NCBI GenBank assembly: GCA_036378675.1
Contig: DASUWA010000023.1
Location: forward strand, 1 to 64,000
Origin: Acidimicrobiales bacterium
Lineage (GTDB): Bacteria > Actinomycetota > Acidimicrobiia > Acidimicrobiales > Palsa-688
Reading direction: 5' to 3'
Length of the DNA: 64,000 nucleotides
The position numbers were made by a program, and so were the translations under genes. Shown piece by piece: positions 1-64,000 of the stretch. The notes under the pieces were generated by a model that ran no database searches, had not been told where the DNA came from, and was given only the letters and a program-made list of their open reading frames with translations. Position 1 is the first letter of the stretch, and each line of letters opens with the position of its first letter.

Positions 1-42
1 CTGACCCCTGACTTTCGAGGAGTGATAGATTGACTGTTCCGC

Positions 43-116
<74 letters not shown>

Positions 117-120
117 CTAC

Positions 121-223
121 GGGATGATCTCGTTAGGGAGCGTTCCGACATCTCGAAACCCCGTCGGGACATGTGCCCGGCGGGGTTTTTCAATGCAGAG
201 CGCGCTTCACGCCCTTTTGTTGC
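121..223. repeat. 103-bp imperfect direct repeat, left copy
   Basis: This stretch directly after the tRNA matches 30360-30462 at about 87 of 103 positions without gaps, by eye. The first 74 bp match at 65 positions. Both copies contain the same terminator hairpin and end in a shared TTTTGTTGC. It may be a remnant of integration beside the tRNA gene or a dispersed terminator-bearing repeat. Confidence 0.7.
156..190 (+). terminator. Rho-independent terminator after tRNA-Met
   Basis: AACCCCGTCGGG pairs with CCCGGCGGGGTT (one T:G pair) around a short loop, followed by a run of five T. It ends tRNA transcription. Confidence 0.85.
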
Positions 224-328
224 TTGAGATGTCCGCCCGATCCATGTCTGCCACTGGTGAGGGCTCGTCGCCGGACGCGATGAAGCCGGCCGCCGAAGGC
301 AGCCGGTCTCGACCTTGGGATCGGTTGG

Positions 329-1465
329 TCAGGTGGGTGGGCTTTCGCTGGCGATGATCTCGCCGGTGGTCGGGTCGATCACGTCTTTCCAGGTTCCTCG
401 CCGGCGTTTGGGCTGCTTGGGTTTGGCTTGCTCGGCCGCTCGCCTCTTGGCGCGGTAGGAGCGGATGCGGTCGAGGTTGAACCCAGCGATGGTGAAGCCG
501 AACAGGACGGTCATTTTGGTTTGGCCCATAACGCGTATGAACCCGCGGGCGAGGTCCGCGAAGGTTCCTTTGAGGGCGGCGTTGACCGATTCGACGACTT
601 GGCGTCGTCCCATGGAGAGCCGCCACGCGGTTGTGCCGAAGGGGATCCGTTGCCACCAGGGAAGGTCTGCGGGCATGGCGGTGAGGATCCCGTCGCAGCA
701 GGCGCTACATCCTTGGTCGACCGGGACGAGCGGGATGGTCTTGGACTTGCGCATGGTGATTGGGAACTGTCGGGCTCGGAGGAGGCCGGCGCAGAAGGGA
801 CACCGCCACCGGGTTGCGCCGTCGGTGTCGGGGCCGGCGTGGCGGACCATCCGCCATCGGGCTCGCCGGTTGAAGTCTTGCTCGTGGGCGAGTTTGATTT
901 CTTCGCCTGCCCCGCGTGGTGGCATGGGCAGGTCGCGCAGCTCGTTTGGGAGCAGGTTGGAATAGAGCTGGCCGTCGAGTAGCAGCGCGTCGCCGCTGAA
1001 GGGGCGGGTGCCGCGCTGATGGGTTACCGGTTGGAAGGTTTGGTGGATGCCGGCCTGTGCGAGCTTGTGATGGGTCGTTCCTGGGGTGCAGAGGCTGTAG
1101 CCAGGGTCCCATACGACGTCGTCGAGAGCAGCGCCTGCACGTTTGGCGGCAACCAGGTCGTCGACGATCGCCCTTCCGCGGTGGCTGCCCGCGGGTGTGA
1201 GAGAGAAGCAGGTGATGACACCGGGGACCTCGCCGGAGAGGGTGATCTTGTCGATGTAGTTGGTCCATTTGACGTCGCGTGCTTGGACGGCGAGGTGGAG
1301 TTCGTATCCGACGTAGGGTCCGGCGGAGCGGCTGTTGGTCGCTGATCGGTGACCGGCTCGGGCGTCGGGGTCGACGGTGTACTGCTTGCGTCCGTCGGCA
1401 CCGACACCGAGAACCTTGGCTCGGCGGGCCGGTTTCTTCGGCTTGGGAACAGCGCGGTCGTCCAT
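329..1465 (-). pseudogene. N-terminally truncated DDE transposase
   Basis: The 378-residue frame has transposase features: a GYELHLAVQ core segment, an Asp-rich DDVVWDPGY strand, a CPFC zinc-type pair, and a C-terminal segment with VESVNAALKG that would carry the last catalytic Glu. It resembles IS1182/IS4-like DDE enzymes. The frame runs without a stop into the left inverted repeat of the IS3 element at 1481, so the natural N-terminus and start were lost when that element inserted or recombined there. A shorter decayed relative lies near 45.4 kb. The family assignment is from memory and moderate; the truncation is clear. Confidence 0.7.
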
Positions 1466-1480
1466 TAGCTGGGTTTGGGC

Positions 1481-1507
1481 TGAACCGCCCTGGGTCCACC
1501 GGAGGCT
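1481..1507 (+). repeat. left terminal inverted repeat of the IS3 element
   Basis: It matches the reverse complement of 2795-2821. The first 13 bases are identical and the inner part is partly matched. Confidence 0.8.
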
Positions 1508-1531
1508 CTGTTCTCACAAGGAGACTGAGCT

Positions 1532-1858
1532 ATGCCCGCAGCCAGGAAGTACGAGCAGGAGACCCGTGACCGGGCGGTCCGGATGTATGAGGACCGACGC
1601 CGCGACTATCCGGAGGAGTCGCTGTTGCAGGCCCGCCGGCGTGTCGGTGAGCTGTTGGACATCCCTCAGGACACGTTGAGGGGCTGGATCGAGCGTAAGG
1701 AGATCGACGCCGGCGAGCGTCCGGGAGTGCCGTCGGCGACGGAGGCTCGGGTCAAGCAGCTCGAGCGGGAGAACGCCGAGCTGCGCCGGGCGAACGAGAT
1801 ATTGAAGACCGCGTCAGCGTTTTTCGCCCAGGCGGAGCTCGACCGCAAACTGCACTGA
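1532..1858 (+). CDS. IS3-family transposase OrfA
   Basis: A 108-residue DNA-binding subunit that recognises the element ends. Residues about 8-52 form a helix-turn-helix, and residues about 70-95 form a Leu/Glu-rich coiled coil (RVKQLERENAELRRANEIL), the usual OrfA oligomerisation zipper. An AAGGAG ribosome-binding site precedes the ATG. OrfB lies in the -1 frame. A TTTTTC run at 1820-1825, inside the Ala-Phe-Phe-Ala segment, is a likely slippage point for making the OrfAB fusion transposase. Confidence 0.9.
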   Translation: MPAARKYEQETRDRAVRMYEDRRRDYPEESLLQARRRVGELLDIPQDTLRGWIERKEIDAGERPGVPSATEARVKQLERENAELRRANEILKTASAFFAQAELDRKLH

Positions 1859-1914
1859 TTGTCGCCTACATCGACAAGTTTCGGGATCGCTTCGGAGTCG
1901 AGCCGATCTGCCGG

Positions 1915-2790
1915 GTGCTCTCCGAGCACGACGTGCCGATCGCTCCGAGCACCTATCACGCCCGCAAGGCCTGCCCGGTCACCGAGGCCGATCTCGCAGA
2001 CGCCTATATGGCCAACGCAGCGCTGGACGTCTGGCGGGCGAACCGCAGCCTGTATGGGGCCGACAAACTGGCGACCGCGATGCGCAACGCCGGCTATGAC
2101 GTCGGACGCGACCAGGTCGCCCGGCTGATGGCCATCGTCGGGATCTGCGGCAACATTCGGGGGAAACACCGCACCTGGACGACCCGCTCCGACCCCGCCG
2201 GGGCTCGTCATCCCGACCTGATCAACCTGGCATGGTCGACCCCGACCCGGCCCGACCAGTGGTGGGTGGCCGACTTCACCTACGTGTGGACCCTCGCCGG
2301 GTTCGCCTACGTGAGCTTCGTCACCGACGTGTACTCCAGAAGGATCCTCGGCTGGAGAGTCTCGACGTCCAAGACCACCCCGCTGGTCATGGCCGCCTTG
2401 GAGCAGGCTCTGTTCACCCGACGCCGGACCGATGTGCGTTTCACCTCGACAGGACTGGTGTTCCATTCCGACGCGGGATCGCAATACACGTCTCTGGCCT
2501 TCACCGAGGCCCTCATCGACGCCGGCATCGCCGGGTCGATCGGCACCGTCGGCGACGCGCTCGATAATGCGCTCATGGAATCCACCATCGGGCTCTACAA
2601 GTCCGAGCTGGTCGAACACGACCGACGCCGCTCCTGGAGCGGCCAGGCCGAACTGGAACGAGAGACCGCCAGCTGGGTCCACTGGTATAACTCGACCCGT
2701 ATCCACCACTCGATCGGCAAGATGTCCCCCGTCGAATACGAGCAGCAGTACCGTCACACCAACCTCACCAACCCCGGCGAGGTTGCCTAA
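1915..2790 (+). CDS. IS3-family transposase OrfB (rve integrase core)
   Basis: Catalytic subunit with an N-terminal HTH_21-like segment and an rve core. The DDE triad fits D in WVADFTYV, D in FHSDAGSQY and E in NALMESTIGLYK, and the family-typical C-terminal Y-N-x-x-R-x-H-x-x-I segment is present. The frame is open well upstream of the GTG at 1915, back to the OrfA slippery run near 1822, and residues upstream (VEPICRVL) belong to the family core. The active protein is therefore probably an OrfAB frameshift fusion rather than a product started at 1915. It appears intact. Confidence 0.9.
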   Translation: MLSEHDVPIAPSTYHARKACPVTEADLADAYMANAALDVWRANRSLYGADKLATAMRNAGYDVGRDQVARLMAIVGICGNIRGKHRTWTTRSDPAGARHPDLINLAWSTPTRPDQWWVADFTYVWTLAGFAYVSFVTDVYSRRILGWRVSTSKTTPLVMAALEQALFTRRRTDVRFTSTGLVFHSDAGSQYTSLAFTEALIDAGIAGSIGTVGDALDNALMESTIGLYKSELVEHDRRRSWSGQAELERETASWVHWYNSTRIHHSIGKMSPVEYEQQYRHTNLTNPGEVA

Positions 2791-2794
2791 ACCC

Positions 2795-2821
2795 AGCCTC
2801 CATCAGATCCAGGGCGGTTCA
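2795..2821 (-). repeat. right terminal inverted repeat of the IS3 element
   Basis: Partner of 1481-1507. It begins 5 bp after the OrfB stop codon. Confidence 0.8.
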
Positions 2822-3185
2822 CTTCGGGCGTCGGCTCCCGCCCCTCCGCCGGCTTTGCCGGCTACGGGTTGGGCTCGAGGCAATTGGGCAGGACGTCGCG
2901 CGGGTCACGAAGTTAACGAGCTGCGCTGCCAGCTTGCCCTGCTTGGTGAAGAGATCGGACTCCCGGCAACACTGGCCGGTGGGGTCGGGACGTTATGCGC
3001 GGACGTTCGGCGTCGTGGGCAACTCATAGCGGCAGCGCCCGAGCCGTCGATCTGCTCGCTTCTAGCTAAGTGAGCGGTGCTTATCTCGTGGACGCAGATG
3101 AGGAAATCGGTCGCTCATCCCGACGTCGGCCTGTGGGAGACTCTGCCGCACCGCACGTGCTTGAAACGTCGCCGCAGGAGGACCC
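2822..3185. other. gene-poor stretch right of the IS3 element
   Basis: No convincing gene. A GCCGGC-TTT-GCCGGC hairpin lies near 2850. One frame is open to 3073 but has no recognisable motif and no start of its own outside the IS. This may be debris of the element that IS3 disrupted. The ribosome-binding site of the next gene is at the right end. Confidence 0.5.
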
Positions 3186-3614
3186 TTGAGCGTAGACAAC
3201 CCCGCTGGGTTGAGTGTGCGGCGGGAGCGCGTCCGTCGATTTGCCGTTTGGAGCTATGGCGTCGTGGCCTTGGGTTATCTGCTGTTGTTCTTCGCGTTTC
3301 TCGACGGCGGTATCGGAGGTTTCGGACCCAACTTCGAGGGGTTCGCCGACGCAGTAGCAAACGGCGTCCTGTGCGGGGCCGTCTGGCTACTCGCAACGCA
3401 CCTACCGCTACCCTTATCCAAGGGCCTTCGATCTTCTCTCGTACTGGTTGCCACGGCGGAGGTGCTGATGGGAGTCGGGAACTTTGCTCTGGCGAGCATC
3501 GAGGCGACAAGCTTCGCTGGGCTCTCCCTGATCGTCATCGGGATCGGAAATCTCCTCTTCGCTGGGGCGATCCTGTACGGGGTGGGTTCCACTACAGACG
3601 ATCAGGCGGTGTAG
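3186..3614 (+). CDS. small four-helix membrane protein, unknown function
   Basis: A 142-residue protein with a short basic N-terminus and about four hydrophobic spans: residues 24-42 (VVALGYLLLFFAF), 57-70, 83-105 and 113-132. The start is TTG with a strong AGGAGGA ribosome-binding site 5 bp upstream, which supports it over internal ATG codons. I do not recognise the family. It is a single gene between an IS and other unknown genes, so the context gives no function. Confidence 0.7.
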   Translation: MSVDNPAGLSVRRERVRRFAVWSYGVVALGYLLLFFAFLDGGIGGFGPNFEGFADAVANGVLCGAVWLLATHLPLPLSKGLRSSLVLVATAEVLMGVGNFALASIEATSFAGLSLIVIGIGNLLFAGAILYGVGSTTDDQAV

Positions 3615-3785
3615 ATAGCCGGGAGTGGACATCAAACCAGCAGAACACCGGCTCATTCTTGAGTCGCTTTCTGAGTTTGAAGGGGAAGTAATCGGTCGGG
3701 GCGTTGATCGCAGCCATGTCAGTGACGGCGAGTGATGTAGCGCCTTGCTCCGGCGGCGGGCTCGGAGATCGGACAGGATTGACGT

Positions 3786-4442
3786 GTGGTCCAGCCCAGT
3801 TCGAGGGAAACAGCCCGTCGATTCCGTCAGACCTTCGGTCTCGACGACAGCGATGAGGCGATGGACTACGCCGCCACTTTCGATCAGATCAGTAACGGTC
3901 ACGGAGTTCCGCTGAACCCAGAAGAGTTGGCCGATCTGGACGAAAGGTCTCGCCAACAGGACGAGCAAGGACCTTTCGCCGAGGTAGCTGCCTCGCTAAG
4001 CGAGGTTCTGGGTGGCGTGTGGAAGGATCAGCGCCGGCGGGGGGAGTACGTCATCATGGCCCTTCCCTCACTGTCAGCGACGGAACTGGGGCGACTCATT
4101 GCCGCCCTCCCGTCCGGGGCCAGGTACCGAGTCGAGTCTGCAACAGTGTCAGAGGCGACTATGCGGGCCTGGGTCATCCGCCTTACCCGGTCATTGATGC
4201 TCAAGACCGATCGGAACGACCTCACGGAGCGAATCGAACAGCTCGGGCTAGAGGTCTCGACGATTCAGCCAGACGTTCCAGTGAATCGGCTCGTCGTGTA
4301 TCTCACGAGATCCCCCTCCCAGCCGGACCTGGATGACGCTTGGGACTATGCCGTCGAGGAAGGCGAGGCTCCACCGAGGACCTACACCACTTTCGACGTA
4401 CGACCGAAGGCCCAGCCTCGAACCATCTCGAGTGGCACCTGA
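3786..4442 (+). CDS. hypothetical protein, 218 aa
   Basis: A soluble, acidic protein of unknown family with no signal peptide, membrane span or known motif. Residues about 85-200 alternate helix and strand: a segment LSATELGRLIAALPSGARYR, then a basic WVIRLTRSLML region and a VNRLVVYLTR strand. It starts at GTG with GGACAGGA upstream. Gene-like codon use throughout supports a real gene. No neighbour is co-directional within 150 bp except the upstream membrane protein. Confidence 0.6.
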   Translation: MVQPSSRETARRFRQTFGLDDSDEAMDYAATFDQISNGHGVPLNPEELADLDERSRQQDEQGPFAEVAASLSEVLGGVWKDQRRRGEYVIMALPSLSATELGRLIAALPSGARYRVESATVSEATMRAWVIRLTRSLMLKTDRNDLTERIEQLGLEVSTIQPDVPVNRLVVYLTRSPSQPDLDDAWDYAVEEGEAPPRTYTTFDVRPKAQPRTISSGT

Positions 4443-4515
4443 CCGCTCATAACGATCACGCAAATGGTTACGTTCACGCGTCAAGCCCCGCGACCGAGTC
4501 GGCGATCCGCGCCGC

Positions 4516-4977
4516 TCAGTCGTAGTAGCCGGGCCGAGCCACAAGGACTGACTCCCAGTAGACCGGCAGGCCATCTGGCCCCTCCGGGCCGCCATCACGC
4601 CAGAAGGAAATGAGAAGGTCCGGTGCCGTATATGCCCGCCCGCCCTCTTCGGCGTGGAGGCGCACCCCAGCTCGAGTCAGGAGTTCAACCACGGTGTCAG
4701 CAGGCTCAGCGAACAGGTTGACCCCTCCAAATGTCACCTGGTCCGTTGTGGGGTCGGTGGGACGGGCGAACTCGATCGCATCCGCCATACCTGCGGAGTC
4801 GGAATACACGAAGATTGTGACTCCATCACCTCTGGCAACCCAACCGGGCGGGGCTTCCGGGGTTCGCTGGAACTCCTCGATGTCCCCGTAACGCCAGAGG
4901 ACCTCGGCAACCGCCGACAGGGTGACGCCCAGCCGTATGTCCAACACACCATTCGGTGGCTCAAGCACGAACTGCAC
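4516..4977 (-). CDS. hypothetical protein, possible immunity-like family
   Basis: A 153-residue soluble protein. The start (FVLEPPNGVLDIRLGVT) and the end (PVYWESVLVARPGYYD) recall a family of actinobacterial proteins of unknown role, found near toxin or secretion genes in other genomes (recollection, not searched). A middle TFGGVNLF segment and a TAPDLLISFWR segment fit the same pattern. It starts at GTG with a weak ribosome-binding site; an ATG 16 bp upstream is out of frame. It converges with the gene ending at 4442. Confidence 0.65.
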   Translation of the reverse strand: MQFVLEPPNGVLDIRLGVTLSAVAEVLWRYGDIEEFQRTPEAPPGWVARGDGVTIFVYSDSAGMADAIEFARPTDPTTDQVTFGGVNLFAEPADTVVELLTRAGVRLHAEEGGRAYTAPDLLISFWRDGGPEGPDGLPVYWESVLVARPGYYD

Positions 4978-5202
4978 GAGTTCATGTCTATCTCAGAGCG
5001 TGCAGATCGTTCCGTCCCGAGCGCCCTTGGACCAGGTCCGAGCATCGCCCGATGAGCGCGGAGTCGGCGCTCGGCTCGCCGGGCCCGGCACAGCGGACGC
5101 TGCGCGGTGGGGTGCAGAATGTTCGCCTCACAGCCGCTGCACCGGGATGCCCTCTACTCGCGGCAGGAGAGTCGTTATCTGCATGACCAGGTTGGAGCGA
5201 TA

Positions 5203-6107
5203 TCAAAACCATGCCATTCGTATACGTGTGCTCTTGTACGGCTGAGTCCCAGAAGACGAGTAAAGGACTGTCCAGCTCTCTTTCGTTCGATCTATGGCCC
5301 CAATGATCTGACCCTTGCTCACAAAGCCTGTGGAACCGGACGCGCCGCACACGTATGTGATTCCGAGATCCGCTTGAAAGTCGTGCGTACCGGTGTTGTA
5401 GTAGCAGACAGTACCGCTCGATAGAAGAACGGCCAGGGGTCACGGCTCGAAATGGGATCGGGCGCGTTGATATCCTCGCTTCTCGGCTTGGTCGGCGGCG
5501 TAGTTTGGACTTCCCAAACCGCTCGTTTCCGAGGGTCGGCGGGACAGATCACATTGGTAGGACCTGGTGGCTCGTCCGCGACGAAACACGGATCGTATAT
5601 GTAGTTTCCGGCGAAGCACCTGAAAGCGTCGAAGCGCATCGACGACAAAGAGGGATCACACGTCCCTGCTGAAACGCTGAGCACACGAACCGGAGATGTG
5701 GCTGCAACATCGATCGAGACGACAGTTGGTGGTGCCGGGGTTGTATTCTCCATCAACACATATGTGAACCAGGCGATGGCCCCAGTTCCTCCCGCGATCG
5801 CCAGGCCCAACAATCCGAAAACGACCTGGAGTCGAGTCGCCGTGTCTTTCTTTGAGATTGCGCGGCTCTTGGTCGATGATGCCCGAGGATCCGGTTTGCC
5901 GGCTCCTCGTACGATCTTGTCGGCCAGGCGCACCTTGAACCGTACCGCCCCCAGACAACCGATCGTGCAGAGATCGCGGCACCGCTCCCATGCCATCAAG
6001 AACCGAAAGCAACCCACCTGCCAAGGCGAAGGAGCCCTCGCTCGTAGGAGAATTGTTCGCATCTCATAGCGGGATCGTGTCGGCTGCGGCGAATCTGGTG
6101 GACACAA
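5203..6107 (-). pseudogene. frameshifted membrane-anchored extracytoplasmic protein
   Basis: The first frame gives a cytoplasmic basic stretch, one membrane span (LQVVFGLLGLAIAGGTGAIAWF) and an outer domain with paired cysteines (CDPSLSSMRF, FRCFAG, YDPCFVAD, NVICPADP). It loses sense after SSRDPW. The -1 frame then continues naturally as LAVLLSSGTVCYYNTGTHDF and ends in TRIRMAWF at 5203. One missing C in the C run at 5436-5439 (G on the + strand) explains the shift. I recall secreted actinobacterial proteins with this PW...NG...C...IDR...W pattern. Either a young pseudogene or a sequencing error. The N-terminal start is uncertain. Confidence 0.7.
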
Positions 6108-6520
6108 AGCATTAGGTCAGAAGAACTGTGACCCAAAGAGTCCGCAACCTGAACCGGCAAGGCTCTCATAGCCTTCTCCGGCGACCAGTCCGGAACATCT
6201 GTCGGGTAACCACCGATATTCGAACTAGGTCATCGGGTTCACCACACTGGGGTTGTTGGCATTTCGCAGGACATGCCGTCTGGATAACGGCTCAGCAGCC
6301 AACGGACCCTCATCGGGCTGCGGTGCCGCCGATGTGTCAGTAGTCAATTACGGATTGACAGATCCCGCGATCCAAGAGGACCGAGTGCCCAGGCTAAGAA
6401 TCCAGCCGCGTGGACCCCGATATGAGCCAGCTGGTAGATGCCGACGCCTCCGACAGTAGAAGTTATTGCCGAGATCGGTAACTTACTGCTAGGTTTACGG
6501 TCAGCCAGTAAGGAGCAGGA
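6108..6520. other. 413-bp stretch with no recognisable gene
   Basis: Only short frames without motifs occur here. The right end holds the ribosome-binding site (AAGGAGCAGG) and presumably the promoter of the gene at 6521. Confidence 0.5.
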
Positions 6521-7273
6521 ATGGCTTCGCCCGCGTACAGGTTCACGACATTCGACCTCAATAGCTGTGTTGAGCTGGCGCGGATTGTCCAAGATAACGG
6601 TGGGCGGCTCTCCTCTGCAGAACTCGCGAGACTCGCCGGCTACCGGAGCGACAACAACGGCTCGTTCAACACTCGTCTGGCAAACGCGCGATTGTTCGGT
6701 TTGCTCGACGGCCCGTCTTCGGCCCTGGAACCGAGCCCCCGGCTCCTCGACATCATCCATCCGGATTTCCCGGCGACTGAGAGTCGTGCCCGTATTGCTG
6801 CCTTCGAAGCCGTACCCCTCTTCCACGCCGTCCTCGAGCAGTACCACGGTAGGCCGCTCCCTGACGAAGGGGGACTACGGAACGCTCTGACAACCCGCTG
6901 GCAGATCACACCTGAGAAGGCCCCAGCCGTTCTCGCGCGGCTCATGGATTCGGCCGAACAGGCAGGGCTCTTTCAAGTTGCGGGCAACCGTACGACGATG
7001 ATCCGACCGACTATCCACGAGCCGTCGCAGGGCCGGCCAGCCGCAAGAGACGACATCCGGCCGGCCGTCCCGGAGCCGATTGGGGTGCCGGGACAAGTAG
7101 GAACGCAAAGCGGCGCTCGAGGAAACAAGGTCATCGATGGAGCACTCGACCTGCTGCCCTCAGACCAGACCTGGGACGAGGACAGTCTGAAGCTGTGGCT
7201 GCATTTCTTCGAGGATGCGCTGAGGCTGTACTACAAGCTGCCGAGGGGATCCTCAACCCCTGCCACGGATTGA
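6521..7273 (+). CDS. winged-helix-like hypothetical protein, partner of toxin gene
   Basis: A 250-residue soluble protein. Residues 10-65 (ARIVQDNGGRLSSAELARLA) look like a winged-helix DNA-binding fold, and residues 85-160 may form a second one. A Pro/Arg-rich linker (about 170-200) is followed by an acidic C-terminus (DQTWDEDSLKLWLHFF). The architecture resembles DUF5343-type proteins, which is a tentative call. The start is ATG with a good AGGAGCAGG site. The HigB-like toxin gene begins 16 bp after its stop, so the two are probably one operon. Confidence 0.7.
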   Translation: MASPAYRFTTFDLNSCVELARIVQDNGGRLSSAELARLAGYRSDNNGSFNTRLANARLFGLLDGPSSALEPSPRLLDIIHPDFPATESRARIAAFEAVPLFHAVLEQYHGRPLPDEGGLRNALTTRWQITPEKAPAVLARLMDSAEQAGLFQVAGNRTTMIRPTIHEPSQGRPAARDDIRPAVPEPIGVPGQVGTQSGARGNKVIDGALDLLPSDQTWDEDSLKLWLHFFEDALRLYYKLPRGSSTPATD

Positions 7274-7289
7274 GGCGAAGGGGACCTCC

Positions 7290-7706
7290 GTGCCTGATCC
7301 GTGGCAGATCCACTTCTTTCGCCGTCATCAAGACGATGACCCTTCGACGACGTCCACTCCAGCAGTGGACTTCCTAGACAAGGTTCCAGACAAGGTCGCC
7401 GCGGAGATCCAGGCCGTCCTCGAGGCCGTGGCAGACGCTCCACCGCCTTCTTTCGCCGGAGGCGGCAAATGGGAAGCCATGCATGACGACATGGCCGGCT
7501 TCTACGAGGTCAGGGTTCAAGGTGCCGGAGCCAATCACCGTCTGTTCTGCCTTCTAGAACGCAACGCGGATGACCTCGGTGGCCCTTCGATCGTCTGCCT
7601 GGGCGGACTATCGAAGCCCGCACGATCGGCAGCCGACCCACGTGAGTATCGGAAGATCAAGCAGTACGCCGCCGAGTTCGCGAAGCGGCGGACGGTCCTT
7701 CGGTAA
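7290..7706 (+). CDS. HigB/Gp49-like (RelE superfamily) toxin
   Basis: A 138-residue protein. Residues 25-60 fit the entry helices of the phage-derived Gp49-like/HigB family (FLDKVPDKVAAEIQAVLEAV). They are followed by the core KWEAMHDDMAGFYEVRV and an NHRLFCLLER strand, then a C-terminal helix with conserved basic residues (EYRKIKQYAAEFAKRR). Family members are ribosome-dependent mRNA interferases. The start is GTG behind GAAGGGGAC. The last 50 bp overlap, tail to tail, the XRE antitoxin gene on the other strand, whereas HigBA pairs are normally co-directional. Confidence 0.8.
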   Translation: MPDPWQIHFFRRHQDDDPSTTSTPAVDFLDKVPDKVAAEIQAVLEAVADAPPPSFAGGGKWEAMHDDMAGFYEVRVQGAGANHRLFCLLERNADDLGGPSIVCLGGLSKPARSAADPREYRKIKQYAAEFAKRRTVLR

Positions 7707-8007
7707 CTGGTGCGTAGTCGGCCACGACCAGTTCTATCGACAGCGCGCTGGCGAGAGCAATGAACGTCGACAGGGTGGGATTCGCCGAGGCGGAGCTCAG
7801 CAGTCGTCGAACAACCTCGGGCCTCATTCCCGCTCGCCGAGCGAGTTCCGCCTTCGACAGACCGAGTTCAAGGCGCCGTTGTTCTAGTGCACGGATCAGG
7901 CCGTCGGTGGCAGCGATTCGGTGACGCGCTTCATCGAGGGCGCGGCTGTACTCAGGGCTGCGCTTCGCTCTGGCATCGAAGTATCTCTGCGCTCCGGTTT
8001 TCGCCAT
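7657..8007 (-). CDS. XRE-family antitoxin-like regulator
   Basis: A 116-residue protein with an XRE helix-turn-helix at residues about 38-90: LELGLSKAELARRAGM, then VVRRLLS and a helix ending SIELVV. An N-terminal helical stretch precedes it. Size and layout fit HigA-type antitoxins that bind the toxin and repress their own promoter. The ATG lies 9 bp from a 16-bp near-palindrome. It is convergent with the toxin gene and overlaps it by 50 bp, so pairing is inferred from family and position. Confidence 0.8.
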   Translation of the reverse strand: MAKTGAQRYFDARAKRSPEYSRALDEARHRIAATDGLIRALEQRRLELGLSKAELARRAGMRPEVVRRLLSSASANPTLSTFIALASALSIELVVADYAPVTEGPSAASRTRRRTA

Positions 8008-8016
8008 GGCTACAGC

Positions 8017-8032
8017 GTAACATATATGTCAC
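8017..8032. promoter_or_regulatory. operator palindrome upstream of antitoxin gene
   Basis: GTAACATATATGTCAC has 14 of 16 palindromic positions around a perfect ACATATATGT core. It ends 9 bp before the antitoxin ATG, where an autorepressor would bind. Confidence 0.55.
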
Positions 8033-8107
8033 GCTCCTGAAGGAAGACTACTTGTGGAGACCAGGGCCGATAAGTGGTGGAGACTGTCGTCCCGAACACA
8101 CGTACGA

Positions 8108-8140
8108 GCAGGTCAGCGAGTTTCGTGATCATCCCACCAA
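8108..8140. repeat. 33-bp imperfect direct repeat, left flank of the catabolic island
   Basis: It matches 30327-30359 at 28 of 33 positions, with identical outer blocks GCAGGTC and GATCATCCCACCAA. The two copies bracket the metabolic genes at 8513-30195. On the minus strand it includes the start of a 40-codon frame (8132 to 8010) ahead of the antitoxin gene; whether that is translated is unknown. Confidence 0.65.
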
Positions 8141-8168
8141 CTAGTACCAACCAAGAAACCGAAGGTCG

Positions 8169-8201
8169 GAGCCGGTGCGAGAGCACCGGCTCTTCTGTTT
8201 T
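8169..8201 (+). terminator. Rho-independent terminator
   Basis: GAGCCGGTGC and GCACCGGCTC form a perfect 10-bp stem with a GAGA tetraloop, followed by TTCTGTTTT. No complete + strand gene ends just upstream, so it may close a lost or non-coding transcript. The next 280 bp to the promoter at 8479 hold no gene; a TTTGACAGCG direct repeat lies at 8211-8230. Confidence 0.8.
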
Positions 8202-8478
8202 CCGAGTCGGTTTGACAGCGTTTTGACAGCGGACTTCTCCCATGTTCTGGCGCGGGTGGCGGTTGAGACACGGGAAGTCCGTGCTGGCGAGGCTTCCGGA
8301 ACGAGGGACCGCGTCTTCGCAGAGGTCGGCCATGTCGTTAATGCAGCCGAACACGTTGCGATCACTTTGCTGACGGTAGGCCTGGCACCTCGGCGTACGG
8401 GTGCCGACCTCTGGCCACCGCACAGCCCCAGGTTTCGTCACCTCTTGCCTGGGTCGGTCACCAGCAGTATCGTTCTGA

Positions 8479-8493
8479 GGATAATAATCATCA
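8479..8493 (+). promoter_or_regulatory. island promoter element A (GGATAATAATCATCA)
   Basis: One of five copies of a TCATnATAATnATT-like element found before the transcription units of this island, here 19 bp before the aldehyde dehydrogenase ATG. The TAATAAT core would serve as a -10 box. Shared control by one regulator is inferred. Confidence 0.5.
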
Positions 8494-8512
8494 TCAATTA
8501 GCCGAGGTCAGC

Positions 8513-9994
8513 ATGAGCCAGCGAGACAGTTCCGGCCGCGACGCCAGCGCTTACGTCGACGGCAAATGGGTGACCGGGGATGGCCAACCGTTCGAGGTCG
8601 TAAACCCGTCCACCGAAGAAGTCCTAGCCACCGTTCCTTCGCTCACGGTCGCCCAAGCCGACGAAGCGGTCGACGCCGCCCGCCGCGCCTTCCAAGACGG
8701 GCCGTGGCGGGAAGTCGGACCGCGGGACCGCAGCCGGATGCTCCACCGTCTGGCCGACCTGCTCGAGCGGGACTTCGAGCAGCTGGTGGATCTGATGATC
8801 GACGAGATCGGGACGCCCCGGATGGTGGCGGAGTTCATGCAGGTCCCCTTCCCGATCCGCAACTTCCGCTGGTACGCCGCCGCGGCCGCCGGCCTGGCGA
8901 GCGGGCCCGACCAATCGTTGCCGACCACCGCCGCGGCCGACGGCTCCGCCACCCTGCTGACACGGGAACCGATCGGCTTGGTGCTCGGCCTCACGGCCTA
9001 CAACTTCCCGCTCAACCTGGCCGCCTGGAAGCTCGGTGGGGCGCTGGCCTCGGGCTGCAGCATCGTGCTGATGTGCTCGCCCAAGTCAGTGCTCAGCACC
9101 ACGGCGCTGGCCCGCCTGGTCGAGGAGGCCGGCTTCCCGCCCGGAGCGTTCAACTTCGTCTACGGACCGCCAGACGTAGCCGAGCACCTCTGCTCCCACC
9201 CGGCGGTGGACTTCGTGACCTTCACTGGTTCGGCCGTCGTCGGCCGCCGCATCGTCGAGCTGACCGCGCCCACCCTGAAGCGGGTGGTGCTGGAGCTCGG
9301 TGGGAAGTCGGCCGACGTGGTACTGCCCGGCGGCGACGTGCAGGCGCTGGCCGCCTCCTGCGTGAGCGGTTGGGCCGGCAACGCCGGCCAAGGTTGCAGC
9401 TCGCTCACCCGCACCCTTGTGCACCGGCCCGACTATGAGGCCTACCTCGACGCCGCGGTCGAGGTGGCTCGTTCGATGGGCTGTGGCGACCCCCACGATC
9501 CCACTACCGTGGTCGGACCGCTCATCTCGGCATCCCACCGCGACAGCGTGGCCGGGTATGTCGACCGGGCCGTCGAAGAGGGCGGCCGGGTCCTGACCGG
9601 GGGCCGGGCACCGGAGTCGCACCCGAAGGGGTTCTTCTACGAGCCGACCATCGTGACCGGCGTCGACAACTCGGCCGAGATCGCCCAGCAGGAGCTGTTC
9701 GGTCCGGTGAGCGTGGTGCTCCCCTACGACTCGGTCGATGAAGCGGTCGATCTGGCGAATGACAGTATCTATGGACTCGCGGCAAACGTGTGGGGACCGA
9801 CGGCCCAGGCCATGGCTGCGGCCCGGCGCATCCGGGCCGGGACGGTCACGATCAACGGCGGCGGGCCCATGTTGGCAGACCACCCCTGGGGCGGCTACAA
9901 GCAGAGCGGCCTCGGGCGCGAAGGCGGGGTGCTCGGCTTCGCCGAGTTCTTCGAAGCCAAGCACATCGTCTGGCCTCTCGACCCGCCGGGCTGA
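8513..9994 (+). CDS. NAD(P)-dependent aldehyde dehydrogenase
   Basis: A 493-residue member of the ALDH superfamily that oxidises an aldehyde to a carboxylic acid with NAD(P)+. The Asn of TAYNFPLNLAAWK (about 164), the general-base Glu261 in LELGGKSADVV, the nucleophile Cys295 in GNAGQGCSS and the ELFGPVSVV motif are all present. Length is normal for the family. A clear GCCGAGG site precedes the ATG. It is the first gene of the island with its own AT-rich promoter element, and it converges with the DUF35 gene 7 bp away. Substrate unknown; a role after P450 or alcohol oxidation is plausible. Confidence 0.93.
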   Translation: MSQRDSSGRDASAYVDGKWVTGDGQPFEVVNPSTEEVLATVPSLTVAQADEAVDAARRAFQDGPWREVGPRDRSRMLHRLADLLERDFEQLVDLMIDEIGTPRMVAEFMQVPFPIRNFRWYAAAAAGLASGPDQSLPTTAAADGSATLLTREPIGLVLGLTAYNFPLNLAAWKLGGALASGCSIVLMCSPKSVLSTTALARLVEEAGFPPGAFNFVYGPPDVAEHLCSHPAVDFVTFTGSAVVGRRIVELTAPTLKRVVLELGGKSADVVLPGGDVQALAASCVSGWAGNAGQGCSSLTRTLVHRPDYEAYLDAAVEVARSMGCGDPHDPTTVVGPLISASHRDSVAGYVDRAVEEGGRVLTGGRAPESHPKGFFYEPTIVTGVDNSAEIAQQELFGPVSVVLPYDSVDEAVDLANDSIYGLAANVWGPTAQAMAAARRIRAGTVTINGGGPMLADHPWGGYKQSGLGREGGVLGFAEFFEAKHIVWPLDPPG

Positions 9995-10001
9995 CGGCGG
10001 G

Positions 10002-10421
10002 TCAGGCCAGATCCCACTGGGGCAGGACGACCCCGTCGACCCTGTCGGCCCGGTCGAACCGGACCCGTACCGGATGCCCGACACCGGGCGAATGGCGGCC
10101 GTCCAGACGACCGACCAGCCGCACGCCTGGTACCGAATCGAGCTCCACCAGGAGGACGGTGTAGGGCACCGGAAAGGCCGGGTGCACCTGATGCTCCACG
10201 ACCGTCCAGGAGTAGACGGTGCCGGTCGTGCCGGCCGGCTCCCAGCGGCCATCCCCGCATTGGCAGTACGGGCACACCGGGACCGGTACGTGGAGGGCGG
10301 CGCCGCATCCTGCGCAGCGCCGGATGGCGAGCACACCCTGGGCGGCGGCCTCGAAGAAGCCGCCCGTGTCCCGGTCGTCGACAACCGGAACGACCGGCAC
10401 CACCGGCTTACCCTCAGGCAC
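10002..10421 (-). CDS. DUF35 OB-fold protein with zinc ribbon
   Basis: A 139-residue acyl-CoA-associated protein. An N-terminal helix is followed by a rubredoxin-like zinc ribbon (CAGCGA...CPYC, residues about 40-60) and an OB fold (GTVYSWTVVEH, then VELDSVPGVRLVGRL). DUF35 proteins partner thiolase-like enzymes, as ChsH2 does with Ltp2 in steroid side-chain cleavage. The start is placed at the GTG whose GTGCCTGA overlaps the stop of the upstream SDR, as expected for coupled genes. A longer frame upstream is the SDR read in another frame. Its likely partner is the Ltp-like protein at 13040 in the divergent unit. Confidence 0.85.
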   Translation of the reverse strand: MPEGKPVVPVVPVVDDRDTGGFFEAAAQGVLAIRRCAGCGAALHVPVPVCPYCQCGDGRWEPAGTTGTVYSWTVVEHQVHPAFPVPYTVLLVELDSVPGVRLVGRLDGRHSPGVGHPVRVRFDRADRVDGVVLPQWDLA

Positions 10422-11217
10422 CGGCGCCCGCCCCGAGCACCCGCTCGCCCGGGAAGACGCCGGGATGGGAGATCCCCTGACCCCCGTCAACCCGGACGAC
10501 TGACCCGGTGGTGAAGGTTGCCGACTCCCCCGCGAGGTACAGGGCGGCTCCGATGATCTCGTGCGGGCGGCCCGCCCGGCCCAGAGGGTAGGCCCGTGTC
10601 ATCTCAGCCAGGCGATCCGGATCCCAGTCCCGCGCGATGTCGGTGAGGAACGGTCCGGCCATGATCGTGTTGACCCGCACCTTCGGGCCGTAGGCGAGTG
10701 CGAAGCCGGAGGTCAGGGCGTCCAGCCCGGCCTTGGCCGCCGCGTAAGGCAGCTCGTTGGGCGTCGGGCGGATGGCCGCCACGCTGCTCACGTTGACGAT
10801 GGCGCCGCCCTGCCCTTCGGCCATGCGGCGGCCGACCAGAGCGCTCAGCCGGAAGGGGCCTTTGAGGTTGACTCCGATGACCTTGTCGAAGAGCTCCTCG
10901 CTGACCTCCATCAGGCTCGGGTACAGGGGGGCGATACCGGCATTGTTGATCAGGACGTCTATGCGGCCATGGGCGTCGTACACCGCCGCGACCAGGTCGT
11001 CGAGGTCGCCCCACCTACCGACGTGGCAGGCGTGGGCGCTGTGCACCGCGCCGCTCGGGGCCGGCAGCTCGGCCACCAGCGTCTCGCAAGCTTCCAACTT
11101 GCGGCTGGCCACTGCCACCGAGGCGCCCGCTGCGGCGAAGGCCTGGCTCATCTCGCGCCCGAGGCCGCGGCTACCTCCCGTGACGAGGACAACTCTTCCA
11201 TGGAAATCGCCCATCAC
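10414..11217 (-). CDS. short-chain dehydrogenase/reductase
   Basis: A 267-residue classical SDR. It has the cofactor motif TGGSRGLG (13-20), NNAG (91-94) and the catalytic set Ser144/145, Tyr158 and Lys162 (YAAAK). It probably oxidises or reduces a hydroxyl/keto group, perhaps a 3-hydroxyacyl-CoA, with NAD(P). Transcription is leftward from the shared divergent region that also serves the amidohydrolase. Its stop overlaps the DUF35 start, so the two are one operon. The first Met is followed by a second Met that is an equally good start. Confidence 0.9.
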   Translation of the reverse strand: MMGDFHGRVVLVTGGSRGLGREMSQAFAAAGASVAVASRKLEACETLVAELPAPSGAVHSAHACHVGRWGDLDDLVAAVYDAHGRIDVLINNAGIAPLYPSLMEVSEELFDKVIGVNLKGPFRLSALVGRRMAEGQGGAIVNVSSVAAIRPTPNELPYAAAKAGLDALTSGFALAYGPKVRVNTIMAGPFLTDIARDWDPDRLAEMTRAYPLGRAGRPHEIIGAALYLAGESATFTTGSVVRVDGGQGISHPGVFPGERVLGAGAGA

Positions 11218-11262
11218 CCGACCGTAAATCCTGATAAGGGATTTGTCAACTCTTCCTTATAT

Positions 11263-11277
11263 TCATCATAAGAAATA
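11263..11277 (+). promoter_or_regulatory. island promoter element B (TCATCATAAGAAATA)
   Basis: Copy of the island-wide element, oriented toward the amidohydrolase unit and 63 bp before its ATG. It sits in the divergent region shared with the SDR-DUF35 operon. Its 3' half is the weakest match of the five. Confidence 0.4.
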
Positions 11278-11340
11278 GCTTGCTCGCTCGGATGGCCCCT
11301 GCTACCATCAACGGGCAGGCACCACTCGGGGAGGGACCAG

Positions 11341-12522
11341 ATGCTCAGCGCCGCCGATGTCGATCGGTACCGGATCGTCGACACCGATTCCCACGTCGTC
11401 GAGCCTTACGACCTGTGGACGTCGAGGCTGTCGACGGCCAAATGGGGGGACAAGGTCCCCCACGTCCGCTTCGATCCCGAGCTGCAAGAGGACGCCTGGT
11501 ACTTCGGGTCGGAGCGGATCTCGGCCGCTGCCGCGGCGGCGCAGGCGGGATGGAAGGAGTACCCCCCGGACCACCCCCCAACTTTGTCCGTGGTCGACCC
11601 CGCCACATGGGACCCGGAGCTGCGGCTCGAGTGGATGGACACCCACGGCATCTGGGCCCAGGTCCTGTACCCCAACGTCGCCGGCTTCGGCGCCGGGCGC
11701 TACCTGGCGATCGGCGACCACGAGCTGATGCTGGCGTGCGTGCAGGCCTACAACGACTTCCTCGTCGACTACGCCTCGGCCGACCGCCGGCGGTACGTGC
11801 CGATCATGGCCATCCCCTTCTGGGACCTCGACGAGTCGGTGCGTGAGATCGAGCGCGGCGCGGCGCTGGGCCACAAGGGCATCATCATGAGCGGCGAGCC
11901 GGGATTCTGGAGCCTGCCCAAGCTGACCGAGCCGTACTGGGACCGGCTGTGGGCGGCCGCCCAGGACACCGAGCTGTCGATCAACTTCCACATCGGATCG
12001 GGCGACATGTCGCTCTTCGAGTCCGTGTACGAGGGGAGCGGGCGGCATGCCAACTACGCCTCCTTCTCCATGCAGTTCGGCATGAGCAACGCCAAGGTCA
12101 TCGCCCTGCTCATCACCGGCGGAATCTGCCACCGCTTCCCCCGCCTCAACTTCGTGTCGGTCGAGAGCGGCGTGGGCTGGCTGCCCTTCGCGCTGGCCGG
12201 CCTGGACTGGCAGTGGAAGAACTGCGGGGTCCCGCTGGAGCATCCGGAGTACGACTTGTTGCCGAGCGAGTACTTCAAGCGCCAGATCTACGGCTGCTTC
12301 TGGTTCGAGACCGATACCGCCAAATCAGCCATCGAGCAGCTCGGCCCCGACTGCATCCTCTACGAGACGGACTTCCCGCATCCCACGAGCATGTCGCCGG
12401 GGCCGGCCACCTCGGCCATCTCACCGAGGGTGTTCGTTTCCGAAGAGCTCGGCGACCTGTCCGACGACGTGTTGCGCAAGATCCTCCACGAGAACGCCGC
12501 CCGCATCTACCACCTCGACTGA
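11341..12522 (+). CDS. amidohydrolase-related (amidohydrolase 2) metal hydrolase
   Basis: A 393-residue TIM-barrel metal enzyme of the PF04909 type. Family marks are the N-terminal DTDSHVVEP (12-20) with metal ligands, INFHIGSGDM in the middle, FVSVESGVGWLP, and the late Asp in LYETDFPHPTS (about 340-350). Members hydrolyse or decarboxylate small ring or keto acids (ACMSD, LigW types), so ring-opening hydrolysis or decarboxylation is possible here. The GGGAGGGACC ribosome-binding site supports the start. It leads a unit with the SnoaL-like and Ltp-like genes, 12 and 28 bp apart. Confidence 0.9.
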   Translation: MLSAADVDRYRIVDTDSHVVEPYDLWTSRLSTAKWGDKVPHVRFDPELQEDAWYFGSERISAAAAAAQAGWKEYPPDHPPTLSVVDPATWDPELRLEWMDTHGIWAQVLYPNVAGFGAGRYLAIGDHELMLACVQAYNDFLVDYASADRRRYVPIMAIPFWDLDESVREIERGAALGHKGIIMSGEPGFWSLPKLTEPYWDRLWAAAQDTELSINFHIGSGDMSLFESVYEGSGRHANYASFSMQFGMSNAKVIALLITGGICHRFPRLNFVSVESGVGWLPFALAGLDWQWKNCGVPLEHPEYDLLPSEYFKRQIYGCFWFETDTAKSAIEQLGPDCILYETDFPHPTSMSPGPATSAISPRVFVSEELGDLSDDVLRKILHENAARIYHLD

Positions 12523-12534
12523 AAGGTTCCCGCC

Positions 12535-13011
12535 ATGTCGGTAGTCAAGGACTTCGAGGCCCTGCAGGACCGGCTCGACATCACGGACACGATCTATCGC
12601 TACGCGTCGTGCATCGACCGCCGGGACATCGCCGGCGTACGGGCCGTTCTGGCCGATGACATCTGGGCTCAGTACGGAAACGCCGAACCCATGCGGGGCG
12701 GTGACACGGTGGCCTCTTGGATCGACTCGGCCACCGCCGACTGCATCTGGCAGCACCACCTGTTGAGCGTCTACCACGTGGATCTCAACGGCGATGTCGC
12801 CGACGCCCTCGTCTACCACACCTCCTATCAGATGATGGCTGCCACCCCGGACCTGGTCAACGTGTTGGTCGCGCGCTACCACAACAAGCTCCAGCGAACC
12901 GAGGACGGTTGGCGCATCAGCCGGCTGGTGTTCGAGATCCTCTGGGGCGAGCAGCGGCGGGACGGCACCGGGTTCCTCGAGTCGGTGGGCGGGCGGGGCC
13001 CGACCCTCTGA
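12535..13011 (+). CDS. SnoaL-like / NTF2-fold protein
   Basis: A 158-residue SnoaL_4-type protein. It starts with the family-typical helix DITDTIYRYASCIDRRD followed by V.AVLADDI, then strands WQHHLLSVYHVDLNGD and YHNKLQRTEDGWRISRL. These small cone-shaped proteins act as isomerases, cyclases or dehydratases on hydrophobic ring substrates. The gene sits 12 bp after the amidohydrolase stop with an AAAGG site. No catalytic residue can be named, so the reaction is unknown. Confidence 0.85.
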   Translation: MSVVKDFEALQDRLDITDTIYRYASCIDRRDIAGVRAVLADDIWAQYGNAEPMRGGDTVASWIDSATADCIWQHHLLSVYHVDLNGDVADALVYHTSYQMMAATPDLVNVLVARYHNKLQRTEDGWRISRLVFEILWGEQRRDGTGFLESVGGRGPTL

Positions 13012-13039
13012 GCGCTCGACCCCGCTGACTCTGATCGCA

Positions 13040-14233
13040 ATGAAGGCCTTCCCCCACCGGGACCGCTGCGCCATCTCGGGGATAGGAGCCACCGCCTACT
13101 CCCGCGACTCGGGCCGCAGCGACCTGGCCCTGGCCTCGGAAGCCAGCCTGGCCGCCATCGCCGACGCCGGCCTGAAGCCGAGCGACATAGACGGCATCGT
13201 GCGTTGCGATATGGACCTGGTCCGGGGTAACGATCTGGTCCACACCCTCGGGATCCCCGATCTCACCTACGTCGGCGAGGCCGGCCCCGGCGGGGTGGCC
13301 CCGTGCGCCATGGTCGGCCAGGCGGTGGCCGCCGTCCTGGCCGGGCTGGCCACCAATGTCCTCGTCTTCCGCTCGCTCAACGGCCGCTCGGGTCGCCGCT
13401 TCGGGCAGGGCGCGGCCGGTGGCGGCTCGGACTCCCACGCCGTGGGCGGCAGCGGCACCTTCGACGAGCTCTTCGCACCGTACGGCCTGGTCACCCCCGG
13501 CCAGATCTTCGCCCTCATCGCCCAGAGGCACATCGCCGACTTCGGCACCACCCCCGAGGATCTCGGCACCGTCGCGGTGACCTGCCGGGCCCGGGCCAAC
13601 GCCAACCCGGCGGCCCAGATGCACGACCGGACCCTGTCCATCGACGAATACCTCGGCGCCCGCATCATCTCAGACCCGCTCCGCCTGTTCGACTTCTGCC
13701 TGGAGACCGACGGCGCCTGCGCCGTGGTGGTCACCACAACCGAGCGGGCCGCCGACGGTCCGCATCCTCCGGCGCTCATCCGGGCCGTGGCCCAGGGAAG
13801 CCTGTCCCGCCCCCAGCCTGGCATCCAGTTCCCCGTCCTCATGCGGGAGTCGATCACCACGCTGCCGGCGCAGCCCACCGCTCGGACCCTGTACGAGCGG
13901 GCCGGCCTCGGCCCGGAGGAAATCGACGTGGCCCAGCTATACGACTGCTTCACCATCACGGTGTTGATGCAGCTCGAGGACTTCGGCTTCTGCAAGAAGG
14001 GCGAGGGCGGGCCGTTCGCCCGCGCCGGGGAGATCGACCTGGGCGGCCGAGTGCCCATCAACACCGGGGGCGGCCACCTCTCCGAGGGCTACATCCACGG
14101 CATGAACCACATAGTGGAAGGGGTGCGCCAGATCCGCGGCACCTCGACATCGCAGGTCCCAGGCGCCGAAGTCTGCCTGGTGACCTCTACGCCCCTGCCG
14201 CCGGGGAGCGCCCTGATCCTGCGCCGCGGCTAG
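13040..14233 (+). CDS. thiolase-like lipid-transfer protein (Ltp2-type aldolase candidate)
   Basis: A 397-residue thiolase-fold protein. The usual nucleophile segment reads GGVAPCAMVG rather than N-x-CATG, and the C-terminal part has HLSEGYIHGMNHIVE (about 346-360), the Tyr/His-containing motif of Ltp proteins instead of the thiolase GHP/GEP motif. In Ltp2 such enzymes are retro-aldolases working with a DUF35 partner. The DUF35 gene at 10002 is the likely mate. A side-chain cleavage step is inferred; the substrate is unknown. It is the last gene of the rightward unit. Confidence 0.82.
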   Translation: MKAFPHRDRCAISGIGATAYSRDSGRSDLALASEASLAAIADAGLKPSDIDGIVRCDMDLVRGNDLVHTLGIPDLTYVGEAGPGGVAPCAMVGQAVAAVLAGLATNVLVFRSLNGRSGRRFGQGAAGGGSDSHAVGGSGTFDELFAPYGLVTPGQIFALIAQRHIADFGTTPEDLGTVAVTCRARANANPAAQMHDRTLSIDEYLGARIISDPLRLFDFCLETDGACAVVVTTTERAADGPHPPALIRAVAQGSLSRPQPGIQFPVLMRESITTLPAQPTARTLYERAGLGPEEIDVAQLYDCFTITVLMQLEDFGFCKKGEGGPFARAGEIDLGGRVPINTGGGHLSEGYIHGMNHIVEGVRQIRGTSTSQVPGAEVCLVTSTPLPPGSALILRRG

Positions 14234-14249
14234 CTTCCTGCCGGGCGCC

Positions 14250-15089
14250 CTACCGCCACTCGATCAGCTCGTCGAAGCGGGTCGGCCAGTGCCGCCGGTA
14301 GTACTCGTGCTGCACGGCGAAGTGGGTGGCCACCAGCTTGGCCGCCTTGCTGGCCTGACCGGCGGCGATGGCCCGGGCGATGTCGGCGTGCTCCTCGATG
14401 ATGGCCTCGTGCAACTCCACCGGATCCATGGTGGACACGATGTGGGTGCTGATGATGCTCGTGACCGCCTTGGTGATGAGCGATAGCACCGGATTGTCGG
14501 TCATGTCGTAGATGACGTTGTGGAAGTCGTAGGTCGTGGCGTGGTAGCCGGCGCCCTCCTTCGGCGCCGAGCGGGTGTCGGTGAACGGCTTCATCCGCTC
14601 CTTGCGATCCGGATGGCGGGCGGCCAGCTCGGCGCACATGGGCTCCAGGCTCTCCTGGGTGGCGAAGATGTCGCCGTACTTCATGCCGCCCAGATGGAAG
14701 TACAGCGAGATGGTCCGGGCCAGGTGTCGGGCGTCGACGCTGCCCACAACGGGTCCGCCGCCCGGACCCGGCTTGAGGCTGATCAGCCCCTGCACCTCGA
14801 GCAGCCGCAGCGCCTCCCGGAGGGACGCCCGGCTGACCCGATACTCCTGCAGCATGGCCGCTTCGAGCGGCAGCCGGTCGCCAGTGTGCAGCCCTCTCGC
14901 CATGATGTCGTGCACGATGCTCTGGGCCACGTTCTCCGAGGTCTTGGCCACCCGTCTCTCGCCTTCGGAGAAACCGACCCCGTAGATGGCGTCGGCGTCC
15001 TGCCGTTCGGTGCTCACTCTCGGGCTGATGCCTCTCGCCTGACCGTCATGGTTCACCCTGTCGTCGAAGTCCGGCAGAGATGGTGGCAT
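14250..15089 (-). CDS. GntR-family (FCD) transcriptional regulator
   Basis: A 279-residue FadR-subfamily regulator. A winged helix lies at about 48-112 (ENVAQSIVHDIMARGLHTGDRLP, then RVSRASLREALRLLEVQGLI), followed by an all-helical FCD ligand/metal domain (ELAARHPDRK, HNVIYDMTDN, HADIARAIAAG). It is the last gene of the ABC-transporter operon, 46 bp after the permease. It is the most likely regulator of the island and perhaps of the shared AT-rich promoters. The first 40 residues are low-complexity, so a later start is possible. Confidence 0.88.
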   Translation of the reverse strand: MPPSLPDFDDRVNHDGQARGISPRVSTERQDADAIYGVGFSEGERRVAKTSENVAQSIVHDIMARGLHTGDRLPLEAAMLQEYRVSRASLREALRLLEVQGLISLKPGPGGGPVVGSVDARHLARTISLYFHLGGMKYGDIFATQESLEPMCAELAARHPDRKERMKPFTDTRSAPKEGAGYHATTYDFHNVIYDMTDNPVLSLITKAVTSIISTHIVSTMDPVELHEAIIEEHADIARAIAAGQASKAAKLVATHFAVQHEYYRRHWPTRFDELIEWR

Positions 15090-15135
15090 GCCGTGCCTCC
15101 TTCGTCCAGCATCCAGCGGGCCCGGCCCGGAGGCG

Positions 15136-16314
15136 CTAGGCGGCCGGCTCGGCCGACGGCCGGGCCGCGGCCTCCCCGGCCGACCGCGAACGGATCATGC
15201 GCCGGACGGCCGAGCCGTCCCGGCCCCGTCCAATTGAGCCGCGGGTGCTGGCGATGGCCACCGCCACGATGAGGGCGACCCCCTGGAACAGCGGGCTGAC
15301 CCAGAACGCGCCCGCACCGAACTGGAGGCTGAGGCCCTGTATGCCGAAGGCCAGCGCGAAGTAGGCGATGAGCGTGCCCCACACATTCGGTCGCTGCGAC
15401 AGCTGGGAGGCCCCGAAGAACACCGCCGCCAGCGCCGGAAACAGATAGCCCTGACCGATGTCGCTCGTGTAGGCCCCGACCTGGGCGCTGTACAGCACCC
15501 CGGCCAGCCCGGCCACCGCACCCGAGACCACGAGCGAGCTCCACACGATGCCGTCCGCCCGGATGCCGGCGAGCCGGGCCGCCTCCCGGTTGCCGCCGAT
15601 GGCGAACATGCGCCGGCCCACCGGGGTGTGCTCGAGCACGAACCACATGACGGCGGCCAGGACGATCAGGTAGATGTCGAGGAACGGGATGCCTAGCACC
15701 TTGTTGTTCCCGAGGCCGACGACCGTGGTCGAGAACTTGCCGGCGATCTGGCGGTTCTGCGAGACGTACAGCTGGAAGGCGCTCAGGACCTGGGTCATGC
15801 CGAGCGTGGCGATGAGCGAGTTGACCCTCAGCTTCACCACGATGAACCCCGACACCGCCCCGATCAGCCCGCAGAACACGACGGTGCCGGCGGCCACGAC
15901 GCCGAAGGGGATGGAGGCGTGCTGGGAGAACCATGCCGTCAGGACGATCGACAGCGACATCATCTCGCCGACCGACAGGTCGTAGGTGTCCGTCGTCAGC
16001 GGCACCAGGAAGGCAAGCGCCAGGACGGCGGTGACCGCACCCTGAGAGAACACCAGCTGGGTGGTCCTGACGGTCAGAAACAAGTGGAACTTGAGCGCGC
16101 CGAATAGGACCAGGAACGTCAGCCACAGGTACACCGCGCTGAATCGGGTCAGGCTTGGTGGGGCCAAGCGCCGGGAACGCGATGCCGGAGCTGCCGGCCG
16201 TTGCTCGTTCCGACGCGCCGACCCGGTGGAGGGCCCGCACTCGCCGGCCGGGGAGGCCGTGGACGAGGTCCGTGACGTGGTGAGCGTCTGTAGCGTCATC
16301 TTCTTCGCCGTCAT
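15136..16314 (-). CDS. ribose-type ABC transporter permease
   Basis: A 392-residue inner-membrane protein of the BPD_transp_2 (RbsC/XylH) family with about 10 hydrophobic spans from residue 50 on. It has LRVNSLIATLGM and the C-terminal FGASQLSQRP/GTLIAYFALA region. It forms the channel for the periplasm-facing lipoprotein at 17889 and the ATPase at 16311. The gene overlaps the ATPase stop by 4 bp. Both ends (first 45 and last 30 residues) are Ala/Arg/Ser-rich extensions. Confidence 0.9.
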   Translation of the reverse strand: MTAKKMTLQTLTTSRTSSTASPAGECGPSTGSARRNEQRPAAPASRSRRLAPPSLTRFSAVYLWLTFLVLFGALKFHLFLTVRTTQLVFSQGAVTAVLALAFLVPLTTDTYDLSVGEMMSLSIVLTAWFSQHASIPFGVVAAGTVVFCGLIGAVSGFIVVKLRVNSLIATLGMTQVLSAFQLYVSQNRQIAGKFSTTVVGLGNNKVLGIPFLDIYLIVLAAVMWFVLEHTPVGRRMFAIGGNREAARLAGIRADGIVWSSLVVSGAVAGLAGVLYSAQVGAYTSDIGQGYLFPALAAVFFGASQLSQRPNVWGTLIAYFALAFGIQGLSLQFGAGAFWVSPLFQGVALIVAVAIASTRGSIGRGRDGSAVRRMIRSRSAGEAAARPSAEPAA

Positions 16315-17855
16315 CCTTTCGCCGCCGTGAGCTGATCGAGGTCGATCTTCTCGGGGGTCAGCTCGGGACCCCCTTCGAGGGTGCGGGCCACCCGGCCGCG
16401 GGCCATCACGAGGACCCGGTCGGAGAGGGCGGCCAGCTCGTCACTGTCGGTGGATATCAAGAGCACTGCCTTGCCTTCCGCCGCGCACCGGCGGATCACT
16501 TCGTGGATCTGGGCGCGGGCTCCGATGTCGATGCCGAGGGTGGGATCGTCGAGGACGAGCAGGCTGGGCGAAAGGCGGAGGGCTCGGGCCACGAGCACCT
16601 TCTGCTGGTTGCCGCCCGACAGGCTCGACATCGGCGCCTCGGTGCCCTGGGTCACGATTCCGAGGCTGCGGATCCATTCGTTCACTTCCTGTTGCTCCAA
16701 GCCGCGGCTGATCCGCCCGATCCGGCGGTGGCGGTCCAGGGCGGCGATGGTCGTGTTGGCCCGCACCGACATGGCCGGAAACACGCCGAACTGACCCCGC
16801 TCCCCCGGGATGGATGCCACACCGGCGGCCAGCGCCCGGCGGGGATCGCCGCCCGGGACCACCCGGCCGCCGACCGACACCGTGCCCCGCCGCGCCAGTC
16901 GGCCGCTGAGGAGCGGACCCAGCGACTCCCGGCCCGAACCGGTGATGCCGGCCACGCCGAGGATCTCGCCCGGCCGGATCGACAAGTCGACGTCCTCGAC
17001 CCGGGCGCCGGAAAGGCCGGCCACCTGCAATACGGGGGCCAGCTCCGCGGCGCCGGCCCGGGCTGCGGGGCCGCCGGCCGAGCCAGCCGGCCGGTCGCGG
17101 GAGCCGGGGCCGGCGTCGGCCAGAACGTGACCGACGATCAGCTCGGTCAGCCGGTCGTGGTCGAGCTCGCCTCGGCCCACCGACGCCACCACCGACCCGT
17201 CACGCAGGACGGTGATCCGGTCCGATATCTGCAGCACCTCGTCGAGATGGTGGGACACGAGTACGACGCCATGACCTTCGGCCCGGAGCCGGCCGATCAC
17301 GTCCAGAAGCCGGGCCACCTCGTCGGGAGGCAGGGCTGCGGTCGGCTCGTCCAGGACCAGCATGAGCCGCTCTCCCTCGGTGTCCATCAGCGCCCGGGCG
17401 ATGGCCACCCCCGTGCGTTCGGCCAGGCTGAGCTCGCTCACCGGGACCGACACATCGCCTGAAAGACCTAACCGGTCCAGGCACAACCGGACCCGGCGGG
17501 CGCTCTCGCCCCACCGGATCCGGCGGCCCAGCCCGGTCGGGTACGGCTGGCCGAGCATCATGTTCTCGAGAACGCTGAGTGACAGGACGAGCCCCAGGTC
17601 CTGGTGGACGAAGCGCAACCCGACGGCGCGGGCCGCCGCCCCGTGGCCCAGCTGGAAGGGCCGGCCGTCGATGGTGGCCGAAGCTCCCGGGTCGGGCTCG
17701 TGGTAGCCGGAGAGGACCTTGATCAGAGTCGACTTGCCCGACCCGTTCTGGCCCACGAGGGCGTGGACCTCCCCGAAGTCGGCTCTCAGGTCGACCGACC
17801 TGAGAGCCGTCTGTCCCGGGAACGTCTTGGAGAGCCCGGTGATCTGCAATGTCAC
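16311..17855 (-). CDS. ribose-type ABC transporter ATPase (two NBDs)
   Basis: A 514-residue RbsA/MglA-type protein with two nucleotide-binding domains. The first has Walker A GQNGSGKST (about 35-43), signature LSLAERTGVA and Walker B LMLVLDEPTA. The second has the degenerate P-loop GITGSGRES usual in RbsA proteins, a full signature LSGGNQQKV and LLVLDDPT. It energises import through the permease encoded just downstream (4-bp overlap). This transporter class usually carries sugars, but some members import sterol-like, lignin-derived or other small molecules. Confidence 0.93.
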   Translation of the reverse strand: MTLQITGLSKTFPGQTALRSVDLRADFGEVHALVGQNGSGKSTLIKVLSGYHEPDPGASATIDGRPFQLGHGAAARAVGLRFVHQDLGLVLSLSVLENMMLGQPYPTGLGRRIRWGESARRVRLCLDRLGLSGDVSVPVSELSLAERTGVAIARALMDTEGERLMLVLDEPTAALPPDEVARLLDVIGRLRAEGHGVVLVSHHLDEVLQISDRITVLRDGSVVASVGRGELDHDRLTELIVGHVLADAGPGSRDRPAGSAGGPAARAGAAELAPVLQVAGLSGARVEDVDLSIRPGEILGVAGITGSGRESLGPLLSGRLARRGTVSVGGRVVPGGDPRRALAAGVASIPGERGQFGVFPAMSVRANTTIAALDRHRRIGRISRGLEQQEVNEWIRSLGIVTQGTEAPMSSLSGGNQQKVLVARALRLSPSLLVLDDPTLGIDIGARAQIHEVIRRCAAEGKAVLLISTDSDELAALSDRVLVMARGRVARTLEGGPELTPEKIDLDQLTAAKG

Positions 17856-17888
17856 GGCGCGCCTCCTGCCCTTCTCACGGCCGTCCGG

Positions 17889-19085
17889 TCATCCGACCTT
17901 CCACAGCGCCTTGAACTGTTGCTCGTAGTTGGTCGGGCCGGGCCAGTTGCCGCTGTTGTCCGACAGCTGCGACCGGGCCTGCTGGGGGTTGGTCACGAGG
18001 AAGGCCTCGGGGTTGTCGCCGGCCGCCACGATGTCCGACGTCAGCGGCATCCCGACGGACAGCCGGGCCATCCAGTCGACCACGACCCACATCACGTACG
18101 GCTCCGGGAGGATCGACCAAGCGGACGACGTGCCGTCGATCATGGACTGGAGCTCGGGCTGCTGCGCCTCCTGGCCGACGATCTTCACCTTGCTGTCGAG
18201 GCCGGCCGTCTTCAGCGCCGACACTACGCCGGGGAAGAGGTCCTGGAAGGAGAGGTACACGTAGTTGACATTCGGGTGGGCCTGCAGGTACGACACCACG
18301 GCTGAGGGCGTCTGGCCGGCGCCGACCTGGGTGAGGCTGAGCGGGAGCACCCCTAGCGTGCAGGCCGGGCAATCCTGCTGGAACACCTGCTGGGCGACGG
18401 TTTGGCCGGCGTTCAGGGACGGGAAGATCGGAATGGTGACGTACACCGCGTTGGCATGCCCGTTCGAGTCGGAGATCATCCATTCCGGCAAGAGCTTGCC
18501 GGCGACGCCACTGGCAGCCACGTCCTGGGCCACCCCGTAGAGCCCATTGGCCGCCCCCTGGGGGACATCAGGCGTGTAGGCGCCGAAGATGGCAATCCCC
18601 TTCGCCTTCGCCTCTTGCAGCTGCGGGGTGATCTCGTTGAGCTGGATGCTCGTGGTGGCGATGTACTTGTTGCCCGCGTCGATCGCCTGTTGGACCGCCG
18701 GCCCGGGGGTCGCGGTGTTGTAGGTGATCACCGTGGGCTTCCAACCGAGCGCCTGCGCGGCGGCGATGAAGCCCGGGTTGAGCAGGCTGCAGGCGGTCTG
18801 CGAGCAGGTCAGGAAGGCGACCTTCGTGCCGGGCGCCGGGGCGTGGGGCAGCGGCTGCGTTTCGGGAATGGTCGAAGGCACGGTCTGCGCGGCCTTCACC
18901 GCGGCGGTGGCCGCGGCCACGCCTGAGGCACCGGTGGCGACCGCGGTGGTGCTGCTGTGCCCGGCGGAGGCGGCTGAGGGCGAAGCAGCGGACGCCGACG
19001 AGGACTTGGAACCTGACGAGCAGGCGGCCAGCCCGGTGAGGCACGCCAGACCGAGCGCGACTGCTAAGAGATGACGGGACTTCAT
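17889..19085 (-). CDS. sugar-type ABC substrate-binding lipoprotein
   Basis: A 398-residue Peripla_BP_4-like protein. The signal peptide ends in the lipobox LAAC (Cys22), followed by an 80-residue Ser/Ala-rich linker and the binding domain (KVAFLTCSQTACSLLNPGF, GNKYIATTSIQLNEI, EPYVMWVVVDWMARL). It captures the substrate outside the membrane. First gene of the four-gene leftward operon SBP-ATPase-permease-GntR. Its promoter element lies 141 bp upstream inside the end of the P450 gene. The CSQTACSLL start differs from ribose binders, so the ligand may not be a sugar. Confidence 0.9.
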   Translation of the reverse strand: MKSRHLLAVALGLACLTGLAACSSGSKSSSASAASPSAASAGHSSTTAVATGASGVAAATAAVKAAQTVPSTIPETQPLPHAPAPGTKVAFLTCSQTACSLLNPGFIAAAQALGWKPTVITYNTATPGPAVQQAIDAGNKYIATTSIQLNEITPQLQEAKAKGIAIFGAYTPDVPQGAANGLYGVAQDVAASGVAGKLLPEWMISDSNGHANAVYVTIPIFPSLNAGQTVAQQVFQQDCPACTLGVLPLSLTQVGAGQTPSAVVSYLQAHPNVNYVYLSFQDLFPGVVSALKTAGLDSKVKIVGQEAQQPELQSMIDGTSSAWSILPEPYVMWVVVDWMARLSVGMPLTSDIVAAGDNPEAFLVTNPQQARSQLSDNSGNWPGPTNYEQQFKALWKVG

Positions 19086-19218
19086 CGAGAGATACCCCCC
19101 ATGGGTCAGTGGCCGCTGGAGCCGTTCGAGCGGCGAAGGAACGGACTCTCCGGTTCCGGTGAACGGGTCCGTTTCCCTTGATCGAAGTGTGACTCCTGAT
19201 CCGGCCTAAGTCAAGGGA

Positions 19219-20445
19219 TTACTTAAAATGATTATGATGATCTTGCTCGACCGCTGGTCCGGCGGCCGGCACATCCCACTCGAGCGGGAGGGCCAGGATG
19301 GAGATCTGCCCCCCATGGGCCAGCACCTCGCGATCCGGTCTGATGCGGTAGTCCGGGATGCGCTTATGCCATTCCTCGATGGCGATGCACAGCTCGGCCC
19401 GGGCCAGGTGCGACCCGAGGCAGCGGTGCTCGCTCGCCCCGAAGGCGATGTGCCGGTTGGGCGAGCGGTCCAGCCGCACCTCTTGAGGATTCTCGAACAC
19501 GTCGGGGTCGCGCGTGGCCGACTGGATGCTGAGCAGCACCATGTCGTCCTTCTTCATGGGACAGCCGTGGAAATCGACGTCTTGTTTGACCTTCCGCGCC
19601 ATGCTCACGATCGGGTACGCCCGCAGGAACTCCTCCACCGCGCTCGGGATGATCGACGGATCCCGGACGACCCACTCCCGGTCTGTGGGGTGTGCTGCCA
19701 GGTGCCAGAAGCACCAGCCCAGCACGCTCTTGGTGGTGTCGAGCGATCCGAAGGCGAGTGTCATACAAGTGTCGAGCAATTCCTCGGAGTCGATCGGGCG
19801 GTCGTCGATCGTCACGCCCATGAGATGGGTGAGGAAGTCCTCGGCCGGGTCGAGCGGCTGCTTCTCGCGATCCTTTACCAGTTCGGAGAAGTAGGCCTTG
19901 ATGTCGTTCATGGCTCCCACCGGGTCCAAACCCACCGCCGTAACGGTGCCCGAGATCCGGTTGGCGCAGTTGATCAGGAAGGGCACGTCGGTTTCCGGCA
20001 GGTGGGCCGCGGAGGCGAAGGTCAGGGCCGGGAGGTAGTCGCCTATGGAGGTCATGAAGTCGGTGGCCCCCTCGGCGACCAGCCCGTCCACCAACCGGGC
20101 CGCGTAAGCGCGGACGGTCGGTGTGAGATCGGCCACCGCCTTCGGCGAGAACCAACGGTTGAGCGGCGACCGATACTTCATGTGTACCGGTGGATCGGTG
20201 TACGAAGGCAGGAAGCGGTAGGCCGGGTCGGGGTCGGTCGGCACAATCGAGTGGTTGCCGAAGATCTCGGGGGTCTGGAAGGCCTCGCGGATGTCGGCGT
20301 AGCGGGTGAGCACCCAATAGCCCTGGGCCTCCGTGTTCCAGAACCACCGGTGCCGTTCCCGCAGCTCGTCTATCTCCCGGAAGTGCGACCCGGGAGGGCC
20401 CACCTTCGCACTGAGGTCAAGATCGACTATCGGGTAGTCGGCCAT
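19219..20445 (-). CDS. cytochrome P450
   Basis: A 408-residue bacterial class I P450 monooxygenase. The heme loop FGASEHRCLG (Cys about 341), ExxR as EFLR and the I-helix segment FGSLDTTK are present; Ser replaces Gly in two motif positions (the heme loop and the I-helix GG). It inserts one oxygen atom using electrons from a ferredoxin, for which the 65-residue protein at 27798 is a candidate. A GAGGGAGGGGGA site precedes the ATG. It is divergent from the acyl-CoA dehydrogenase at 20529. Hydroxylation of an unactivated carbon of the imported substrate is inferred. Confidence 0.93.
   Translation of the reverse strand: MADYPIVDLDLSAKVGPPGSHFREIDELRERHRWFWNTEAQGYWVLTRYADIREAFQTPEIFGNHSIVPTDPDPAYRFLPSYTDPPVHMKYRSPLNRWFSPKAVADLTPTVRAYAARLVDGLVAEGATDFMTSIGDYLPALTFASAAHLPETDVPFLINCANRISGTVTAVGLDPVGAMNDIKAYFSELVKDREKQPLDPAEDFLTHLMGVTIDDRPIDSEELLDTCMTLAFGSLDTTKSVLGWCFWHLAAHPTDREWVVRDPSIIPSAVEEFLRAYPIVSMARKVKQDVDFHGCPMKKDDMVLLSIQSATRDPDVFENPQEVRLDRSPNRHIAFGASEHRCLGSHLARAELCIAIEEWHKRIPDYRIRPDREVLAHGGQISILALPLEWDVPAAGPAVEQDHHNHFK
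19226..19240 (-). promoter_or_regulatory. island promoter element D (TCATCATAATCATTT, minus strand)
   Basis: Copy of the shared element, oriented toward the ABC operon that starts at 19085. It lies entirely within the last codons of the P450 gene, where it encodes the run His-His-Asn-His-Phe. Confidence 0.5.
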
Positions 20446-20509
20446 ACGTCCCCCTCCCTCTCGTGACGTTAGCTGAAGCCTAAGGATCCTGTGGACAGGA
20501 AGTCAATAC

Positions 20510-20524
20510 TCATTATAATGATTC
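20510..20524 (+). promoter_or_regulatory. island promoter element C (TCATTATAATGATTC)
   Basis: The best copy of the shared element: TCATTATAATGA is a perfect 12-bp palindrome and contains the consensus -10 TATAAT. It ends 4 bp before the acyl-CoA dehydrogenase ATG, which has no ribosome-binding site, so the mRNA is probably leaderless. The divergent P450 has TTGACT just beside it on the other strand. Confidence 0.6.
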
Positions 20525-20528
20525 GCAT

Positions 20529-21770
20529 ATGAATGCCGGGGGGTCCGTCGAGGAGTTCGCGAACCAGGCGCGTAGGTGGCTTGAAACTGTGGCCAAGCAC
20601 CGTTCCGACCCCGTTGCCACTGGCTGGGCCGAAGGGTCCGACGATGTTTCGGTCTTCCATGACCTCACCGAGGACCAGGAACGCCTGCTGCTGCACGAAG
20701 CGATGGCATGGCAGCGGTTGAAGTTCGACGCCGGTTACGGAGCCATCTCGTGGCCGGAGGAGTTCGGGGGGCTCGGGCGGCCGGCGGAGTATGAAACGGC
20801 GTTCCGCCGGGTGGAGGCGGAATTCGAGGTGCCGCCGGGCCACGAGACCTTCTCGGTGACGGTCGGCCTCGTAGCCCCGACCGTCCGTGAGTTCGGGACG
20901 GAGCAACAGCGACAGGTCCTGATCCCCCGCTTCCTGCGGACCGAGGAGCTCTGCTGCCAGCTGTTCTCCGAGCCGGGGGCCGGGTCCGACCTGGCCTCGC
21001 TCTCGACGCGGGCCGAGCGCGACGGCGACTCGTGGGTGGTCCGAGGGCAGAAGGTGTGGAGCTCGGGTGCCCAGTTCTCGGCGTGGGGCGAGCTGATCGC
21101 CCGGACCGACGGGGGCGCCAAGCACGCCGGGCTCACCGCCTTCATGGTTCCTATGGACCTCCCGGGCGTGACGGTGAGACCCATCCGCCAGATGTCCGGA
21201 GGGTCCAGCTTCAACGAGGTGTTCCTCGACGACGTCCGGCTGCCCGACCGTCTTCGCCTGGGTGAGGTGGGCCAGGGCTGGAAGGTCGCGTTGACGACCC
21301 TCGGCTTTGAACGGGCCGGCAGTGGCGGCGGGCGGTCGGTGGGGGGTTCGTGGGAGCAGTTGCTGGCGCTGGCTCGCCATCTCGGCCGGAACGACGACCC
21401 GGTCGTGCGCCAGGAGCTGGCCCGCTGTTTCGCCAACGAACGGGTCCGCGGCTTCGTACGGGCGCGGGTCGAGCAGAACGCCGAGGCTGGCGGCGCTCCG
21501 GGGCCGGAAGGCTCGATAGGGAAGCTGCTGTGGACCCGGTCGCTGGCCGAGATCTCGCACATCGCGGGCGAACTGCTGGGTCCGCGCCTGACCGCCGACA
21601 GCGGCGAGTGGGGAACCTGGGCGTGGACCGCTCACGTCCTCGGCGCTCCCGGCTACCGCATCGCCGGCGGTTCGGACGAGATCCAGCACAACATCATCGC
21701 CGAGCGGGTGCTGAGGCTCCCGCGTGACCCGCGGCCCGTCATGGCCGCGCCCGAGGAGACGGACAAATGA
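20529..21770 (+). CDS. acyl-CoA dehydrogenase
   Basis: A 413-residue FAD enzyme that forms the alpha-beta double bond of an acyl-CoA. It has the flavin-binding SEPGAGSDLASL segment, a GGSSFNEVFLDDVRLP middle strand and a C-terminal YRIAGGSDEIQHNIIAERV. It resembles the FadE-type dehydrogenases of steroid and terpenoid side-chain degradation more than fatty-acid ones. The stop overlaps the CoA-transferase start (ATGA). It is the first of at least five coupled genes, 20529-25849. Confidence 0.9.
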   Translation: MNAGGSVEEFANQARRWLETVAKHRSDPVATGWAEGSDDVSVFHDLTEDQERLLLHEAMAWQRLKFDAGYGAISWPEEFGGLGRPAEYETAFRRVEAEFEVPPGHETFSVTVGLVAPTVREFGTEQQRQVLIPRFLRTEELCCQLFSEPGAGSDLASLSTRAERDGDSWVVRGQKVWSSGAQFSAWGELIARTDGGAKHAGLTAFMVPMDLPGVTVRPIRQMSGGSSFNEVFLDDVRLPDRLRLGEVGQGWKVALTTLGFERAGSGGGRSVGGSWEQLLALARHLGRNDDPVVRQELARCFANERVRGFVRARVEQNAEAGGAPGPEGSIGKLLWTRSLAEISHIAGELLGPRLTADSGEWGTWAWTAHVLGAPGYRIAGGSDEIQHNIIAERVLRLPRDPRPVMAAPEETDK

Positions 21771-23092
21771 CCACGACCGCGCCGAAGCACCCCGCTGTGG
21801 AGGCGCCCGCCGACGCGTCCCGCCGGCCCCGGGCCCGCCGCGGCCCGCTCGCAGGTATCCGGGTCGCCGACTTCTGCTGGATGGGGGTGGGAGCGGTGGC
21901 CACCCGGATGCTGGCCGACTTCGGCGCCGAGGTGATCAAGATCGAGGACCGGACCCGCATCGACATGCCGCGCCGGCTCCCGCTCTACAAGGGCGATCCC
22001 CGCAGCTACGGTGAGGAGCTCCCCGACGCCGACCCCGATCGCGGCGGCCTGTTCAACAACTACAGCCGCAACAAGCTCGGCGTCACCATCAACCTGCGGA
22101 CCGAACGGGGCCGGGAGCTGGCCTCAGAGCTCATCGCCGCCAGCTCCGTGGTGACCGAGAACTTCGCCCCCGGCGTGATGGAGCGCTGGGGCTTCACGTT
22201 CGACCGGTTGCGGGAGCTGGTCCCCGACGTGATCTACGCCCGCATGAGCGGGTACGGGCACAGCGGCCCCCATCAGCACTACCGCAGCTACGGACCGGTG
22301 GTGCAGGCCGCGAGCGGGCTCTCCTACATCGCTGGTCTTCCCGGCCATGAACCCTCCGGGTGGGGCCTGTCCTACATGGACAACATGGCGGCGTACTACA
22401 ACTCGGCCGCCATCCTCATGGCGCTACGGAACCGGCGGAAGACCGGCCTGGGAACGGAGATCGACGTCGCCGCGGTCGAGGTGGGCGTCAGCCTCATCGG
22501 ACCGATGCTGCTCGACGTAACCGTCAACGGGCACAGCACGCACCGCCCGGACTTTCCCACGGGCAACCGCCTCGAGCACCCGCAGGCGGCGCCGCACGGG
22601 GTGTACCCCTGCGCAGGAGAGGACGAGTGGGTGGCTGTCTCGGTCTTCGACGACGCGGGCTGGCAGGGCCTGGAAGCCGCGATGGGGCGGCCGGCGTGGG
22701 CGTCCCACCCGGAATTCGCCTCCCAGGCCTCACGATTCGCCCACCAGGACCGGCTCGACGGGTTCCTGGCCGGGTGGACCGGGGCCCGGGAAAGGCACGA
22801 GATAATGCACCTCCTGCAGGCCCATGGCGTGCCCGCGGCGGCGGTGCAGAACGCCCGGGATCTGACCGAGACGGATCCGCAGATCGCCGCCCACGGGACG
22901 TTCTTCGAGCTGGATCACCCGGTCATCGGGCCGGCCCGCTTCGAGGGCTTCCCGGTGATCATGTCCGGTGGGGGCGCGGATCACTGGCGTTCCGCGCCCT
23001 TGCTGGGCGAAGACAACAGTTATGTGCTCGGGGAGATCCTCGGGATCGGCGAGGAAGAGCAGCTCGAGCTCAGGATCGAAGGGATCATATGA
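21767..23092 (+). CDS. family III (CaiB/BaiF) CoA transferase, first of a pair
   Basis: A 441-residue enzyme that moves CoA between acids. It has LAGIRVADFCWMGVGAVATRML, VIKIEDRTR, the nucleophilic Asp233 in GTEIDVAAVEVG, and the NRLEHPQAAPHGVYPC segment before the C-terminal domain. A 25-residue Ala/Arg-rich N-terminal extension precedes the core. It overlaps both neighbours by 4 bp. No acyl-CoA ligase is present in the island, so it may activate the acid product. Adjacent paralogous CoA transferases can form one heteromeric enzyme, as BbsEF does. Confidence 0.9.
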   Translation: MTTTAPKHPAVEAPADASRRPRARRGPLAGIRVADFCWMGVGAVATRMLADFGAEVIKIEDRTRIDMPRRLPLYKGDPRSYGEELPDADPDRGGLFNNYSRNKLGVTINLRTERGRELASELIAASSVVTENFAPGVMERWGFTFDRLRELVPDVIYARMSGYGHSGPHQHYRSYGPVVQAASGLSYIAGLPGHEPSGWGLSYMDNMAAYYNSAAILMALRNRRKTGLGTEIDVAAVEVGVSLIGPMLLDVTVNGHSTHRPDFPTGNRLEHPQAAPHGVYPCAGEDEWVAVSVFDDAGWQGLEAAMGRPAWASHPEFASQASRFAHQDRLDGFLAGWTGARERHEIMHLLQAHGVPAAAVQNARDLTETDPQIAAHGTFFELDHPVIGPARFEGFPVIMSGGGADHWRSAPLLGEDNSYVLGEILGIGEEEQLELRIEGII

Positions 23093-24279
23093 ACGACGAC
23101 GCTTCGCCCGACCGGCGGCCGCTGCCGTACGACGGGTTGCGGGTGGTGGAGCTGGCCGGCGACCCGGCCGGCGAGCTGTTGGGGAAGCTCCTGGCCCAGT
23201 ACGGGGCGGACGTCGTCAAGGTGGAGCCCCCGGCGGGTTCCGCCACACGGCGGATCGGACCTTTCGCGGCCGGCCAGGAGGATCCCGACCGCAGCCTGAC
23301 CTTCTGGTACTACAACACCGGCAAGGCCAGCCTGGTGCTGGACCTGCCAGCCCAGCAGGCGGAGCTGGATGCGCTGCTCGACCGGGGCGACGTCGTCATC
23401 GTGTCGGCCCCGCCGGCCGACTTCCCCCGCCTCGGGATCGACCTCGGAACCTTGCCGAATCGTGAGCGGCTGATCTCATGCTGCATCACCCCCTTCGGCC
23501 TGACCGGTCCGTGGAAGGACTACCGCAGCTCGGACCTGGTGGCCTTGGCAGCAGGAGGCATCCTCAACAGCTGCGGCTATGACGACCATTCGATCCCGCC
23601 CATCCGGCCGGCCGAGAACCAGGCCTTCCACATCGCCGCCAGCTTCGCCCACCAGGCGGTGCTCCTCGCCCTCCTCGAACGGGACGCGACGGGAAGGGGC
23701 CAGACACTCGACGTGGCGATCCACGACTGCGTGGCCGTTAGCGGCGAACTGGCCAACCCGTTCTGGTTCTATCCCGAGGTGCTCGTCCAACGGCAGACCT
23801 GCCGCCATGCGCAGCCGGCACCGACGGCGCCAGCGTTGTTCGCCACTCTCGACGGGCGCTACGTGTACTTCGCCCTCGTTCTGGCCGACATCAAGCCTTG
23901 GAACGCCTTGGTCGAATGGATGGGCGCCCTGGGCATGGCAGCCGATCTGACCGAACCGGAGTACGCCCACCTGGTCCACCGCCAGGCCCGCTTCCCGCAC
24001 ATCCAGTCCATCCTCGAGGCCTTCTGCCTCGTACAGGATGCCGAGACGCTCTACCACGAAGGCCAGGCCCGCGGTCTCCCCATCGCGGTCGTCAACTCAC
24101 CCGACGAGGTGATACACGACGAGCACCTGTCGGCGCGTGGCTTCTTCCAGCGCGTCGAGCGCGACGGCGAGTTCGTGGGCGTCTACCCGGGGCCCCCGAT
24201 CCAGTTCTCCAGCTACCGGGCCGCACCGCCGACGCCTCCTCCCCGGCTGGGTGCGTCTGGAGGGGAGGTGTGGGGGTGA
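23089..24279 (+). CDS. family III (CaiB/BaiF) CoA transferase, second of the pair
   Basis: A 396-residue protein of the same family: LRVVELAGDPAGELLGKLLA, VVKVEPPAGS, NTGKASLVLDL and the nucleophilic Asp208 in GQTLDVAIHDC. It is shorter than its neighbour and lacks that N-terminal extension. The start is the ATG at 23089, which overlaps the upstream stop as ATGA; the longer open frame upstream is a shadow. It ends with a GTGA overlap into the DUF35 gene. Both paralogs keep the Asp, so either two activities or a heteromer is possible. Confidence 0.9.
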   Translation: MNDDASPDRRPLPYDGLRVVELAGDPAGELLGKLLAQYGADVVKVEPPAGSATRRIGPFAAGQEDPDRSLTFWYYNTGKASLVLDLPAQQAELDALLDRGDVVIVSAPPADFPRLGIDLGTLPNRERLISCCITPFGLTGPWKDYRSSDLVALAAGGILNSCGYDDHSIPPIRPAENQAFHIAASFAHQAVLLALLERDATGRGQTLDVAIHDCVAVSGELANPFWFYPEVLVQRQTCRHAQPAPTAPALFATLDGRYVYFALVLADIKPWNALVEWMGALGMAADLTEPEYAHLVHRQARFPHIQSILEAFCLVQDAETLYHEGQARGLPIAVVNSPDEVIHDEHLSARGFFQRVERDGEFVGVYPGPPIQFSSYRAAPPTPPPRLGASGGEVWG

Positions 24280-24701
24280 CCCCGCTGGCACCGCCGCCCT
24301 CCCCGCCCGGCCCGGCCGTGGCCGACGGGCTGTGGTCGGATTCCGACCCGCCCCGCCTGTTGGCCGGCTGCTGCCGCGACTGCGGGGCCTACTCCTTCCC
24401 GGTCCCCGACGCCTGCGCCCGGTGCTCGAGCGTGGACATCGCGGCGGAGAATCTGCCCCCCACCGGGACTCTGTGGACCTGGACCGTCCAGCGCTTCCAG
24501 CCGAAGGAGCCGTTCGACGGGGCCGAACCGTTCGCCCCCTACGGGGTGGGCTATGTCGATTTCGGGGGCAAGGTGCTCGTGGAGGGCCGGCTCGTCGAGA
24601 GCGACCCGCGGCGGCTGGCCATCGGGATGCGGGTGGAGACCTGCCTCGTGATGTACCGGCCCGGCACGTACACCTACGCATTCCGGGAGGTCCAGCCGTG
24701 A
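24276..24701 (+). CDS. DUF35 OB-fold protein with zinc ribbon
   Basis: A 141-residue thiolase partner. It has four ribbon cysteines (CRDCGA...CARC, about 32-50), then an OB fold (GTLWTWTVQRF, YGVGYVDFGGKVLVEGRL, GMRVETCLV). The GTG start overlaps the CoA-transferase stop, and its own stop overlaps the GTG of the thiolase gene, so it is translated together with that thiolase. DUF35 proteins deliver or position acyl-CoA substrates for SCP-x/Ltp enzymes. Confidence 0.88.
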   Translation: MTPLAPPPSPPGPAVADGLWSDSDPPRLLAGCCRDCGAYSFPVPDACARCSSVDIAAENLPPTGTLWTWTVQRFQPKEPFDGAEPFAPYGVGYVDFGGKVLVEGRLVESDPRRLAIGMRVETCLVMYRPGTYTYAFREVQP

Positions 24702-25849
24702 CGGCCACCGACGTCGCCATCGTGGGGATCGGCATGCACCGCTTCGGCCGGACCGACGGTGTGAGCGGCCGGGCCCAGGGCGCCCACGCGGTGCGGGCCG
24801 CCCTGCGCGACGCCGGGATCGAGTGGAAGGACGTGCAGTTCGCCTTCGGTGGCAGCGCCGCATCGGGCAACGCCGACACGCTCGTCAACGAGATGGGGCT
24901 CACGGCACTTCCGTTCATCAACGTAAGCAACGGGTGTGCCACCGGTGGCAGCGCGCTCACGGCGGCCGCCACCACGATCGCGTCCGGCGCCTACGACCTC
25001 GGTGTGGCGGTCGGATTCGACAAGCATCCGCGCGGCGCGTTCAACGCCGATCCCGAAGGCAGCGGGCTGGGCCGCTGGTACGGCCAGACCGGCATGATGC
25101 TGACGACCCAGTTCTTCGCCATGAAGTTGCAGCGCTACCTCCATGACCATGCGATGGGCCAGGACGTCCTGGCCGCCATCGCCGCCAAGGCCTACGCCAA
25201 CGGGTCGCTGAACGAGAACGCGTGGCGCCGGTCGGCCTTGACCGAGGACGAGATCACCGCCTCCCCGATGGTCAACGACCCGCTCACCCAATACATGTTC
25301 TGTTCGCCGGGTGAGGGTGCGGTGGCGCTGGTGCTGGCCCGGGCCGACCGGGCCCGCTCGTACACCAGCCGGCCCGTGTACCTGCGGTCGGTCAGCTTCC
25401 GGACCCGCCGCTACGGATCGTTCGAGGTGTTCAGCCCCTATCTGAGCCCGGACCGGGCTGACAGCCCGACGGTGGAAGCGGCCCGGGGCGCCTTCGACGA
25501 CGCCGGCGTCGGCGCCGATGAGGTGAAGGTGGCCCAGATCCAGGACACGGAAGCCGGGGCGGAGCTGATGCACATGGCCGAGACGGGGCTGTGCAAGCAC
25601 GGAGAGCAGGAGGCCATGATCACGGCCGGTGAGACCCGCATAGGGGGCTCGTTGCCCATCAACACCGACGGCGGTTGCATCGCCAACGGCGAACCCATCG
25701 GGGCCTCGGGGCTGCGGCAGATCTACGAGAACGTCCTGCAGCTGCGCGGCGACGCCGGGCCTCGCCAGGTTCCGGGCCGCCCCGACGTCGCGTTCAGCCA
25801 CGTGTACGGGGCGCCCGGGGTGAGCGCCTGCACAATCACAATCGTGTAG
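24698..25849 (+). CDS. SCP-x-type thiolase
   Basis: A 383-residue thiolase-fold enzyme. The nucleophile is Cys in VSNGCATGGSAL (about 84), the canonical SCP-x motif. The C-terminal motif is DGGCIANGEPIGASGLRQI. It likely performs thiolytic cleavage of a 3-ketoacyl-CoA with its DUF35 mate. It differs from the Ltp-like protein at 13040, which lacks both motifs. The start is the GTG overlapping the DUF35 stop. The stop codon lies inside a 14-bp tandem repeat array. Confidence 0.9.
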   Translation: MTATDVAIVGIGMHRFGRTDGVSGRAQGAHAVRAALRDAGIEWKDVQFAFGGSAASGNADTLVNEMGLTALPFINVSNGCATGGSALTAAATTIASGAYDLGVAVGFDKHPRGAFNADPEGSGLGRWYGQTGMMLTTQFFAMKLQRYLHDHAMGQDVLAAIAAKAYANGSLNENAWRRSALTEDEITASPMVNDPLTQYMFCSPGEGAVALVLARADRARSYTSRPVYLRSVSFRTRRYGSFEVFSPYLSPDRADSPTVEAARGAFDDAGVGADEVKVAQIQDTEAGAELMHMAETGLCKHGEQEAMITAGETRIGGSLPINTDGGCIANGEPIGASGLRQIYENVLQLRGDAGPRQVPGRPDVAFSHVYGAPGVSACTITIV

Positions 25850-25906
25850 GCACAGTCGTACAGGCGCAGTCGTATAGGGACAGTCGTATAGGGACAGTCG
25901 TATAGG
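25837..25906 (+). repeat. five tandem 14-bp repeats (CACAGTCGTATAGG type)
   Basis: Units at 25837, 25851, 25865, 25879 and 25893. The last two are identical apart from none of their 14 bases, and the first two are more diverged. The array starts in the thiolase coding end and runs to 23 bp before the SDR start, between two co-directional genes. It could be slippage or a multi-site binding region. Confidence 0.9.
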
Positions 25907-25928
25907 ACCCATCAGGGGGTGTTTGCCA

Positions 25929-26708
25929 ATGTCGCTGGAAGGAAGAGTTGCGGTTGTCACCGCCGGGAGCCGGAGCATCGGCCGGGGGGTGGCCGAAGGC
26001 CTTCTGTCGGACGGAGCTCGCGTTGTGATCTCCGGGCGGGACGAGGTGAAGGGCAAGCAGGCCCTGGAGGAGATGGGCGCGGGGGACCGGGCCACCTTCT
26101 TCTCCGCCGACGCGCGCCGCCAGGACGACACCGAGGCCCTGATCGACTTCGCCGTCGATCGGTACGGCCCGGTGGACATCCTGGTCAACAACGCCGGCGG
26201 TTCGAGCGGGTTCGCCCCGCTCGCCGAGTTATCGGACGAGGCGTGGCGGGAGGCCAACGACTGGATCCTCAACTCCGCCTTCTGGGCCACCCGCCGGGCC
26301 CTGCCGTCCATGATCGCCGGCGGGTGGGGGCGGATCATCAACATCTCGTCGCTCGAAGGCAAGCACGTGCTGCATCCCCAGGCCAGTCACTACGCAACGT
26401 TCAAGGCCGCCCTCAACGGGCTGACCCGTGCCGTGGCGGTGGAGTACGGCCCGGTCGGCATCACCGCCAACGCCATATGCCCGGGGGCGGTCGAGACCGA
26501 CCTGACCCGCACGGCGGGAGCCCAGGCGGCGGCCGCCGCCGGCATCAGCTACGAGCAGTTCCTCGAGGGCTACGCCGCCCAAGCGTTGACCAAGCGTCTC
26601 AACACCGTCGCGGAGGTCGCCGCCGTCGCCGCCCTCCTCGCGTCGGAGGCCGGGGCCGGGATCACCGGATCCACCATCAACGTCGACGGCGGAACGTCAC
26701 CGTGGTGA
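25929..26708 (+). CDS. short-chain dehydrogenase/reductase
   Basis: A 259-residue classical SDR with TAGSRSIG (about 10-17), NNAG, catalytic Ser in NISSLEG and the YATFK Tyr-Lys pair, and the C-terminal TINVDGG. It likely interconverts a hydroxyl and a ketone on a CoA thioester. The ATG at 25929 is preferred because GGGGGTG lies 8 bp upstream; a TTG six bases earlier is closer to the site. It is separated from the thiolase by the tandem repeats and converges with the kinase-like gene 20 bp away. Confidence 0.9.
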   Translation: MSLEGRVAVVTAGSRSIGRGVAEGLLSDGARVVISGRDEVKGKQALEEMGAGDRATFFSADARRQDDTEALIDFAVDRYGPVDILVNNAGGSSGFAPLAELSDEAWREANDWILNSAFWATRRALPSMIAGGWGRIINISSLEGKHVLHPQASHYATFKAALNGLTRAVAVEYGPVGITANAICPGAVETDLTRTAGAQAAAAAGISYEQFLEGYAAQALTKRLNTVAEVAAVAALLASEAGAGITGSTINVDGGTSPW

Positions 26709-26727
26709 TCGCCGGCCGTCGTTCGGT

Positions 26728-27801
26728 TCAGACGCTGAGCGGCAGGGCCAGGCGGAGGGCCCGCTTGGCCAGAGACCCCACGAGCAGGCCCCTCTGGTAC
26801 ATGCGGTCGTCGCCGCTCTCGCCGATCGCATAGCGGTGGTACAGCTGCTGGCAGACGGTCGCCGTCCTCCAGCAGGCGAAGGCCTCGTACCAGCCGATGG
26901 TGTCCGTCGGGATCCCGGTGCGGGCGCCGTAGTGTTCGACGACCTCGGCGCGCGTCGGCAGGCCGATCCGCTCGAGCCCTTCCACGGACAGGGCCCGGTC
27001 AGCGGGGGTGTCGGCCGGGTCGGGCCAGTAGTTGAGGAGGGTGCCCAGGTCGGCCAGGGGGTCTCCCACGGTGGCCATGTCCCAGTCGAACACGGCGGTG
27101 ACCCGATCCGGCCGGCCCTCGGCGAACTGGCAATTGTCGGGCTTGAAGTCGTTGTGGATGATCGACGCCCCCGGCGACGCGGGGATTGACGCGCCGAGGA
27201 TGGTTGCTACCTCTTCCATCACCGGGCCGTGCTCTTCCGACGCCACGAGCCGCCACCGCTTGGTCCAGCCGTCGATCTGCCGCTGGACGTACCCGTCCGG
27301 CCGGCCCAGATCGGCCAGGCCCAGGGCGGCCGCATCGACGAGGTGCAGATCGGCGAGGGCGTCGACCACGGCCAGCCCGATTCGGCGGCCTGCCCCGGAT
27401 GTTTCGGCCATCGACGGCGGCAGCTCTCCCCACACCACCACGCCCGAGCGGTACTCGGAGACGACGAAGTCGCCGCCGATGACGTCATGGTCGTCGCAGA
27501 AGAGATAGGCCCGCGGAGCGCGGTCGTAGCCGCGCCACAGACGCGAGAGCACCCGGTGCTCTCGTCGCATGTCGTGGGCGCCCGGAGCCAGCCGGCCGAA
27601 AGGCGGTCGGCGCAGCACCAGGCGGAGCGGCCCGAACGACAGCTGATAGGTGAGGTTGGCCGATCCGTTGGGGAACTGCAGCACAGACATCGGGGCGGCC
27701 GTGTCCAGGCCCAACCTGGCCAGTTGCGGGCGCAGCCAGCCTTGGAGCCGGTCCCAGGCCAGTTCCTCGCCCGGGCGGACGGCCGCCGTCTCCGTGCTCA
27801 C
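26728..27801 (-). CDS. APH-family phosphotransferase (4-hydroxyacyl-CoA kinase candidate)
   Basis: A 357-residue protein kinase-like enzyme of the aminoglycoside phosphotransferase/ACAD10-11 N-terminal type. The catalytic loop is HNDFKPDN (about 215-222) and the metal loop FDWDMATVGDP (about 239-249). LVLRRPPFG near residue 64 carries the ATP-binding Arg region of this subfamily. It is encoded with an acyl-CoA dehydrogenase in one coupled operon (28900-26728). In the levulinate pathway and in ACAD10/11 such a kinase phosphorylates 4-hydroxyacyl-CoA before elimination. That role here is inferred. Confidence 0.85.
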   Translation of the reverse strand: MSTETAAVRPGEELAWDRLQGWLRPQLARLGLDTAAPMSVLQFPNGSANLTYQLSFGPLRLVLRRPPFGRLAPGAHDMRREHRVLSRLWRGYDRAPRAYLFCDDHDVIGGDFVVSEYRSGVVVWGELPPSMAETSGAGRRIGLAVVDALADLHLVDAAALGLADLGRPDGYVQRQIDGWTKRWRLVASEEHGPVMEEVATILGASIPASPGASIIHNDFKPDNCQFAEGRPDRVTAVFDWDMATVGDPLADLGTLLNYWPDPADTPADRALSVEGLERIGLPTRAEVVEHYGARTGIPTDTIGWYEAFACWRTATVCQQLYHRYAIGESGDDRMYQRGLLVGSLAKRALRLALPLSV

Positions 27802-27995
27802 CCCTCGATGAGCTCGACGGCCTGCTGGGGGCAGGCCAGGACCGCTTCCCGCGCGGCTGGGATCCCGTCCGGCTCCACCGGGATGGCCCGGTCCCGGATG
27901 GCGTAGCCGTCATCGTCGTACTCGATCATCCCGGGGGCGACCGAGTAGCAGCGCCCGTGGCCCACGCACTTGCTCGAATGCACAATCAGCTTCAC
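27798..27995 (-). CDS. 3Fe-4S/4Fe-4S single-cluster ferredoxin
   Basis: A 65-residue actinobacterial ferredoxin of the P450-partner type: CVGHGRCYSVAP followed by a C-terminal CPQQAVELIE. The His in the first motif, where a fourth Cys would sit, suggests a 3Fe-4S cluster. The start is GTG (VKLIVHSSKC) behind GAGAGGAG; the longer upstream frame belongs to the oxidoreductase on another frame. It is coupled to both neighbours by GTGA-type overlaps. It most likely passes electrons to the P450 at 19219; no ferredoxin reductase is in the window. Confidence 0.92.
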   Translation of the reverse strand: MKLIVHSSKCVGHGRCYSVAPGMIEYDDDGYAIRDRAIPVEPDGIPAAREAVLACPQQAVELIEG

Positions 27996-28903
27996 TTCGG
28001 AGACTCCTCTCTGGCTCGAAGCCCCAGATCGCTTGCGATCAGCGAAAGCCCGACCTGCTTCTCCTCCACCGTGCCGTGGGCCGGCCAGAGCTGGTCGGCC
28101 CATACGACCAGATGGTCGAAGCCCTCGACCCGGTAGGCTTCCACCGTCTCGGGGTCCGGCTTGGCGATCCGGACGTACACCTCGAATTCGCCGTGCCGCC
28201 CGTGCGCGGCGCGGCGGTCCAGCAGCTGGTCCCGGTACCGGCAGGCGTCGTCCAAGGAGGGGGTGGCGGAAGAGAACCAGCCGTCTCCCAGCCGGGCCGC
28301 TCGGTCGAGCGCGGCATCGGTGTTGCCCCCGAGGATCAAGGGGACCCGGACCGGATCGGAGCACAGCTGCAGTTGCTGGGCCCGGTAGTAGCGACCCTCG
28401 AAGTCGAACGGACCGCCCTGCCAGGCCGCCCTCATGTAGGCGATCGACTCGACCAGTCGCCCGTAGCGCTCGGCGAAGGGCACGTCTAGGGCATCGAACT
28501 CCTCGGTCAGCCAACCCGCCCCGAGGCCGAGCAGAAAGCGTCCGCCGGAGACGTCCTGGAGGGTATGGGCCATGCGGCCGGACAGGAGCGGATGGCGCAG
28601 CGGGAGCAGGTAGATGCCCGTCGCGAGCCGGATCCTCTCAGTCGCGGCTGCGCACGCCGCGAGAGCGACCAGGGGGTCGGTCAGCCGGGTGTCGGGCTCG
28701 ACGATGGGCGAGGTCCGTCTTTCGTGGGCTGCGGTGCCGGCCGTCGGGTGGCTGCTGCTGTATCCGACCGGGAGGGCGACATGCTCGCCCAGCCACAGCG
28801 ACTCGAACCCGGCCCGGTCCGCCTGGCGAGCCAGCTCCACCAGATCGGACGCCGACAGGTCGTAGGCGCAGACACCGATCGAGGTCTCGCCGGCGGAGGT
28901 CAC
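27992..28903 (-). CDS. LLM-class (F420-type) oxidoreductase
   Basis: A 303-residue TIM-barrel luciferase-like enzyme. Marks are LVELARQADRAGFESLWLGEH, IRLATGIYLLPLRHPLLSGR, the GRFLLGLGAGWL turn and VPLILGGNTDAALDRAARLGDGW at the far barrel side. Such proteins use F420 (or FMN) for hydride transfer or monooxygenation. The GTG start overlaps the acyl-CoA dehydrogenase stop (GTGA), and the stop overlaps the ferredoxin start. Choice of F420 over FMN is inferred from the actinobacterial subfamily look. Confidence 0.9.
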   Translation of the reverse strand: MTSAGETSIGVCAYDLSASDLVELARQADRAGFESLWLGEHVALPVGYSSSHPTAGTAAHERRTSPIVEPDTRLTDPLVALAACAAATERIRLATGIYLLPLRHPLLSGRMAHTLQDVSGGRFLLGLGAGWLTEEFDALDVPFAERYGRLVESIAYMRAAWQGGPFDFEGRYYRAQQLQLCSDPVRVPLILGGNTDAALDRAARLGDGWFSSATPSLDDACRYRDQLLDRRAAHGRHGEFEVYVRIAKPDPETVEAYRVEGFDHLVVWADQLWPAHGTVEEKQVGLSLIASDLGLRAREESPK

Positions 28904-30195
28904 GGCCGCCTGTGCTCGTTCAGGACGGCGGCGTACCGGGCCCGGGCCCGGGCTTCGAGCTTCGGCAGGTGCCGGCTGGGGAACAGGTCGTCCGTCGGCC
29001 GGTGGTCCTTGAGTATCTGCTTGGCCAGGGTGGTGCGGTGCACCTCGGTGGCCCCATCGGCCAGGCCCATGTGGTACGACTCGAGCACCCATTCGGCATA
29101 GGGCATCTCCCACGAGACGCCGAGCGCGCCGTGGATCTGCACCGCCCGGCTGGCCACGTCGTGCAGGACCTTGGGCATCACCGCCTTGACGGCAGAGATG
29201 TCTGCCCGCACCCTTTGGTAGTCCTCGTACGTGTCGATCTTCCATGCCGTCTGAAGGACGAGCAGCCGGAACTGCTCCAGCTGGATCCACGACTCGGCGA
29301 TCATGTCCTGGACCAGCTGCTTCTGGGCCAGCGTCTGGCCCTGGGTCCAGCGCGACAGGGCCCGCTCGCATATGTCGTTGAGGGCCTGGCGCACCAGGCC
29401 GATGGTACGCATGGCGTGGTGGATCCGCCCCCCGCCAAGGCGGGTCTGCGCCACCAGGAATCCCTCGCCCCTCTCCCCCAGGAGGTGATCGGCCGGGACG
29501 CGGACTTCGCGGTAGCGGACATACGAGTGAGTCCCGTGGCCTGGCTTGTGCCCGTACAGCCCGACGTTGCGTACGATCTCCACACCGGGCGTGTCAGCCG
29601 GTACCACGAACATGGACATGCGCCTGTGGCGGTGGGCATCGGGTTCGGTGACGGCGAGGAGTATCAGGAACGCGGCGAAGTTCGCGTGGGAAGAGAACCA
29701 TTTCTCCCCGTTGATCGCCCACTCCTCCCCGTCCAGCTCGGCTCGGGTCACGAAGCCGGTCGGGTCGGAGCCGCCGGCCGGTTCAGTCATCGAGTAGGCC
29801 GACACCGCCGTCTGGTCCAGGAGCGGCTTCAGATAGCGCTCCTTGAGATAAGGCGTGCCGAAGTGGGCGAGGATCTCGGCGTTGCCCGAGTCCGGAGCGT
29901 GGCAGCCGAACACGATGGGGGCGCAGTGCGAGCGGCCCAGTATCTCGTTGAGGAGGGCCAGCTTGACCTGGCCGTAGCCGGGACCGCCCAGCCGGGGGCC
30001 GAGGTGGCAGGCCCACAGGCCTTCGGCTCGCACCTTCTCCTGCAGGGGCGGGATGAGTGCCTGGCGGACCGGATCGGACATGTCCCAGGCATGGTCGATG
30101 ACCCGATCGACCATCTCGCACTCGTTGCGCACGAAGTCGTCGGCCCAGTCCAGCTTGGCCTGGAAGTCCGGGTCAGTGGCGAAGTCCCAACCCAC
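28900..30195 (-). CDS. acyl-CoA dehydrogenase (ACAD10/11-like context)
   Basis: A 431-residue FAD acyl-CoA dehydrogenase with MTEPAGGSDPTGF, EWAINGEKWFSSHANFA, GVEIVRNVGLYGHKPG and the C-terminal SYHMGLADGATEVHRTTLAKQ. The GTG at 30195 (VGWDFATDPDF) is chosen over an upstream ATG because AAGGGGGAAC precedes it and the upstream stretch contains the AT-rich promoter element. It is the first gene of the coupled leftward operon ACAD-LLM-ferredoxin-APH kinase. The kinase link suggests phosphate elimination from a 4-phosphoacyl-CoA as its reaction. Confidence 0.9.
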   Translation of the reverse strand: MGWDFATDPDFQAKLDWADDFVRNECEMVDRVIDHAWDMSDPVRQALIPPLQEKVRAEGLWACHLGPRLGGPGYGQVKLALLNEILGRSHCAPIVFGCHAPDSGNAEILAHFGTPYLKERYLKPLLDQTAVSAYSMTEPAGGSDPTGFVTRAELDGEEWAINGEKWFSSHANFAAFLILLAVTEPDAHRHRRMSMFVVPADTPGVEIVRNVGLYGHKPGHGTHSYVRYREVRVPADHLLGERGEGFLVAQTRLGGGRIHHAMRTIGLVRQALNDICERALSRWTQGQTLAQKQLVQDMIAESWIQLEQFRLLVLQTAWKIDTYEDYQRVRADISAVKAVMPKVLHDVASRAVQIHGALGVSWEMPYAEWVLESYHMGLADGATEVHRTTLAKQILKDHRPTDDLFPSRHLPKLEARARARYAAVLNEHRRP

Positions 30196-30221
30196 GGTTC
30201 CCCCTTGTTCGGAAATCAAGA

Positions 30222-30236
30222 TGAAGATTATCATGA
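30222..30236 (-). promoter_or_regulatory. island promoter element E (TCATGATAATCTTCA, minus strand)
   Basis: Copy of the shared element, oriented toward and 26 bp before the GTG of the acyl-CoA dehydrogenase. GATAAT would be the -10 box. It is preceded on the same strand by CTAAT, as the reverse complement of element A is. Confidence 0.5.
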
Positions 30237-30326
30237 ATTAGCCACGACACAAGGGAGAGCCAACCAGGTGGGGTGGACAATCGCATCCTGAACCTGTGGA
30301 CCTCTCGTCAGAAGACGCTGCTAATC

Positions 30327-30359
30327 GCAGGTCTCGGGGTTTCGGGATCATCCCACCAA
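30327..30359. repeat. 33-bp imperfect direct repeat, right flank of the catabolic island
   Basis: Mate of 8108-8140 (28 of 33 identical). It directly abuts the right copy of the 103-bp repeat that starts at 30360. Confidence 0.65.
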
Positions 30360-30462
30360 GGGATGCTCTCAAATGGGAGCGTCCCGACATCTCGAAACCC
30401 CGTCGGGACCAGTGCCTGGCGGGGTTTTTCAATTCCTAGGGAGCTTCACGCAGTTTTGTTGC
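30360..30462. repeat. 103-bp imperfect direct repeat, right copy
   Basis: Mate of 121-223 beside tRNA-Met (about 87 of 103 positions match). It overlaps the decayed end of the membrane-protein pseudogene on its right. Confidence 0.7.
30395..30429 (+). terminator. Rho-independent terminator in the right repeat
   Basis: AACCCCGTCGGG pairs with CCTGGCGGGGTT, followed by five T. It is the counterpart of the tRNA terminator at 156-190, but no + strand gene ends before it. Confidence 0.75.
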
Positions 30463-30990
30463 CTGCCCTCGCCTCCGCACACAGTCAGGATGGCCGCCGC
30501 CCCCAAGAACCACGCAACTGGTGGGAACGCTACGGCGAAGACCCCGTTTTGACCGGCGAGAAACTGCGGCCACGTCTCAGGATGGGAGTGGCGGAGCAGA
30601 AGGTGGCTATCGAGCTTGCCGACGGCAACTCCGACCACGGTCGCAAACAGCAGCCGTCCAACAGCCCCGAACCGCCGGCTCGCGGCCATTGCCACGGCGA
30701 TTGCTGCGGGCAATAGCACCAGGACCAACTGGGCTGCTCCTGTGAGCTTCGCGCAGCAGCGGAGGAAGCATGACCACCGAGCCGGAGCACAGCACGCTCG
30801 CTCCTCCGAACTCCAGAGCTCTCCAGGCCGACGAGCAGCTGGGCACACGCAAGGACGAAGAGCGCAACAATGGTCCGCGGGACATCGCCCAGTCGACGCT
30901 CGCGGGGCGGAGAGTCCGGCAGTAGCTCCAGCGCGACGGAGCCGTCAATGGGCGAAACCCCTTGGGTTAGTTCTTCGCCGCTGACCCCGC
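30429..30990 (-). pseudogene. decayed multispan membrane-protein gene fragment
   Basis: Two frames must be joined. From about 30985 one frame reads ELLPDSPPRERRLGDVPRT then a hydrophobic span (IVALFVLACAQLLVGLE). After a shift near 30790 a second frame gives AAQLVLVLLPAAIAVAMAA, GRLLFATVVGVAVG and FPPVAWFLGAAAILTV. The pattern recalls the N-terminal part of TIGR00374/UPF0104-like lysylphosphatidylglycerol-synthase-type membrane proteins, but this is tentative. The gene is cut off inside the 103-bp repeat, so it seems broken by the event that formed the island border. Confidence 0.4.
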
Positions 30991-31011
30991 AGGATCGGGG
31001 GTTGTCGATGG

Positions 31012-31698
31012 CTAGCTCGCTCTGTGGGAGGAGCGACGTGGGGTATTCGGGCGAGGACCCGGGGGCTTGCGTGTGCCGGCTTGAGGGTCCCACGAAGTGA
31101 TGAGCGTGCGTATGCCTCGCAGGAATCTGTCCTTGTCGGACTGATCGGGTTGGGTCTGAATGTCGTGAAGCGAAGCCATCGCGGGAAAGTCACCTTCGTC
31201 GACAGCCTCGAGTGCATCCGTGGGGCCGAACATCTCGTGAGTAAGCGCACAGCCCACCGCGAACACGTACAGCTCCCGGTGACACTCAACGACCTTTTGC
31301 GCGTTGAGCCCCGCTGCCAGACTGGCCGCGACCATAGGCTCCGAGAACCGTCGGATCATGTTCGGACCTCTCCAGGGTCGGCCTCGCATCAAGGCGATGA
31401 GGCCCCAATGTTCGGCCATGGTCTCGTAGAGGGCGGTGTACATCAACTCGGTAGCGCTCGACCACGGGAGCTGCGGATCGACCTCCGGCAATTGCTCGGC
31501 GAGGTAGTCGGCGCACAAATCCAACATGCCCTCGAAGCTGCCGCAATATCGGTGCACCGCCATGTGCGATGTCCGAAGCTCGGTGCCGACCCTGCGGAAC
31601 GACAGGCCAGCCACACCTTGGTGTGCGAGGACCTCGAGGGCTGTTCGAGCGATCCCCTCATCGGTGAGCTTGAGTTGAGATTTTGCTGGACCGGGCAC
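31012..31698 (-). CDS. TetR-family transcriptional regulator
   Basis: A 228-residue regulator. The N-terminal HTH (IARTALEVLAHQGVAGLSFRR, then SHMAVHRYCGSFEGMLDLCADYL) fits TetR, and a helical ligand domain of the TetR_C type follows. A Pro/Arg-rich tail of 20 residues is unusual. It starts at GTG, 9 bp from an inverted repeat with three half-sites, so autorepression and control of the divergent HdeD/SnoaL genes are likely. Confidence 0.88.
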   Translation of the reverse strand: MPGPAKSQLKLTDEGIARTALEVLAHQGVAGLSFRRVGTELRTSHMAVHRYCGSFEGMLDLCADYLAEQLPEVDPQLPWSSATELMYTALYETMAEHWGLIALMRGRPWRGPNMIRRFSEPMVAASLAAGLNAQKVVECHRELYVFAVGCALTHEMFGPTDALEAVDEGDFPAMASLHDIQTQPDQSDKDRFLRGIRTLITSWDPQAGTRKPPGPRPNTPRRSSHRAS

Positions 31699-31707
31699 CC
31701 GATACAG

Positions 31708-31736
31708 TGTAACGTGCGGTCCGTTACAGTGTAACG
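31708..31736. promoter_or_regulatory. TetR operator, three TGTAACG half-sites
   Basis: TGTAACG at 31708, its exact inverse CGTTACA at 31722 (7-bp spacer) and a further direct TGTAACG at 31730. It lies between the divergent TetR and HdeD-like genes. Confidence 0.7.
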
Positions 31737-31810
31737 GCCCAGCGTAAGGGTTGGGCTACTGCAACTCTGCAACCCCCGGCCAAGAGCTAAGTGAAAGGAA
31801 GGCGTGCGTC

Positions 31811-32497
31811 ATGCTGAGTGCTGTCTCACGGTCGCTGGTCTGGCGTGGCTTGTTGGCGGTGGCTGTTGGCGTCATCGCTATCGCCTGGCCCGGCATCACA
31901 ATTGGCGCGGTAGTGATCGTCTTCGCCATCGGCGCCTTCACCAGTGGGATCTGGCAGGCCGCGTCGGCGTTCTCCCAGGACCGGGTCGGGCCGGTTCTTG
32001 GCCGTCTCATTCTGGCCACGCTCGACGGAGCGGCCGGGATCGTCGCCCTGGCCTGGCCGGGGATCACTGCGTACGTGTTGACGATTTGGATTGCCGCGTG
32101 GGCTGTGGTGACTGGTGCCTGGGAGGTCGCGATGGTGTTCGGGTCGGGCGAAGCTGCCGGCAGGCGGGCGTTGTTCGGGATCTCGGGGATGCTCTCGATC
32201 GCGCTGGGCATCGTGTTGTTTGCGCGACCCGACATCGGTGCAGTGTCTCTCGTCGAGGTCTTTGGCATTTTCAGTTTCGCCGCTGGCATCTCCAGCTTGG
32301 TCTTGGCTGTTGAAGCACATCGGCACCAGCTCGGAGATCAAGTCATTGCGATCGGCCGCCTGACCTCCGGGGCTTCCAACCAGACGAAAGGAGTGTTGAT
32401 GGAAACTTCCGACGCCCGCCCCGATCGACAGGAGCGCGCCACAAATCCCCGATCAATCGCGCTCGACCCAGCTTTCCCGGATTCGGTTTACGCCTGA
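31811..32497 (+). CDS. HdeD-family (DUF308) membrane protein
   Basis: A 228-residue inner-membrane protein with six hydrophobic spans arranged as repeated pairs. The repeat WRGLLAVAVGVIAIAWPGIT / LDGAAGIVALAWPGITAYVL is typical of the acid-stress HdeD family. A 45-residue polar C-terminal tail follows, longer than usual. The ATG at 31811 has AAAGGAAGG 8 bp upstream; an in-frame upstream extension is unlikely. It is followed after 3 bp by a SnoaL-like gene and is probably controlled by the TetR site upstream. Confidence 0.85.
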   Translation: MLSAVSRSLVWRGLLAVAVGVIAIAWPGITIGAVVIVFAIGAFTSGIWQAASAFSQDRVGPVLGRLILATLDGAAGIVALAWPGITAYVLTIWIAAWAVVTGAWEVAMVFGSGEAAGRRALFGISGMLSIALGIVLFARPDIGAVSLVEVFGIFSFAAGISSLVLAVEAHRHQLGDQVIAIGRLTSGASNQTKGVLMETSDARPDRQERATNPRSIALDPAFPDSVYA

Positions 32498-32500
32498 GCG

Positions 32501-32977
32501 ATGGCATCGGACTCGACGCTCTCGCCGGATGAAGCCGCCGACCGCCTCGCCATTCGCGAGCTCTTCGACGCGTACGCCCATTGTGCGGACACCCGTGACG
32601 CGGAAGGACAGAAGGCGCTGTTCACCGAAGACGCCCGCTTCGCGGTGTACATGGACGGCCCGGACTCCGAAGCGAACTACGTTCTGCAAGGCCGAGAGGC
32701 GCTGTCTCCAGTATTCGATGACCTGAACCGCTATCAAGCCACTATGCACTTCAACGGCCAAAGTACGGTCATACTTGGCGCGAACCGAGCGACCGGTGAC
32801 AGCTACACCATTGCTCATCACGTCTACACCGAAGGCGGAACCCGCATGATGATGGTGGCCTGGCTGCGCTATTTGGACATCTTCACCAAGGTCGATCGGA
32901 ACTGGTACATAGCGGACCGCCAGATCATCCTCGAATGGAGTGAGACACGGCCGCTCGGTCCGCCCACCGCGGGCTGA
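32501..32977 (+). CDS. SnoaL-like / NTF2-fold protein
   Basis: A 158-residue protein with the helix DEAADRLAIRELFDAYAHCADTRD cut here only for description (residues 10-33), then ALFTEDARFAVY and strands HFNGQSTVILG, YTIAHHVYTE and WYIADRQIILEW. This is the SnoaL_4 fold of ring-modifying isomerases or dehydratases. It lies 3 bp after the HdeD-like gene, so it is translated from the same mRNA. No ligand or catalytic residue can be assigned. Confidence 0.82.
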   Translation: MASDSTLSPDEAADRLAIRELFDAYAHCADTRDAEGQKALFTEDARFAVYMDGPDSEANYVLQGREALSPVFDDLNRYQATMHFNGQSTVILGANRATGDSYTIAHHVYTEGGTRMMMVAWLRYLDIFTKVDRNWYIADRQIILEWSETRPLGPPTAG

Positions 32978-33158
32978 TTTCCTCCAACAGTCTTGGGGTT
33001 GGGCATCCTGTTCGCGCTGAGGGGTGTTCGCGAACGTGCGGCATAACGCTCCCGGAAAACGACGCCCCCTCGCTCTCCGCCGGTCCGCGGGGACCGCGCC
33101 GCTCGTACCAGTGGACGAAGTCCGATGAGGATTGGCGCCGCTTAGCGTCTATTCGGGT

Positions 33159-33953
33159 ATGGCAGAGCTATTCGCAAGTGGAATTCAGATGGGCGAGTCC
33201 CCCCGGTGGCACGACGGGCGGTTCTGGATGTGCGACTGGCTGGCCGGGGAGATACTGGTCTTCGACGCAGACGGGAACCGTGATGTCGCCGCAAGGGTGA
33301 ACGGACTGCCGTTCTCGATCGACTGGCTCCCCGATGGCAGGCTCGTCACCACTACGCCAGGCGGGGTGGTGGCGGGCCCGGCCCTGGAACCGTACGGCGC
33401 CACCGGTCAGCCGTTGAACGAGATCGTCGTCGACGGCGCCGGTCGGGCCTGGGTCGACATGCCTGGCTCGATGCCGTGGGAGGAGCCCAAGCCGGGGATC
33501 GTGGCCGTCGTGCTGCCCGATGGGACCAGCAGCCAGGTTGCCGACGACGTGTGGTTCCCCAACGGGATGGCCGTGTTGGGCGACGACACCCTCGTCGTAG
33601 CCGAGTCGCACGCAGACCGGCTGACCGCGTGGACCATCACCGACTCCGGCGAGTTGATCGACCGGCGGGTGTGGGCTGATCTCGGACCCGGTGCTGCCCC
33701 CGATGGAATCTGCGCGGACGCTGAGGGCGGGATCTGGTACGCCAGCGTGCCCAAGCAGAGTTGCACGCGGGTCGCCCCGGGGGGTCAGGTGCTCGAGACG
33801 GTCGAAACGGATCGAGGGTGCTTTTCCTGCATGCTCGGCGGCGACGACGGGCGCACCCTGTACATCGTGGCCAACGAGTACGGCGGCAGCGGCGCCTCGA
33901 ACGGCATCGTTCTTTTTCAACGGGTCGCTGTGCCGCACGCCGGGCGTCCGTGA
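33159..33953 (+). CDS. SMP-30/gluconolactonase-family lactonase
   Basis: A 264-residue six-bladed beta-propeller. The metal-binding Glu is in MGESPRWHDGRFW (about 10-22), the Asn in VWFPNGMAV and the Asp in APDGICADAEGG. Family members hydrolyse sugar or phosphorylated lactones. It starts at the ATG at 33159; a TTG 27 bp upstream with GATGAGG before it is an alternative. It stands alone, with no sugar genes nearby. The last residues (RVAVPHAGRP) are polar and short. Confidence 0.85.
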   Translation: MAELFASGIQMGESPRWHDGRFWMCDWLAGEILVFDADGNRDVAARVNGLPFSIDWLPDGRLVTTTPGGVVAGPALEPYGATGQPLNEIVVDGAGRAWVDMPGSMPWEEPKPGIVAVVLPDGTSSQVADDVWFPNGMAVLGDDTLVVAESHADRLTAWTITDSGELIDRRVWADLGPGAAPDGICADAEGGIWYASVPKQSCTRVAPGGQVLETVETDRGCFSCMLGGDDGRTLYIVANEYGGSGASNGIVLFQRVAVPHAGRP

Positions 33954-34036
33954 GGGGCCCCCTCATCGCCAAGAACAAGACCAGATCGGTCGTTTGACAC
34001 AACTATGCACAGCGTCACCGAAGACGCGTACTCGCG

Positions 34037-34195
34037 GTGAGCATCGCCCCGCCCTCGCCGCCTGGTCAATTCCAGCAATCCTACGCCGACCTGCTCTTCG
34101 TCAAGGGCTTCGACGCGGTCATCGGCTTCACCCAGGACGCTCCAACCGCCAACCTCGCGGCGCCAGTACCCAACTCCCAGTTCCCTCCGCTGTAG
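34037..34195 (+). other. possible small gene or 3' gene remnant
   Basis: A 52-codon frame from GTG encodes PSPPGQFQQSYADLLFVKGF, then DAVIGFTQDAPTANLAAP and a stop just before a strong terminator hairpin. It reads like the end of a longer protein whose 5' part is lost. No ribosome-binding site or family is recognised. Confidence 0.3.
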
Positions 34196-34211
34196 ACGTC
34201 CCGAGTTCTAG

Positions 34212-34258
34212 TTGTCGGCCCCGGTGAGTCGCTCCATCGCGAGCACCGGGGCCGACAA
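34212..34258. terminator. perfect 15-bp hairpin between convergent genes
   Basis: TTGTCGGCCCCGGTG pairs with CACCGGGGCCGACAA around a 17-base loop. There is no T-run, so it is probably a bidirectional terminator. Confidence 0.6.
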
Positions 34259-34266
34259 CGATCAAC

Positions 34267-34304
34267 GACAGCGCACCTGAAAGCGGAGGTTCAGGTGCGC
34301 TGTC
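34267..34304. terminator. second perfect 15-bp hairpin
   Basis: GACAGCGCACCTGAA pairs with TTCAGGTGCGCTGTC around an 8-base loop, 8 bp after the first hairpin. It probably ends the STAS gene transcript coming from the right. Confidence 0.6.
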
Positions 34305-34328
34305 TCCCGTCCCCTCCTCTCGCCGTGT

Positions 34329-34616
34329 CTAGGATGACCTCTCGCTTGCGTAGTCGACCATTCTCCTAATCGCTCGAGTCCCGCCGACGACAAGCGTGGG
34401 AGATCCTCCGCTGCTGACGTATCCGCTTGCGTTGCTGATTGCTCTCGCTCCAACTACATCTATGTAGGTCAAGTGCATCAGATCGATCTTCAGCGCCACG
34501 CCGCTGCGGGTCACGTCGCCAATGACGCGGCGGAATGCATCAACCGAGTAGATGTCTAAGTCACCGACCGGTCGGCACACCACTCGGTCAGGTCTCTCCG
34601 AGACGAGTTCAATCAT
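34329..34616 (-). CDS. STAS-domain protein (anti-sigma-antagonist fold)
   Basis: A 95-residue STAS domain: RVVCRPVGDLDIYSVDAFRR, VALKIDLMHLTYIDVVGARAI and GSPTLVVGGTRAIRRMVDYA. In phosphorylated antagonists the loop reads D-S/T-S/T-G, but here it is YIDVVGA with no Ser or Thr, so classical SpoIIAA-type switching is unlikely. The ATG at 34616 (MIELVSERP) is chosen because the upstream codons do not fit the domain; a longer form up to 34700 is possible. No kinase or sigma gene is adjacent. Confidence 0.8.
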   Translation of the reverse strand: MIELVSERPDRVVCRPVGDLDIYSVDAFRRVIGDVTRSGVALKIDLMHLTYIDVVGARAISNASGYVSSGGSPTLVVGGTRAIRRMVDYASERSS

Positions 34617-34978
34617 GAGACGGCTCAGCTCGAGTGAGCATTGCTGTCTCTGGCCCGGATCCCAACCCGTCACCCGACGCGGTCTGCCAGTTACCTTCAA
34701 CCCGGCGACTCGCTACCACCCGTAATCTGGGCCGGTCGATGGGGACTTGAGAGGCAGGGGAGCGTCTCAGGATGTCCGACTCCATGTGGGATTCACTCTG
34801 AGGTGAGTGACGCTGAGCGATCCGGTTCTTACTCCCGTTCACCGAGGATTTCGTATCAAACAAGTCTCCGATCGGGTAACGGGTCACTTCCCGGTCGGTT
34901 TCTCTAAGAGGTACCGCGACATTCCGCCCTATCTAAGCGCCGTGAGTCCGGCCTCGACCCGTTACTGTTCTCCGGATC
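34617..34978. other. divergent intergenic region between STAS and BKACE genes
   Basis: No gene recognised. It should hold the promoters of both flanking genes. I see no clear operator. Confidence 0.5.
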
Positions 34979-35848
34979 ATGACCGATGCTCCCGTGATCA
35001 TCGAGGCCGCGATCAACGGTTTCACTCCCCGGGAGCGCAACCCTCACGTGCCTCGTTCGCCGGAGGAAGTAGCCAGCGATGCCCTCGCCAGCATCGAAGC
35101 CGGCGCGGCGATCATCCACAACCACATCGACGTTACGGGGGTTAGCGAAAACGAAGCGGCCGAGCGCTACCTGCAGGGATGGCGCCCGGTCTTGGCCGAG
35201 CGCTCAGACGCCCTTGTCTATCCGACCGTCCACTTCGGGAAGAGCATCAGCTACGAGCACCTCATCCCCCTAGCCGAAAGCGGCATGCTGAGAATCGGGC
35301 TCACAGACCCGGGTTCGGTCAACCTCGGCTCCGCCGATCAGGACGGGATACCAGTCGGCGAGTTTGTCTACGCCAACTCCTTCGAGACCATTCGACGAGC
35401 GTTTGAGATCTGTCGTGACCACCGGCTCGGTCCGAGTCTGGCCATCTACGAACCGGGGTTTCTGCGGACAACTCTGGCGTGGTGGCGCGCCGGACGACTC
35501 CCAGCGGGCGCCATGGTCAAGCTGTATTTCTCCAACGACGAGGGCCTTTACGGCTCGCCGTTTGGTTTGCCGCCGACCCGAGCAGCGCTGGCTGCCTATA
35601 TGGATCTGTTGGAAGGATGCGACCTGCCCTGGGCGGTTTCATTAGTGGGAGGGGACGTGACGTCCAGCGAAATCGCCGGCGCGGCCCTCCAAATGGGGGG
35701 CCACATCCACCTGGGCCTCGAGTTCTACGCCGGTCCGGACAATCCCACCAACGCCGAACTCGTAAATAGGGCAGTCCAACTGTGCCGCACCGCGGGCCGC
35801 CCGGTAGCTACCCCGGCTGAAGCCGCCGACATACTCGGGCTCCCCTGA
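34979..35848 (+). CDS. beta-keto acid cleavage enzyme (BKACE, DUF849)
   Basis: A 289-residue TIM-barrel zinc enzyme that condenses a beta-keto acid with acetyl-CoA to give acetoacetate and a CoA ester; the founder is 3-keto-5-aminohexanoate cleavage protein (Kce). Zinc ligands fit AAIIHNHID (about 43-51) and GGHIHLGLEF (about 240-249). The start EAAINGFTPRERNPHVPRSP and the YEPGFLRTTLAWW segment are typical. The keto acid cannot be named from sequence. The gene stands alone with a GC-rich hairpin after it. Confidence 0.9.
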   Translation: MTDAPVIIEAAINGFTPRERNPHVPRSPEEVASDALASIEAGAAIIHNHIDVTGVSENEAAERYLQGWRPVLAERSDALVYPTVHFGKSISYEHLIPLAESGMLRIGLTDPGSVNLGSADQDGIPVGEFVYANSFETIRRAFEICRDHRLGPSLAIYEPGFLRTTLAWWRAGRLPAGAMVKLYFSNDEGLYGSPFGLPPTRAALAAYMDLLEGCDLPWAVSLVGGDVTSSEIAGAALQMGGHIHLGLEFYAGPDNPTNAELVNRAVQLCRTAGRPVATPAEAADILGLP

Positions 35849-35908
35849 GGAGATACCCCGAGGACTCAGATGGTGGGTGACCCAGCGAATCGCCAGGCGA
35901 CAGTGCTC

Positions 35909-35943
35909 GCGGGGTGCGGGTCGGAGGAGATCCCGCACCCCGC
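35909..35943. terminator. 12-bp perfect hairpin after BKACE gene
   Basis: GCGGGGTGCGGG pairs with CCCGCACCCCGC around an 11-base loop. It has no T-run and lies between convergent genes, so it may act in both directions. Confidence 0.55.
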
Positions 35944-35955
35944 TCTGCACGGGAG

Positions 35956-36150
35956 CTAGGAGTTGGTGACGATGTCGCCGAGGAGACCGTCGGCTTCGTG
36001 GTCCGGGCCCGCAGTGAAGTACACAGCGCCTGCCACGACGTTCAGGGAGCCTGCCAGGAAGCGCAGACCCCACATGCCGTCGATCGTGAGAGGACCGTGG
36101 CTCCTTTCCAGCTGCCCGAGGAACTCACCGGTGACTACCGCGAGATTTTG
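35956..36150 (-). pseudogene. 3' fragment of a TIGR03118-family protein gene
   Basis: About 60 codons encode FLGQLERSHGPLTIDGMWGL and VYFTAGPDHEADGLLGDI, which match the C-terminal end of the roughly 350-residue TIGR03118 beta-propeller proteins. No upstream part of the family is found in any frame beyond 36150, so only the tail remains. The rest was deleted. Confidence 0.6.
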
Positions 36151-36255
36151 TGACGACGTCTTGTGTTTGCCCAAGCCTGAGCGTCAGCGATTAAGTGAAT
36201 TCGAATCATGGGGAGCACTCGACGACTGGTTTGGCTTGCAGCGAACTGCCGGTTC

Positions 36256-36591
36256 CTAATCCGATGCTTGAGTCGCTCCCACGAAAGCAGTGCCTTCTCC
36301 AAGGTACGCAGTGTCGTAGTAGTGAATGACGAAGGGCTGGACGAGCATGGCCTCGAACGTGGCGGTAAATCCGTGCTGCGTACGCCATGAGAGGTAGTCG
36401 TCGTAGTTGTGGCGCTCGGTCCACTGCGTAACCCCGGCGACGTGGTCCGAGTCGTCCTGATCGCGCACGATCCGGATGATTTCGCAGCCGTCGTGGTTCA
36501 GGCTCTCTCCCAGGATCTCGAGCAGAAGCTTGGCGACATCGTCCCCTCGTCCTGGCTGGGCGAAGAACTCGGTGGTTACTAGGGTGCTCAT
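36256..36591 (-). CDS. antibiotic biosynthesis monooxygenase (ABM) domain protein
   Basis: A 111-residue dimeric alpha-beta barrel: VTTEFFAQPGRGDDVAKLLLE, CEIIRIVRDQDDSDHV and WTERHNYDDYLSWRT. ABM proteins oxidise polyketides without cofactor, degrade heme or act as quinol oxygenases. The ATG at 36591 is set by GGAAAGGA 9 bp upstream; an ATG three codons earlier abuts the site. It follows the SnoaL-like gene leftward across a 139-bp gap and may share its promoter. Confidence 0.8.
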   Translation of the reverse strand: MSTLVTTEFFAQPGRGDDVAKLLLEILGESLNHDGCEIIRIVRDQDDSDHVAGVTQWTERHNYDDYLSWRTQHGFTATFEAMLVQPFVIHYYDTAYLGEGTAFVGATQASD

Positions 36592-36730
36592 TTTGCGCAT
36601 TCCTTTCCGGCTTCCCGGCTGACTCTGGGAGGCATTGCGTTCGACTCTGCGTCGCCGGCTAACGCAGTGGTCGTTTTGCAGTTGGTGAAGTGGGTCCGAG
36701 GCGAGGCGGGCCCGTAGCAAGCAAGATTGC

Positions 36731-37096
36731 TCAATAGGGGCTTGGGTTATTGGCGATGATCGTGAGGCTGGTGATCTTGTCGTCACAGATCCCGAAGTAG
36801 CTGGTCAACACCAGTTCATCGGGCAGGTTGGTTTTGTCATAGGTCCCGTCGATGCGGGCACGGACGATGATGTCGCCGTAATGGTCCAGGACCTCGCGGA
36901 CGTCCATCGTCACGTGGTCCCCGACGATCTCCTTGGACATGAAGGCACGTATGGCACCGGTGCCCCACATTTCGCGACTGATGTCGTTGACGTACGCGTC
37001 GGGGGTGAACGTGTCAACGATGCGGTCGAGGTCGAAGGCGTTGACGGCCGCGACGAACTCGCCCACCACGCCTCGCAGTTCGGTGGCAATAGGCAT
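36731..37096 (-). CDS. SnoaL-like / NTF2-fold protein
   Basis: A 121-residue SnoaL_2-type protein: VVGEFVAAVNAFDLDRIVDT, FTPDAYVNDISREMWGT, HVTMDVREVLDHYGDIIVRA and a C-terminal SLTIIANNPSPY. A perfect AGGAGGAAA site sits before the ATG at 37096. It is divergent from the MerR gene, and its promoter carries the same TTGACTCTCCCCC box as the MerR promoter, so MerR control is likely. A role in ring modification with the neighbouring ABM protein is possible. Confidence 0.85.
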   Translation of the reverse strand: MPIATELRGVVGEFVAAVNAFDLDRIVDTFTPDAYVNDISREMWGTGAIRAFMSKEIVGDHVTMDVREVLDHYGDIIVRARIDGTYDKTNLPDELVLTSYFGICDDKITSLTIIANNPSPY

Positions 37097-37157
37097 GGTT
37101 TCCTCCTTGCTCTGATCGGTCCCGGTGGCCGACAACGTCACGATGGGCGGTGCCGTT

Positions 37158-37216
37158 GGGGGAGAGTCAAGGGGTCCTTGCGGGGTTGACTCTCCCCCTG
37201 GGGGAGGGTTGAAACT
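37158..37216. promoter_or_regulatory. divergent MerR-type promoter with 13-bp inverted repeat
   Basis: GGGGGAGAGTCAA (37158-37170) is the exact inverse of TTGACTCTCCCCC (37186-37198). The rightward copy has a -35 TTGACT, a 19-bp spacer holding CTCCCCC-T-GGGGGAG, and a -10-like GAAACT at 37211. Stretched spacers with a central dyad are typical MerR targets. The MerR GTG at 37223 would be leaderless. Confidence 0.7.
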
Positions 37217-37222
37217 GGGTCG

Positions 37223-38077
37223 GTGAACGGCTCGTTGACGATCGGCGATTTCTCTCGGGTCACGTTCCTCAGCGTCAAGACCCTGCGCCACTACCACCGG
37301 GCTGGCCTTCTCGAACCAGCCGAGGTCGACCCGTTCACCGGCTACCGGCGCTATGCGAGCGACCAGATCCCGATCGCCCAGGTGATCCGACGGTTCCGGG
37401 AGCTGAACATGCCGCTCGAGGACATCGGATCAGTGCTCCGGGCCTCCGACCAGGAGGCCCGTTCAGAGCTCATCTCCGCTCACCTTGCCCGTTTGGAGGA
37501 GAGCTTGGCCGAGACTCAGCGCGCCGTGGCCTCGTTACGTGACCTTCTCGAGCACCCCTCGCCGCCGGCGCTGATCGAGCACCGCAAGGTTCCGGCGACC
37601 CAGGCGGCAGCGATCACGTCCGTCGTGGACTTCGGGGATCTGGGGGCCTGGTATCACGGAGCGCTGGGGGAGCTCGCGGGAACGCTGGCCGCGCAAGGCG
37701 TCGTCGCTTGTGGCGCGCCCGGCGGTATCTACGCCAATGAGCTGTTCACCGAAGAGCGTGGCGCCGCGACCCTCTTCCTCCCCATGACCGGTGGGGTGCG
37801 GCCAGTGGGACGGGTGGGACAGATGTCGGTGCCGGGGGCGGAGCTCGCCGTGATCATTCACAGCGGCTCCCACTCTGACCTGGACCGATCCTACGGGGCA
37901 CTTGCTACGTACGTGACCGAGCACGCCGTGGCCGTCGATGGACTGATCCGCGAGTACTACGTGGTCGGACCGCAAGACACTAACGACGAGTCGGCGTGGA
38001 GGACCGAGGTGGGGTGGCCGATCTTCGAGACGCGGCCTCAGAGTCCTGACGTACCGGGGAAGGAAGCCCAGACCTAG
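37223..38077 (+). CDS. MerR-family regulator with GyrI-like effector domain
   Basis: A 284-residue regulator. The winged HTH is at residues 5-75 (LTIGDFSRVTFLSVKTLRHY, DPFTGYRRYASDQ), followed by a coiled-coil helix (about 85-115). The C-terminal 150 residues have the GyrI/AraC-effector fold (VACGAPGGIYANELFTEERG, ending WRTEVGWPIFE). Such proteins sense cationic or aromatic drugs (BmrR/TipA type). The GTG follows the promoter directly. The stop overlaps the sortase stop tail to tail. Confidence 0.9.
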   Translation: MNGSLTIGDFSRVTFLSVKTLRHYHRAGLLEPAEVDPFTGYRRYASDQIPIAQVIRRFRELNMPLEDIGSVLRASDQEARSELISAHLARLEESLAETQRAVASLRDLLEHPSPPALIEHRKVPATQAAAITSVVDFGDLGAWYHGALGELAGTLAAQGVVACGAPGGIYANELFTEERGAATLFLPMTGGVRPVGRVGQMSVPGAELAVIIHSGSHSDLDRSYGALATYVTEHAVAVDGLIREYYVVGPQDTNDESAWRTEVGWPIFETRPQSPDVPGKEAQT

Positions 38078-39168
38078 ATGCTTTGGGGCAGCAGCAGGCT
38101 CACGTTTTCGAAGCAGAGCCAGAGCGGGATCAGGCCGAGAGCGATCCCGATGGTGAAGGCCCCGCCCCGGTACCAGCGGCGGGAGCGTTTGGACACCAGC
38201 CGGGCGAGAAGCCAGGTGCCGATGGCCAATAGCCCGTACAGAATGGCCGGAGCCCAGGCGCTGGAGCGGCCGCTGCCGAGATTGGTCGAGGTGCCGAACC
38301 CGACGGTGTCGGCATTGCCGCTGGAGCCGTCGTGACGGAGGGTCTTAGACGCGCCGGCGGAAACCGCAGCCGGGGACTCAACGACACCGGGGGGGCCCTG
38401 CAGCCGGGCGAAGACAATCAGCCGCTGGGCCGCTGAGAAGCGGGGGTTGCAGGTGGTCAGGGTGAGCTGTGGGAACGTCGTCGCGTCGAGCACCGACACG
38501 TCATTGGGGCTCACGACTTCCTGGTTGTGCACTATGTAGGTCCAGGTCCGGCCGTTGAGGTCCGTGATGAGGATGGGGTCTCCAGGCTTGACCCCGTTTA
38601 GCTCAAAGAAGGGCCCGCCGTAGGTGGTGCGGTGGCCCGCTATGGCAGCGTTGCCGTTCTGGCCCGGGTAAGCCGTCCCGGGGTAGTGGCCGGGGCCGCG
38701 CCGCAGGTCTGCTTCGTCCACCCCCTCCACGACGAACTTGTCCACGTGGATCGAGGGGATGACCAGGTGCTCGACGGCGCCACCGGGCGGGGTGGCCGGA
38801 AGGGCGTCGGGGACCGAATCGGGTGTGACGGTCTTGATCGGCGCCCCGGTGGCCACCGTCGTGCCGAACTGCTTGGCGAGCTGCGTCTGGTTGCGTGCCT
38901 CGGTCAGGTTGGTGCCGAACAGCTGGTAGGCGATGAACAGCAAGACGATCACGCCGAGCGTGATGAGGGCCAATCCGAACTCCCGGATGACACGTCGGAT
39001 AGGTCCCAGGTGCCAGCCCAAAGGCGAGTCGAACACCTTCGAGTCGGGCCCGTCAGGAGCCGGCCGCGGCACGCCGGCCGCGGACCCGTTGGCCCGACGC
39101 GCAAAACGGGCGGGTCGGCGGCAGGGCCCCGCCGAATAATCGCGGTCGACCTTCGCGAGGCCTGACAT
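38074..39168 (-). CDS. class E sortase
   Basis: A 364-residue membrane-bound transpeptidase that anchors proteins with an LAxTG-like signal to the cell wall. After a 50-residue basic N-terminus there is a membrane span (ALITLGVIVLLFIAYQLFG), then the barrel with His in AGHRTTYGGPFF (about 178), Cys240 in LTLTTCNPRFSA and Arg in QRLIVFARL. Two C-terminal hydrophobic spans (about 290-360) are an addition typical of class E. No pilin or sorted protein is encoded nearby. Several upstream in-frame starts exist. Confidence 0.9.
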   Translation of the reverse strand: MSGLAKVDRDYSAGPCRRPARFARRANGSAAGVPRPAPDGPDSKVFDSPLGWHLGPIRRVIREFGLALITLGVIVLLFIAYQLFGTNLTEARNQTQLAKQFGTTVATGAPIKTVTPDSVPDALPATPPGGAVEHLVIPSIHVDKFVVEGVDEADLRRGPGHYPGTAYPGQNGNAAIAGHRTTYGGPFFELNGVKPGDPILITDLNGRTWTYIVHNQEVVSPNDVSVLDATTFPQLTLTTCNPRFSAAQRLIVFARLQGPPGVVESPAAVSAGASKTLRHDGSSGNADTVGFGTSTNLGSGRSSAWAPAILYGLLAIGTWLLARLVSKRSRRWYRGGAFTIGIALGLIPLWLCFENVSLLLPQSI

Positions 39169-39610
39169 CTCACTGTCAGATATATGCAGGGGTTACAGCC
39201 AGAGCGTTTCTCCGTCCGTTCGCACGCGGCCCTGGAAGACCAGCACCATCGAGCAAATCGTCGATAGCCCGGTCGGGCACCAAGATCCGCCGACCGAGCC
39301 TTATATGCCGTAACTCCCTACTGCGTATCAGGCGGTAGCCATGGGCTCGACTTATTCCCAGGCTATGCAGGCTTCGGTCGCGGTTCGAACTCGCCGACCG
39401 GTCGTCACTTCGTGTCGTGAGTCGTTGCGACCCACCGACTCAAGCCTGATGTACCTGCTCCAGACATCTGTTCGAGAAAGCCGCAACGGTCCCGACGCGC
39501 AAGTGATCGCTTCCGGCAACCAGGAAGTCCGTACAGTCGCCCAAAGGGTTAGCCGGGCGCATCCACGGTGCCGTTGCGTTGTCCAGCGAGAGCACCGGAG
39601 ATCTTCTCTT
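39169..39610. other. 442-bp stretch with no recognisable gene
   Basis: Only unsupported frames occur. It should contain the sortase promoter at the left and the transcript end of the YhhN gene at the right. No strong hairpin seen. Confidence 0.5.
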
Positions 39611-40270
39611 TCACGGCCCGCCATGCCTGTTCTCCGTCCTTATTTGGGACAAGACGATCAGGGCCTGGGCAGCGGTGTAGCTGGCCATCACGATGGCATC
39701 GGCCGCCGGCACCCTCACCACATCAAAGTTGTCTAACGCGAGGATGGTGTCCGAGAGCAGGAAGGCCGCACCTCCGACGGCGGTGGCGGGGCTGCCGGTA
39801 TCCAGTGCCGCGAGCGCCATCCCCGATAGAGCAGTTCCGTACAGCAACACAGGGAAGCGCAGGCTGCCGGTGCGGTTCCAGAGCACCGCGTTCAGGATCA
39901 ACCAGACCAAGCCGTAGCTCCCGGTGATCCAAACCCGACGGCGGAGGACACCCTTGTGTCGACGGCGCAACGCCAGCAGATAGAAGAAGTGTGCAGTTAG
40001 GAACGAGCCAAGGCCAACCGTGAAGCGACCATCACCTTCTCCGAGCAGAGCGATATCTCCGAGCCAGGAGAGCCCTAGTCCGGCGAGCATCAGGGGATCC
40101 GTCTGAGCAGCGCCGGCGCTTGTCTCTTCGGCGATCGCAACAGCCGCCAACACCGGCATCAACGCCGGCTTGCTCAGCCAGCGGACGCGGCGCATTCTCC
40201 TGGCGGCGAACGTGGTGTCCGCAGCCGCGAGGATGACATAGCCCGATAGCTGAGTCGTTCGGCGCGTCAC
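39611..40270 (-). CDS. YhhN/TMEM86-family membrane protein (lysoplasmalogenase-like)
   Basis: A 219-residue protein with about eight hydrophobic spans. Family marks are RWLSKPALMPVLAAVAI, GLGLSWLGDIALL with a membrane-embedded Asp, a second AFLLSDTILALDNF and the C-terminal ASYTAAQALIVLSQ. Animal TMEM86B hydrolyses lysoplasmalogen, and the bacterial role is unsure. The start ATG at 40270 has little ribosome-binding sequence and may be later. It has no close operon partner. Confidence 0.85.
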   Translation of the reverse strand: MTRRTTQLSGYVILAAADTTFAARRMRRVRWLSKPALMPVLAAVAIAEETSAGAAQTDPLMLAGLGLSWLGDIALLGEGDGRFTVGLGSFLTAHFFYLLALRRRHKGVLRRRVWITGSYGLVWLILNAVLWNRTGSLRFPVLLYGTALSGMALAALDTGSPATAVGGAAFLLSDTILALDNFDVVRVPAADAIVMASYTAAQALIVLSQIRTENRHGGP

Positions 40271-40644
40271 AACGGAAGGACCTGGGTCAAAGAAGCGCTT
40301 GCAAGCTGTTCGAACGTATCAGGAATATCTCTCCTCGGAACCGGGTCGAAGCTGAGCGCCGACCTCGACGATACGTGTCGCGCTCGGCGCTTCTTGTCTC
40401 CTCGTCGAAGGTTCGCGGGCAGCAGGTAGACCGGGAGTCCCGGTTGACGATTGGCGCTCACACAAGCGTCAATCGTGACACCGAGCCTCTCTGCAAAGTG
40501 TCGCCCTCGGCCATCCCTGTGGAGACTGGCCCGCGGAACGTGTGGATCGTCCGGATTAGGAATTCGGCGGCCCTAGCTCAGGATTTCGCGGATCGTCCGC
40601 TCTTGATCGAGTTCAACTGCAGTCATCGCAGAGCCACTCGTGGG
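40271..40644. other. 374-bp stretch without a recognised gene
   Basis: A minus-strand frame (40267-40461) and a plus-strand frame reach into it, but neither has a motif or good start. I treat it as intergenic. Confidence 0.4.
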
Positions 40645-42084
40645 TCACTCGAGACCCGTCATCGTGGGGGAACGACTGTCCGGTGGGATGTTCTGGTTGA
40701 GCCGGAAGAAGTTGTCTGGGTCGTAGGTGTTCTTGACCTCTTTGAGCCGCTGGTATTTGGCGGGCCCGTAGGCGCGGCGGATGCCGTCTTCGCCTTCGTC
40801 CATCAAGAAGTTGACATAGACGCTGGAGTGGTAGGGGGCGAGGGCTTCCCATAGGCCGCGGGCCCATTCGCGCTCTTCATCGAAGCCTTCGCCTTTGTCG
40901 CCGGGCGCGATGCCGTTGATGTTGTAGGTGTGGCCGGCGCCGCGCCCGTTGAAGGCCGTGTCGTCGTCGCCGACCGCTCGGATGGCGCCGCCGAGTTGGA
41001 AGATCGGGTAGGTGGTGCGGGGTGAGCGGATGCGCAGGGAGTGGTCGACGGTGATGTCGATGACGTCGTCGGTGAGTTGGGCGACGTCGCAGGAGCGGGC
41101 GTAATACCACCAGCCGTGAGGGAGGCCGGGGTCGAGCATCGCCTGGTGGGCGACGAACGGCTTGGGTTGACACAGGTCGTGGACGACCGTGCGGAAGCGC
41201 TTGAGTGGCTCGATCACCTTCTGGCCGTCCTCGATGGGCCCGGCGTAGGTACACAGGACGGCGACGATTGGCTTGCCTTGCAGATCCTCGGGGATCAGCG
41301 GTGAGGTCGGGGCTTTGCGGAAATTGACGATGGTGGTGAGCTCATCGGGGGTGTCGGTGATCCAGTCCCGGTAGAAGCGCAGCACCTCGTAAGCGTCGCG
41401 CATGTGCCAGAACACCGGGCCGGCCATGACCGTGGGGCCGAGCGGGTGGGCGCGGAACTCGAAGGAGGTGACGATCCCGAAGTTGCCGCCGCCGCCCCGC
41501 ACCCCCCAGAACAGCTCGGGGTTCTCAGTCTCGCTGGCCTTGATGAACTGGCCATCGGCGGCGACCAGGTCGACGGAGAGGAGGGAGTCGATGGTAAGGC
41601 CGTAGCGGCGCATGGTGTGGCCGATCCCTCCGCCGAGCGTCAGTCCGGCCAGGCCAGTGTGGGTGACGACGCCGGCCGGCACGACCAGTCCGAACGCCTG
41701 GGTCTCCCGGTCGAGCTCGCCTAACAGAACACCGGCCTCCGCTCGCACGGTGTGGGCTTCGGGGTCGACGCGGATGCCTTTCATGAGCGACAGGTCGATC
41801 ACCATCCCGCCGTCGCACACCGACAGGCCCGGCCAGCTGTGGCCGCCGCTGCGCACCGCCACAACAAGTTCGGTCCGTCGGGCGAAGAGCACCGCGGCGA
41901 TGACGTCGGCCACCCCCGCGCAGCGGGCGATGAGCGCCGGGCGTCGGTCGATGGACCCGTTCCAGATCTTGCGGCGCTCGTCGTAAGAAGCGTCTCCGGG
42001 CCTGATCAGCTCACCCCGAAAGTCCCCTTCGAGTTCGGCCAGCGCCGTCTGGTCGATCGCCTGGTTCTCTGCGGTAGTGCTCAC
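40645..42084 (-). CDS. FAD-linked (BBE-like) oxidoreductase
   Basis: A 479-residue berberine-bridge-type flavoenzyme. The PP-loop RSGGHSWPGLS carries His82, the likely covalent FAD anchor. GLTLGGGIGHTMRRYG follows but lacks the second Cys anchor of bicovalent enzymes. The GGGGNFGIV motif and the C-terminal BBE motif NTYDPDNFFRLNQNI complete it. Members oxidise sugars, alkaloids or phenols with O2. A good AGGAGGACTC site supports the start. It is divergent from the HxlR-like gene at 42187, which may regulate it. Confidence 0.9.
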   Translation of the reverse strand: MSTTAENQAIDQTALAELEGDFRGELIRPGDASYDERRKIWNGSIDRRPALIARCAGVADVIAAVLFARRTELVVAVRSGGHSWPGLSVCDGGMVIDLSLMKGIRVDPEAHTVRAEAGVLLGELDRETQAFGLVVPAGVVTHTGLAGLTLGGGIGHTMRRYGLTIDSLLSVDLVAADGQFIKASETENPELFWGVRGGGGNFGIVTSFEFRAHPLGPTVMAGPVFWHMRDAYEVLRFYRDWITDTPDELTTIVNFRKAPTSPLIPEDLQGKPIVAVLCTYAGPIEDGQKVIEPLKRFRTVVHDLCQPKPFVAHQAMLDPGLPHGWWYYARSCDVAQLTDDVIDITVDHSLRIRSPRTTYPIFQLGGAIRAVGDDDTAFNGRGAGHTYNINGIAPGDKGEGFDEEREWARGLWEALAPYHSSVYVNFLMDEGEDGIRRAYGPAKYQRLKEVKNTYDPDNFFRLNQNIPPDSRSPTMTGLE

Positions 42085-42186
42085 CGAGTCCTCCTTTCGT
42101 CTTGATTAGGTTCTCCGTCTCGTGCCGGCCGGGCAAGTCCAAGATCTGGACTAGAGGTCGCGCGGGGATGGTGCCACACTGGCGCC

Positions 42187-42753
42187 GTGCGCGGCGACGG
42201 CCAGTACTGCCCGATCGGTGTGGGGCAGTACTGGCTGGAACGCCACGGTCTGATCGAGCGCCGCCCGGTCGCGCGCGGTCGGGGCCACCGCTATCTGCCC
42301 ACCGAGGCGGGGAAGGACCTCTGGGACGTGTGTGTCGCCTTGGGCGAGTGGGGCGCCCGGTGGCTGGAGGCGGCGCCCGAGCACCTCGACCCTTATGTCG
42401 CGTTGTGGTCGATGTGCAACAGCCTGGCCGCTGATCGCGTCCCTGACCGGCGGCTGGTGATCCGCTTCGACTTCGCCGGTCAGCCGAAGAAGGAGTCGCG
42501 GTTCTGGTGGCTGATCGAGCACGGTCGGGGCGAGGTGTGCGCCACTTACGCCGGCGAGGAGGATTTGGTTATCAGCGCCGATCCGGAGCGGTTCGCGCGT
42601 TGGCACATGGGGCATCTCAGCTGGGCCGAGGCGACAGCCGACGACGCCATCCGCATCGAAGGACCACGGCCGCTGGCCCGGGCATTCGCTCGCTGGAACG
42701 ACCGTAGTCATTTCGCTCATGTCACGCCGCTGGTCGGGCCCAGACCCAGCTGA
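42187..42753 (+). CDS. HxlR-like regulator with most of its HTH deleted
   Basis: A 188-residue protein. It starts GDGQYCPIG, the N-terminal signature of HxlR/SCP2-type regulators, then jumps directly to LERHGLIERRPVARGRGHRY, the wing end of the same domain. About 45 residues holding the recognition helices are missing. The C-terminal SCP2-like lipid-binding half (VIRFDFAGQP, DLVISADPERFARWHMG) is intact. The join coincides with a 12-bp inverted repeat at 42201-42234. It may be a degenerate regulator or a ligand binder. It is divergent from the FAD oxidase. Confidence 0.7.
   Translation: MRGDGQYCPIGVGQYWLERHGLIERRPVARGRGHRYLPTEAGKDLWDVCVALGEWGARWLEAAPEHLDPYVALWSMCNSLAADRVPDRRLVIRFDFAGQPKKESRFWWLIEHGRGEVCATYAGEEDLVISADPERFARWHMGHLSWAEATADDAIRIEGPRPLARAFARWNDRSHFAHVTPLVGPRPS
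42201..42234. repeat. 12-bp perfect inverted repeat inside the HxlR-like gene
   Basis: CCAGTACTGCCC, a 10-bp spacer, then GGGCAGTACTGG. It lies 115 bp from the divergent FAD oxidase start and marks where the HTH-coding part is missing. It is either an operator or a deletion scar. Confidence 0.7.
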
Positions 42754-42974
42754 CGCCTAACGGCGCCGGCCGCGTCCGGCGTCTTCTCACGCGCCGGCGG
42801 CGGCTTGCATCCGGGTCTAGTGGGGCTTGGTTGCTGACGGTGTCGAGACTCGAGACGCCGAGCTCGCTCGTCGCGCAGGGGTGCTGACCTCGGGCGCCTG
42901 CCTAAGGCAGCGCGGCCCGCTCGATTTCTCGCCCGCCCAAGGCCTTAGGCGTCGTTCGGCCTCCGGGGCCGGGC

Positions 42975-43007
42975 GGCGCCGAGGCCGACGAGTGAGACCT
43001 CGGCGCC
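42975..43007 (-). terminator. 10-bp hairpin after the cold-shock gene
   Basis: GGCGCCGAGG pairs with CCTCGGCGCC around a 13-base loop, 21 bp after the csp stop on the minus strand. It has no T-run. Confidence 0.5.
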
Positions 43008-43028
43008 ATCGACAGCGACGGCGCTATA

Positions 43029-43232
43029 TCAGATGTGCGTGACGTTGCTGGCCTGGAGGCCCTTGGGTCCTTGAGTGGTCTCGAATTCGACCTTCTGGTT
43101 CTCCTCGAGGTTGCGGTACCCATTGCCGGAGATGGCGCTGAAATGAACGAACACGTCAGGACCGCCATCGTCTTGGGAAATGAAACCGAAACCCTTTTCT
43201 GAGTTGAACCATTTCACGGTGCCGGTTGCCAT
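43029..43232 (-). CDS. cold-shock domain protein (CspA family)
   Basis: A 67-residue single OB-fold RNA/DNA chaperone. It has [14 protein letters not shown] with RNP1 and DVFVHFSAI with RNP2. It is about 85% identical by eye to the second Csp at 54614. The leader has GAAAGGAGGGGATC before the ATG, a sequence shared with the other copy's leader. It is divergent from a bS18 gene at 43354, the same arrangement as the second copy. Confidence 0.96.
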
Positions 43233-43353
43233 TAGCGATCCCCTCCTTTCCTGGCCTAATTCGACTCGGGGATCACACGAGTCGTGGCCTGGCCCTGGAC
43301 GGGCCGGAGGGAAATCTCGTTATCGCAGCTACCCTCGCCGGCCACTGTAGCCG

Positions 43354-43896
43354 ATGGCGCGCAACCTGAAAGTGATGAAGAAGAAGAAGGGCAAAGACCG
43401 TCGGCCCAAACCGGCCGCCACCGGCGGGGGCCCCCGGCGGGGTAGACGGAAGTTCTGCGTCTTCTGTCAACGGCACGCGACCCGGGTGGACTACGAGGAT
43501 GTGGGTCTACTCAAGCGGTTCATCAACGATCGAGGCCGGATCCGGGCCCGTAAGGCGACCGGCATCTGCGCCCAGCGTCAACGCGACGTGGCCACAGCTG
43601 TCAAGACCGCCCGCGAGTTGGCGTTGCTTCCCTACGTGGTGCGGACCGTTGGGACCGAATGGACCGCTCTGTCACCGCTACCGTCTGATCGGTCGCGCGT
43701 CCGACTCCAACTTTTCAGCTGTGTTCGCCGACCTGGGTTCGCATTCGCTCGATCGTCTTCAGCTGTCGGGCCCTCTCCATTTCGTTCCTGCTGGTGTCGG
43801 CGCGAACCCGCTCGGCCAAGCGGTCCAAGCGTGACATCTCCTCCGCCCGGACCCGCGTGGCGTCCGAGTCCGGCAGCTGGCGCAGCGCCCGCATGA
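43354..43896 (+). CDS. rpsR: ribosomal protein bS18, paralog 1, with odd C-terminal extension
   Basis: Residues 1-100 are a normal bS18: basic start, zinc-type [43 protein letters not shown] and LALLPYVV. It binds 16S rRNA beside bS6. After residue 102 the frame runs on 78 residues of Ser/Arg/Pro-rich sequence that resemble no family and lie antisense to the gene at 43715. A mutation that removed the normal stop or tail is likely. No rpsF, ssb or rplI gene is nearby, so this is not the usual rpsR locus. Divergent csp gene 121 bp away. Confidence 0.85.
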
Positions 43897-44035
43897 AAGC
43901 TCGCTGGGCGTCAGCGCGTCGGTCAAGACCCAGGTCTCGGCTGATGCGGGCGTACGGTTGGCCCTCGCCTCGAAGGCGTAGAACTTTCTCGTCGACTGTT
44001 TCGGGTGGCTCAGATACATCGGACAGGTCCGACAC
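43715..44035 (-). CDS. small HTH-like helical protein, unknown function
   Basis: A 106-residue acidic-then-basic protein. Residues 14-52 ([20 protein letters not shown], then [20 protein letters not shown]) look like a small homeodomain-like HTH, followed by a charged helix ([20 protein letters not shown]). The last 182 bp overlap, antisense, the tail of the bS18 frame. The HTH pattern and frame content suggest this is the real coding strand there. Family not recognised. Confidence 0.6.
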
Positions 44036-44333
44036 GGCGGGATCACCTCCAAAGCCCCGAGGGCTCAGCCGTAAACCGGCAGGGTTCCATTCCCGACCTG
44101 GCAGTCCAGGGTATCTCTTTTGTCACGACACCGGCGCGACAAACCCGCAGGGACCAGACCTAGCAGTCTGGATACGTGATCGAAAGTTCGCGACCCGTGG
44201 TCGCGTCGGCCAGAGCGGGAACCCTTGAACCGACCGCTCTGGGAGGGAGGGTCGATCAAGTAGCCTATGAACGCTGGACACCTTCCGCTCTTCGTTTGGG
44301 CAGTGTCTCGACAACAGCTAGAGACGAGGACGA

Positions 44334-45269
44334 GTGCTCAACAAGCGTGCTGTCCAGCCCGACGAGGACCTCGTTCGGCTCTACTTGAACGACGTCGGGA
44401 AGTACGCCCTGCTGACCAGGACTGATGAGGTCCGGTTGGCTCAGACGGTGGAAGCCGGCCGCGATGCCCGGGTTGAACTGTCCCGAAACGAAGAGCTGAC
44501 CCCGTCGCGACAACGCGAGCTGCGCCGCCTCGTCCGCCAAGCAGACGATGCCGCCGACACCTTTGTCACGGCCAACCTGCGGCTGGTGGTGTCCATCGCC
44601 AAGAAGTACCAGGGCTCCCAGCTGCCCCTGTTGGACCTGGTTCAAGAAGGGAACCTCGGTCTGATCCACGCGGTGGAGAAGTTCGACTGGCGAAGAGGCT
44701 TCAAGTTCTCGACCTACGCCACCTGGTGGATACGCCAGGCCGTCACCCGAGGGATCGCCAACACCGGGCGCACGGTGCGGCTCCCAGTTCATGCCGGGGA
44801 TCTCCTGAACCGGGTTTCCAAGTCCCGGGCCCGGCTCGAGGCGAAACTCGGCCGCCGCCCGACCATCGCTGAGCTGGCGCAAGACCTCGAGTTGGACGAA
44901 GACAAGCTGATCGAGATCATCCGCTACGCCGGCGAGCCAGTATCACTCTCCGAAACGCCATGGGCCGAGAGCGACTCCGAGCTCGGTGACGTCATCGAAG
45001 ACCGCTCCGCCGCGTCGCCTTTCGAGGCGGCCGCCGCGTCGCTTCTCGCCGGTGAGGTGGCCAAGTTGCTCGTGGTTCTCGATGAGCGGGAGCGAGTCAT
45101 CCTCCAGCTCCGGTTCGGCCTCGACCGCGGTGAGCCCCGAACCCTTGACGAAGTCGGTGCCCATTTCAACCTGACCCGCGAACGTATACGCCAGATCGAA
45201 GCCCGAGCGATGGCCAAGTTGAGACACCCCACGCTCGAGTTGAACCCACACGACCTGCTCAGCGGATAG
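44334..45269 (+). CDS. group 2 sigma-70 factor (RpoD-related)
   Basis: A 311-residue sigma factor. Region 1.2 is DLVRLYLNDVGKYALLT, region 2 NLRLVVSIAKKYQGSQLPLL with FKFSTYATWWIRQAVTRGI, region 3 near RPTIAELAQDLELDEDK, and region 4.2 TLDEVGAHFNLTRERIRQIE. There is no long region 1.1, so it is an alternative housekeeping-like factor (HrdB/SigB type) for stress or stationary phase. It starts at GTG in GAGTGCTC after a GAGACGAGGAC site. It lies between the cold-shock and heat-shock genes. Confidence 0.93.
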   Translation: MLNKRAVQPDEDLVRLYLNDVGKYALLTRTDEVRLAQTVEAGRDARVELSRNEELTPSRQRELRRLVRQADDAADTFVTANLRLVVSIAKKYQGSQLPLLDLVQEGNLGLIHAVEKFDWRRGFKFSTYATWWIRQAVTRGIANTGRTVRLPVHAGDLLNRVSKSRARLEAKLGRRPTIAELAQDLELDEDKLIEIIRYAGEPVSLSETPWAESDSELGDVIEDRSAASPFEAAAASLLAGEVAKLLVVLDERERVILQLRFGLDRGEPRTLDEVGAHFNLTRERIRQIEARAMAKLRHPTLELNPHDLLSG

Positions 45270-45374
45270 CGGCCGCTGTCCGGTCGCTTGTACTTCAACC
45301 GGACCGCGGTGGCACCGAGACGCTCATCCGGCATCGCCCGGGGCTTCAAGAACCAAGCACCCTGCTGCTGACCG

Positions 45375-45480
45375 GCCAGTCCAGCTGCCGGGCCCGGAGG
45401 AGACCCGCGCAGAAGGGGAAGCGCCTGCGGGTTGCTCCGTGGGTGTCGGGTCCGGGACAGGCGCCACATCCCGCCAGCAT
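45375..45480 (-). mobile_element. remnant of a DDE transposase gene
   Basis: About 25 codons encode GPDTHGATRRRFPFCAGLLR, nearly the same as the CPFC segment of the truncated transposase at 329-1465. The flanks do not align and no ends are seen. It is a decayed relative of that IS. Confidence 0.6.
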
Positions 45481-45538
45481 TTGACGCGATGGGCGGCATG
45501 ACGCTCGATCTTGCGCTTCCGGCGAAGCCGTTGTTCTG

Positions 45539-46078
45539 TTACTGATGGTGATGTTCGCCCGGCTGCTCTGGCCGATCATCGGCTCGGAGCGACTCGGCGA
45601 TCAGGTCTGTGCGGAAGGCGTCGTAGTAGGCCTCGTAGATGAGATCGGACTCCCGGGCTCGCTGATGGCGCAGCCCGGTCAGGATCCAACCGAGCCGCTG
45701 GCGGACATCCGCGTAGTCTGCCGTTCCGGTACTTCCCTCCAACTCGGCTCTAACCGAGCTGAGCGCGCCGCGCAGCTGCTGGTAATTAAGGCGCACCCCT
45801 CGTACCCGGTTTCGAAGCCAAGGCTGGGTTCGGGCCAGATCCGACAGCAAGCTATCGGGTGACCCGGCGTTATCGGCTTCTTCGGCGGTAGCGTCGTCGA
45901 GAGCCGCCAAAGCGGCCAGCACGCCGGCGCGCCAGTCCTGCTCACGGCCCGGAGCGGCCGCAGCCAGCATGGCCTCGAGCCGATGCATACCAGCCAGGGT
46001 TCGGTCCTGGTCGGCTTGGCGAACCTCGAGGCCAGCCCGCTGCGACTCGCTGAATCCACTCCGTGTCGTCTCCATCAC
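45539..46078 (-). CDS. helical hypothetical protein near Hsp20
   Basis: A 179-residue soluble, mostly helical protein rich in Ala, Glu and Arg. It has LRNRVRGVRLNYQQLRGALS and VRQRLGWILTGLRHQRARES DLIY-type helices, and a His-rich C-terminus (GEHHHQ). I recognise no family; similar proteins may accompany Hsp20 genes. It lies 34 bp downstream of the Hsp20 gene on the same strand, so it is probably in the same heat-shock operon. Confidence 0.7.
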   Translation of the reverse strand: MMETTRSGFSESQRAGLEVRQADQDRTLAGMHRLEAMLAAAAPGREQDWRAGVLAALAALDDATAEEADNAGSPDSLLSDLARTQPWLRNRVRGVRLNYQQLRGALSSVRAELEGSTGTADYADVRQRLGWILTGLRHQRARESDLIYEAYYDAFRTDLIAESLRADDRPEQPGEHHHQ

Positions 46079-46112
46079 AGCTCCGACACACCAGCGGCTC
46101 GGGCCTGGCTAT

Positions 46113-46544
46113 CTACGACGCGGTGGCTGCCAGCTGCTTGTCGGCGTCGCTGGTTGTGATCGACAGCTTGCGGGGCTTGGCCGCCTCGCGCACCGGGATG
46201 GTCAAGGTCAGCACTCCGGCGTGGTAGTCGGCCTCGATCGCGTCGGCGTCGAGAGTCTCACCGAGGAACAGCTGGCGGGAGAACGACCCGGTTGGCCGCT
46301 CACTGACGATCATCTCCGCGCCGTCGACCGAGACTTGGGGACGATCGGCCCGGATCGTAAGCACGTTCTGCTCGACGGTTAGGTCGATCGAGTCGGGATC
46401 GATGCCTGGAAGGTCGAAATGTACGTAGAAATCGGTTCCCTTCCGGTAGGCGTCCATAGGCATGGCCGCCGGGCGGGTCGCGGTGCCGAAGAACTGCTGG
46501 GTAAGCCGGTCGAGGTCGCGGAAGGGGTCGGTTCGCATCAGCAT
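46113..46544 (-). CDS. Hsp20/alpha-crystallin small heat-shock protein
   Basis: A 143-residue ATP-independent chaperone. The N-terminal [17 protein letters not shown] is typical, the crystallin core runs from [20 protein letters not shown] to the GVLTLTIPV motif, and a short tail with KPRKLSI ends it. The ATG at 46544 has AAAGGAGAAA upstream; a longer frame to 46637 is not supported. It is divergent from the DnaJ-HspR pair across a 121-bp region with two palindromes. Confidence 0.94.
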
Positions 46545-46602
46545 GGCGGAGTTTCTCCTTTCTTTCACACTTGATCCACCGCTGACTCTGTGCCTCCTCT
46601 TG

Positions 46603-46640
46603 CTCCTTAGGAGACAACTGTTATGATAGCTGATCATCAG
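46603..46640. promoter_or_regulatory. two palindromes in the Hsp20/DnaJ divergent region
   Basis: CTCCT-T-AGGAG (46603-46613) and CTGAT-C-ATCAG (46630-46640). They are candidate operators for HspR or another heat-shock repressor, though neither matches the classical HAIR sequence. Confidence 0.35.
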
Positions 46641-46665
46641 AAATCTGCAAGAGGCGACTTAGATT

Positions 46666-47148
46666 ATGCCAGCTGATCCATGCAGTGGTGATCGGATGTA
46701 CCGGCGCCTTCAGGTGCCGCCCGAGGCGACTGCCCAGCAGATCCGCCGTGCCTATCGAAAGTTGGCGCACGACGTGCATCCCGATGCCCACCCCGAAGAC
46801 CCTGACGCCTCGCGGCGATTCCATGAGATCACGGAGGCCTACGAGGTCCTCAGCAGTCCCGAGCGGCGGGCCCGCTACGACCGAGCACGCCGAGAGCCCA
46901 CCGCTTTCCAGGCGCGGCCCACCCAAGCGGCAGTGTCGATCCGCCTGCGCCGATCCGCCGGTTGGAACGCCACGACCCAACCGGTGGTGCTCGGCGGTGA
47001 CGCCCTCCCCCTCGGCTCGGCGCCATTGGTCGCCGGGCCCGTGCACATCGGTCGTCCCGCCGAAGCAAGGAGCAATCTCTCATCGGCCACAGCCGTTGAG
47101 CTCACCCGGTTGATGGAAGCGATCTGGCCCTGGCTGGGGATGCGGTGA
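46666..47148 (+). CDS. J-domain (DnaJ-like) co-chaperone
   Basis: A 160-residue protein with an N-terminal J domain (about 10-70): MYRRLQVPPEATAQQIRRAY, the Hsp70-activating HPD in HDVHPDAHP, and FHEITEAYEVLSSPERRARY. There is no Gly/Phe or zinc region, so it is not full DnaJ/CbpA; the C-terminal 90 residues are unassigned. The stop overlaps the start of hspR. No dnaK is in the window, so it must serve a DnaK encoded elsewhere. Confidence 0.88.
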   Translation: MPADPCSGDRMYRRLQVPPEATAQQIRRAYRKLAHDVHPDAHPEDPDASRRFHEITEAYEVLSSPERRARYDRARREPTAFQARPTQAAVSIRLRRSAGWNATTQPVVLGGDALPLGSAPLVAGPVHIGRPAEARSNLSSATAVELTRLMEAIWPWLGMR

Positions 47149-47447
47149 TGGACTGGCCTGACGCAGCACAAGGTGTATATGCCATCTCGGTAGCTGCCCA
47201 GCTGTGCGGGCTGCACCCACAAACCCTGCGCGTCTATGAGCGCGAAGGCTTGGTTGATCCCGACCGCACTGCAGGCGGAACCCGCCTCTATAGCGGACAT
47301 GACGTTCAGAAGCTGCGCCAGATCGCCGAACTGGTCGAGACCGGGATCAACGTCGCCGGAATCAAACACATCCTCGAACTACAAGACGAAGTGCGCCGCC
47401 TGAAGGCACAAGTCGACCACTTGAGCTCCCGACTCAAGCAGAGCTGA
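47145..47447 (+). CDS. hspR: HspR-type MerR heat-shock repressor
   Basis: A 100-residue MerR-family repressor. It has the HTH VYAISVAAQLCGLHPQTLRV, a wing (RTAGGTRLYSGHDVQKL), and a coiled-coil tail (LQDEVRRLKAQVDHLSSRL). HspR represses dnaK/clpB-type operons through HAIR boxes. Either the GTG at 47145 or the ATG at 47148 is the start; both overlap the DnaJ-like stop. Coupling with a J-protein gene and a divergent hsp20 supports the call. Confidence 0.9.
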   Translation: MMDWPDAAQGVYAISVAAQLCGLHPQTLRVYEREGLVDPDRTAGGTRLYSGHDVQKLRQIAELVETGINVAGIKHILELQDEVRRLKAQVDHLSSRLKQS

Positions 47448-47512
47448 CTGCCGCGATGCCGGAAGACCATCGACTATCGACCGATGACTCAGCGGCTCCA
47501 GCCGAGTCATAA

Positions 47513-47911
47513 GAGCATGGCGAAGATACTGACTCACTCGATCAGACCGAAGGCTGGGGCGACAACCACCCGGTGGGCGCGCCGGTGGTCGTCGTGACCC
47601 ACCGGCCGCCGCCTAAGAACGCTGCGACGCGGTTCCCGCGGACGACCTTCACCGGCGACCTCGAGGAGGCCGTCGCTACGGCGAAGGAACTGGCCGGCGA
47701 CAAGTTCGTGACGATCGCCAGCGCCAGCATCATCCAGCAGGCACTCGGCCTCGGCCTCGTCGACGAACTGTGCATCAGCCAGGTGGCTGTGCTGTTCGGC
47801 ACCGGTATCCGCTACTTCGGAGACCTTATCGGCGGCCACGTCATGCTCGAAGACCCGGTCGTAGTGCAAGGCACCCGAGCGCTTCACCTCCGCTACCCGG
47901 TTCGACGCTGA
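47513..47911 (+). pseudogene. C-terminal fragment of a DHFR/RibD-like reductase gene
   Basis: The frame opens after a TAA at 47510 and encodes GWGDNHPVGAPVVVVTHRPP, DKFVTIASASIIQQALGLGL, VDELCISQVAVLFGTGIRYF and a C-terminal LHLRYPVR. This is the second half of dihydrofolate-reductase-family (RibD_C) proteins of about 180-200 residues. The N-terminal NADPH part is missing in all frames. It could still be translated from the GTG at 47573, but as an incomplete protein. A hairpin (ATGACTC/GAGTCAT, 47484-47510) lies just before it, after hspR. Confidence 0.75.
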
Positions 47912-47963
47912 CGGCCGCCGTGCAGGTGCTTCGGCGTTTCCCCTGCTGCTGTAGCGAAGGTTC

Positions 47964-48203
47964 TCAGCAGCCGCCGTGCGCGCTTATCTCGTCGGCTAGA
48001 CGGAACGAGGCCGGGCTTCCGGCCGTGGCGTTGGCGAATGCTGCGCACAAGGTGGGGTCCGCGTGGCCAGAGCGGCTGGCGGTCGCGTTCGGAGTCTCGA
48101 AATTGAGCAGGACTGCCAGGGTGATGGAAATGATGATCGCCGCCATGAACGTGGTGGCGGCGAGACGGTAGACACTGACGACTGGGCGGAGGATGCTTGT
48201 CAT
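47964..48203 (-). CDS. small secreted or membrane-anchored protein
   Basis: A 79-residue protein with a basic start and one hydrophobic segment (LAATTFMAAIIISITLAVLL), then a short outer part with two cysteines (DPTLCAAFAN, EISAHGGC). It starts at ATG with GAAAGG upstream. Unknown family. It lies downstream of, and on the same strand as, the STAND ATPase (99-bp gap) and may belong to its transcript. Confidence 0.55.
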   Translation of the reverse strand: MTSILRPVVSVYRLAATTFMAAIIISITLAVLLNFETPNATASRSGHADPTLCAAFANATAGSPASFRLADEISAHGGC

Positions 48204-48301
48204 GGTTCAGCCTTTCGGATTCGGGTCGGCGGCGCCGACACCAGAAAGGCGTGATTTGGGCTCGAACGGTTGTTCAAAATGGCTGAACAAGCACGCCAGC
48301 T

Positions 48302-50989
48302 TCAGGTGCGCCAGCTAATTGGGGCCCTCGGGTCGGGCATGTAGGCGCAGTATGTGCCGGTTCGGATTGTGGTATCGAGATGGTCAGCCAGAGGTGGGCT
48401 GTGCTCACGGATCCGGGCCAACGCCGAATGGACGGCTCGGGTGATGTTGACCCTGGCCCTTTCGGCGGCTGAGCCGGTGTTGCGGTCCCGACCGCCGAGG
48501 CCCATAGCAGCGGTCAGCTCGTAGGTCAAGAAGTCCATTTCTCCGCGAATTAGTGACGCGCGAGCGGGGTCCGCCCAGTCCGTAGCTTCGTTGAGCTCCT
48601 CTTCGAGGTCGCGCAGCCTGGCCCGGTAGCTCGACTTGGCCTGCTCATCTAGCAGAGGCGAAACGTTGCCGTCCCGGTGGCGTTGGACATTGCGAAGGGA
48701 TCGTCGTGCCGCTGTCCGGGTTGGAGTATCGCCGCTTTCAATCGTGACCAAATCGAGCACGTGGAACTCTCGCCCGGGATGCTTCAACAGGTGGGCGAGA
48801 AAATGAAGGCCCTTGCTGTCTCTCAATCTGAAGGTTCCCGATTGGAAGACGATCGTCCAGTAGTCGCCTTCGGCACGAAGGATGTTCAATTCCCCGAGGG
48901 CTGGCTCTTCGGGCGAATCCGAGACGTCGGATTGACATGCGTCCGCCGCATACGCCAGCGCCTCGGCCCGATCCATTCCGAGTCCTTCTTGCCAGGCGCG
49001 AGTGAACGTCGCCTCGTCCGTCTTGTCGCGTAGCGATTGCCGCGCGGAGTCGCGACGGCTCGCCGTTCCGAGCCGAAATGGCGTACCGGCATCCCTCCGG
49101 AGACGGTCTTCCGCCCCGAGCAATCTCGCCGCCCGCTGCACCTGTCCACCCTCAGCGGCGAGCAGACCCAAACCCCACAGGGAGTCTAAGGCCCGGTACC
49201 ACTGCCCCCTGCTTCCCTGCAGCTCTAGGCTCTCCGTCCAGAGGGCCGCCGCCCGGTCAGGGGCACCTCGTCTCAGCGCAAGATCTCCGAGAAGGGAGAG
49301 GGACACGGAGACGCAATTCCAATCAGACAGTCCCCTCTGAATCTCAAGGGCCTGATCAAACAGACCTTGTGCCTCACGAATACGTCCGTCGTCCCGTTCG
49401 ATCATGCCAAGGACCAGAAGCGCGTTCGCGGCGCTGTGCACATCACCACTGGTTCGAGCCAGACCCAACCCCTCCGCGAGTACGGGCTGAGCTCGCTGCG
49501 GATCCCCCATGTCGTACACGATCTCTCCCAGCTGTGCCAACGACTCACCAAGCGCCTGTCGATCACCCGTCCTCCGAGCGACGTCCGCAGCCGCCTCAGT
49601 GATTTCGTAGGCGCGTTCGCTCCGACCGGCGGCAGACTCCAGTCGACCGAGTAAGAATGCGGTATGCCCCGACTCGGCCTCATCGCAGAGCCGGCGCTGG
49701 ATGGCAAGCGCCTCTCCTAGAACGATCCGGGCCTGGTCTAGTTCTCCCCCCAGTCGGCGCATGTCGCCGAGTTCCCTCAAAGCCCTTGCACGCAGCAAGA
49801 CATCTACCTCACCAGGCAGCGATAGAGCCGCCTCGACCCAGGCAAGTCGCTCAGCGACGGGCCCCTGAACAGCCTGAGAGACCCTTCGACAAGCGACCAG
49901 GCGCAACGCGGATTCGGAATCGCCGGTGGCGATGGTGCGAGCAAAGGCCGCCCGCAGATTGGGAAACTCGACCTGCATCCGCAACCAGATCTCGTTCTGC
50001 TGCGGCCCGACGAGCTCCCGCTCCGACTCTTCGACGAAACTCACACACCACCTCAAGTGGCGCGATCTGATTTCGTCGTCCTCGCCGCCAGCCGACAGAA
50101 GCTCGAGTGCATACTCCCGGATCGTCTCGAGCATCGAAAACCGCTCGCCACCATGCTGCAGCAGGCTCTTGTCGACCAGCGATTGCAACAAATCGACATC
50201 CGCATCGGTTACCTCCTCGACAGCCTGAAGCGTGCATCCCCCCTCGAACACCGCAAGGCGCGAAAGGAGAGTCAGCTCGTCTGGCTCGAGTAGCTGGCAC
50301 GACCATTCGATTGTCGCTCGCAGAGTCCGTTGACGGGGCTCGAGAGCCCTTCCCCCCTTGAATAGGTCCAGCCGTTTGGAGAGCAGTCCCAAGATCTGCG
50401 TCGGTGAAAGGACACGAGTACGTGCCGCGGCTAGCTCCAAAGCGAGGGGCAGTTTGTCGAGGCGGCGGCACAACTCGGTGACAGCTTCGCCGGAAGACAC
50501 TCGAGCCCGAGAACAAAACAGTTCCACTGCCTCTGAATCCTCCAGAGGAGGGATCGCGTACTCGACCTCTCCTCGAACTCGAAGCAGCTCTCGGCTTGTG
50601 ACGAGTACGCGTAGGTTCGGACACGACTCCAAGAGACCGAGCAGCTCAGGAGCGGCGTCTATCACCTGTTCGAAGTTGTCCAAGACCACGAGCATCGAAC
50701 GTGATCCGATATGAGCCGCCACCCTTTCCTTGGTCTCGGCGCCGACCACCCGTGCTAACGACTCGATAACGAGGCTGGGCGCCCTCAACGCTGACAGGCC
50801 AACCCAGAACACGCTCCCGTCGAACCACGTGTCGGCCGTGGCCGCCGCTTCGATCGCAACACGTGACTTGCCTGATCCCCCCGGACCGGTCAAGGTCAAC
50901 AGACGGGCGCCGCCTGTAAGGAAGGAGGTGATCTCTCCTACCTGCTTGTCCCGACCGATAAAGGAACTCACCGGCCGCGGGAGGCTCAC
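48302..50989 (-). CDS. STAND ATPase (NB-ARC-TPR) without LuxR domain
   Basis: An 895-residue signalling ATPase. NB-ARC core: Walker A GPGGSGKSR (about 35-43), Walker B MLVVLDNFEQV, LRVLVTSRELLRVRGE and the LPLALELAAARTRVL helix. A winged helix and about eight TPR-like repeats follow (residues 380-640). A C-terminal domain of about 200 residues (FQSGTFRLRDSKGLHFLAHL) is typical of actinobacterial regulators of this class. No HTH of the LuxR or SARP type is present, so it is not itself an obvious DNA binder. It starts at GTG. Confidence 0.88.
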   Translation of the reverse strand: MSLPRPVSSFIGRDKQVGEITSFLTGGARLLTLTGPGGSGKSRVAIEAAATADTWFDGSVFWVGLSALRAPSLVIESLARVVGAETKERVAAHIGSRSMLVVLDNFEQVIDAAPELLGLLESCPNLRVLVTSRELLRVRGEVEYAIPPLEDSEAVELFCSRARVSSGEAVTELCRRLDKLPLALELAAARTRVLSPTQILGLLSKRLDLFKGGRALEPRQRTLRATIEWSCQLLEPDELTLLSRLAVFEGGCTLQAVEEVTDADVDLLQSLVDKSLLQHGGERFSMLETIREYALELLSAGGEDDEIRSRHLRWCVSFVEESERELVGPQQNEIWLRMQVEFPNLRAAFARTIATGDSESALRLVACRRVSQAVQGPVAERLAWVEAALSLPGEVDVLLRARALRELGDMRRLGGELDQARIVLGEALAIQRRLCDEAESGHTAFLLGRLESAAGRSERAYEITEAAADVARRTGDRQALGESLAQLGEIVYDMGDPQRAQPVLAEGLGLARTSGDVHSAANALLVLGMIERDDGRIREAQGLFDQALEIQRGLSDWNCVSVSLSLLGDLALRRGAPDRAAALWTESLELQGSRGQWYRALDSLWGLGLLAAEGGQVQRAARLLGAEDRLRRDAGTPFRLGTASRRDSARQSLRDKTDEATFTRAWQEGLGMDRAEALAYAADACQSDVSDSPEEPALGELNILRAEGDYWTIVFQSGTFRLRDSKGLHFLAHLLKHPGREFHVLDLVTIESGDTPTRTAARRSLRNVQRHRDGNVSPLLDEQAKSSYRARLRDLEEELNEATDWADPARASLIRGEMDFLTYELTAAMGLGGRDRNTGSAAERARVNITRAVHSALARIREHSPPLADHLDTTIRTGTYCAYMPDPRAPISWRT

Positions 50990-51124
50990 GATCCACCTCG
51001 TCGCAGGTATACGGCCATACCAGACACCCCACAGTGAAGCTAGCCCGCCTGGCGCCTTCGATCGCTAGCCTTAACCGCTCGGCCAACCATGGGCGCCACC
51101 TGGAGCGGCGCGATAATTCGGGGC

Positions 51125-51709
51125 GTGGATGGCATGCACGATCTTGGTGGTATGCACGGCTTCGGCCCGGTCACGATCGAGGAAGCCGAACCGGTATTTC
51201 ACGAACCGTGGGAGGGCCGAGTTTGGCGAATGGTGCGTGCCGTGATCGGCCCGGGCACCACGACCGACAGGATCCGATACACCATCGAGCAGATGCCGCC
51301 CGGTGATTATCTGGCTGCCAGTTACTACGAACGATGGTTGTGGGCTGTCGAACGGCTCGCTACCGAGCAGGGACTCCTCGACAGTTCGGACCGACTTCCA
51401 GTGATCGAGCGCCCATCGCCGGTCACGCCGACATGGTCGGGTCGGTTCCAGCCCGGCGCAGTGGTCCGGGTTGGTAACCCGGTCACGACCGGACATACGC
51501 GGGTGCCTCGCTACCTCCGCGGCCACGTCGGTCGCGTCGAGCGAATCGCATTTGCTTGGCCCAACCCGGGAGAGTCCGCGGAGAAAGGGGTTTATGGTCA
51601 GCCCGAGCTGGTCTACACCCTTGCCTTCGCCGGGAGAGAACTGTTCGGGGCTGGCGCCGATCACACCTTGACCGCGGACGTAGCCGAGCGCGACCTGGAG
51701 GAGCCGTGA
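51125..51709 (+). CDS. nthB: nitrile hydratase beta subunit
   Basis: A 194-residue subunit. The start MDGMHDLGGMHGFGPV and the C-terminal SH3-like part (RFQPGAVVRVGN, TRVPRYLRGHVGRVERI, VYTLAFAGRELFG) are diagnostic. With the alpha subunit it forms the enzyme that hydrates nitriles to amides. The GTG at 51125 is chosen from the conserved N-terminus; the frame is open further upstream. Beta before alpha is the usual order of cobalt-type enzymes. The stop overlaps the alpha GTG. Confidence 0.93.
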   Translation: MDGMHDLGGMHGFGPVTIEEAEPVFHEPWEGRVWRMVRAVIGPGTTTDRIRYTIEQMPPGDYLAASYYERWLWAVERLATEQGLLDSSDRLPVIERPSPVTPTWSGRFQPGAVVRVGNPVTTGHTRVPRYLRGHVGRVERIAFAWPNPGESAEKGVYGQPELVYTLAFAGRELFGAGADHTLTADVAERDLEEP

Positions 51710-52287
51710 GCGACCTGACTCCCGCACAGCGAACCGAAATCGTGGAACGCCAACTGCGTGAGCATGGCCATATCGATCCCGACGACGTAGACGCCGCCAT
51801 CGCCAGGGCCGAGTCAGCTTCGGGCGATTATCCAAGTCCGGCACTCGGTGCCAGAGTCGTGGCCCGCGCGTGGACCGATCCCAGCTTCCGGGCCGGGCTC
51901 CTTGCCGATCCAGTCAACACTCTGTCCCAGTTCCATACTCTGACAGTGCCAATCGCCGTTCTGGAAGATACGCCATCCCTTCACCATGTCATCGTCTGCA
52001 CGCTTTGCTCGTGCTATCCGAGCGAGCTACTCGGAAATCCTCCCCAGTGGTACAAGAGCTTCGAATATCGAAGCCGCGTCGTGCGCGAACCGCGCGTCGT
52101 TCTAGCCGAGTTCGGCATGGACATTGGGCCAGAGGTCGAACTTCGAGTCCATGACTCGACCGCTGAGCAGCGCTACCTGGTGCTCCCGTTGCGGCCAGTA
52201 GGTACCGACGATTTGGACGAAAACCGGCTCACCGCCCTGGTGACCAGAAACTGTTTGATCGGAACGGGTCGCCCGTTATTGCCGTAA
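51706..52287 (+). CDS. nthA: nitrile hydratase alpha subunit, cobalt type
   Basis: A 193-residue metal-binding subunit. The claw is VCTLCSCYP with Cys98, Cys101, Ser102 and Cys103; Thr after the first Cys is the cobalt-type mark (Fe enzymes have Ser). Two Cys are expected to be oxidised to sulfinic/sulfenic forms. The conserved Arg pair lies in EYRSRVVREPRVVLAEFG. The start is the GTG overlapping the beta stop. No activator/metallochaperone or amidase gene follows, which is unusual. Confidence 0.94.
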   Translation: MSDLTPAQRTEIVERQLREHGHIDPDDVDAAIARAESASGDYPSPALGARVVARAWTDPSFRAGLLADPVNTLSQFHTLTVPIAVLEDTPSLHHVIVCTLCSCYPSELLGNPPQWYKSFEYRSRVVREPRVVLAEFGMDIGPEVELRVHDSTAEQRYLVLPLRPVGTDDLDENRLTALVTRNCLIGTGRPLLP

Positions 52288-52492
52288 CCTGGTGTCAGCT
52301 TACGACCGGTGTGTGTCGCTCATGCCCCAGCACGCTGCGGAGCTGCCCGAGCCTGGAGCGTGCAGCCGGTGTACGAGGGGCGCGGGCTGGTAGCCGATGG
52401 CGCCTGCTAACCTTCGCAGTTCCATCTCACGGCGATCCCGCGTTTCCTTTTTGGGGTGGCAGCGGCTGGTCGTCTAACTCAGGAGTCTTCAG

Positions 52493-53839
52493 TTGTCTTC
52501 ATCTTTCGCCGACCTCGGCGTACCCGCCGAAGCCGTCCGTGACCTACGCGCTCGCGGCATCAGTTCGGCGTTTCCTATTCAAGCTGCGGCCATCCCTCCG
52601 GCCATGGCCGGCGACGACATCTGCGGTCGGGCTCCGACGGGGTCGGGCAAGACCATCGCCTTCGGGGTTCCGGTCGCCGCCAGAGTCGGCCGGGGTCGCC
52701 CAGGAGCGCCGCGTGCGCTGATCCTTGCGCCTACGCGTGAGCTGGCCAGGCAGATCGAAGCAGAGATGACTCAACTGATGGGGAGCGATCGCCGCCGGCG
52801 GGTCGCAGCGTTCTACGGTGGTGTCGGATTTGCCGCGCAACTCAACTCGTTGCGCCGCGGCGTCGACCTGGCTGTGGCCTGCCCAGGACGGCTCAAGGAC
52901 CTGATCGCACGCGGAGCGATCTCCTTGGCCGAGGTATCGATCGTGGTGATAGACGAGGCGGACCGCATGGCCGACATGGGCTTCCTGCCCGATGTCAAAT
53001 GGATCCTCGATCAGGTTCGCCCCGACCGACAGACCCTCCTGTTCTCCGCCACTCTCGACGGTGACGTCGACCAGTTGGTCAGGCGATATCAACGGGCGCC
53101 GGTGCAGGTATCGGTCGAGACCGATCAGCAGGAGTCGACGATCGCTCACCATTGGATCGACGCCCGACGGGAGGATCGCGTGGATCTCGCGGCCGGATTT
53201 GTTGCCGCGCACGGTCCGACCGTCGTTTTCTGCCGTACCAAGCACGGCGCTGACAAGGTGACCAAACAACTAATTGCAACCGGAGTCAAAGCGGCAACTC
53301 TCCACGGCGGCCGGACCCAGTCGCAACGGGAGCGGGCGCTGCGTGCCTTTTCGGGCGGGCGTGCCCATGCCCTTGTTGCCACCGATGTGGCTGCCCGAGG
53401 AATCCACGTCGACGGCGTCAGTTGCGTCATTCATTTCGACCTGCCTGCCACGGCGAAGGACTACCTCCACCGATCCGGGCGTACCGGCCGAGCCGGGTCC
53501 GACGGTGTGGTCATCTCGTTCGTAACCCCTGCCGATCTTGCACCTGCGCGGGTCCTGCAAAAGGCAGTCGGCTACCCGATCTCGCCGAAAAGTGCCCTCA
53601 CGGGCACACCCGAGGCACCACGCGGCGCGCCGGCCACACAGGGCGCCGTCGCTCACACCGCCTCAGCCGCAGCGCATAACGTGTCGGATTCGCGGCGAGA
53701 GCCATCGAAGAGCGCCGGCCGTCCCAGAGGTACCAACCGGCCTCGCAGTCAAGACCCCGCTACGCGAAAGGCGAAGCCAGTAGCTGATCGGGCCACCCGT
53801 ACCGGACGGCCGCAGCGTCGACGTAGCCGCGCTGCCTGA
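52493..53839 (+). CDS. DEAD-box RNA helicase
   Basis: A 448-residue ATP-dependent RNA helicase. It has a Q-motif-like FPIQAAAIPPAMAG, Walker A APTGSGKT (47-54), PTRELARQI, VIDEADRMADMGF, SAT in LLFSATLDG, and helicase motifs VATDVAARGIHVDGV and HRSGRTGRAG. A 75-residue basic, Ser/Pro-rich tail fits an RNA-binding extension. TTG is the start, with CAGGAG 8 bp upstream. The 205-bp leader is long. Placement beside bS18 and csp genes suggests a cold-shock or ribosome-assembly role. Confidence 0.94.
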   Translation: MSSSFADLGVPAEAVRDLRARGISSAFPIQAAAIPPAMAGDDICGRAPTGSGKTIAFGVPVAARVGRGRPGAPRALILAPTRELARQIEAEMTQLMGSDRRRRVAAFYGGVGFAAQLNSLRRGVDLAVACPGRLKDLIARGAISLAEVSIVVIDEADRMADMGFLPDVKWILDQVRPDRQTLLFSATLDGDVDQLVRRYQRAPVQVSVETDQQESTIAHHWIDARREDRVDLAAGFVAAHGPTVVFCRTKHGADKVTKQLIATGVKAATLHGGRTQSQRERALRAFSGGRAHALVATDVAARGIHVDGVSCVIHFDLPATAKDYLHRSGRTGRAGSDGVVISFVTPADLAPARVLQKAVGYPISPKSALTGTPEAPRGAPATQGAVAHTASAAAHNVSDSRREPSKSAGRPRGTNRPRSQDPATRKAKPVADRATRTGRPQRRRSRAA

Positions 53840-53842
53840 CGA

Positions 53843-54361
53843 CTAGGGAATTGCAGCCAGTGTCTGGTTGCCGACGGACTGCGGAGAGTCAGAAGCGTTG
53901 TCCGTCTCTGATTCTTCAGCGGCGTCGTCCACCAATTCCTGGTCAACGGACTGAGCATCTCCGCTGTTCGGTCCACCTTCCCCGACATCGGGTGATGCCG
54001 CCTCGCTCGATCCTGACGCCCGATCTTGTCCACGCCGACCGCCAGGCCGCCGATCGGCGGTATCGCCGGCCGTTGTGCGCACAACGTAAGGCAACAGGGC
54101 CAGTTCCCGGGCCGTCTTGATGGCCGCCGCTACATCACGTTGATGTTGGGCGCACGTGCCCGTCGCTCCCCGGGACTTGATCCGGCCCCTGTCGTTCATG
54201 AACCGGCGCAGGAGGTTCACGTCCTTGTAATCCACCCAAGGTGAGTCCTCTGCGCAGAACCGGCACACCTTAGGGCGCCCGCGCCGAACGCGGCCCTTGC
54301 CCTCCGCGTGGCGGGGCTTGCGGCTTGGCGCCTTCTTAGTGGTCTTGGGATTGCGTGCCAT
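53843..54361 (-). CDS. rpsR: ribosomal protein bS18, paralog 2, with acidic tail
   Basis: A 172-residue protein whose first 100 residues are bS18: zinc-type [44 protein letters not shown] and [10 protein letters not shown]. The remaining 70 residues form a low-complexity acidic tail ([15 protein letters not shown]) absent from normal bS18 of about 80 residues. It starts at ATG with GAGGAGCAGG upstream. It is convergent with the helicase (3-bp gap) and divergent from the second csp gene. It keeps both Cys pairs, so it is not a zinc-free (C-) paralog. Confidence 0.9.
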
Positions 54362-54613
54362 CCTGCTCCTCTACGTGCCCCCACCATCGAGGGAAATCGG
54401 GTCTTAGCGAATGGGGAGCAGTCAGTGGCTGCCGACAAGCGCCAGAGACGAACCCTATCGCAAGACCTGCTGCTGAGCCCGTCGGGACCGCGCGGCGATA
54501 ATGTTATTGCTGAGGGTTAAAAGCATCGAACGATCTCCCTCTGGCTTTCGCAAGCCACGCCGTGATCCGAGCAACCCCCCGGGTCGATTCAGGCGAAGAA
54601 AGGAGGGGATCCC

Positions 54614-54817
54614 ATGCCAACCGGCACCGTGAAGTGGTTCAACGGGGAGAAAGGCTTCGGCTTCATCACCCAAGACGACGGCGGCCCGGACGTGTTCGTG
54701 CACTTCAGCGCCATCTCCGGCAGCGGCTACCGCAACCTCGAAGAAGGCCAAAAGGTCGAGTACGAAACCACCCAGGGCCCCAAAGGCCTCCAAGCAGCCA
54801 ACGTTCAGGCGCTTTGA
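54614..54817 (+). CDS. cold-shock domain protein (CspA family), second copy
   Basis: A 67-residue OB-fold RNA chaperone: [14 protein letters not shown] (RNP1) and DVFVHFSAI (RNP2). It differs from the copy at 43029 at about ten residues. The ribosome-binding region GAAAGGAGGGGATC is the same in both copies. The 252-bp divergent leader toward bS18 holds no gene. It contains a TTAAAAGC AT-rich patch near 54515 that may be the promoter. Confidence 0.96.
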
Positions 54818-55001
54818 GCCCATCCCCTCGCCCGTCGGCGTGTTGAAGGATCCTTGCCGACAGTCAATGCGAGCTAATCACACCCATGGCAGCAACCGTC
54901 CCCGCCGTGCGGGGCGGTTCGCTGCGTAAGGTTCAAGTCCCGCAACGTGGCCAGGGAAACTAGGTGCGGGCGTGACATGGCGGAGGCTTCACCTTCGGCA
55001 G

Positions 55002-55994
55002 TCAGGGAAACTTCCCTATCTCCTTCAGCCATGCCGACGTCCGTCGCAGGCCCGCGTCCAGGCTGATCGGGTCGTAGCCCAGCCGTTTCCACGTCTTCGT
55101 TTCTTGCAGGGGAGTACGCTCCGTGGTCCCCCTGGCCGCCTTTTCGGCGATGGCGAGAAGGGTCGGACCGAACACGGCTACCACTTCGGGATCGTCTGAG
55201 GGCGCCACGTCCAGCACGCGATGCTCAAGGCCGGCGAGTTCGCACATGCGATTGCAGGCCTCGGCGATGCTAACCACGTCGTCCGGCTGGCCATCGAGCA
55301 TGTATCGCTCACCTGCCACACCCTTGTCCAGTGCGAGGATGCAGCCTCTCGCCACATCTTCGGCATAAACCCAGCTCACGGGGAAACGCAGGTACCGCTC
55401 GATGCGCTTCCGAAGAGCAGACAACAAGACACGGTTGAAGCTGGTGATCCCTAGCGCGTTGCTGACTACGGGCGACGGACCGAAGATAGCGCCAGGGTGA
55501 GCGCTGACCACGTCCATGCCACGCGCCGCTCGGGCCATGACGTCTTTGAAGGCTGCCATCTTGGTGACCGTGTAGGGATCGGAACTGGTCTCTTTCAAGA
55601 GCGGTGCGTCTTCGCGCTCGACGCTGCCGAATGTGTCGAAAAAGGTACTGGTGCTCACCGCAACCACGCGACCCAATCCTTCCGCCTCCGCCGCGTCCAG
55701 CAGATGCTTGGTGCCGCGGGCATTGACCGCCTCGAAATCAGACAGGTTCTGGCTGGCTCCGCCGAGCAACGCCGCCGAGTGGATGGCAGCTTCGCAACCA
55801 GCCGCGGCCCGCCTGACGTCCTTCGCATCGGTGATGTCGCCTGTGGCGATCTCCACGCCAAGTGCGGTGAGGGGCGATGTATCCGCGCTGGCTCGGGCGA
55901 GGGCTCGCACCTCGTCGCCCCGCTCCCTGAGCAGACGGCAAATGTTGGCACCTGCCAGTCCGGTGGCTCCCGTGACGAGGATCTTCTGCGTCAC
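55002..55994 (-). CDS. NAD-dependent epimerase/dehydratase (extended SDR)
   Basis: A 330-residue extended SDR. It has the N-terminal dinucleotide motif VTGATGLAGANI (about 7-18), AIHSAALLGG, a Ser in VAVSTSTFFD, and Tyr-Lys in PYTVTK. A substrate domain with SWVYAEDVARGCILALDKG follows. It resembles dihydroflavonol reductase/3-beta-HSD-like enzymes that act on hydroxyl or keto groups of non-sugar substrates. The ATG overlaps the stop of the CMD gene, so the two form one operon. Confidence 0.9.
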   Translation of the reverse strand: MTQKILVTGATGLAGANICRLLRERGDEVRALARASADTSPLTALGVEIATGDITDAKDVRRAAAGCEAAIHSAALLGGASQNLSDFEAVNARGTKHLLDAAEAEGLGRVVAVSTSTFFDTFGSVEREDAPLLKETSSDPYTVTKMAAFKDVMARAARGMDVVSAHPGAIFGPSPVVSNALGITSFNRVLLSALRKRIERYLRFPVSWVYAEDVARGCILALDKGVAGERYMLDGQPDDVVSIAEACNRMCELAGLEHRVLDVAPSDDPEVVAVFGPTLLAIAEKAARGTTERTPLQETKTWKRLGYDPISLDAGLRRTSAWLKEIGKFP

Positions 55995-56590
55995 GAAGGG
56001 TCCACCTGTTCGACGCGGTCCTTGGCATCCTCGTTGACGCTGTCGATCTGGTCAGGACTGAACCGAATGACGGGATCACTCGAGCCGTATACGTCAAGAG
56101 TGTGGATGAACCGGTGCAGGCCCATCGAGTTGGCGCACGCGAACCCGAGCTCGATGATCTGGGCCGCCGTGAATACCTCGCTCAGCTCCCGGTACACGTC
56201 GTCGTCTATGGCGTGATGGTCGGCAGACAGCAGGTCCAGAAACTGCACCGCTAATCGCTCCTGTTCCGTCAGCTCACCCTGTCCGGGCGCCAGCAGGCAC
56301 GCGACGTCCTCATCGGTGATCGACTCGTGCTTTCGCGACTGCATACACGGTTGGCACTCACCCAGCTGCGCGCTCCGAATCCGCAAGAGCTCCAAAATCC
56401 TCCCGCCGAGCAGCGACTGCTGCCCCCACACGCTCCTCGCCGTATGCGTCATCAAGATCTGCTGCGTCTTGTAGGCGAAAATCTGTAACGGGATCGGAGT
56501 GGCATACATCCCGCTCGTAACGCCTTCTTCGATGATGCGCCGGGGCTCCGGCGCGAGCTCGTCTAGCGGAATTGGCTCGATTCGCGGCAC
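55991..56590 (-). CDS. carboxymuconolactone decarboxylase-family (AhpD-like) protein
   Basis: A 199-residue all-helical CMD protein. The redox pair Cys79/Cys82 with His88 lies in GECQPCMQSRKH, the AhpD-type motif, preceded by LLRIRSAQ. Such proteins act as peroxidase partners or lactone decarboxylases. With the motif intact, a thiol redox role is likelier than decarboxylation. A coupled ATGA overlap leads into the epimerase gene. The start has only a weak upstream site. Confidence 0.88.
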   Translation of the reverse strand: MPRIEPIPLDELAPEPRRIIEEGVTSGMYATPIPLQIFAYKTQQILMTHTARSVWGQQSLLGGRILELLRIRSAQLGECQPCMQSRKHESITDEDVACLLAPGQGELTEQERLAVQFLDLLSADHHAIDDDVYRELSEVFTAAQIIELGFACANSMGLHRFIHTLDVYGSSDPVIRFSPDQIDSVNEDAKDRVEQVDPS

Positions 56591-56693
56591 GAAAACCTCA
56601 TTTCTTCCGGCGGGCCGAGAATAGCATTTTCAGCGGTCCGCCGGACCTGCCGATACGTCCATTCATCCCATCTCGGTCTGAAGCTCGGCCTGG

Positions 56694-57479
56694 TCACCTG
56701 TCGGAGCTGTCAACGTGGGCGGACATCCCCCCGTCGATCGTGAACGTCTGCCCTGTGATGTATCGGGACTTGTCCGACGCCAGGAACAGCACCAGCTCAG
56801 CCACGTCCTGCGGCGTACCCACAAATGGCGTCAGGGTGGCGCGACCCAACCCCTGCAGCATCTGCGGTGTTAGGTGGGCCTTGACGGCGTCGGTAATGAT
56901 CAGTCCAGGCACGATCGTGTTGACCCTCACACCAACTTTTCCATGGCTCGTGGCGGTGTACATGGTCAAGGCGTGAACGCCGGCCTTAGAAACGCCGTAT
57001 GCGGTACGGGTCCGATCACCACGGAACGCGGCCCCCGACGACATGTTGATGATCGAGCCCCCGCCGGCGGCCACCATGTGTGGGACGACGTGCTTCGACA
57101 TCAGCATCTGACTACGGAGATTCACGTTCAGCGTCCGATCCCACACCTCGACGTCGAGCTCGATCACGGTGGTGTCTCGGGAGAGGAAGTCCGAGTCGGT
57201 CAGGGCAGCATTGTTGTGGAGCACATCGATCCGGCCGAACCGCCTTCCGATCTCAGCGACCGCCGCCCGGACGGACACCTCGTCGGAAAGATCCGTGTGG
57301 ATCACGCATGCAGCTCCACCTGTCGACTCTATCTCTGCCGCGACAAGATCGGCTCGTGGCCCATCGATGTCCAAGACTGCGACCCGCGCTCCTTGCGCAG
57401 CCAATGTCCGAGCCGTAGCTGCGCCGATCCCCCCGCCGCCACCGGTGACGATGGCGACCCTTCCCTCTAGCAGTCCCAC
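56694..57479 (-). CDS. short-chain dehydrogenase/reductase
   Basis: A 261-residue classical SDR with TGGGGGIG (12-19), HNNAALTD in place of NNAG, catalytic Ser in NMSSGAAF and the Tyr-Lys pair in AYGVSK, ending in TFTIDGGMSA. NAD(H) is suggested by the Asp in AVLDIDG. It is 103 bp upstream of the CMD-epimerase genes on the same strand and may share their transcript. Confidence 0.9.
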   Translation of the reverse strand: MGLLEGRVAIVTGGGGGIGAATARTLAAQGARVAVLDIDGPRADLVAAEIESTGGAACVIHTDLSDEVSVRAAVAEIGRRFGRIDVLHNNAALTDSDFLSRDTTVIELDVEVWDRTLNVNLRSQMLMSKHVVPHMVAAGGGSIINMSSGAAFRGDRTRTAYGVSKAGVHALTMYTATSHGKVGVRVNTIVPGLIITDAVKAHLTPQMLQGLGRATLTPFVGTPQDVAELVLFLASDKSRYITGQTFTIDGGMSAHVDSSDR

Positions 57480-57544
57480 ATCGGAAGGCTACCGATCGGA
57501 TTGTCGGGGAAGGTGATTCGACGACAACGCCCCCCTGTTCACTC

Positions 57545-58201
57545 CTATCCCTGGTATTCCGATGCGAACAGGTAGCTAACGGCCAGGCTCCGATACGGCC
57601 GCCATCGATCCGAGAGCTCGACCAACTCCTCGTCGGTCGGCAAATGGTCGAACCCGTACTCTCGCTGGATGGTGTGCCTGAGAGCCAGGTCGCCGGTGAG
57701 GAACACGTCGGGCCGGTCCAGGGCGATCAGCAAGAAGCCGCGTGCTGTCCAGGGCCCGATCCCGGGGACCTCGGTGAGCGCGGCTTCTACCTCTTCGTCG
57801 GTCATACGCGCGAACGCCTTTTCGCTTAGCCGTCCGTCGACGAACCTCTCCGCGAGAGCTCGTATGGTCTCGCCCTTGCGAGCCGAAAAGCCGCTGTCCC
57901 TCAGGACTTTCGCGTCGGCCGCGAGCAGTTCGGCCGGCGAGGGCATGTGGCCGCCGAAGTGGTCCTCTAAATGCGAGATGATCGCTCGGGTGGAGGCGAC
58001 GGAGAGCTGCTGGCCGGCGATACCGAAGATAAGCGACGCGAAGGCGTCTAGCGGAGGAAGCTCCTCCATCCACGCGCGGGGACGGAAGTCCGGCCTCGCG
58101 TCGATCAGCTTCCCGAGGACCGGGTCCGCCTGCTTGAGGTACTCGCGTGCCTCAGGATCGGCAGCTGCGGCTCGCTTTCGGTGTTGGGTAGCCACGGTCA
58201 T
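57545..58201 (-). CDS. AlkA-type DNA-3-methyladenine glycosylase
   Basis: A 218-residue HhH-GPD base-excision enzyme that removes alkylated bases. It has SLIFGIAGQQLSVASTRAI, the helix-hairpin-helix LTEVPGIGPWTARGFLLIAL, and the catalytic Asp in FLTGDLALRHTI. It lacks the N-terminal AlkA domain of the E. coli enzyme, which is common in actinobacterial and yeast Mag-like forms. The ATG is the first of the frame. A single gene, not linked to the redox genes by function. Confidence 0.9.
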   Translation of the reverse strand: MTVATQHRKRAAAADPEAREYLKQADPVLGKLIDARPDFRPRAWMEELPPLDAFASLIFGIAGQQLSVASTRAIISHLEDHFGGHMPSPAELLAADAKVLRDSGFSARKGETIRALAERFVDGRLSEKAFARMTDEEVEAALTEVPGIGPWTARGFLLIALDRPDVFLTGDLALRHTIQREYGFDHLPTDEELVELSDRWRPYRSLAVSYLFASEYQG

Positions 58202-58295
58202 CCTCCCTGAGGCACGACGTCTGCCTTCACATTGTCCTGCCGTTCAACGCCGTTCGGGTGCGAGTTGCTTCCCGTGATGCGCTTCGCCTTCCCGG

Positions 58296-59555
58296 TCATC
58301 GCGGTGGCTGGTTCCTGACGGCTTTGCCCGGCCGGCGACGGCTTAGTAGCAACCAGCCTGAGACGGTCACTCCAACCCCAACAAAGATGGCGAAGGCAAG
58401 CACCGTGTTGGGGACGCCCGCTTTCTGGTTGAGTGCGATCCCGGCTCCGACCACGGGAACGGAAAGTCCCACGTAGAGGGCGATGAGCAGCGCCGATGTC
58501 ATAGCTAGCCGGTCTTGAGGGGCGCTTGCTTCGAGGACGATTCCCGTGGTCCCTTTGAATACCGCTCCGGCACCCCCGCCAATCAGGGCGCCCCCGACGA
58601 GGAACAACGCCAGGCTAGGGGTCGAGAGACGCACTGAAACCACTAGGAGGACGAGACCTGCCAGCATCGAGACGGTACCCACCGCGAGCACGCGGGGTGC
58701 CGGCAGCTTTGTCGTGGCCACCTGGGACACCACTCCTGAAGAGAACACGAGGAACAGGGTCGCCCCGGACAGGGCGTGTGACGGATGGTGCAGGGTGGTG
58801 CCGAGGATCAGTCCGGACAGCCCCGCGAACAGGCCGCTCGCGGAGAAGGCGGCAGCGGTCCCGGCGGCTGCTGGGATCGGCAGCCTCGCCGAACTCGAAC
58901 CCCTCGAACGCGTCGGAGCTGTCGCTTTGGGAGTTCGCACACCTGTCTCGGGTACGACCCACAAGCTCACCAACGCGATCGCCCCGAGGACGATGAACAC
59001 GAGGTAGGGGAGGGTCAGCTGCAGCTTCCCCCACTGGGCCAGGGCGCCGGCAATCAACGGACCGAGTCCCAGGCCGCCTACGTTCACGGACGTTCCGATG
59101 TTGCGCGCCCGGATCGGGGACGCGTCGGGGTCGGCTCGGAGGCGTAACTCGAGCAGATAGATGATGGCGGTGCCGGCAGCGAGGCCGACCGACGCCCCGC
59201 TGAGCAGCCGTCCGACAATCAGTCCCGGTAGGGCTTTCCACGCGGCGAGCACACCTACCGCGACCATCATCGTCGCCACGGACTCGAGCATGACTCCCCG
59301 CCGACCGATGCGCGCTGCGATGGAAGGAACGGCCAGCAGGGTGGCGATAGTGCTCGCCGCGAAGATCGCGTAAACGACCGTGATCGTCAGCGACGAGAGG
59401 TGATCTCGCGTTCGGTAGAGGCCGTACAGGGGACTCGGCAGTGTCGCGACGGCCATGACAATGAGAAAGGCGAACGCCACGGTCCAGAAACCCGACGTAC
59501 GGCGGCCTTTCTCAGTCGCAAGCGCCCGTGATGCGGATGCGTCGCCGCTGGCCAT
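58296..59555 (-). CDS. MFS transporter
   Basis: A 419-residue major facilitator with about 12 hydrophobic spans. The loop 2-3 motif is AARIGRRGVMLE, and the fourth/fifth span has SGASVGLAAGTAIIYLLELR; a 15-residue basic loop (ATAPTRSRGSSSARL) separates the halves. It is probably a drug or metabolite exporter. The ATG at 59555 has GAGGGAGGAG directly upstream and is preferred to the earlier in-frame ATG at 59591. It is the last gene of the operon isochorismatase-SDR-MFS. Confidence 0.9.
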   Translation of the reverse strand: MASGDASASRALATEKGRRTSGFWTVAFAFLIVMAVATLPSPLYGLYRTRDHLSSLTITVVYAIFAASTIATLLAVPSIAARIGRRGVMLESVATMMVAVGVLAAWKALPGLIVGRLLSGASVGLAAGTAIIYLLELRLRADPDASPIRARNIGTSVNVGGLGLGPLIAGALAQWGKLQLTLPYLVFIVLGAIALVSLWVVPETGVRTPKATAPTRSRGSSSARLPIPAAAGTAAAFSASGLFAGLSGLILGTTLHHPSHALSGATLFLVFSSGVVSQVATTKLPAPRVLAVGTVSMLAGLVLLVVSVRLSTPSLALFLVGGALIGGGAGAVFKGTTGIVLEASAPQDRLAMTSALLIALYVGLSVPVVGAGIALNQKAGVPNTVLAFAIFVGVGVTVSGWLLLSRRRPGKAVRNQPPR

Positions 59556-59587
59556 AGCTCCTCCCTCCGTCTGGACCGTCGCCGCGG

Positions 59588-60349
59588 TCACCAGGCCTTC
59601 ATTCCGCCATCGACCACGAGGTCAACGCCTGTCACGTAGGCGCTTTCATCGGAGACGAGATAAAGGGCAGCATTTGCAATGTCCTCCGCCTGCCCGAACC
59701 GACCTAGGAGGGTCCTCTCGCGCATCCGGCGGCCAAACTCCTCGTCCTCGAGCTCTCCTCGGGTCGAGTTGGTCTCGATGAATCCCGGCGAGACCGAGTT
59801 GACGCGGATCCCGTGCTCGCTGCCTTCCAAAGCGAGCTGGCGCGTCATCCCGATGATTCCCGATTTGTTGGTCATGTGAGCCAGCGATGGCAGGAGCTTG
59901 AAACCGAGAGACCCGTTCAACGAGGCCATGTTCAAAACCACGCCCTGGCTGGCTTTCAGGTGCGGCCACGCAGCCCGGGTGAGGTAGAAGACCAGGTCAA
60001 CCTCGTCCCTGCGGGCGGCGTCCCACTCGTCGTCGGTGAACTTCTCGAGCGGGCTGAAGTGGGATTTCGCTGCGAGGTTGAACAGGACGTCGATCCGGCC
60101 GAATTCGCTGACCGCCAGGTCAACGAGTCTGGTGCATTCAGTGGGATCGCTGAGTCGACTCGGCTGCAGCGACACCATCTGGCCACCGGCTGCCTGAACC
60201 ATCGTCACTGTCCGTTCAGCCGGCTCGACCAGTACGTCGCACCCCACTACGAATGCCCCCTCATGGGCGAAAGTTAAAGCGGTGGCCCGCCCGATGCTTC
60301 CGCCGGTGCCCGTGACGACGCAGACTCGTCCTTCCAGTCGTCCAGACAT
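59588..60349 (-). CDS. SDR-fold protein with Tyr-to-His active-site change
   Basis: A 253-residue SDR with TGTGGSIG (13-20) and VNSVSPGFIETNSTRGE. Two core motifs deviate: NNAG is NLAA, and the catalytic Tyr of YxxxK is His (HMTNK; CAC codon), while Lys remains. The Ser position is present in NMASLNGS. The catalytic mechanism is therefore doubtful, or altered. The ATG at 60349 is one base after the stop of the hydrolase gene. It is transcribed between the isochorismatase-like and MFS genes. Confidence 0.88.
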   Translation of the reverse strand: MSGRLEGRVCVVTGTGGSIGRATALTFAHEGAFVVGCDVLVEPAERTVTMVQAAGGQMVSLQPSRLSDPTECTRLVDLAVSEFGRIDVLFNLAAKSHFSPLEKFTDDEWDAARRDEVDLVFYLTRAAWPHLKASQGVVLNMASLNGSLGFKLLPSLAHMTNKSGIIGMTRQLALEGSEHGIRVNSVSPGFIETNSTRGELEDEEFGRRMRERTLLGRFGQAEDIANAALYLVSDESAYVTGVDLVVDGGMKAW

Positions 60350-60350
60350 G

Positions 60351-61013
60351 TCACTGCGCTCCGTGTGCCGCGGCGGCCTTCTTCTCCGCTTCTGCCACAC
60401 CCACCAGATCCGTGATCTTTGGGGCTTCCGTGAAGTACCAGTAGATGACGTCGAGAGCCGGCCCAGCCATCGGCCCGGCCCAGTCCCGGAACATTTCAGT
60501 AGTCACCCCGAGTGCCGTGGTGGGAACCGCCCCGGCGTGCGCCAACCGTTCGATGGCAGTGCGATGTGCGGTCTGCGAGCGGCCGCCGACGGCGTCAGCC
60601 ACGTACAACACGTCGTACCCGTCCTTGAGTGCCTGGACGGTAGCGAACGTGAGGCAGATCTCGGTGTGAAGCGCACCGATGACCAGTCTCTTCCGTCCTG
60701 TGGCCTTCACTGCGTCGCGGAAGGCCTTGTCCTCGAACGCGTTCATCGAGGACCTGTCGATTGGCTCGATCCCCTCGAGCTCGGAAAGAATTGACGGGAG
60801 AGTAGGCCCGTTGATCCCGAACCCAACGCCCACCGTCGACAGGACGATGGGCATGCCGAAGGCCTTCGCGGTCCTCGCGAGGAGTCGGGCATTTAGCTCG
60901 ACCATGTCGGCTCCAGTCTCCGAGCGGATGACTTCGAACATCTCGTACTGGTAGTCGATGAGCACCAGGGCGCAATCATCCGCTGTCCAGACGCCCAAAT
61001 CCTTCGTAGCCAT
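60351..61013 (-). CDS. isochorismatase-family (YcaC-like) cysteine hydrolase
   Basis: A 220-residue hydrolase. The triad fits Asp20 in LVLIDYQYEM, a Lys in GRKRLVIGAL region or FEDKAFRD, and Cys120 in ALHTEICLTF. The length and C-terminal PALDVIYWYFTEA are like YcaC. The natural substrate is unknown; the family cleaves amides or vinyl ethers. AAAGGAAGG precedes the ATG at 61013. It is the first gene of its operon, with a MarR-type operator 62 bp upstream. Confidence 0.9.
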   Translation of the reverse strand: MATKDLGVWTADDCALVLIDYQYEMFEVIRSETGADMVELNARLLARTAKAFGMPIVLSTVGVGFGINGPTLPSILSELEGIEPIDRSSMNAFEDKAFRDAVKATGRKRLVIGALHTEICLTFATVQALKDGYDVLYVADAVGGRSQTAHRTAIERLAHAGAVPTTALGVTTEMFRDWAGPMAGPALDVIYWYFTEAPKITDLVGVAEAEKKAAAAHGAQ

Positions 61014-61074
61014 GTTCCTTCCTTTCACTCTGTTGTGCTCATTCCGTCTTTGGCCAACATATAGCGAGTTTATA

Positions 61075-61088
61075 TGCTTGTGCAAGCA
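61075..61088. promoter_or_regulatory. MarR operator site 1 (TGCTTG-TG-CAAGCA)
   Basis: The same 14-bp palindrome occurs at 61625. It lies upstream of the isochorismatase-SDR-MFS operon. Confidence 0.7.
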
Positions 61089-61095
61089 ATATTTC

Positions 61096-61557
61096 TCAGT
61101 GCCGGTCTTGTAGTCGACTGGCGATCGCGGACAGGGCGTCGGCAGCGTCCTTCGTGGCCGGTCGGTCGACGTGATCGAATACAAGAGCCCTGACGCTGGA
61201 GATGTAGACCCGCCTGGCCGCCTTCAGCTTCCGTAGACCGGCCACAGTTAAGCTGGCCACGTTGCCACGGCCATCCAAAGCGCTGGCGCGCTTGGTGACG
61301 AAGCCGCGCGCTTGAAGATCGTCGACCAAACGAGTCATACGACTGCCGGATAAACCAGTGGCGTTGGCGAGATCGGTCATCCGCAACTCACCGTCGGGAG
61401 CTTCGGACAGCGAGACCAGCGTCTGGTACTCGTTTGCATTGATGCCAGTGGCCCGCACCAGATGATCATCCAGGTGGCGAGGGATCGTCAGCACGATCCG
61501 CATAAGCGAACGCCAGAACTCCTCTTCGGTCGTGCTCAGCGGGTCAGCCTTGGCCAT
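61096..61557 (-). CDS. MarR-family regulator, copy 1
   Basis: A 153-residue winged-helix dimer. It has the helix EEFWRSLMRIVLTIPRHLDD, the recognition helix GLSGSRMTRLVDDLQARGFV, and a wing KRASALDGRGNVASLT. It is a close paralog of the regulator at 63398 (shared FWRSLMRIVL, LVDGLQ and KRAS-DGR-N segments). It is divergent from the SDR-AKR unit, with an identical palindrome on each side of the gene, so it probably represses both the leftward operon and the rightward unit until a ligand, perhaps a phenolic acid, binds. Confidence 0.92.
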   Translation of the reverse strand: MAKADPLSTTEEEFWRSLMRIVLTIPRHLDDHLVRATGINANEYQTLVSLSEAPDGELRMTDLANATGLSGSRMTRLVDDLQARGFVTKRASALDGRGNVASLTVAGLRKLKAARRVYISSVRALVFDHVDRPATKDAADALSAIASRLQDRH

Positions 61558-61624
61558 CAGAGCAGCTCACCGTTCTGACGACAACAAGCACCTTGACATG
61601 AACCGAATTGTAGGAGTAGATATT

Positions 61625-61638
61625 TGCTTGTGCAAGCA
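61625..61638. promoter_or_regulatory. MarR operator site 2 (TGCTTG-TG-CAAGCA)
   Basis: Identical in 14 bases to site 1. It lies in the divergent region between MarR copy 1 and the SDR at 61678. Confidence 0.75.
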
Positions 61639-61677
61639 GTGATACCGTGGCTGAGTTTCACAGAGGAGGGTTCGATC

Positions 61678-62361
61678 ATGAGCAATCGGATAGCAATCGT
61701 CGTCGGCGCTGGTAGCGGTGTCGGCCAGGCGACAGCTCTGGCTCTACGAGGGGGCGGGCTGACCGTGGTCGCGGTAGACCGGAACGAAGCTGGGCTTAAA
61801 GAGCTTCCAGATGGGATAAACACAGAGGTGGCTGATGCCACCGACCCGGGCGTGGCTGGACCGCTCGTGGACCGCATCGCAGCAGATATGGGCACGCCGG
61901 ACGTTCTCGTCAACACGATCGGCACTTTCGAGGCCGGCGACGCTCTGTCAGTGACACCGCAGACCCTGAGGCAGCTGACGGACGTAAACGTCGGCACAGC
62001 GCTTTGGCTGACTCAGGCCGTGGTGCCTCACATGCAACAAAAGGGCTCGGGCGTCATCGTCCACGTATCAGCCCGCCAGGGGATCGAACCCACCGCCGGC
62101 TACGCCGCCTATGGAGTGAGCAAGGCCGCTCTGGTCCACCTCGTCCGTACCCTCGACGTCGAGCTGCGCCCGAGCGGAATACGGGTCAACGTCATCGCCC
62201 CGCAGATCATCGCAACTGCCAAGAACAAGGCGATGTTCCCGCCCGAGATGCTGGTCGGTGCCGTCGAGCCCGAGGCGATTGCCGACGTCATCGCCTTCCT
62301 GGTCAGCGATGCGGCGGGCCCTGTGAGCGGAGCAGTAGTGCCAACCTACGGTGGGTCATAA
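61678..62361 (+). CDS. short-chain dehydrogenase/reductase
   Basis: A 227-residue SDR with VGAGSGVG (about 9-16), VNTIG in place of NNAG, a Ser in HVSARQG and Tyr-Lys in YGVSK. VDRNE after the second strand suggests NAD(P). It is shorter than average, with a reduced C-terminal substrate loop. The ATG at 61678 follows GAGGAGGG; the earlier in-frame ATG is inside the operator region. It forms a unit with the aldo/keto reductase 39 bp on. Confidence 0.9.
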   Translation: MSNRIAIVVGAGSGVGQATALALRGGGLTVVAVDRNEAGLKELPDGINTEVADATDPGVAGPLVDRIAADMGTPDVLVNTIGTFEAGDALSVTPQTLRQLTDVNVGTALWLTQAVVPHMQQKGSGVIVHVSARQGIEPTAGYAAYGVSKAALVHLVRTLDVELRPSGIRVNVIAPQIIATAKNKAMFPPEMLVGAVEPEAIADVIAFLVSDAAGPVSGAVVPTYGGS

Positions 62362-62400
62362 GCCAATGGCCCGGGGATCCGGGCCGCAAACGAGCCATCA

Positions 62401-63342
62401 ATGGACCGGGCGGCCGGGCGCACTCGGACGTACTCGGACGTGACCGGCCCGCGAGCAGACCTCGAATCCGCTGGGACGTTCGCCGTCGGTCAATGGAGGG
62501 TGAACAGGATTGGATACGGTGCGATGCAGCTCGCCGGCGACAACGTTTTTGGACCGCCCCGAGACCGCGACGAAGCCTTGCGGGTCCTAGCAGCCGCCGT
62601 CGAGAGTGGGATCAACCACATCGACACCGCTCAGTACTACGGGCCGGCTGTCGTCAACGAACTGATCCGCCAGGCGCTCTACCCGTACCCTCGGAACTTG
62701 GCCATCGTGAGCAAGGTGGCGGCTCGACGCGATGACACTGGCGCGGTCTTGAAGTACGACGAGCCGGAACAACTGCGGGCCGGCATCGAAGAGAATCTGA
62801 CAACGCTCGGTGTCGAGCGTATCGCCGCGGTGAACCTGCGAGTAATGGACGGATCCAGACCAGGCGAGCGGTTCGATGCGCAGCTAGCCGCTCTCACCGA
62901 GGCTCGAGATCAAGGACTGATCGACGGTATCGGGCTGAGCAACATATCGATAGACCACCTTCGGAGAGCTCTCGACCAGACGGATGTTGTCTGCGTCCAG
63001 AACCTGTTCAACCTGGCCGATCAGCGCTCTTCCGACGTCCTGGACGAATGCAGTTCGCGCGGCATCGCCTTCGTGCCGTTCTGCCCGTTGGGCTGGCCGC
63101 GTGGTGTTCAGAACGAGATCCTTACGAGTCGGCTTGTTGCCGAGCTGGGTGAGCGGCTGGGCGCGACTCCGGCCCAAATCGCGCTCGCGTGGCTGCTCGA
63201 CCTGGCACCTAACGTCCTTCTTATCCCCGGCACCAGGACGCGCCAACATCTGACCGAGAACATCCGAGCTGGTGGTGTCGAGTTCGACGATGCCGCCCGA
63301 GCCGACCTAGCTCGCCAATTCCCGACCATCGGCGCGGAATAG
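62401..63342 (+). CDS. aldo/keto reductase, atypical tetrad
   Basis: A 313-residue TIM-barrel NADPH reductase. It has HIDTAQYYGPAVVNELIRQA with the Asp and Tyr, Lys in AIVSKVAAR, GIGLSNISIDHLRRA, ALAWLLDLAPNVLLIPGTR and the cofactor segment RTRQHLTEN. The usual catalytic His is absent: the strand reads AAVNLRVMDGS. Some AKR subfamilies share this change. The first 28 residues precede the core and could be dropped in favour of a later start. Confidence 0.88.
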   Translation: MDRAAGRTRTYSDVTGPRADLESAGTFAVGQWRVNRIGYGAMQLAGDNVFGPPRDRDEALRVLAAAVESGINHIDTAQYYGPAVVNELIRQALYPYPRNLAIVSKVAARRDDTGAVLKYDEPEQLRAGIEENLTTLGVERIAAVNLRVMDGSRPGERFDAQLAALTEARDQGLIDGIGLSNISIDHLRRALDQTDVVCVQNLFNLADQRSSDVLDECSSRGIAFVPFCPLGWPRGVQNEILTSRLVAELGERLGATPAQIALAWLLDLAPNVLLIPGTRTRQHLTENIRAGGVEFDDAARADLARQFPTIGAE

Positions 63343-63364
63343 CAGCGCTGCCCTTATCCAACTA

Positions 63365-63380
63365 TTGCTCCTAAAAGCAA
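63365..63380. promoter_or_regulatory. MarR operator site 3 (TTGCT-N6-AGCAA)
   Basis: It keeps the outer half-sites and spacing of sites 1 and 2 (TTGCT/ATGCT-N6-AGCA) but has a different centre. It lies 17 bp before the GTG of the second MarR gene. Confidence 0.5.
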
Positions 63381-63397
63381 GTTATGCTCGAGCCGAA

Positions 63398-63877
63398 GTG
63401 GCGAACCTTGAGCCGATGACCCCCACTGAAGAGATGTTCTGGCGGTCGCTAATGCGCATCGTCTTGAGCTTGCCTCGGCTCCTGCATGACGACATGGTTC
63501 GTGCTGCCGGACTGACGGCCAGTGAGTACACGGTCATCATGAACCTATCTGAAGCGCCTAACCGGCAGCTGCGAATGTCCGATCTGGCGATCGCCACTGG
63601 GTTGTCTCCGAGCCGGACGACGCGCCTAGTTGATGGCCTTCAGTCACACGGGATGGTAGTAAAGCGAGCTAGTTCCGCTGATGGGCGGAGCAACCTCGCC
63701 GAGCTGACGGCTCAGGGCCTGAGCAAACTCCGGTCCGCATGGCCGGCACATCTAACAAGCGTGCGCGGTCGGGTCCTCGACCACATCCCTCCTGGCACGC
63801 TCGCCAAGGCGGCCCAAGCGTTGGAAGCAGTAGCCGCACAACTGGATGACCAGCCTGTCGGCGCCCCTCAACCTTGA
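63398..63877 (+). CDS. MarR-family regulator, copy 2
   Basis: A 159-residue paralog of the regulator at 61096. It has MFWRSLMRIVLSLPRLLHDD, GLSPSRTTRLVDGLQSHGMV and KRASSADGRSNLAELT. The GTG at 63398 aligns with the start of the other copy, and an upstream ATG would add unrelated residues. It sits just after the aldo/keto reductase. An operator-like repeat directly upstream suggests auto- or cross-regulation between the two copies. Confidence 0.9.
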   Translation: MANLEPMTPTEEMFWRSLMRIVLSLPRLLHDDMVRAAGLTASEYTVIMNLSEAPNRQLRMSDLAIATGLSPSRTTRLVDGLQSHGMVVKRASSADGRSNLAELTAQGLSKLRSAWPAHLTSVRGRVLDHIPPGTLAKAAQALEAVAAQLDDQPVGAPQP

Positions 63878-63903
63878 TCTCCGGCGGCGACGTGCTGCGG
63901 AAG

Positions 63904-63933
63904 TCTCTTTCGGCTCGGTCTCTTTCGGCTCGG
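63904..63933. repeat. two tandem 15-bp repeats (TCTCTTTCGGCTCGG)
   Basis: Two identical copies back to back after the MarR gene. The remaining 67 bases of the window hold no gene. Confidence 0.85.
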
Positions 63934-64000
63934 CTCTCGAGGTAGTTGCAGCCATTCGTGGATGAGTTCACTAACAACCGAACAGGATTCCCGGGATACC

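Follow-up and report, generated by a model that had tools for sequence, protein, structure and literature searches.

A predicted hydroxyacyl-CoA dehydroxylation operon within a putative catabolic regulon of an actinobacterium

Main

Dehydroxylation of the ACAD10/11 type was reportedly published in 2017 for levulinate, and its mammalian counterpart followed in 2024-2025. Kinases of this type are described as acting on 4-hydroxyacyl-CoA but not on the free acid, and the partner dehydrogenases as turning 4-phosphoacyl-CoA into 2-enoyl-CoA. Published work on ACAD10/11 describes specificity for the 4-position and a redox-neutral elimination (PMC11342911). In ACAD11, residues R626, H634 and R637 handle the 4-phosphate, substitutions of these or of the catalytic Asp abolish activity, and residues of the kinase likewise have published roles (PMC12440821). 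In these papers, only linear 4-hydroxy acids have so far been tested as substrates. If this chemistry were found joined to oxygenases and CoA-transferases in a conserved regulon, bacteria would be shown to apply it to more complex molecules. The gene set of such a regulon would provide a signature for finding such pathways, and the cluster itself would offer a test bed, both for how the acyl-CoA dehydrogenase (ACAD) step works and for what orphan LLM and amidohydrolase-type oxygenases do.

Here we describe a candidate for such a regulon in a 64,000-nucleotide window of an Acidimicrobiales genome (GCA_036378675.1, contig DASUWA010000023.1). The host is a soil-type actinobacterium with a genome of 4.1 Mb. 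The DNA and the predicted proteins directly show how the operon is organized, which families the proteins belong to, which active-site residues they carry, that the gene set recurs and that a promoter motif is shared.

A split ACAD11-like pair in a four-gene operon

Four genes lie on the minus strand from 30195 to 26728, coordinates that the original prediction gave correctly, as judged from sequence and translations. In order of predicted transcription they encode an ACAD of the ACAD10/11/LvaC type (30195-28900; GTG start, 431 aa; PF00441/PF02770/PF02771), an LLM-class oxidoreductase (28903-27992; 303 aa; TIGR03619, also PF00296), a single-cluster ferredoxin of the P450 type (27995-27798; 65 aa; PF13459/PF13370) and a predicted hydroxyacyl-CoA kinase of the APH/ACAD11 N-domain type (27801-26728; 357 aa; PF01636 at 142 bits). 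GTGA overlaps had been claimed throughout, and at all three junctions a GTG start does share bases with a TGA stop. The four genes are predicted to be one transcription unit within a larger cluster of roughly 20 genes (about 8.4-30.3 kb), a setting that the original prediction did not mention.

The ACAD and the kinase are predicted to correspond to the two domains of ACAD11, split into separate proteins. Among PDB entries, the ACAD matches 4hr3 (2.9e-74) and ACAD11 (8v3u, 4.7e-74), compared with 1.6e-41 for the best conventional ACAD, and is thus nearer to ACAD10/11. Its residues R252, H260, R263 and D380 correspond to R626, H634, R637 and D753 of mouse ACAD11 and are invariant in 49 of 49 homologues (at least 50%). 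The same 49 homologues carry a HAMR motif and not the strict HCMR of ACAD10/11; a Cys occupies the motif position in 16 of 20 members of a more distant ACAD homologue group. The enzyme would therefore be a HAMR sister variant rather than a strict ACAD10/11-LvaC member, and its mechanism should be the same.

The kinase matches 9o56 (8e-71) and ACAD11 (8v3v, 1.5e-43), and has an APH fold in which the catalytic Asp and Asn, the metal-binding Asp and the CoA-contact arginines were all found. The catalytic D218/N223 and CoA-contact R80/R174, equivalent to the published kinase residues D220, N225, R86 and R176, are invariant in 91 sequences. In 28 loci the ACAD and kinase genes adjoin in that order. 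Because overall similarity and every residue with a published role match ACAD10/11 (LvaA/LvaC), we consider hydroxyacyl-CoA phosphorylation followed by phosphate elimination to be the best reading of the pair, and a highly probable one. The original assignment of an APH-like kinase and an ACAD to this type was thus borne out.

It is very improbable that the kinase instead acts on something other than a hydroxyacyl-CoA, such as a small alcohol, next to an ordinary dehydrogenase. APH-type proteins do form a broad superfamily, with 23 matches in this genome, and 9o56, the closest solved structure, is named merely as an aminoglycoside phosphotransferase. However, the phosphate-binding residues and Asp base of the ACAD are missing from ordinary ACADs, and both the adjacency of the two genes and the invariant arginines speak against this reading.

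Redox proteins and neighbouring genes

The LLM protein scores 202 bits against TIGR03619, above the curated cut-off of 167; the family is annotated as F420-dependent, and an F420 synthesis gene is encoded in the genome. By sequence, FMN and F420 enzymes match it about equally, and the fold of its AlphaFold model (pLDDT 85) likewise matches both. The ferredoxin has CX5C..CP cysteine spacing, with cysteines invariant in 18 homologues, and among PDB entries it matches a ferredoxin-CYP143 construct (8amq) best. This agrees with its earlier description as a P450 ferredoxin, and a P450 and CoA-transferases are indeed encoded in the same putative regulon. Within the cluster we identified no gene for a ferredoxin reductase.

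The cluster opens with genes for an aldehyde dehydrogenase (8513..9994, plus strand; PF00171), a zinc-ribbon/OB-fold protein that is the probable partner of thiolase 1 (10002..10490, minus; PF01796/PF12172) and SDR1 (10414..11217, minus; PF13561), a candidate for an LvaD-like step and the dehydrogenase that accompanies the kinase most frequently. These are followed by an amidohydrolase-related candidate dinuclear oxygenase (11341..12522, plus), a SnoaL-like protein (12535..13011, plus; PF13577), thiolase 1 of the lipid-transfer-protein type (13040..14233, plus), a GntR/FCD protein (14250..15089, minus; PF00392/PF07729) and the binding protein, ATPase and permease of an ABC importer (15136..19085, minus). 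A cytochrome P450 (19219..20445, minus) is closest to CYP101J2/P450cam-type enzymes (5kyo, 1.6e-57; P450cam, about 1e-52). Beyond it lie ACAD2, a second acyl-CoA dehydrogenase that is not of the ACAD11 type (20529..21770, plus), a BbsEF-like pair of family III CoA-transferases (21767..24279, plus; first gene 9fn0, 1.6e-64; both PF02515), a BbsAB-like pair of OB-fold protein and thiolase 2 (24249..25849, plus; 7pxp, 7.6e-42; PF01796) and SDR2 (25923..26708, plus).

The best PDB matches of the candidate oxygenase are DitZ (1.1e-34) and PtmU3 (1.8e-31). Amidohydrolase-related dinuclear oxygenases (PtmU3, AibH2, SfbO, DitZ), a group defined by oxygen-dependent hydroxylation, use Asp, His, His, Glu, Asp and His as metal ligands (PMC7782822); in an alignment to these made by eye, all six are present and invariant (D16, H18, H217, E275, D344, H347). 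DitZ was also the best Foldseek match, although the weak model (pLDDT 65) adds little to the sequence match. We considered this protein as a lactonase and dropped that assignment because of the DitZ and PtmU3 matches and the six ligands.

These assignments bear on the possibility that the LLM protein acts as a type II Baeyer-Villiger enzyme, which would be our preferred explanation in a more specific form. The P450 and an SDR would produce a cyclic ketone, the LLM protein would convert it to a lactone by inserting oxygen, and the opened 4-hydroxy acid would be joined to CoA and dehydroxylated by the kinase and ACAD, so that the whole operon would serve a single short series of steps. Such chemistry would account for the presence of LLM, ferredoxin, kinase and ACAD in one operon; the nearest relatives of the P450 are camphor- and cineole-type enzymes, and 3,6-diketocamphane monooxygenase, itself a weak match (4uwm, 8e-6), belongs to the LLM superfamily. 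We nonetheless regard this route as rather unlikely, given the F420 annotation and F420 synthesis, the roughly equal resemblance to F420 and FMN enzymes, and a cluster in which neither a lactonase nor a flavin reductase was identified, its amidohydrolase resembling an oxygenase instead.

A recurring gene set with a shared promoter motif

The original prediction proposed a search for a conserved four-gene order and described the combination as unfamiliar. The exact order ACAD-LLM-ferredoxin-kinase occurs in none of about 100 other loci (80 genome-contig loci, 14 enlarged relatives and 9 plasmid regions). Nor is the combination unique: shuffled versions of it are present on Rhodococcus megaplasmids and in further actinobacteria, and Thermomonospora echinospora is one of the relatives that carry the cluster. 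Around orthologous kinases the recurring set comprises the ACAD, an SDR, two BbsEF-like CoA-transferases, thiolase/OB pairs, LLM, ferredoxin, P450 and the DitZ/PtmU3-like oxygenase. Across 41 such loci, SDR1 was found in 26, the ACAD in 25, the OB protein and thiolase 2 in 21 each, thiolase 1 in 19, the CoA-transferases in 14-15, LLM in 12, ACAD2 in 11 and the oxygenase in 9; ferredoxin and P450 orthologues were found in only 6 and 5, partly because loci were cut at about 8 kb. The set was found at none of 17 paralogous kinases. Among 72,556 records, the plasmids with a kinase orthologue were the same four as those with an LLM orthologue.

A motif, TCATNATAA, has five copies in the 4.1-Mb genome by pattern search, all five within this cluster and in four promoter regions. 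One lies directly before the four-gene operon, as the core of the putative operator CTAATTCATGATAAT (30227..30241, minus strand). The longer form CTAATTSATGATNAT is present only there and at 8487, where the putative operator CTAATTGATGATGAT precedes the aldehyde dehydrogenase gene (8487..8501, minus). Further putative operators lie in the divergent SDR1/oxygenase promoter (11263..11271, plus), about 150 nt upstream of the ABC importer operon within the 3' end of the P450 gene (19232..19240, minus) and, as the palindrome TCATTATAATGA (20510..20521, no strand assigned), between P450 and ACAD2. As the motif was first picked by eye in the window, its count there is partly circular, and the independent evidence comes from its exclusivity genome-wide and from relatives: TCATNATAA was observed 10 times in 40 orthologous-kinase loci (0.64 expected) and not at all in paralogous-kinase loci (0.36 expected). 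A scan for consensus sigma-70 promoters found nothing. The GntR protein is a candidate regulator, and the cluster is probably co-regulated, seemingly switched on as one unit.

Both the recurrence of the set and the shared motif therefore indicate that the unit belongs to a single conserved catabolic cluster that is probably co-regulated. They also argue against the pair being a general module for salvaging 4-hydroxy fatty acids and gamma-lactones (levulinate, 4-hydroxyvalerate) with only loosely clustered neighbours. Consistent with such a module, many different catabolic clusters contain an SDR-ACAD-kinase triad (Caulobacter, Massilia, Streptomyces), and the genome encodes three more ACAD10/11-like ACADs, of which two have an adjoining kinase of their own (C13, C23:91 kb). 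Given those other pairs, however, the general function need not fall to this one; in actinobacteria the orthologous pair is accompanied by one specific gene set, and the motif is found nowhere else in the genome. We therefore think a salvage role improbable. On balance, the four genes probably constitute one operon of a catabolic regulon of about 20 genes that includes kinase/ACAD dehydroxylation.

Discussion

We infer the reactions, their order and the class of substrate, a cyclic terpenoid-like acid. A substrate supplied by the ABC importer would be hydroxylated by the P450, fed by the ferredoxin, and the resulting alcohol oxidized by an SDR and the aldehyde dehydrogenase. The acid would then be joined to CoA by the BbsEF-like pair, and the DitZ/PtmU3-like protein may place a further hydroxyl on the CoA ester. 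SDR1, conserved beside the pair, probably turns a keto form into the hydroxyacyl-CoA, whose hydroxyl, most likely at C4, would be phosphorylated by the kinase. As in LvaA/LvaC and ACAD10/11, the ACAD would eliminate the phosphate, FAD acting as its internal redox shuttle, yielding a 2-enoyl-CoA usable by ordinary beta-oxidation. The two thiolase/OB pairs would cleave the chain or ring, and the LLM protein may act on a ketone or alcohol intermediate in a single redox step.

A terpenoid-like ring acid appears to be the likeliest substrate class solely because of two resemblances, both distant: that of the P450 to CYP101-type enzymes and that of the oxygenase to DitZ/PtmU3. The oxygenated branched or ring acid originally suggested is plausible. 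More tentatively, and with somewhat less than even confidence, we propose that a widespread but as yet undescribed pathway of actinobacteria, encoded by one regulon, handles a cyclic terpenoid-like acid. In it, P450/ferredoxin and a DitZ-like dinuclear oxygenase would add oxygen, the CoA-transferase pair would activate the acid, and a kinase/ACAD pair from a separate HAMR clade would use ATP to remove a gamma-hydroxyl that blocks beta-oxidation, alongside a dedicated LLM step. If so, ACAD10/11 chemistry would extend from linear 4-hydroxy acids to ring-derived ones.

No described cluster of this make-up was found in the open literature. The oestrogen-degradation (aed) cluster was considered after Rhodococcus and Novosphingobium loci turned up, and was rejected as its enzymes, given in a review as a ring-cleavage dioxygenase, a ligase and a decarboxylase, do not match the set. 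The abietane dit cluster was also set aside, sharing only the DitZ resemblance; the cluster described here is without a ring-hydroxylating dioxygenase. More broadly, DitZ, PtmU3 and the toluene-pathway BbsEF and BbsAB are the best solved relatives of the amidohydrolase, the CoA-transferases and thiolase 2, but the likeness to the dit/ptm diterpenoid and toluene pathways is one of individual enzymes (DitZ identity about 24% in structural alignment), and the whole pathways differ.

The clusters on Rhodococcus megaplasmids (DMU1, NZ_CP050953; R. opacus DSM 44186, NZ_CP082159), for which we found no characterized substrate, have in common with this one the kinase, ACAD, LLM (47-50%) and SDR1, and likewise contain two CoA-transferases, two thiolase/OB pairs and a P450. 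That of DMU1 also encodes a GntR protein and a ferredoxin, the latter adjoining the P450. They differ in gene order, in an added reductase and CoA ligase, and in a P450 that is only about 28% identical. Mammalian ACAD10 and ACAD11 likewise have kinase and ACAD domains, the Asp base and the equivalents of R626, H634 and R637, whereas here the two activities are predicted for separate bacterial proteins of a catabolic cluster, with the HAMR variant. The lva operon of Pseudomonas putida, which includes an accessory protein (LvaB), also has separate kinase (LvaA) and ACAD (LvaC) genes in one operon, the same ACAD functional residues (the P. putida sequences were not aligned directly) and a CoA-bound hydroxy acid as the expected substrate. 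Here, by contrast, family III CoA-transferases take the place of a ligase (LvaE) for CoA activation, HAMR that of HCMR, and the cluster includes a P450, a ferredoxin, an LLM protein, a DitZ-like oxygenase and thiolase/OB pairs.

Conservation of the surrounding cluster

The real unit is a conserved catabolic cluster, probably co-regulated, with the four-gene operon at one end. The operon, on the minus strand, encodes an acyl-CoA dehydrogenase (ACAD; 30195-28900, three ACAD domains), a TIGR03619 LLM oxidoreductase (28903-27992, score above the cut-off), a ferredoxin of a single-cluster family (27995-27798) and an APH-family kinase (27801-26728). All three joins are GTGA overlaps, and sequence and family searches bear out the coordinates, junction type and family assignments of the original prediction. 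Other cluster genes encode an ALDH, an OB protein (zinc-ribbon/OB-fold), SDR1, an amidohydrolase, a SnoaL-like protein, thiolase 1, a GntR/FCD regulator, a sugar-type ABC importer, a P450, a second acyl-CoA dehydrogenase (ACAD2), two CoA-transferases, an OB protein with thiolase 2, and SDR2. Genes for an IS3-like transposase (HTH and integrase core; 1532-2790) lie upstream of the cluster, and a tandem array of five 14-bp units (CACAGTCGTATAGG) at 25837-25906 spans the thiolase 2 end and the gap before SDR2.

We searched 119 related genomes and a species-level genome collection for the kinase and screened the flanks for all proteins of the cluster. At 41 loci whose kinase is at least 56% identical (about 38 independent, as L113, L117 and L119 repeat contigs already counted), we found SDR1 (26), ACAD (25), OB protein (21), thiolase 2 (21), thiolase 1 (19), the CoA-transferases (14 and 15), LLM (12), ACAD2 (11), GntR (10), the amidohydrolase or 'oxygenase' (9), ferredoxin (6), P450 (5) and SnoaL (5). 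None of these genes flanked any of 17 paralogous kinases taken from genomes of the same clade, a comparison that shows linkage, not function.

Gene order is shuffled: ACAD and kinase are neighbours in 28 loci, kinase and LLM in four Rhodococcus loci, kinase-SDR1-ferredoxin occurs in four, and ACAD-LLM and LLM-kinase once each. Among the loci compared, the full ACAD-LLM-ferredoxin-kinase string occurs in the window only, so the four-gene order for which a genome search had been proposed is not conserved in relatives. Nor is the combination unique, as had been supposed; the functional set recurs in relatives and on Rhodococcus plasmids. Among 72,556 plasmid records, the same four, all from Rhodococcus, were the only ones with the kinase (E < 1e-60) and the only ones with the LLM (E < 1e-50), and the annotated cluster in two of them has a largely matching functional set. 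Two Rhodococcus megaplasmids (L145, L146), large plasmids typed as mobilizable, carry fuller versions of the cluster; these include a PDR/VanB-type reductase that could serve P450 and ferredoxin.

A shared promoter motif

Comparing intergenic regions of the window side by side, we found by eye an AT-rich word, TCATNATAA, with five copies against 0.13 expected, a count that is partly circular because the motif was picked from these promoters. Copies lie in the SDR1/oxygenase divergent promoter (11263), upstream of the ABC operon (19232), between P450 and ACAD2 (two, as a palindrome, 20510) and ~32 nt ahead of the ACAD start codon (30227), with a related copy before ALDH (8487). The genome has two copies of a longer form, CTAATTSATGATNAT, one preceding the four-gene operon and the other preceding ALDH. 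Independent of the motif choice are the 19232 site, the absence of other TCATNATAA copies in the 4.1-Mb genome, and the relatives: orthologous loci contain 10 core motifs where 0.64 would be expected, most of them lying 50-250 nt upstream of a cluster gene, compared with 0 at paralogous kinase loci (0.36 expected). The motif looks like an undescribed putative operator, for which the GntR protein would be the natural candidate regulator.

Kinase and ACAD as an ACAD11-type pair

The kinase matches the ACAD11 N-terminal domain (1.5e-43), and the ACAD matches the C-terminal domain better (4.7e-74) than the best conventional ACAD (1.6e-41). Published work on ACAD11 shows that R626, H634 and R637 hold the 4-phosphate and D753 is the base, and that substitution of these residues abolishes the ACAD step; in the kinase, D220 is the catalytic residue, while a modelled complex has R86 and R176 touching CoA (PMC12440821). 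Equivalents of all seven are present in the window proteins, and the functional residues are unchanged in 49 ACAD and 91 kinase sequences at least 50% identical, counts that include duplicate copies of some contigs. ACAD10 phosphorylates 4-hydroxy acids but leaves 5- and 6-hydroxy acids unphosphorylated, and no external electron acceptor is needed for the ACAD step (PMC11342911). The enzymatic idea of the original prediction, phosphorylation and phosphate elimination on 4-hydroxyacyl-CoAs, is well supported at the sequence level by the ACAD11 matches and functional residues.

All 49 ACADs have HAMR in place of HCMR, the motif described for ACAD10/11, whereas HCMR predominates in the more distantly related ACADs close to these kinases; HAMR marks a sister clade. 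This clade comprises the ACAD orthologues in L031-L111. HAMR is also present in the solved structure 4hr3, and the passages of the ACAD11 study used here do not pick out the HCMR cysteine as essential (PMC12440821). The genome (G000) encodes three further ACAD10/11-like ACADs (L159, G000:C13; L160, G000:C23:84-100 kb; L161, G000:C56), two of them adjoining an APH-type kinase gene and one close to P450 genes. The kinase/ACAD module itself is therefore common here, and the point of interest is the surrounding regulon.

Proposed pathway and related systems

The best solved relatives are CYP101J2, a 1,8-cineole hydroxylase, and P450cam for the P450, benzylsuccinate CoA-transferase for CoA-transferase 1, and benzoylsuccinyl-CoA thiolase for thiolase 2. 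Those of the amidohydrolase (11341-12522) are DitZ, the closest, and PtmU3, a diiron hydroxylase able to use CoA-bound diterpenoids (PMC7782822). The amidohydrolase has, conserved, the six dinuclear metal ligands of AibH2 (also of PtmU3-type oxygenases), as paired by eye, and copies 55-81% identical lie near the kinase cluster in relatives. Solely from the P450 and oxygenase resemblances, we infer a cyclic terpenoid-like acid as the substrate class.

The most likely partner of the ferredoxin is the P450: the ferredoxin has P450-type spacing, matches a partner of CYP143 best and, in the Rhodococcus DMU1 plasmid cluster (NZ_CP050953), adjoins a P450. The LLM is genuinely linked to the cluster; F420 synthesis is encoded in the genome, and Baeyer-Villiger chemistry is one possible reaction. 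In the best-supported step, the kinase followed by the ACAD would take a hydroxyl, probably the one at C4, off a CoA-bound acid. The likeliest maker of that hydroxyl, from a ketone, would be SDR1, given its linkage with the kinase/ACAD pair and the analogy with levulinate catabolism, in which we take LvaD to be the counterpart.
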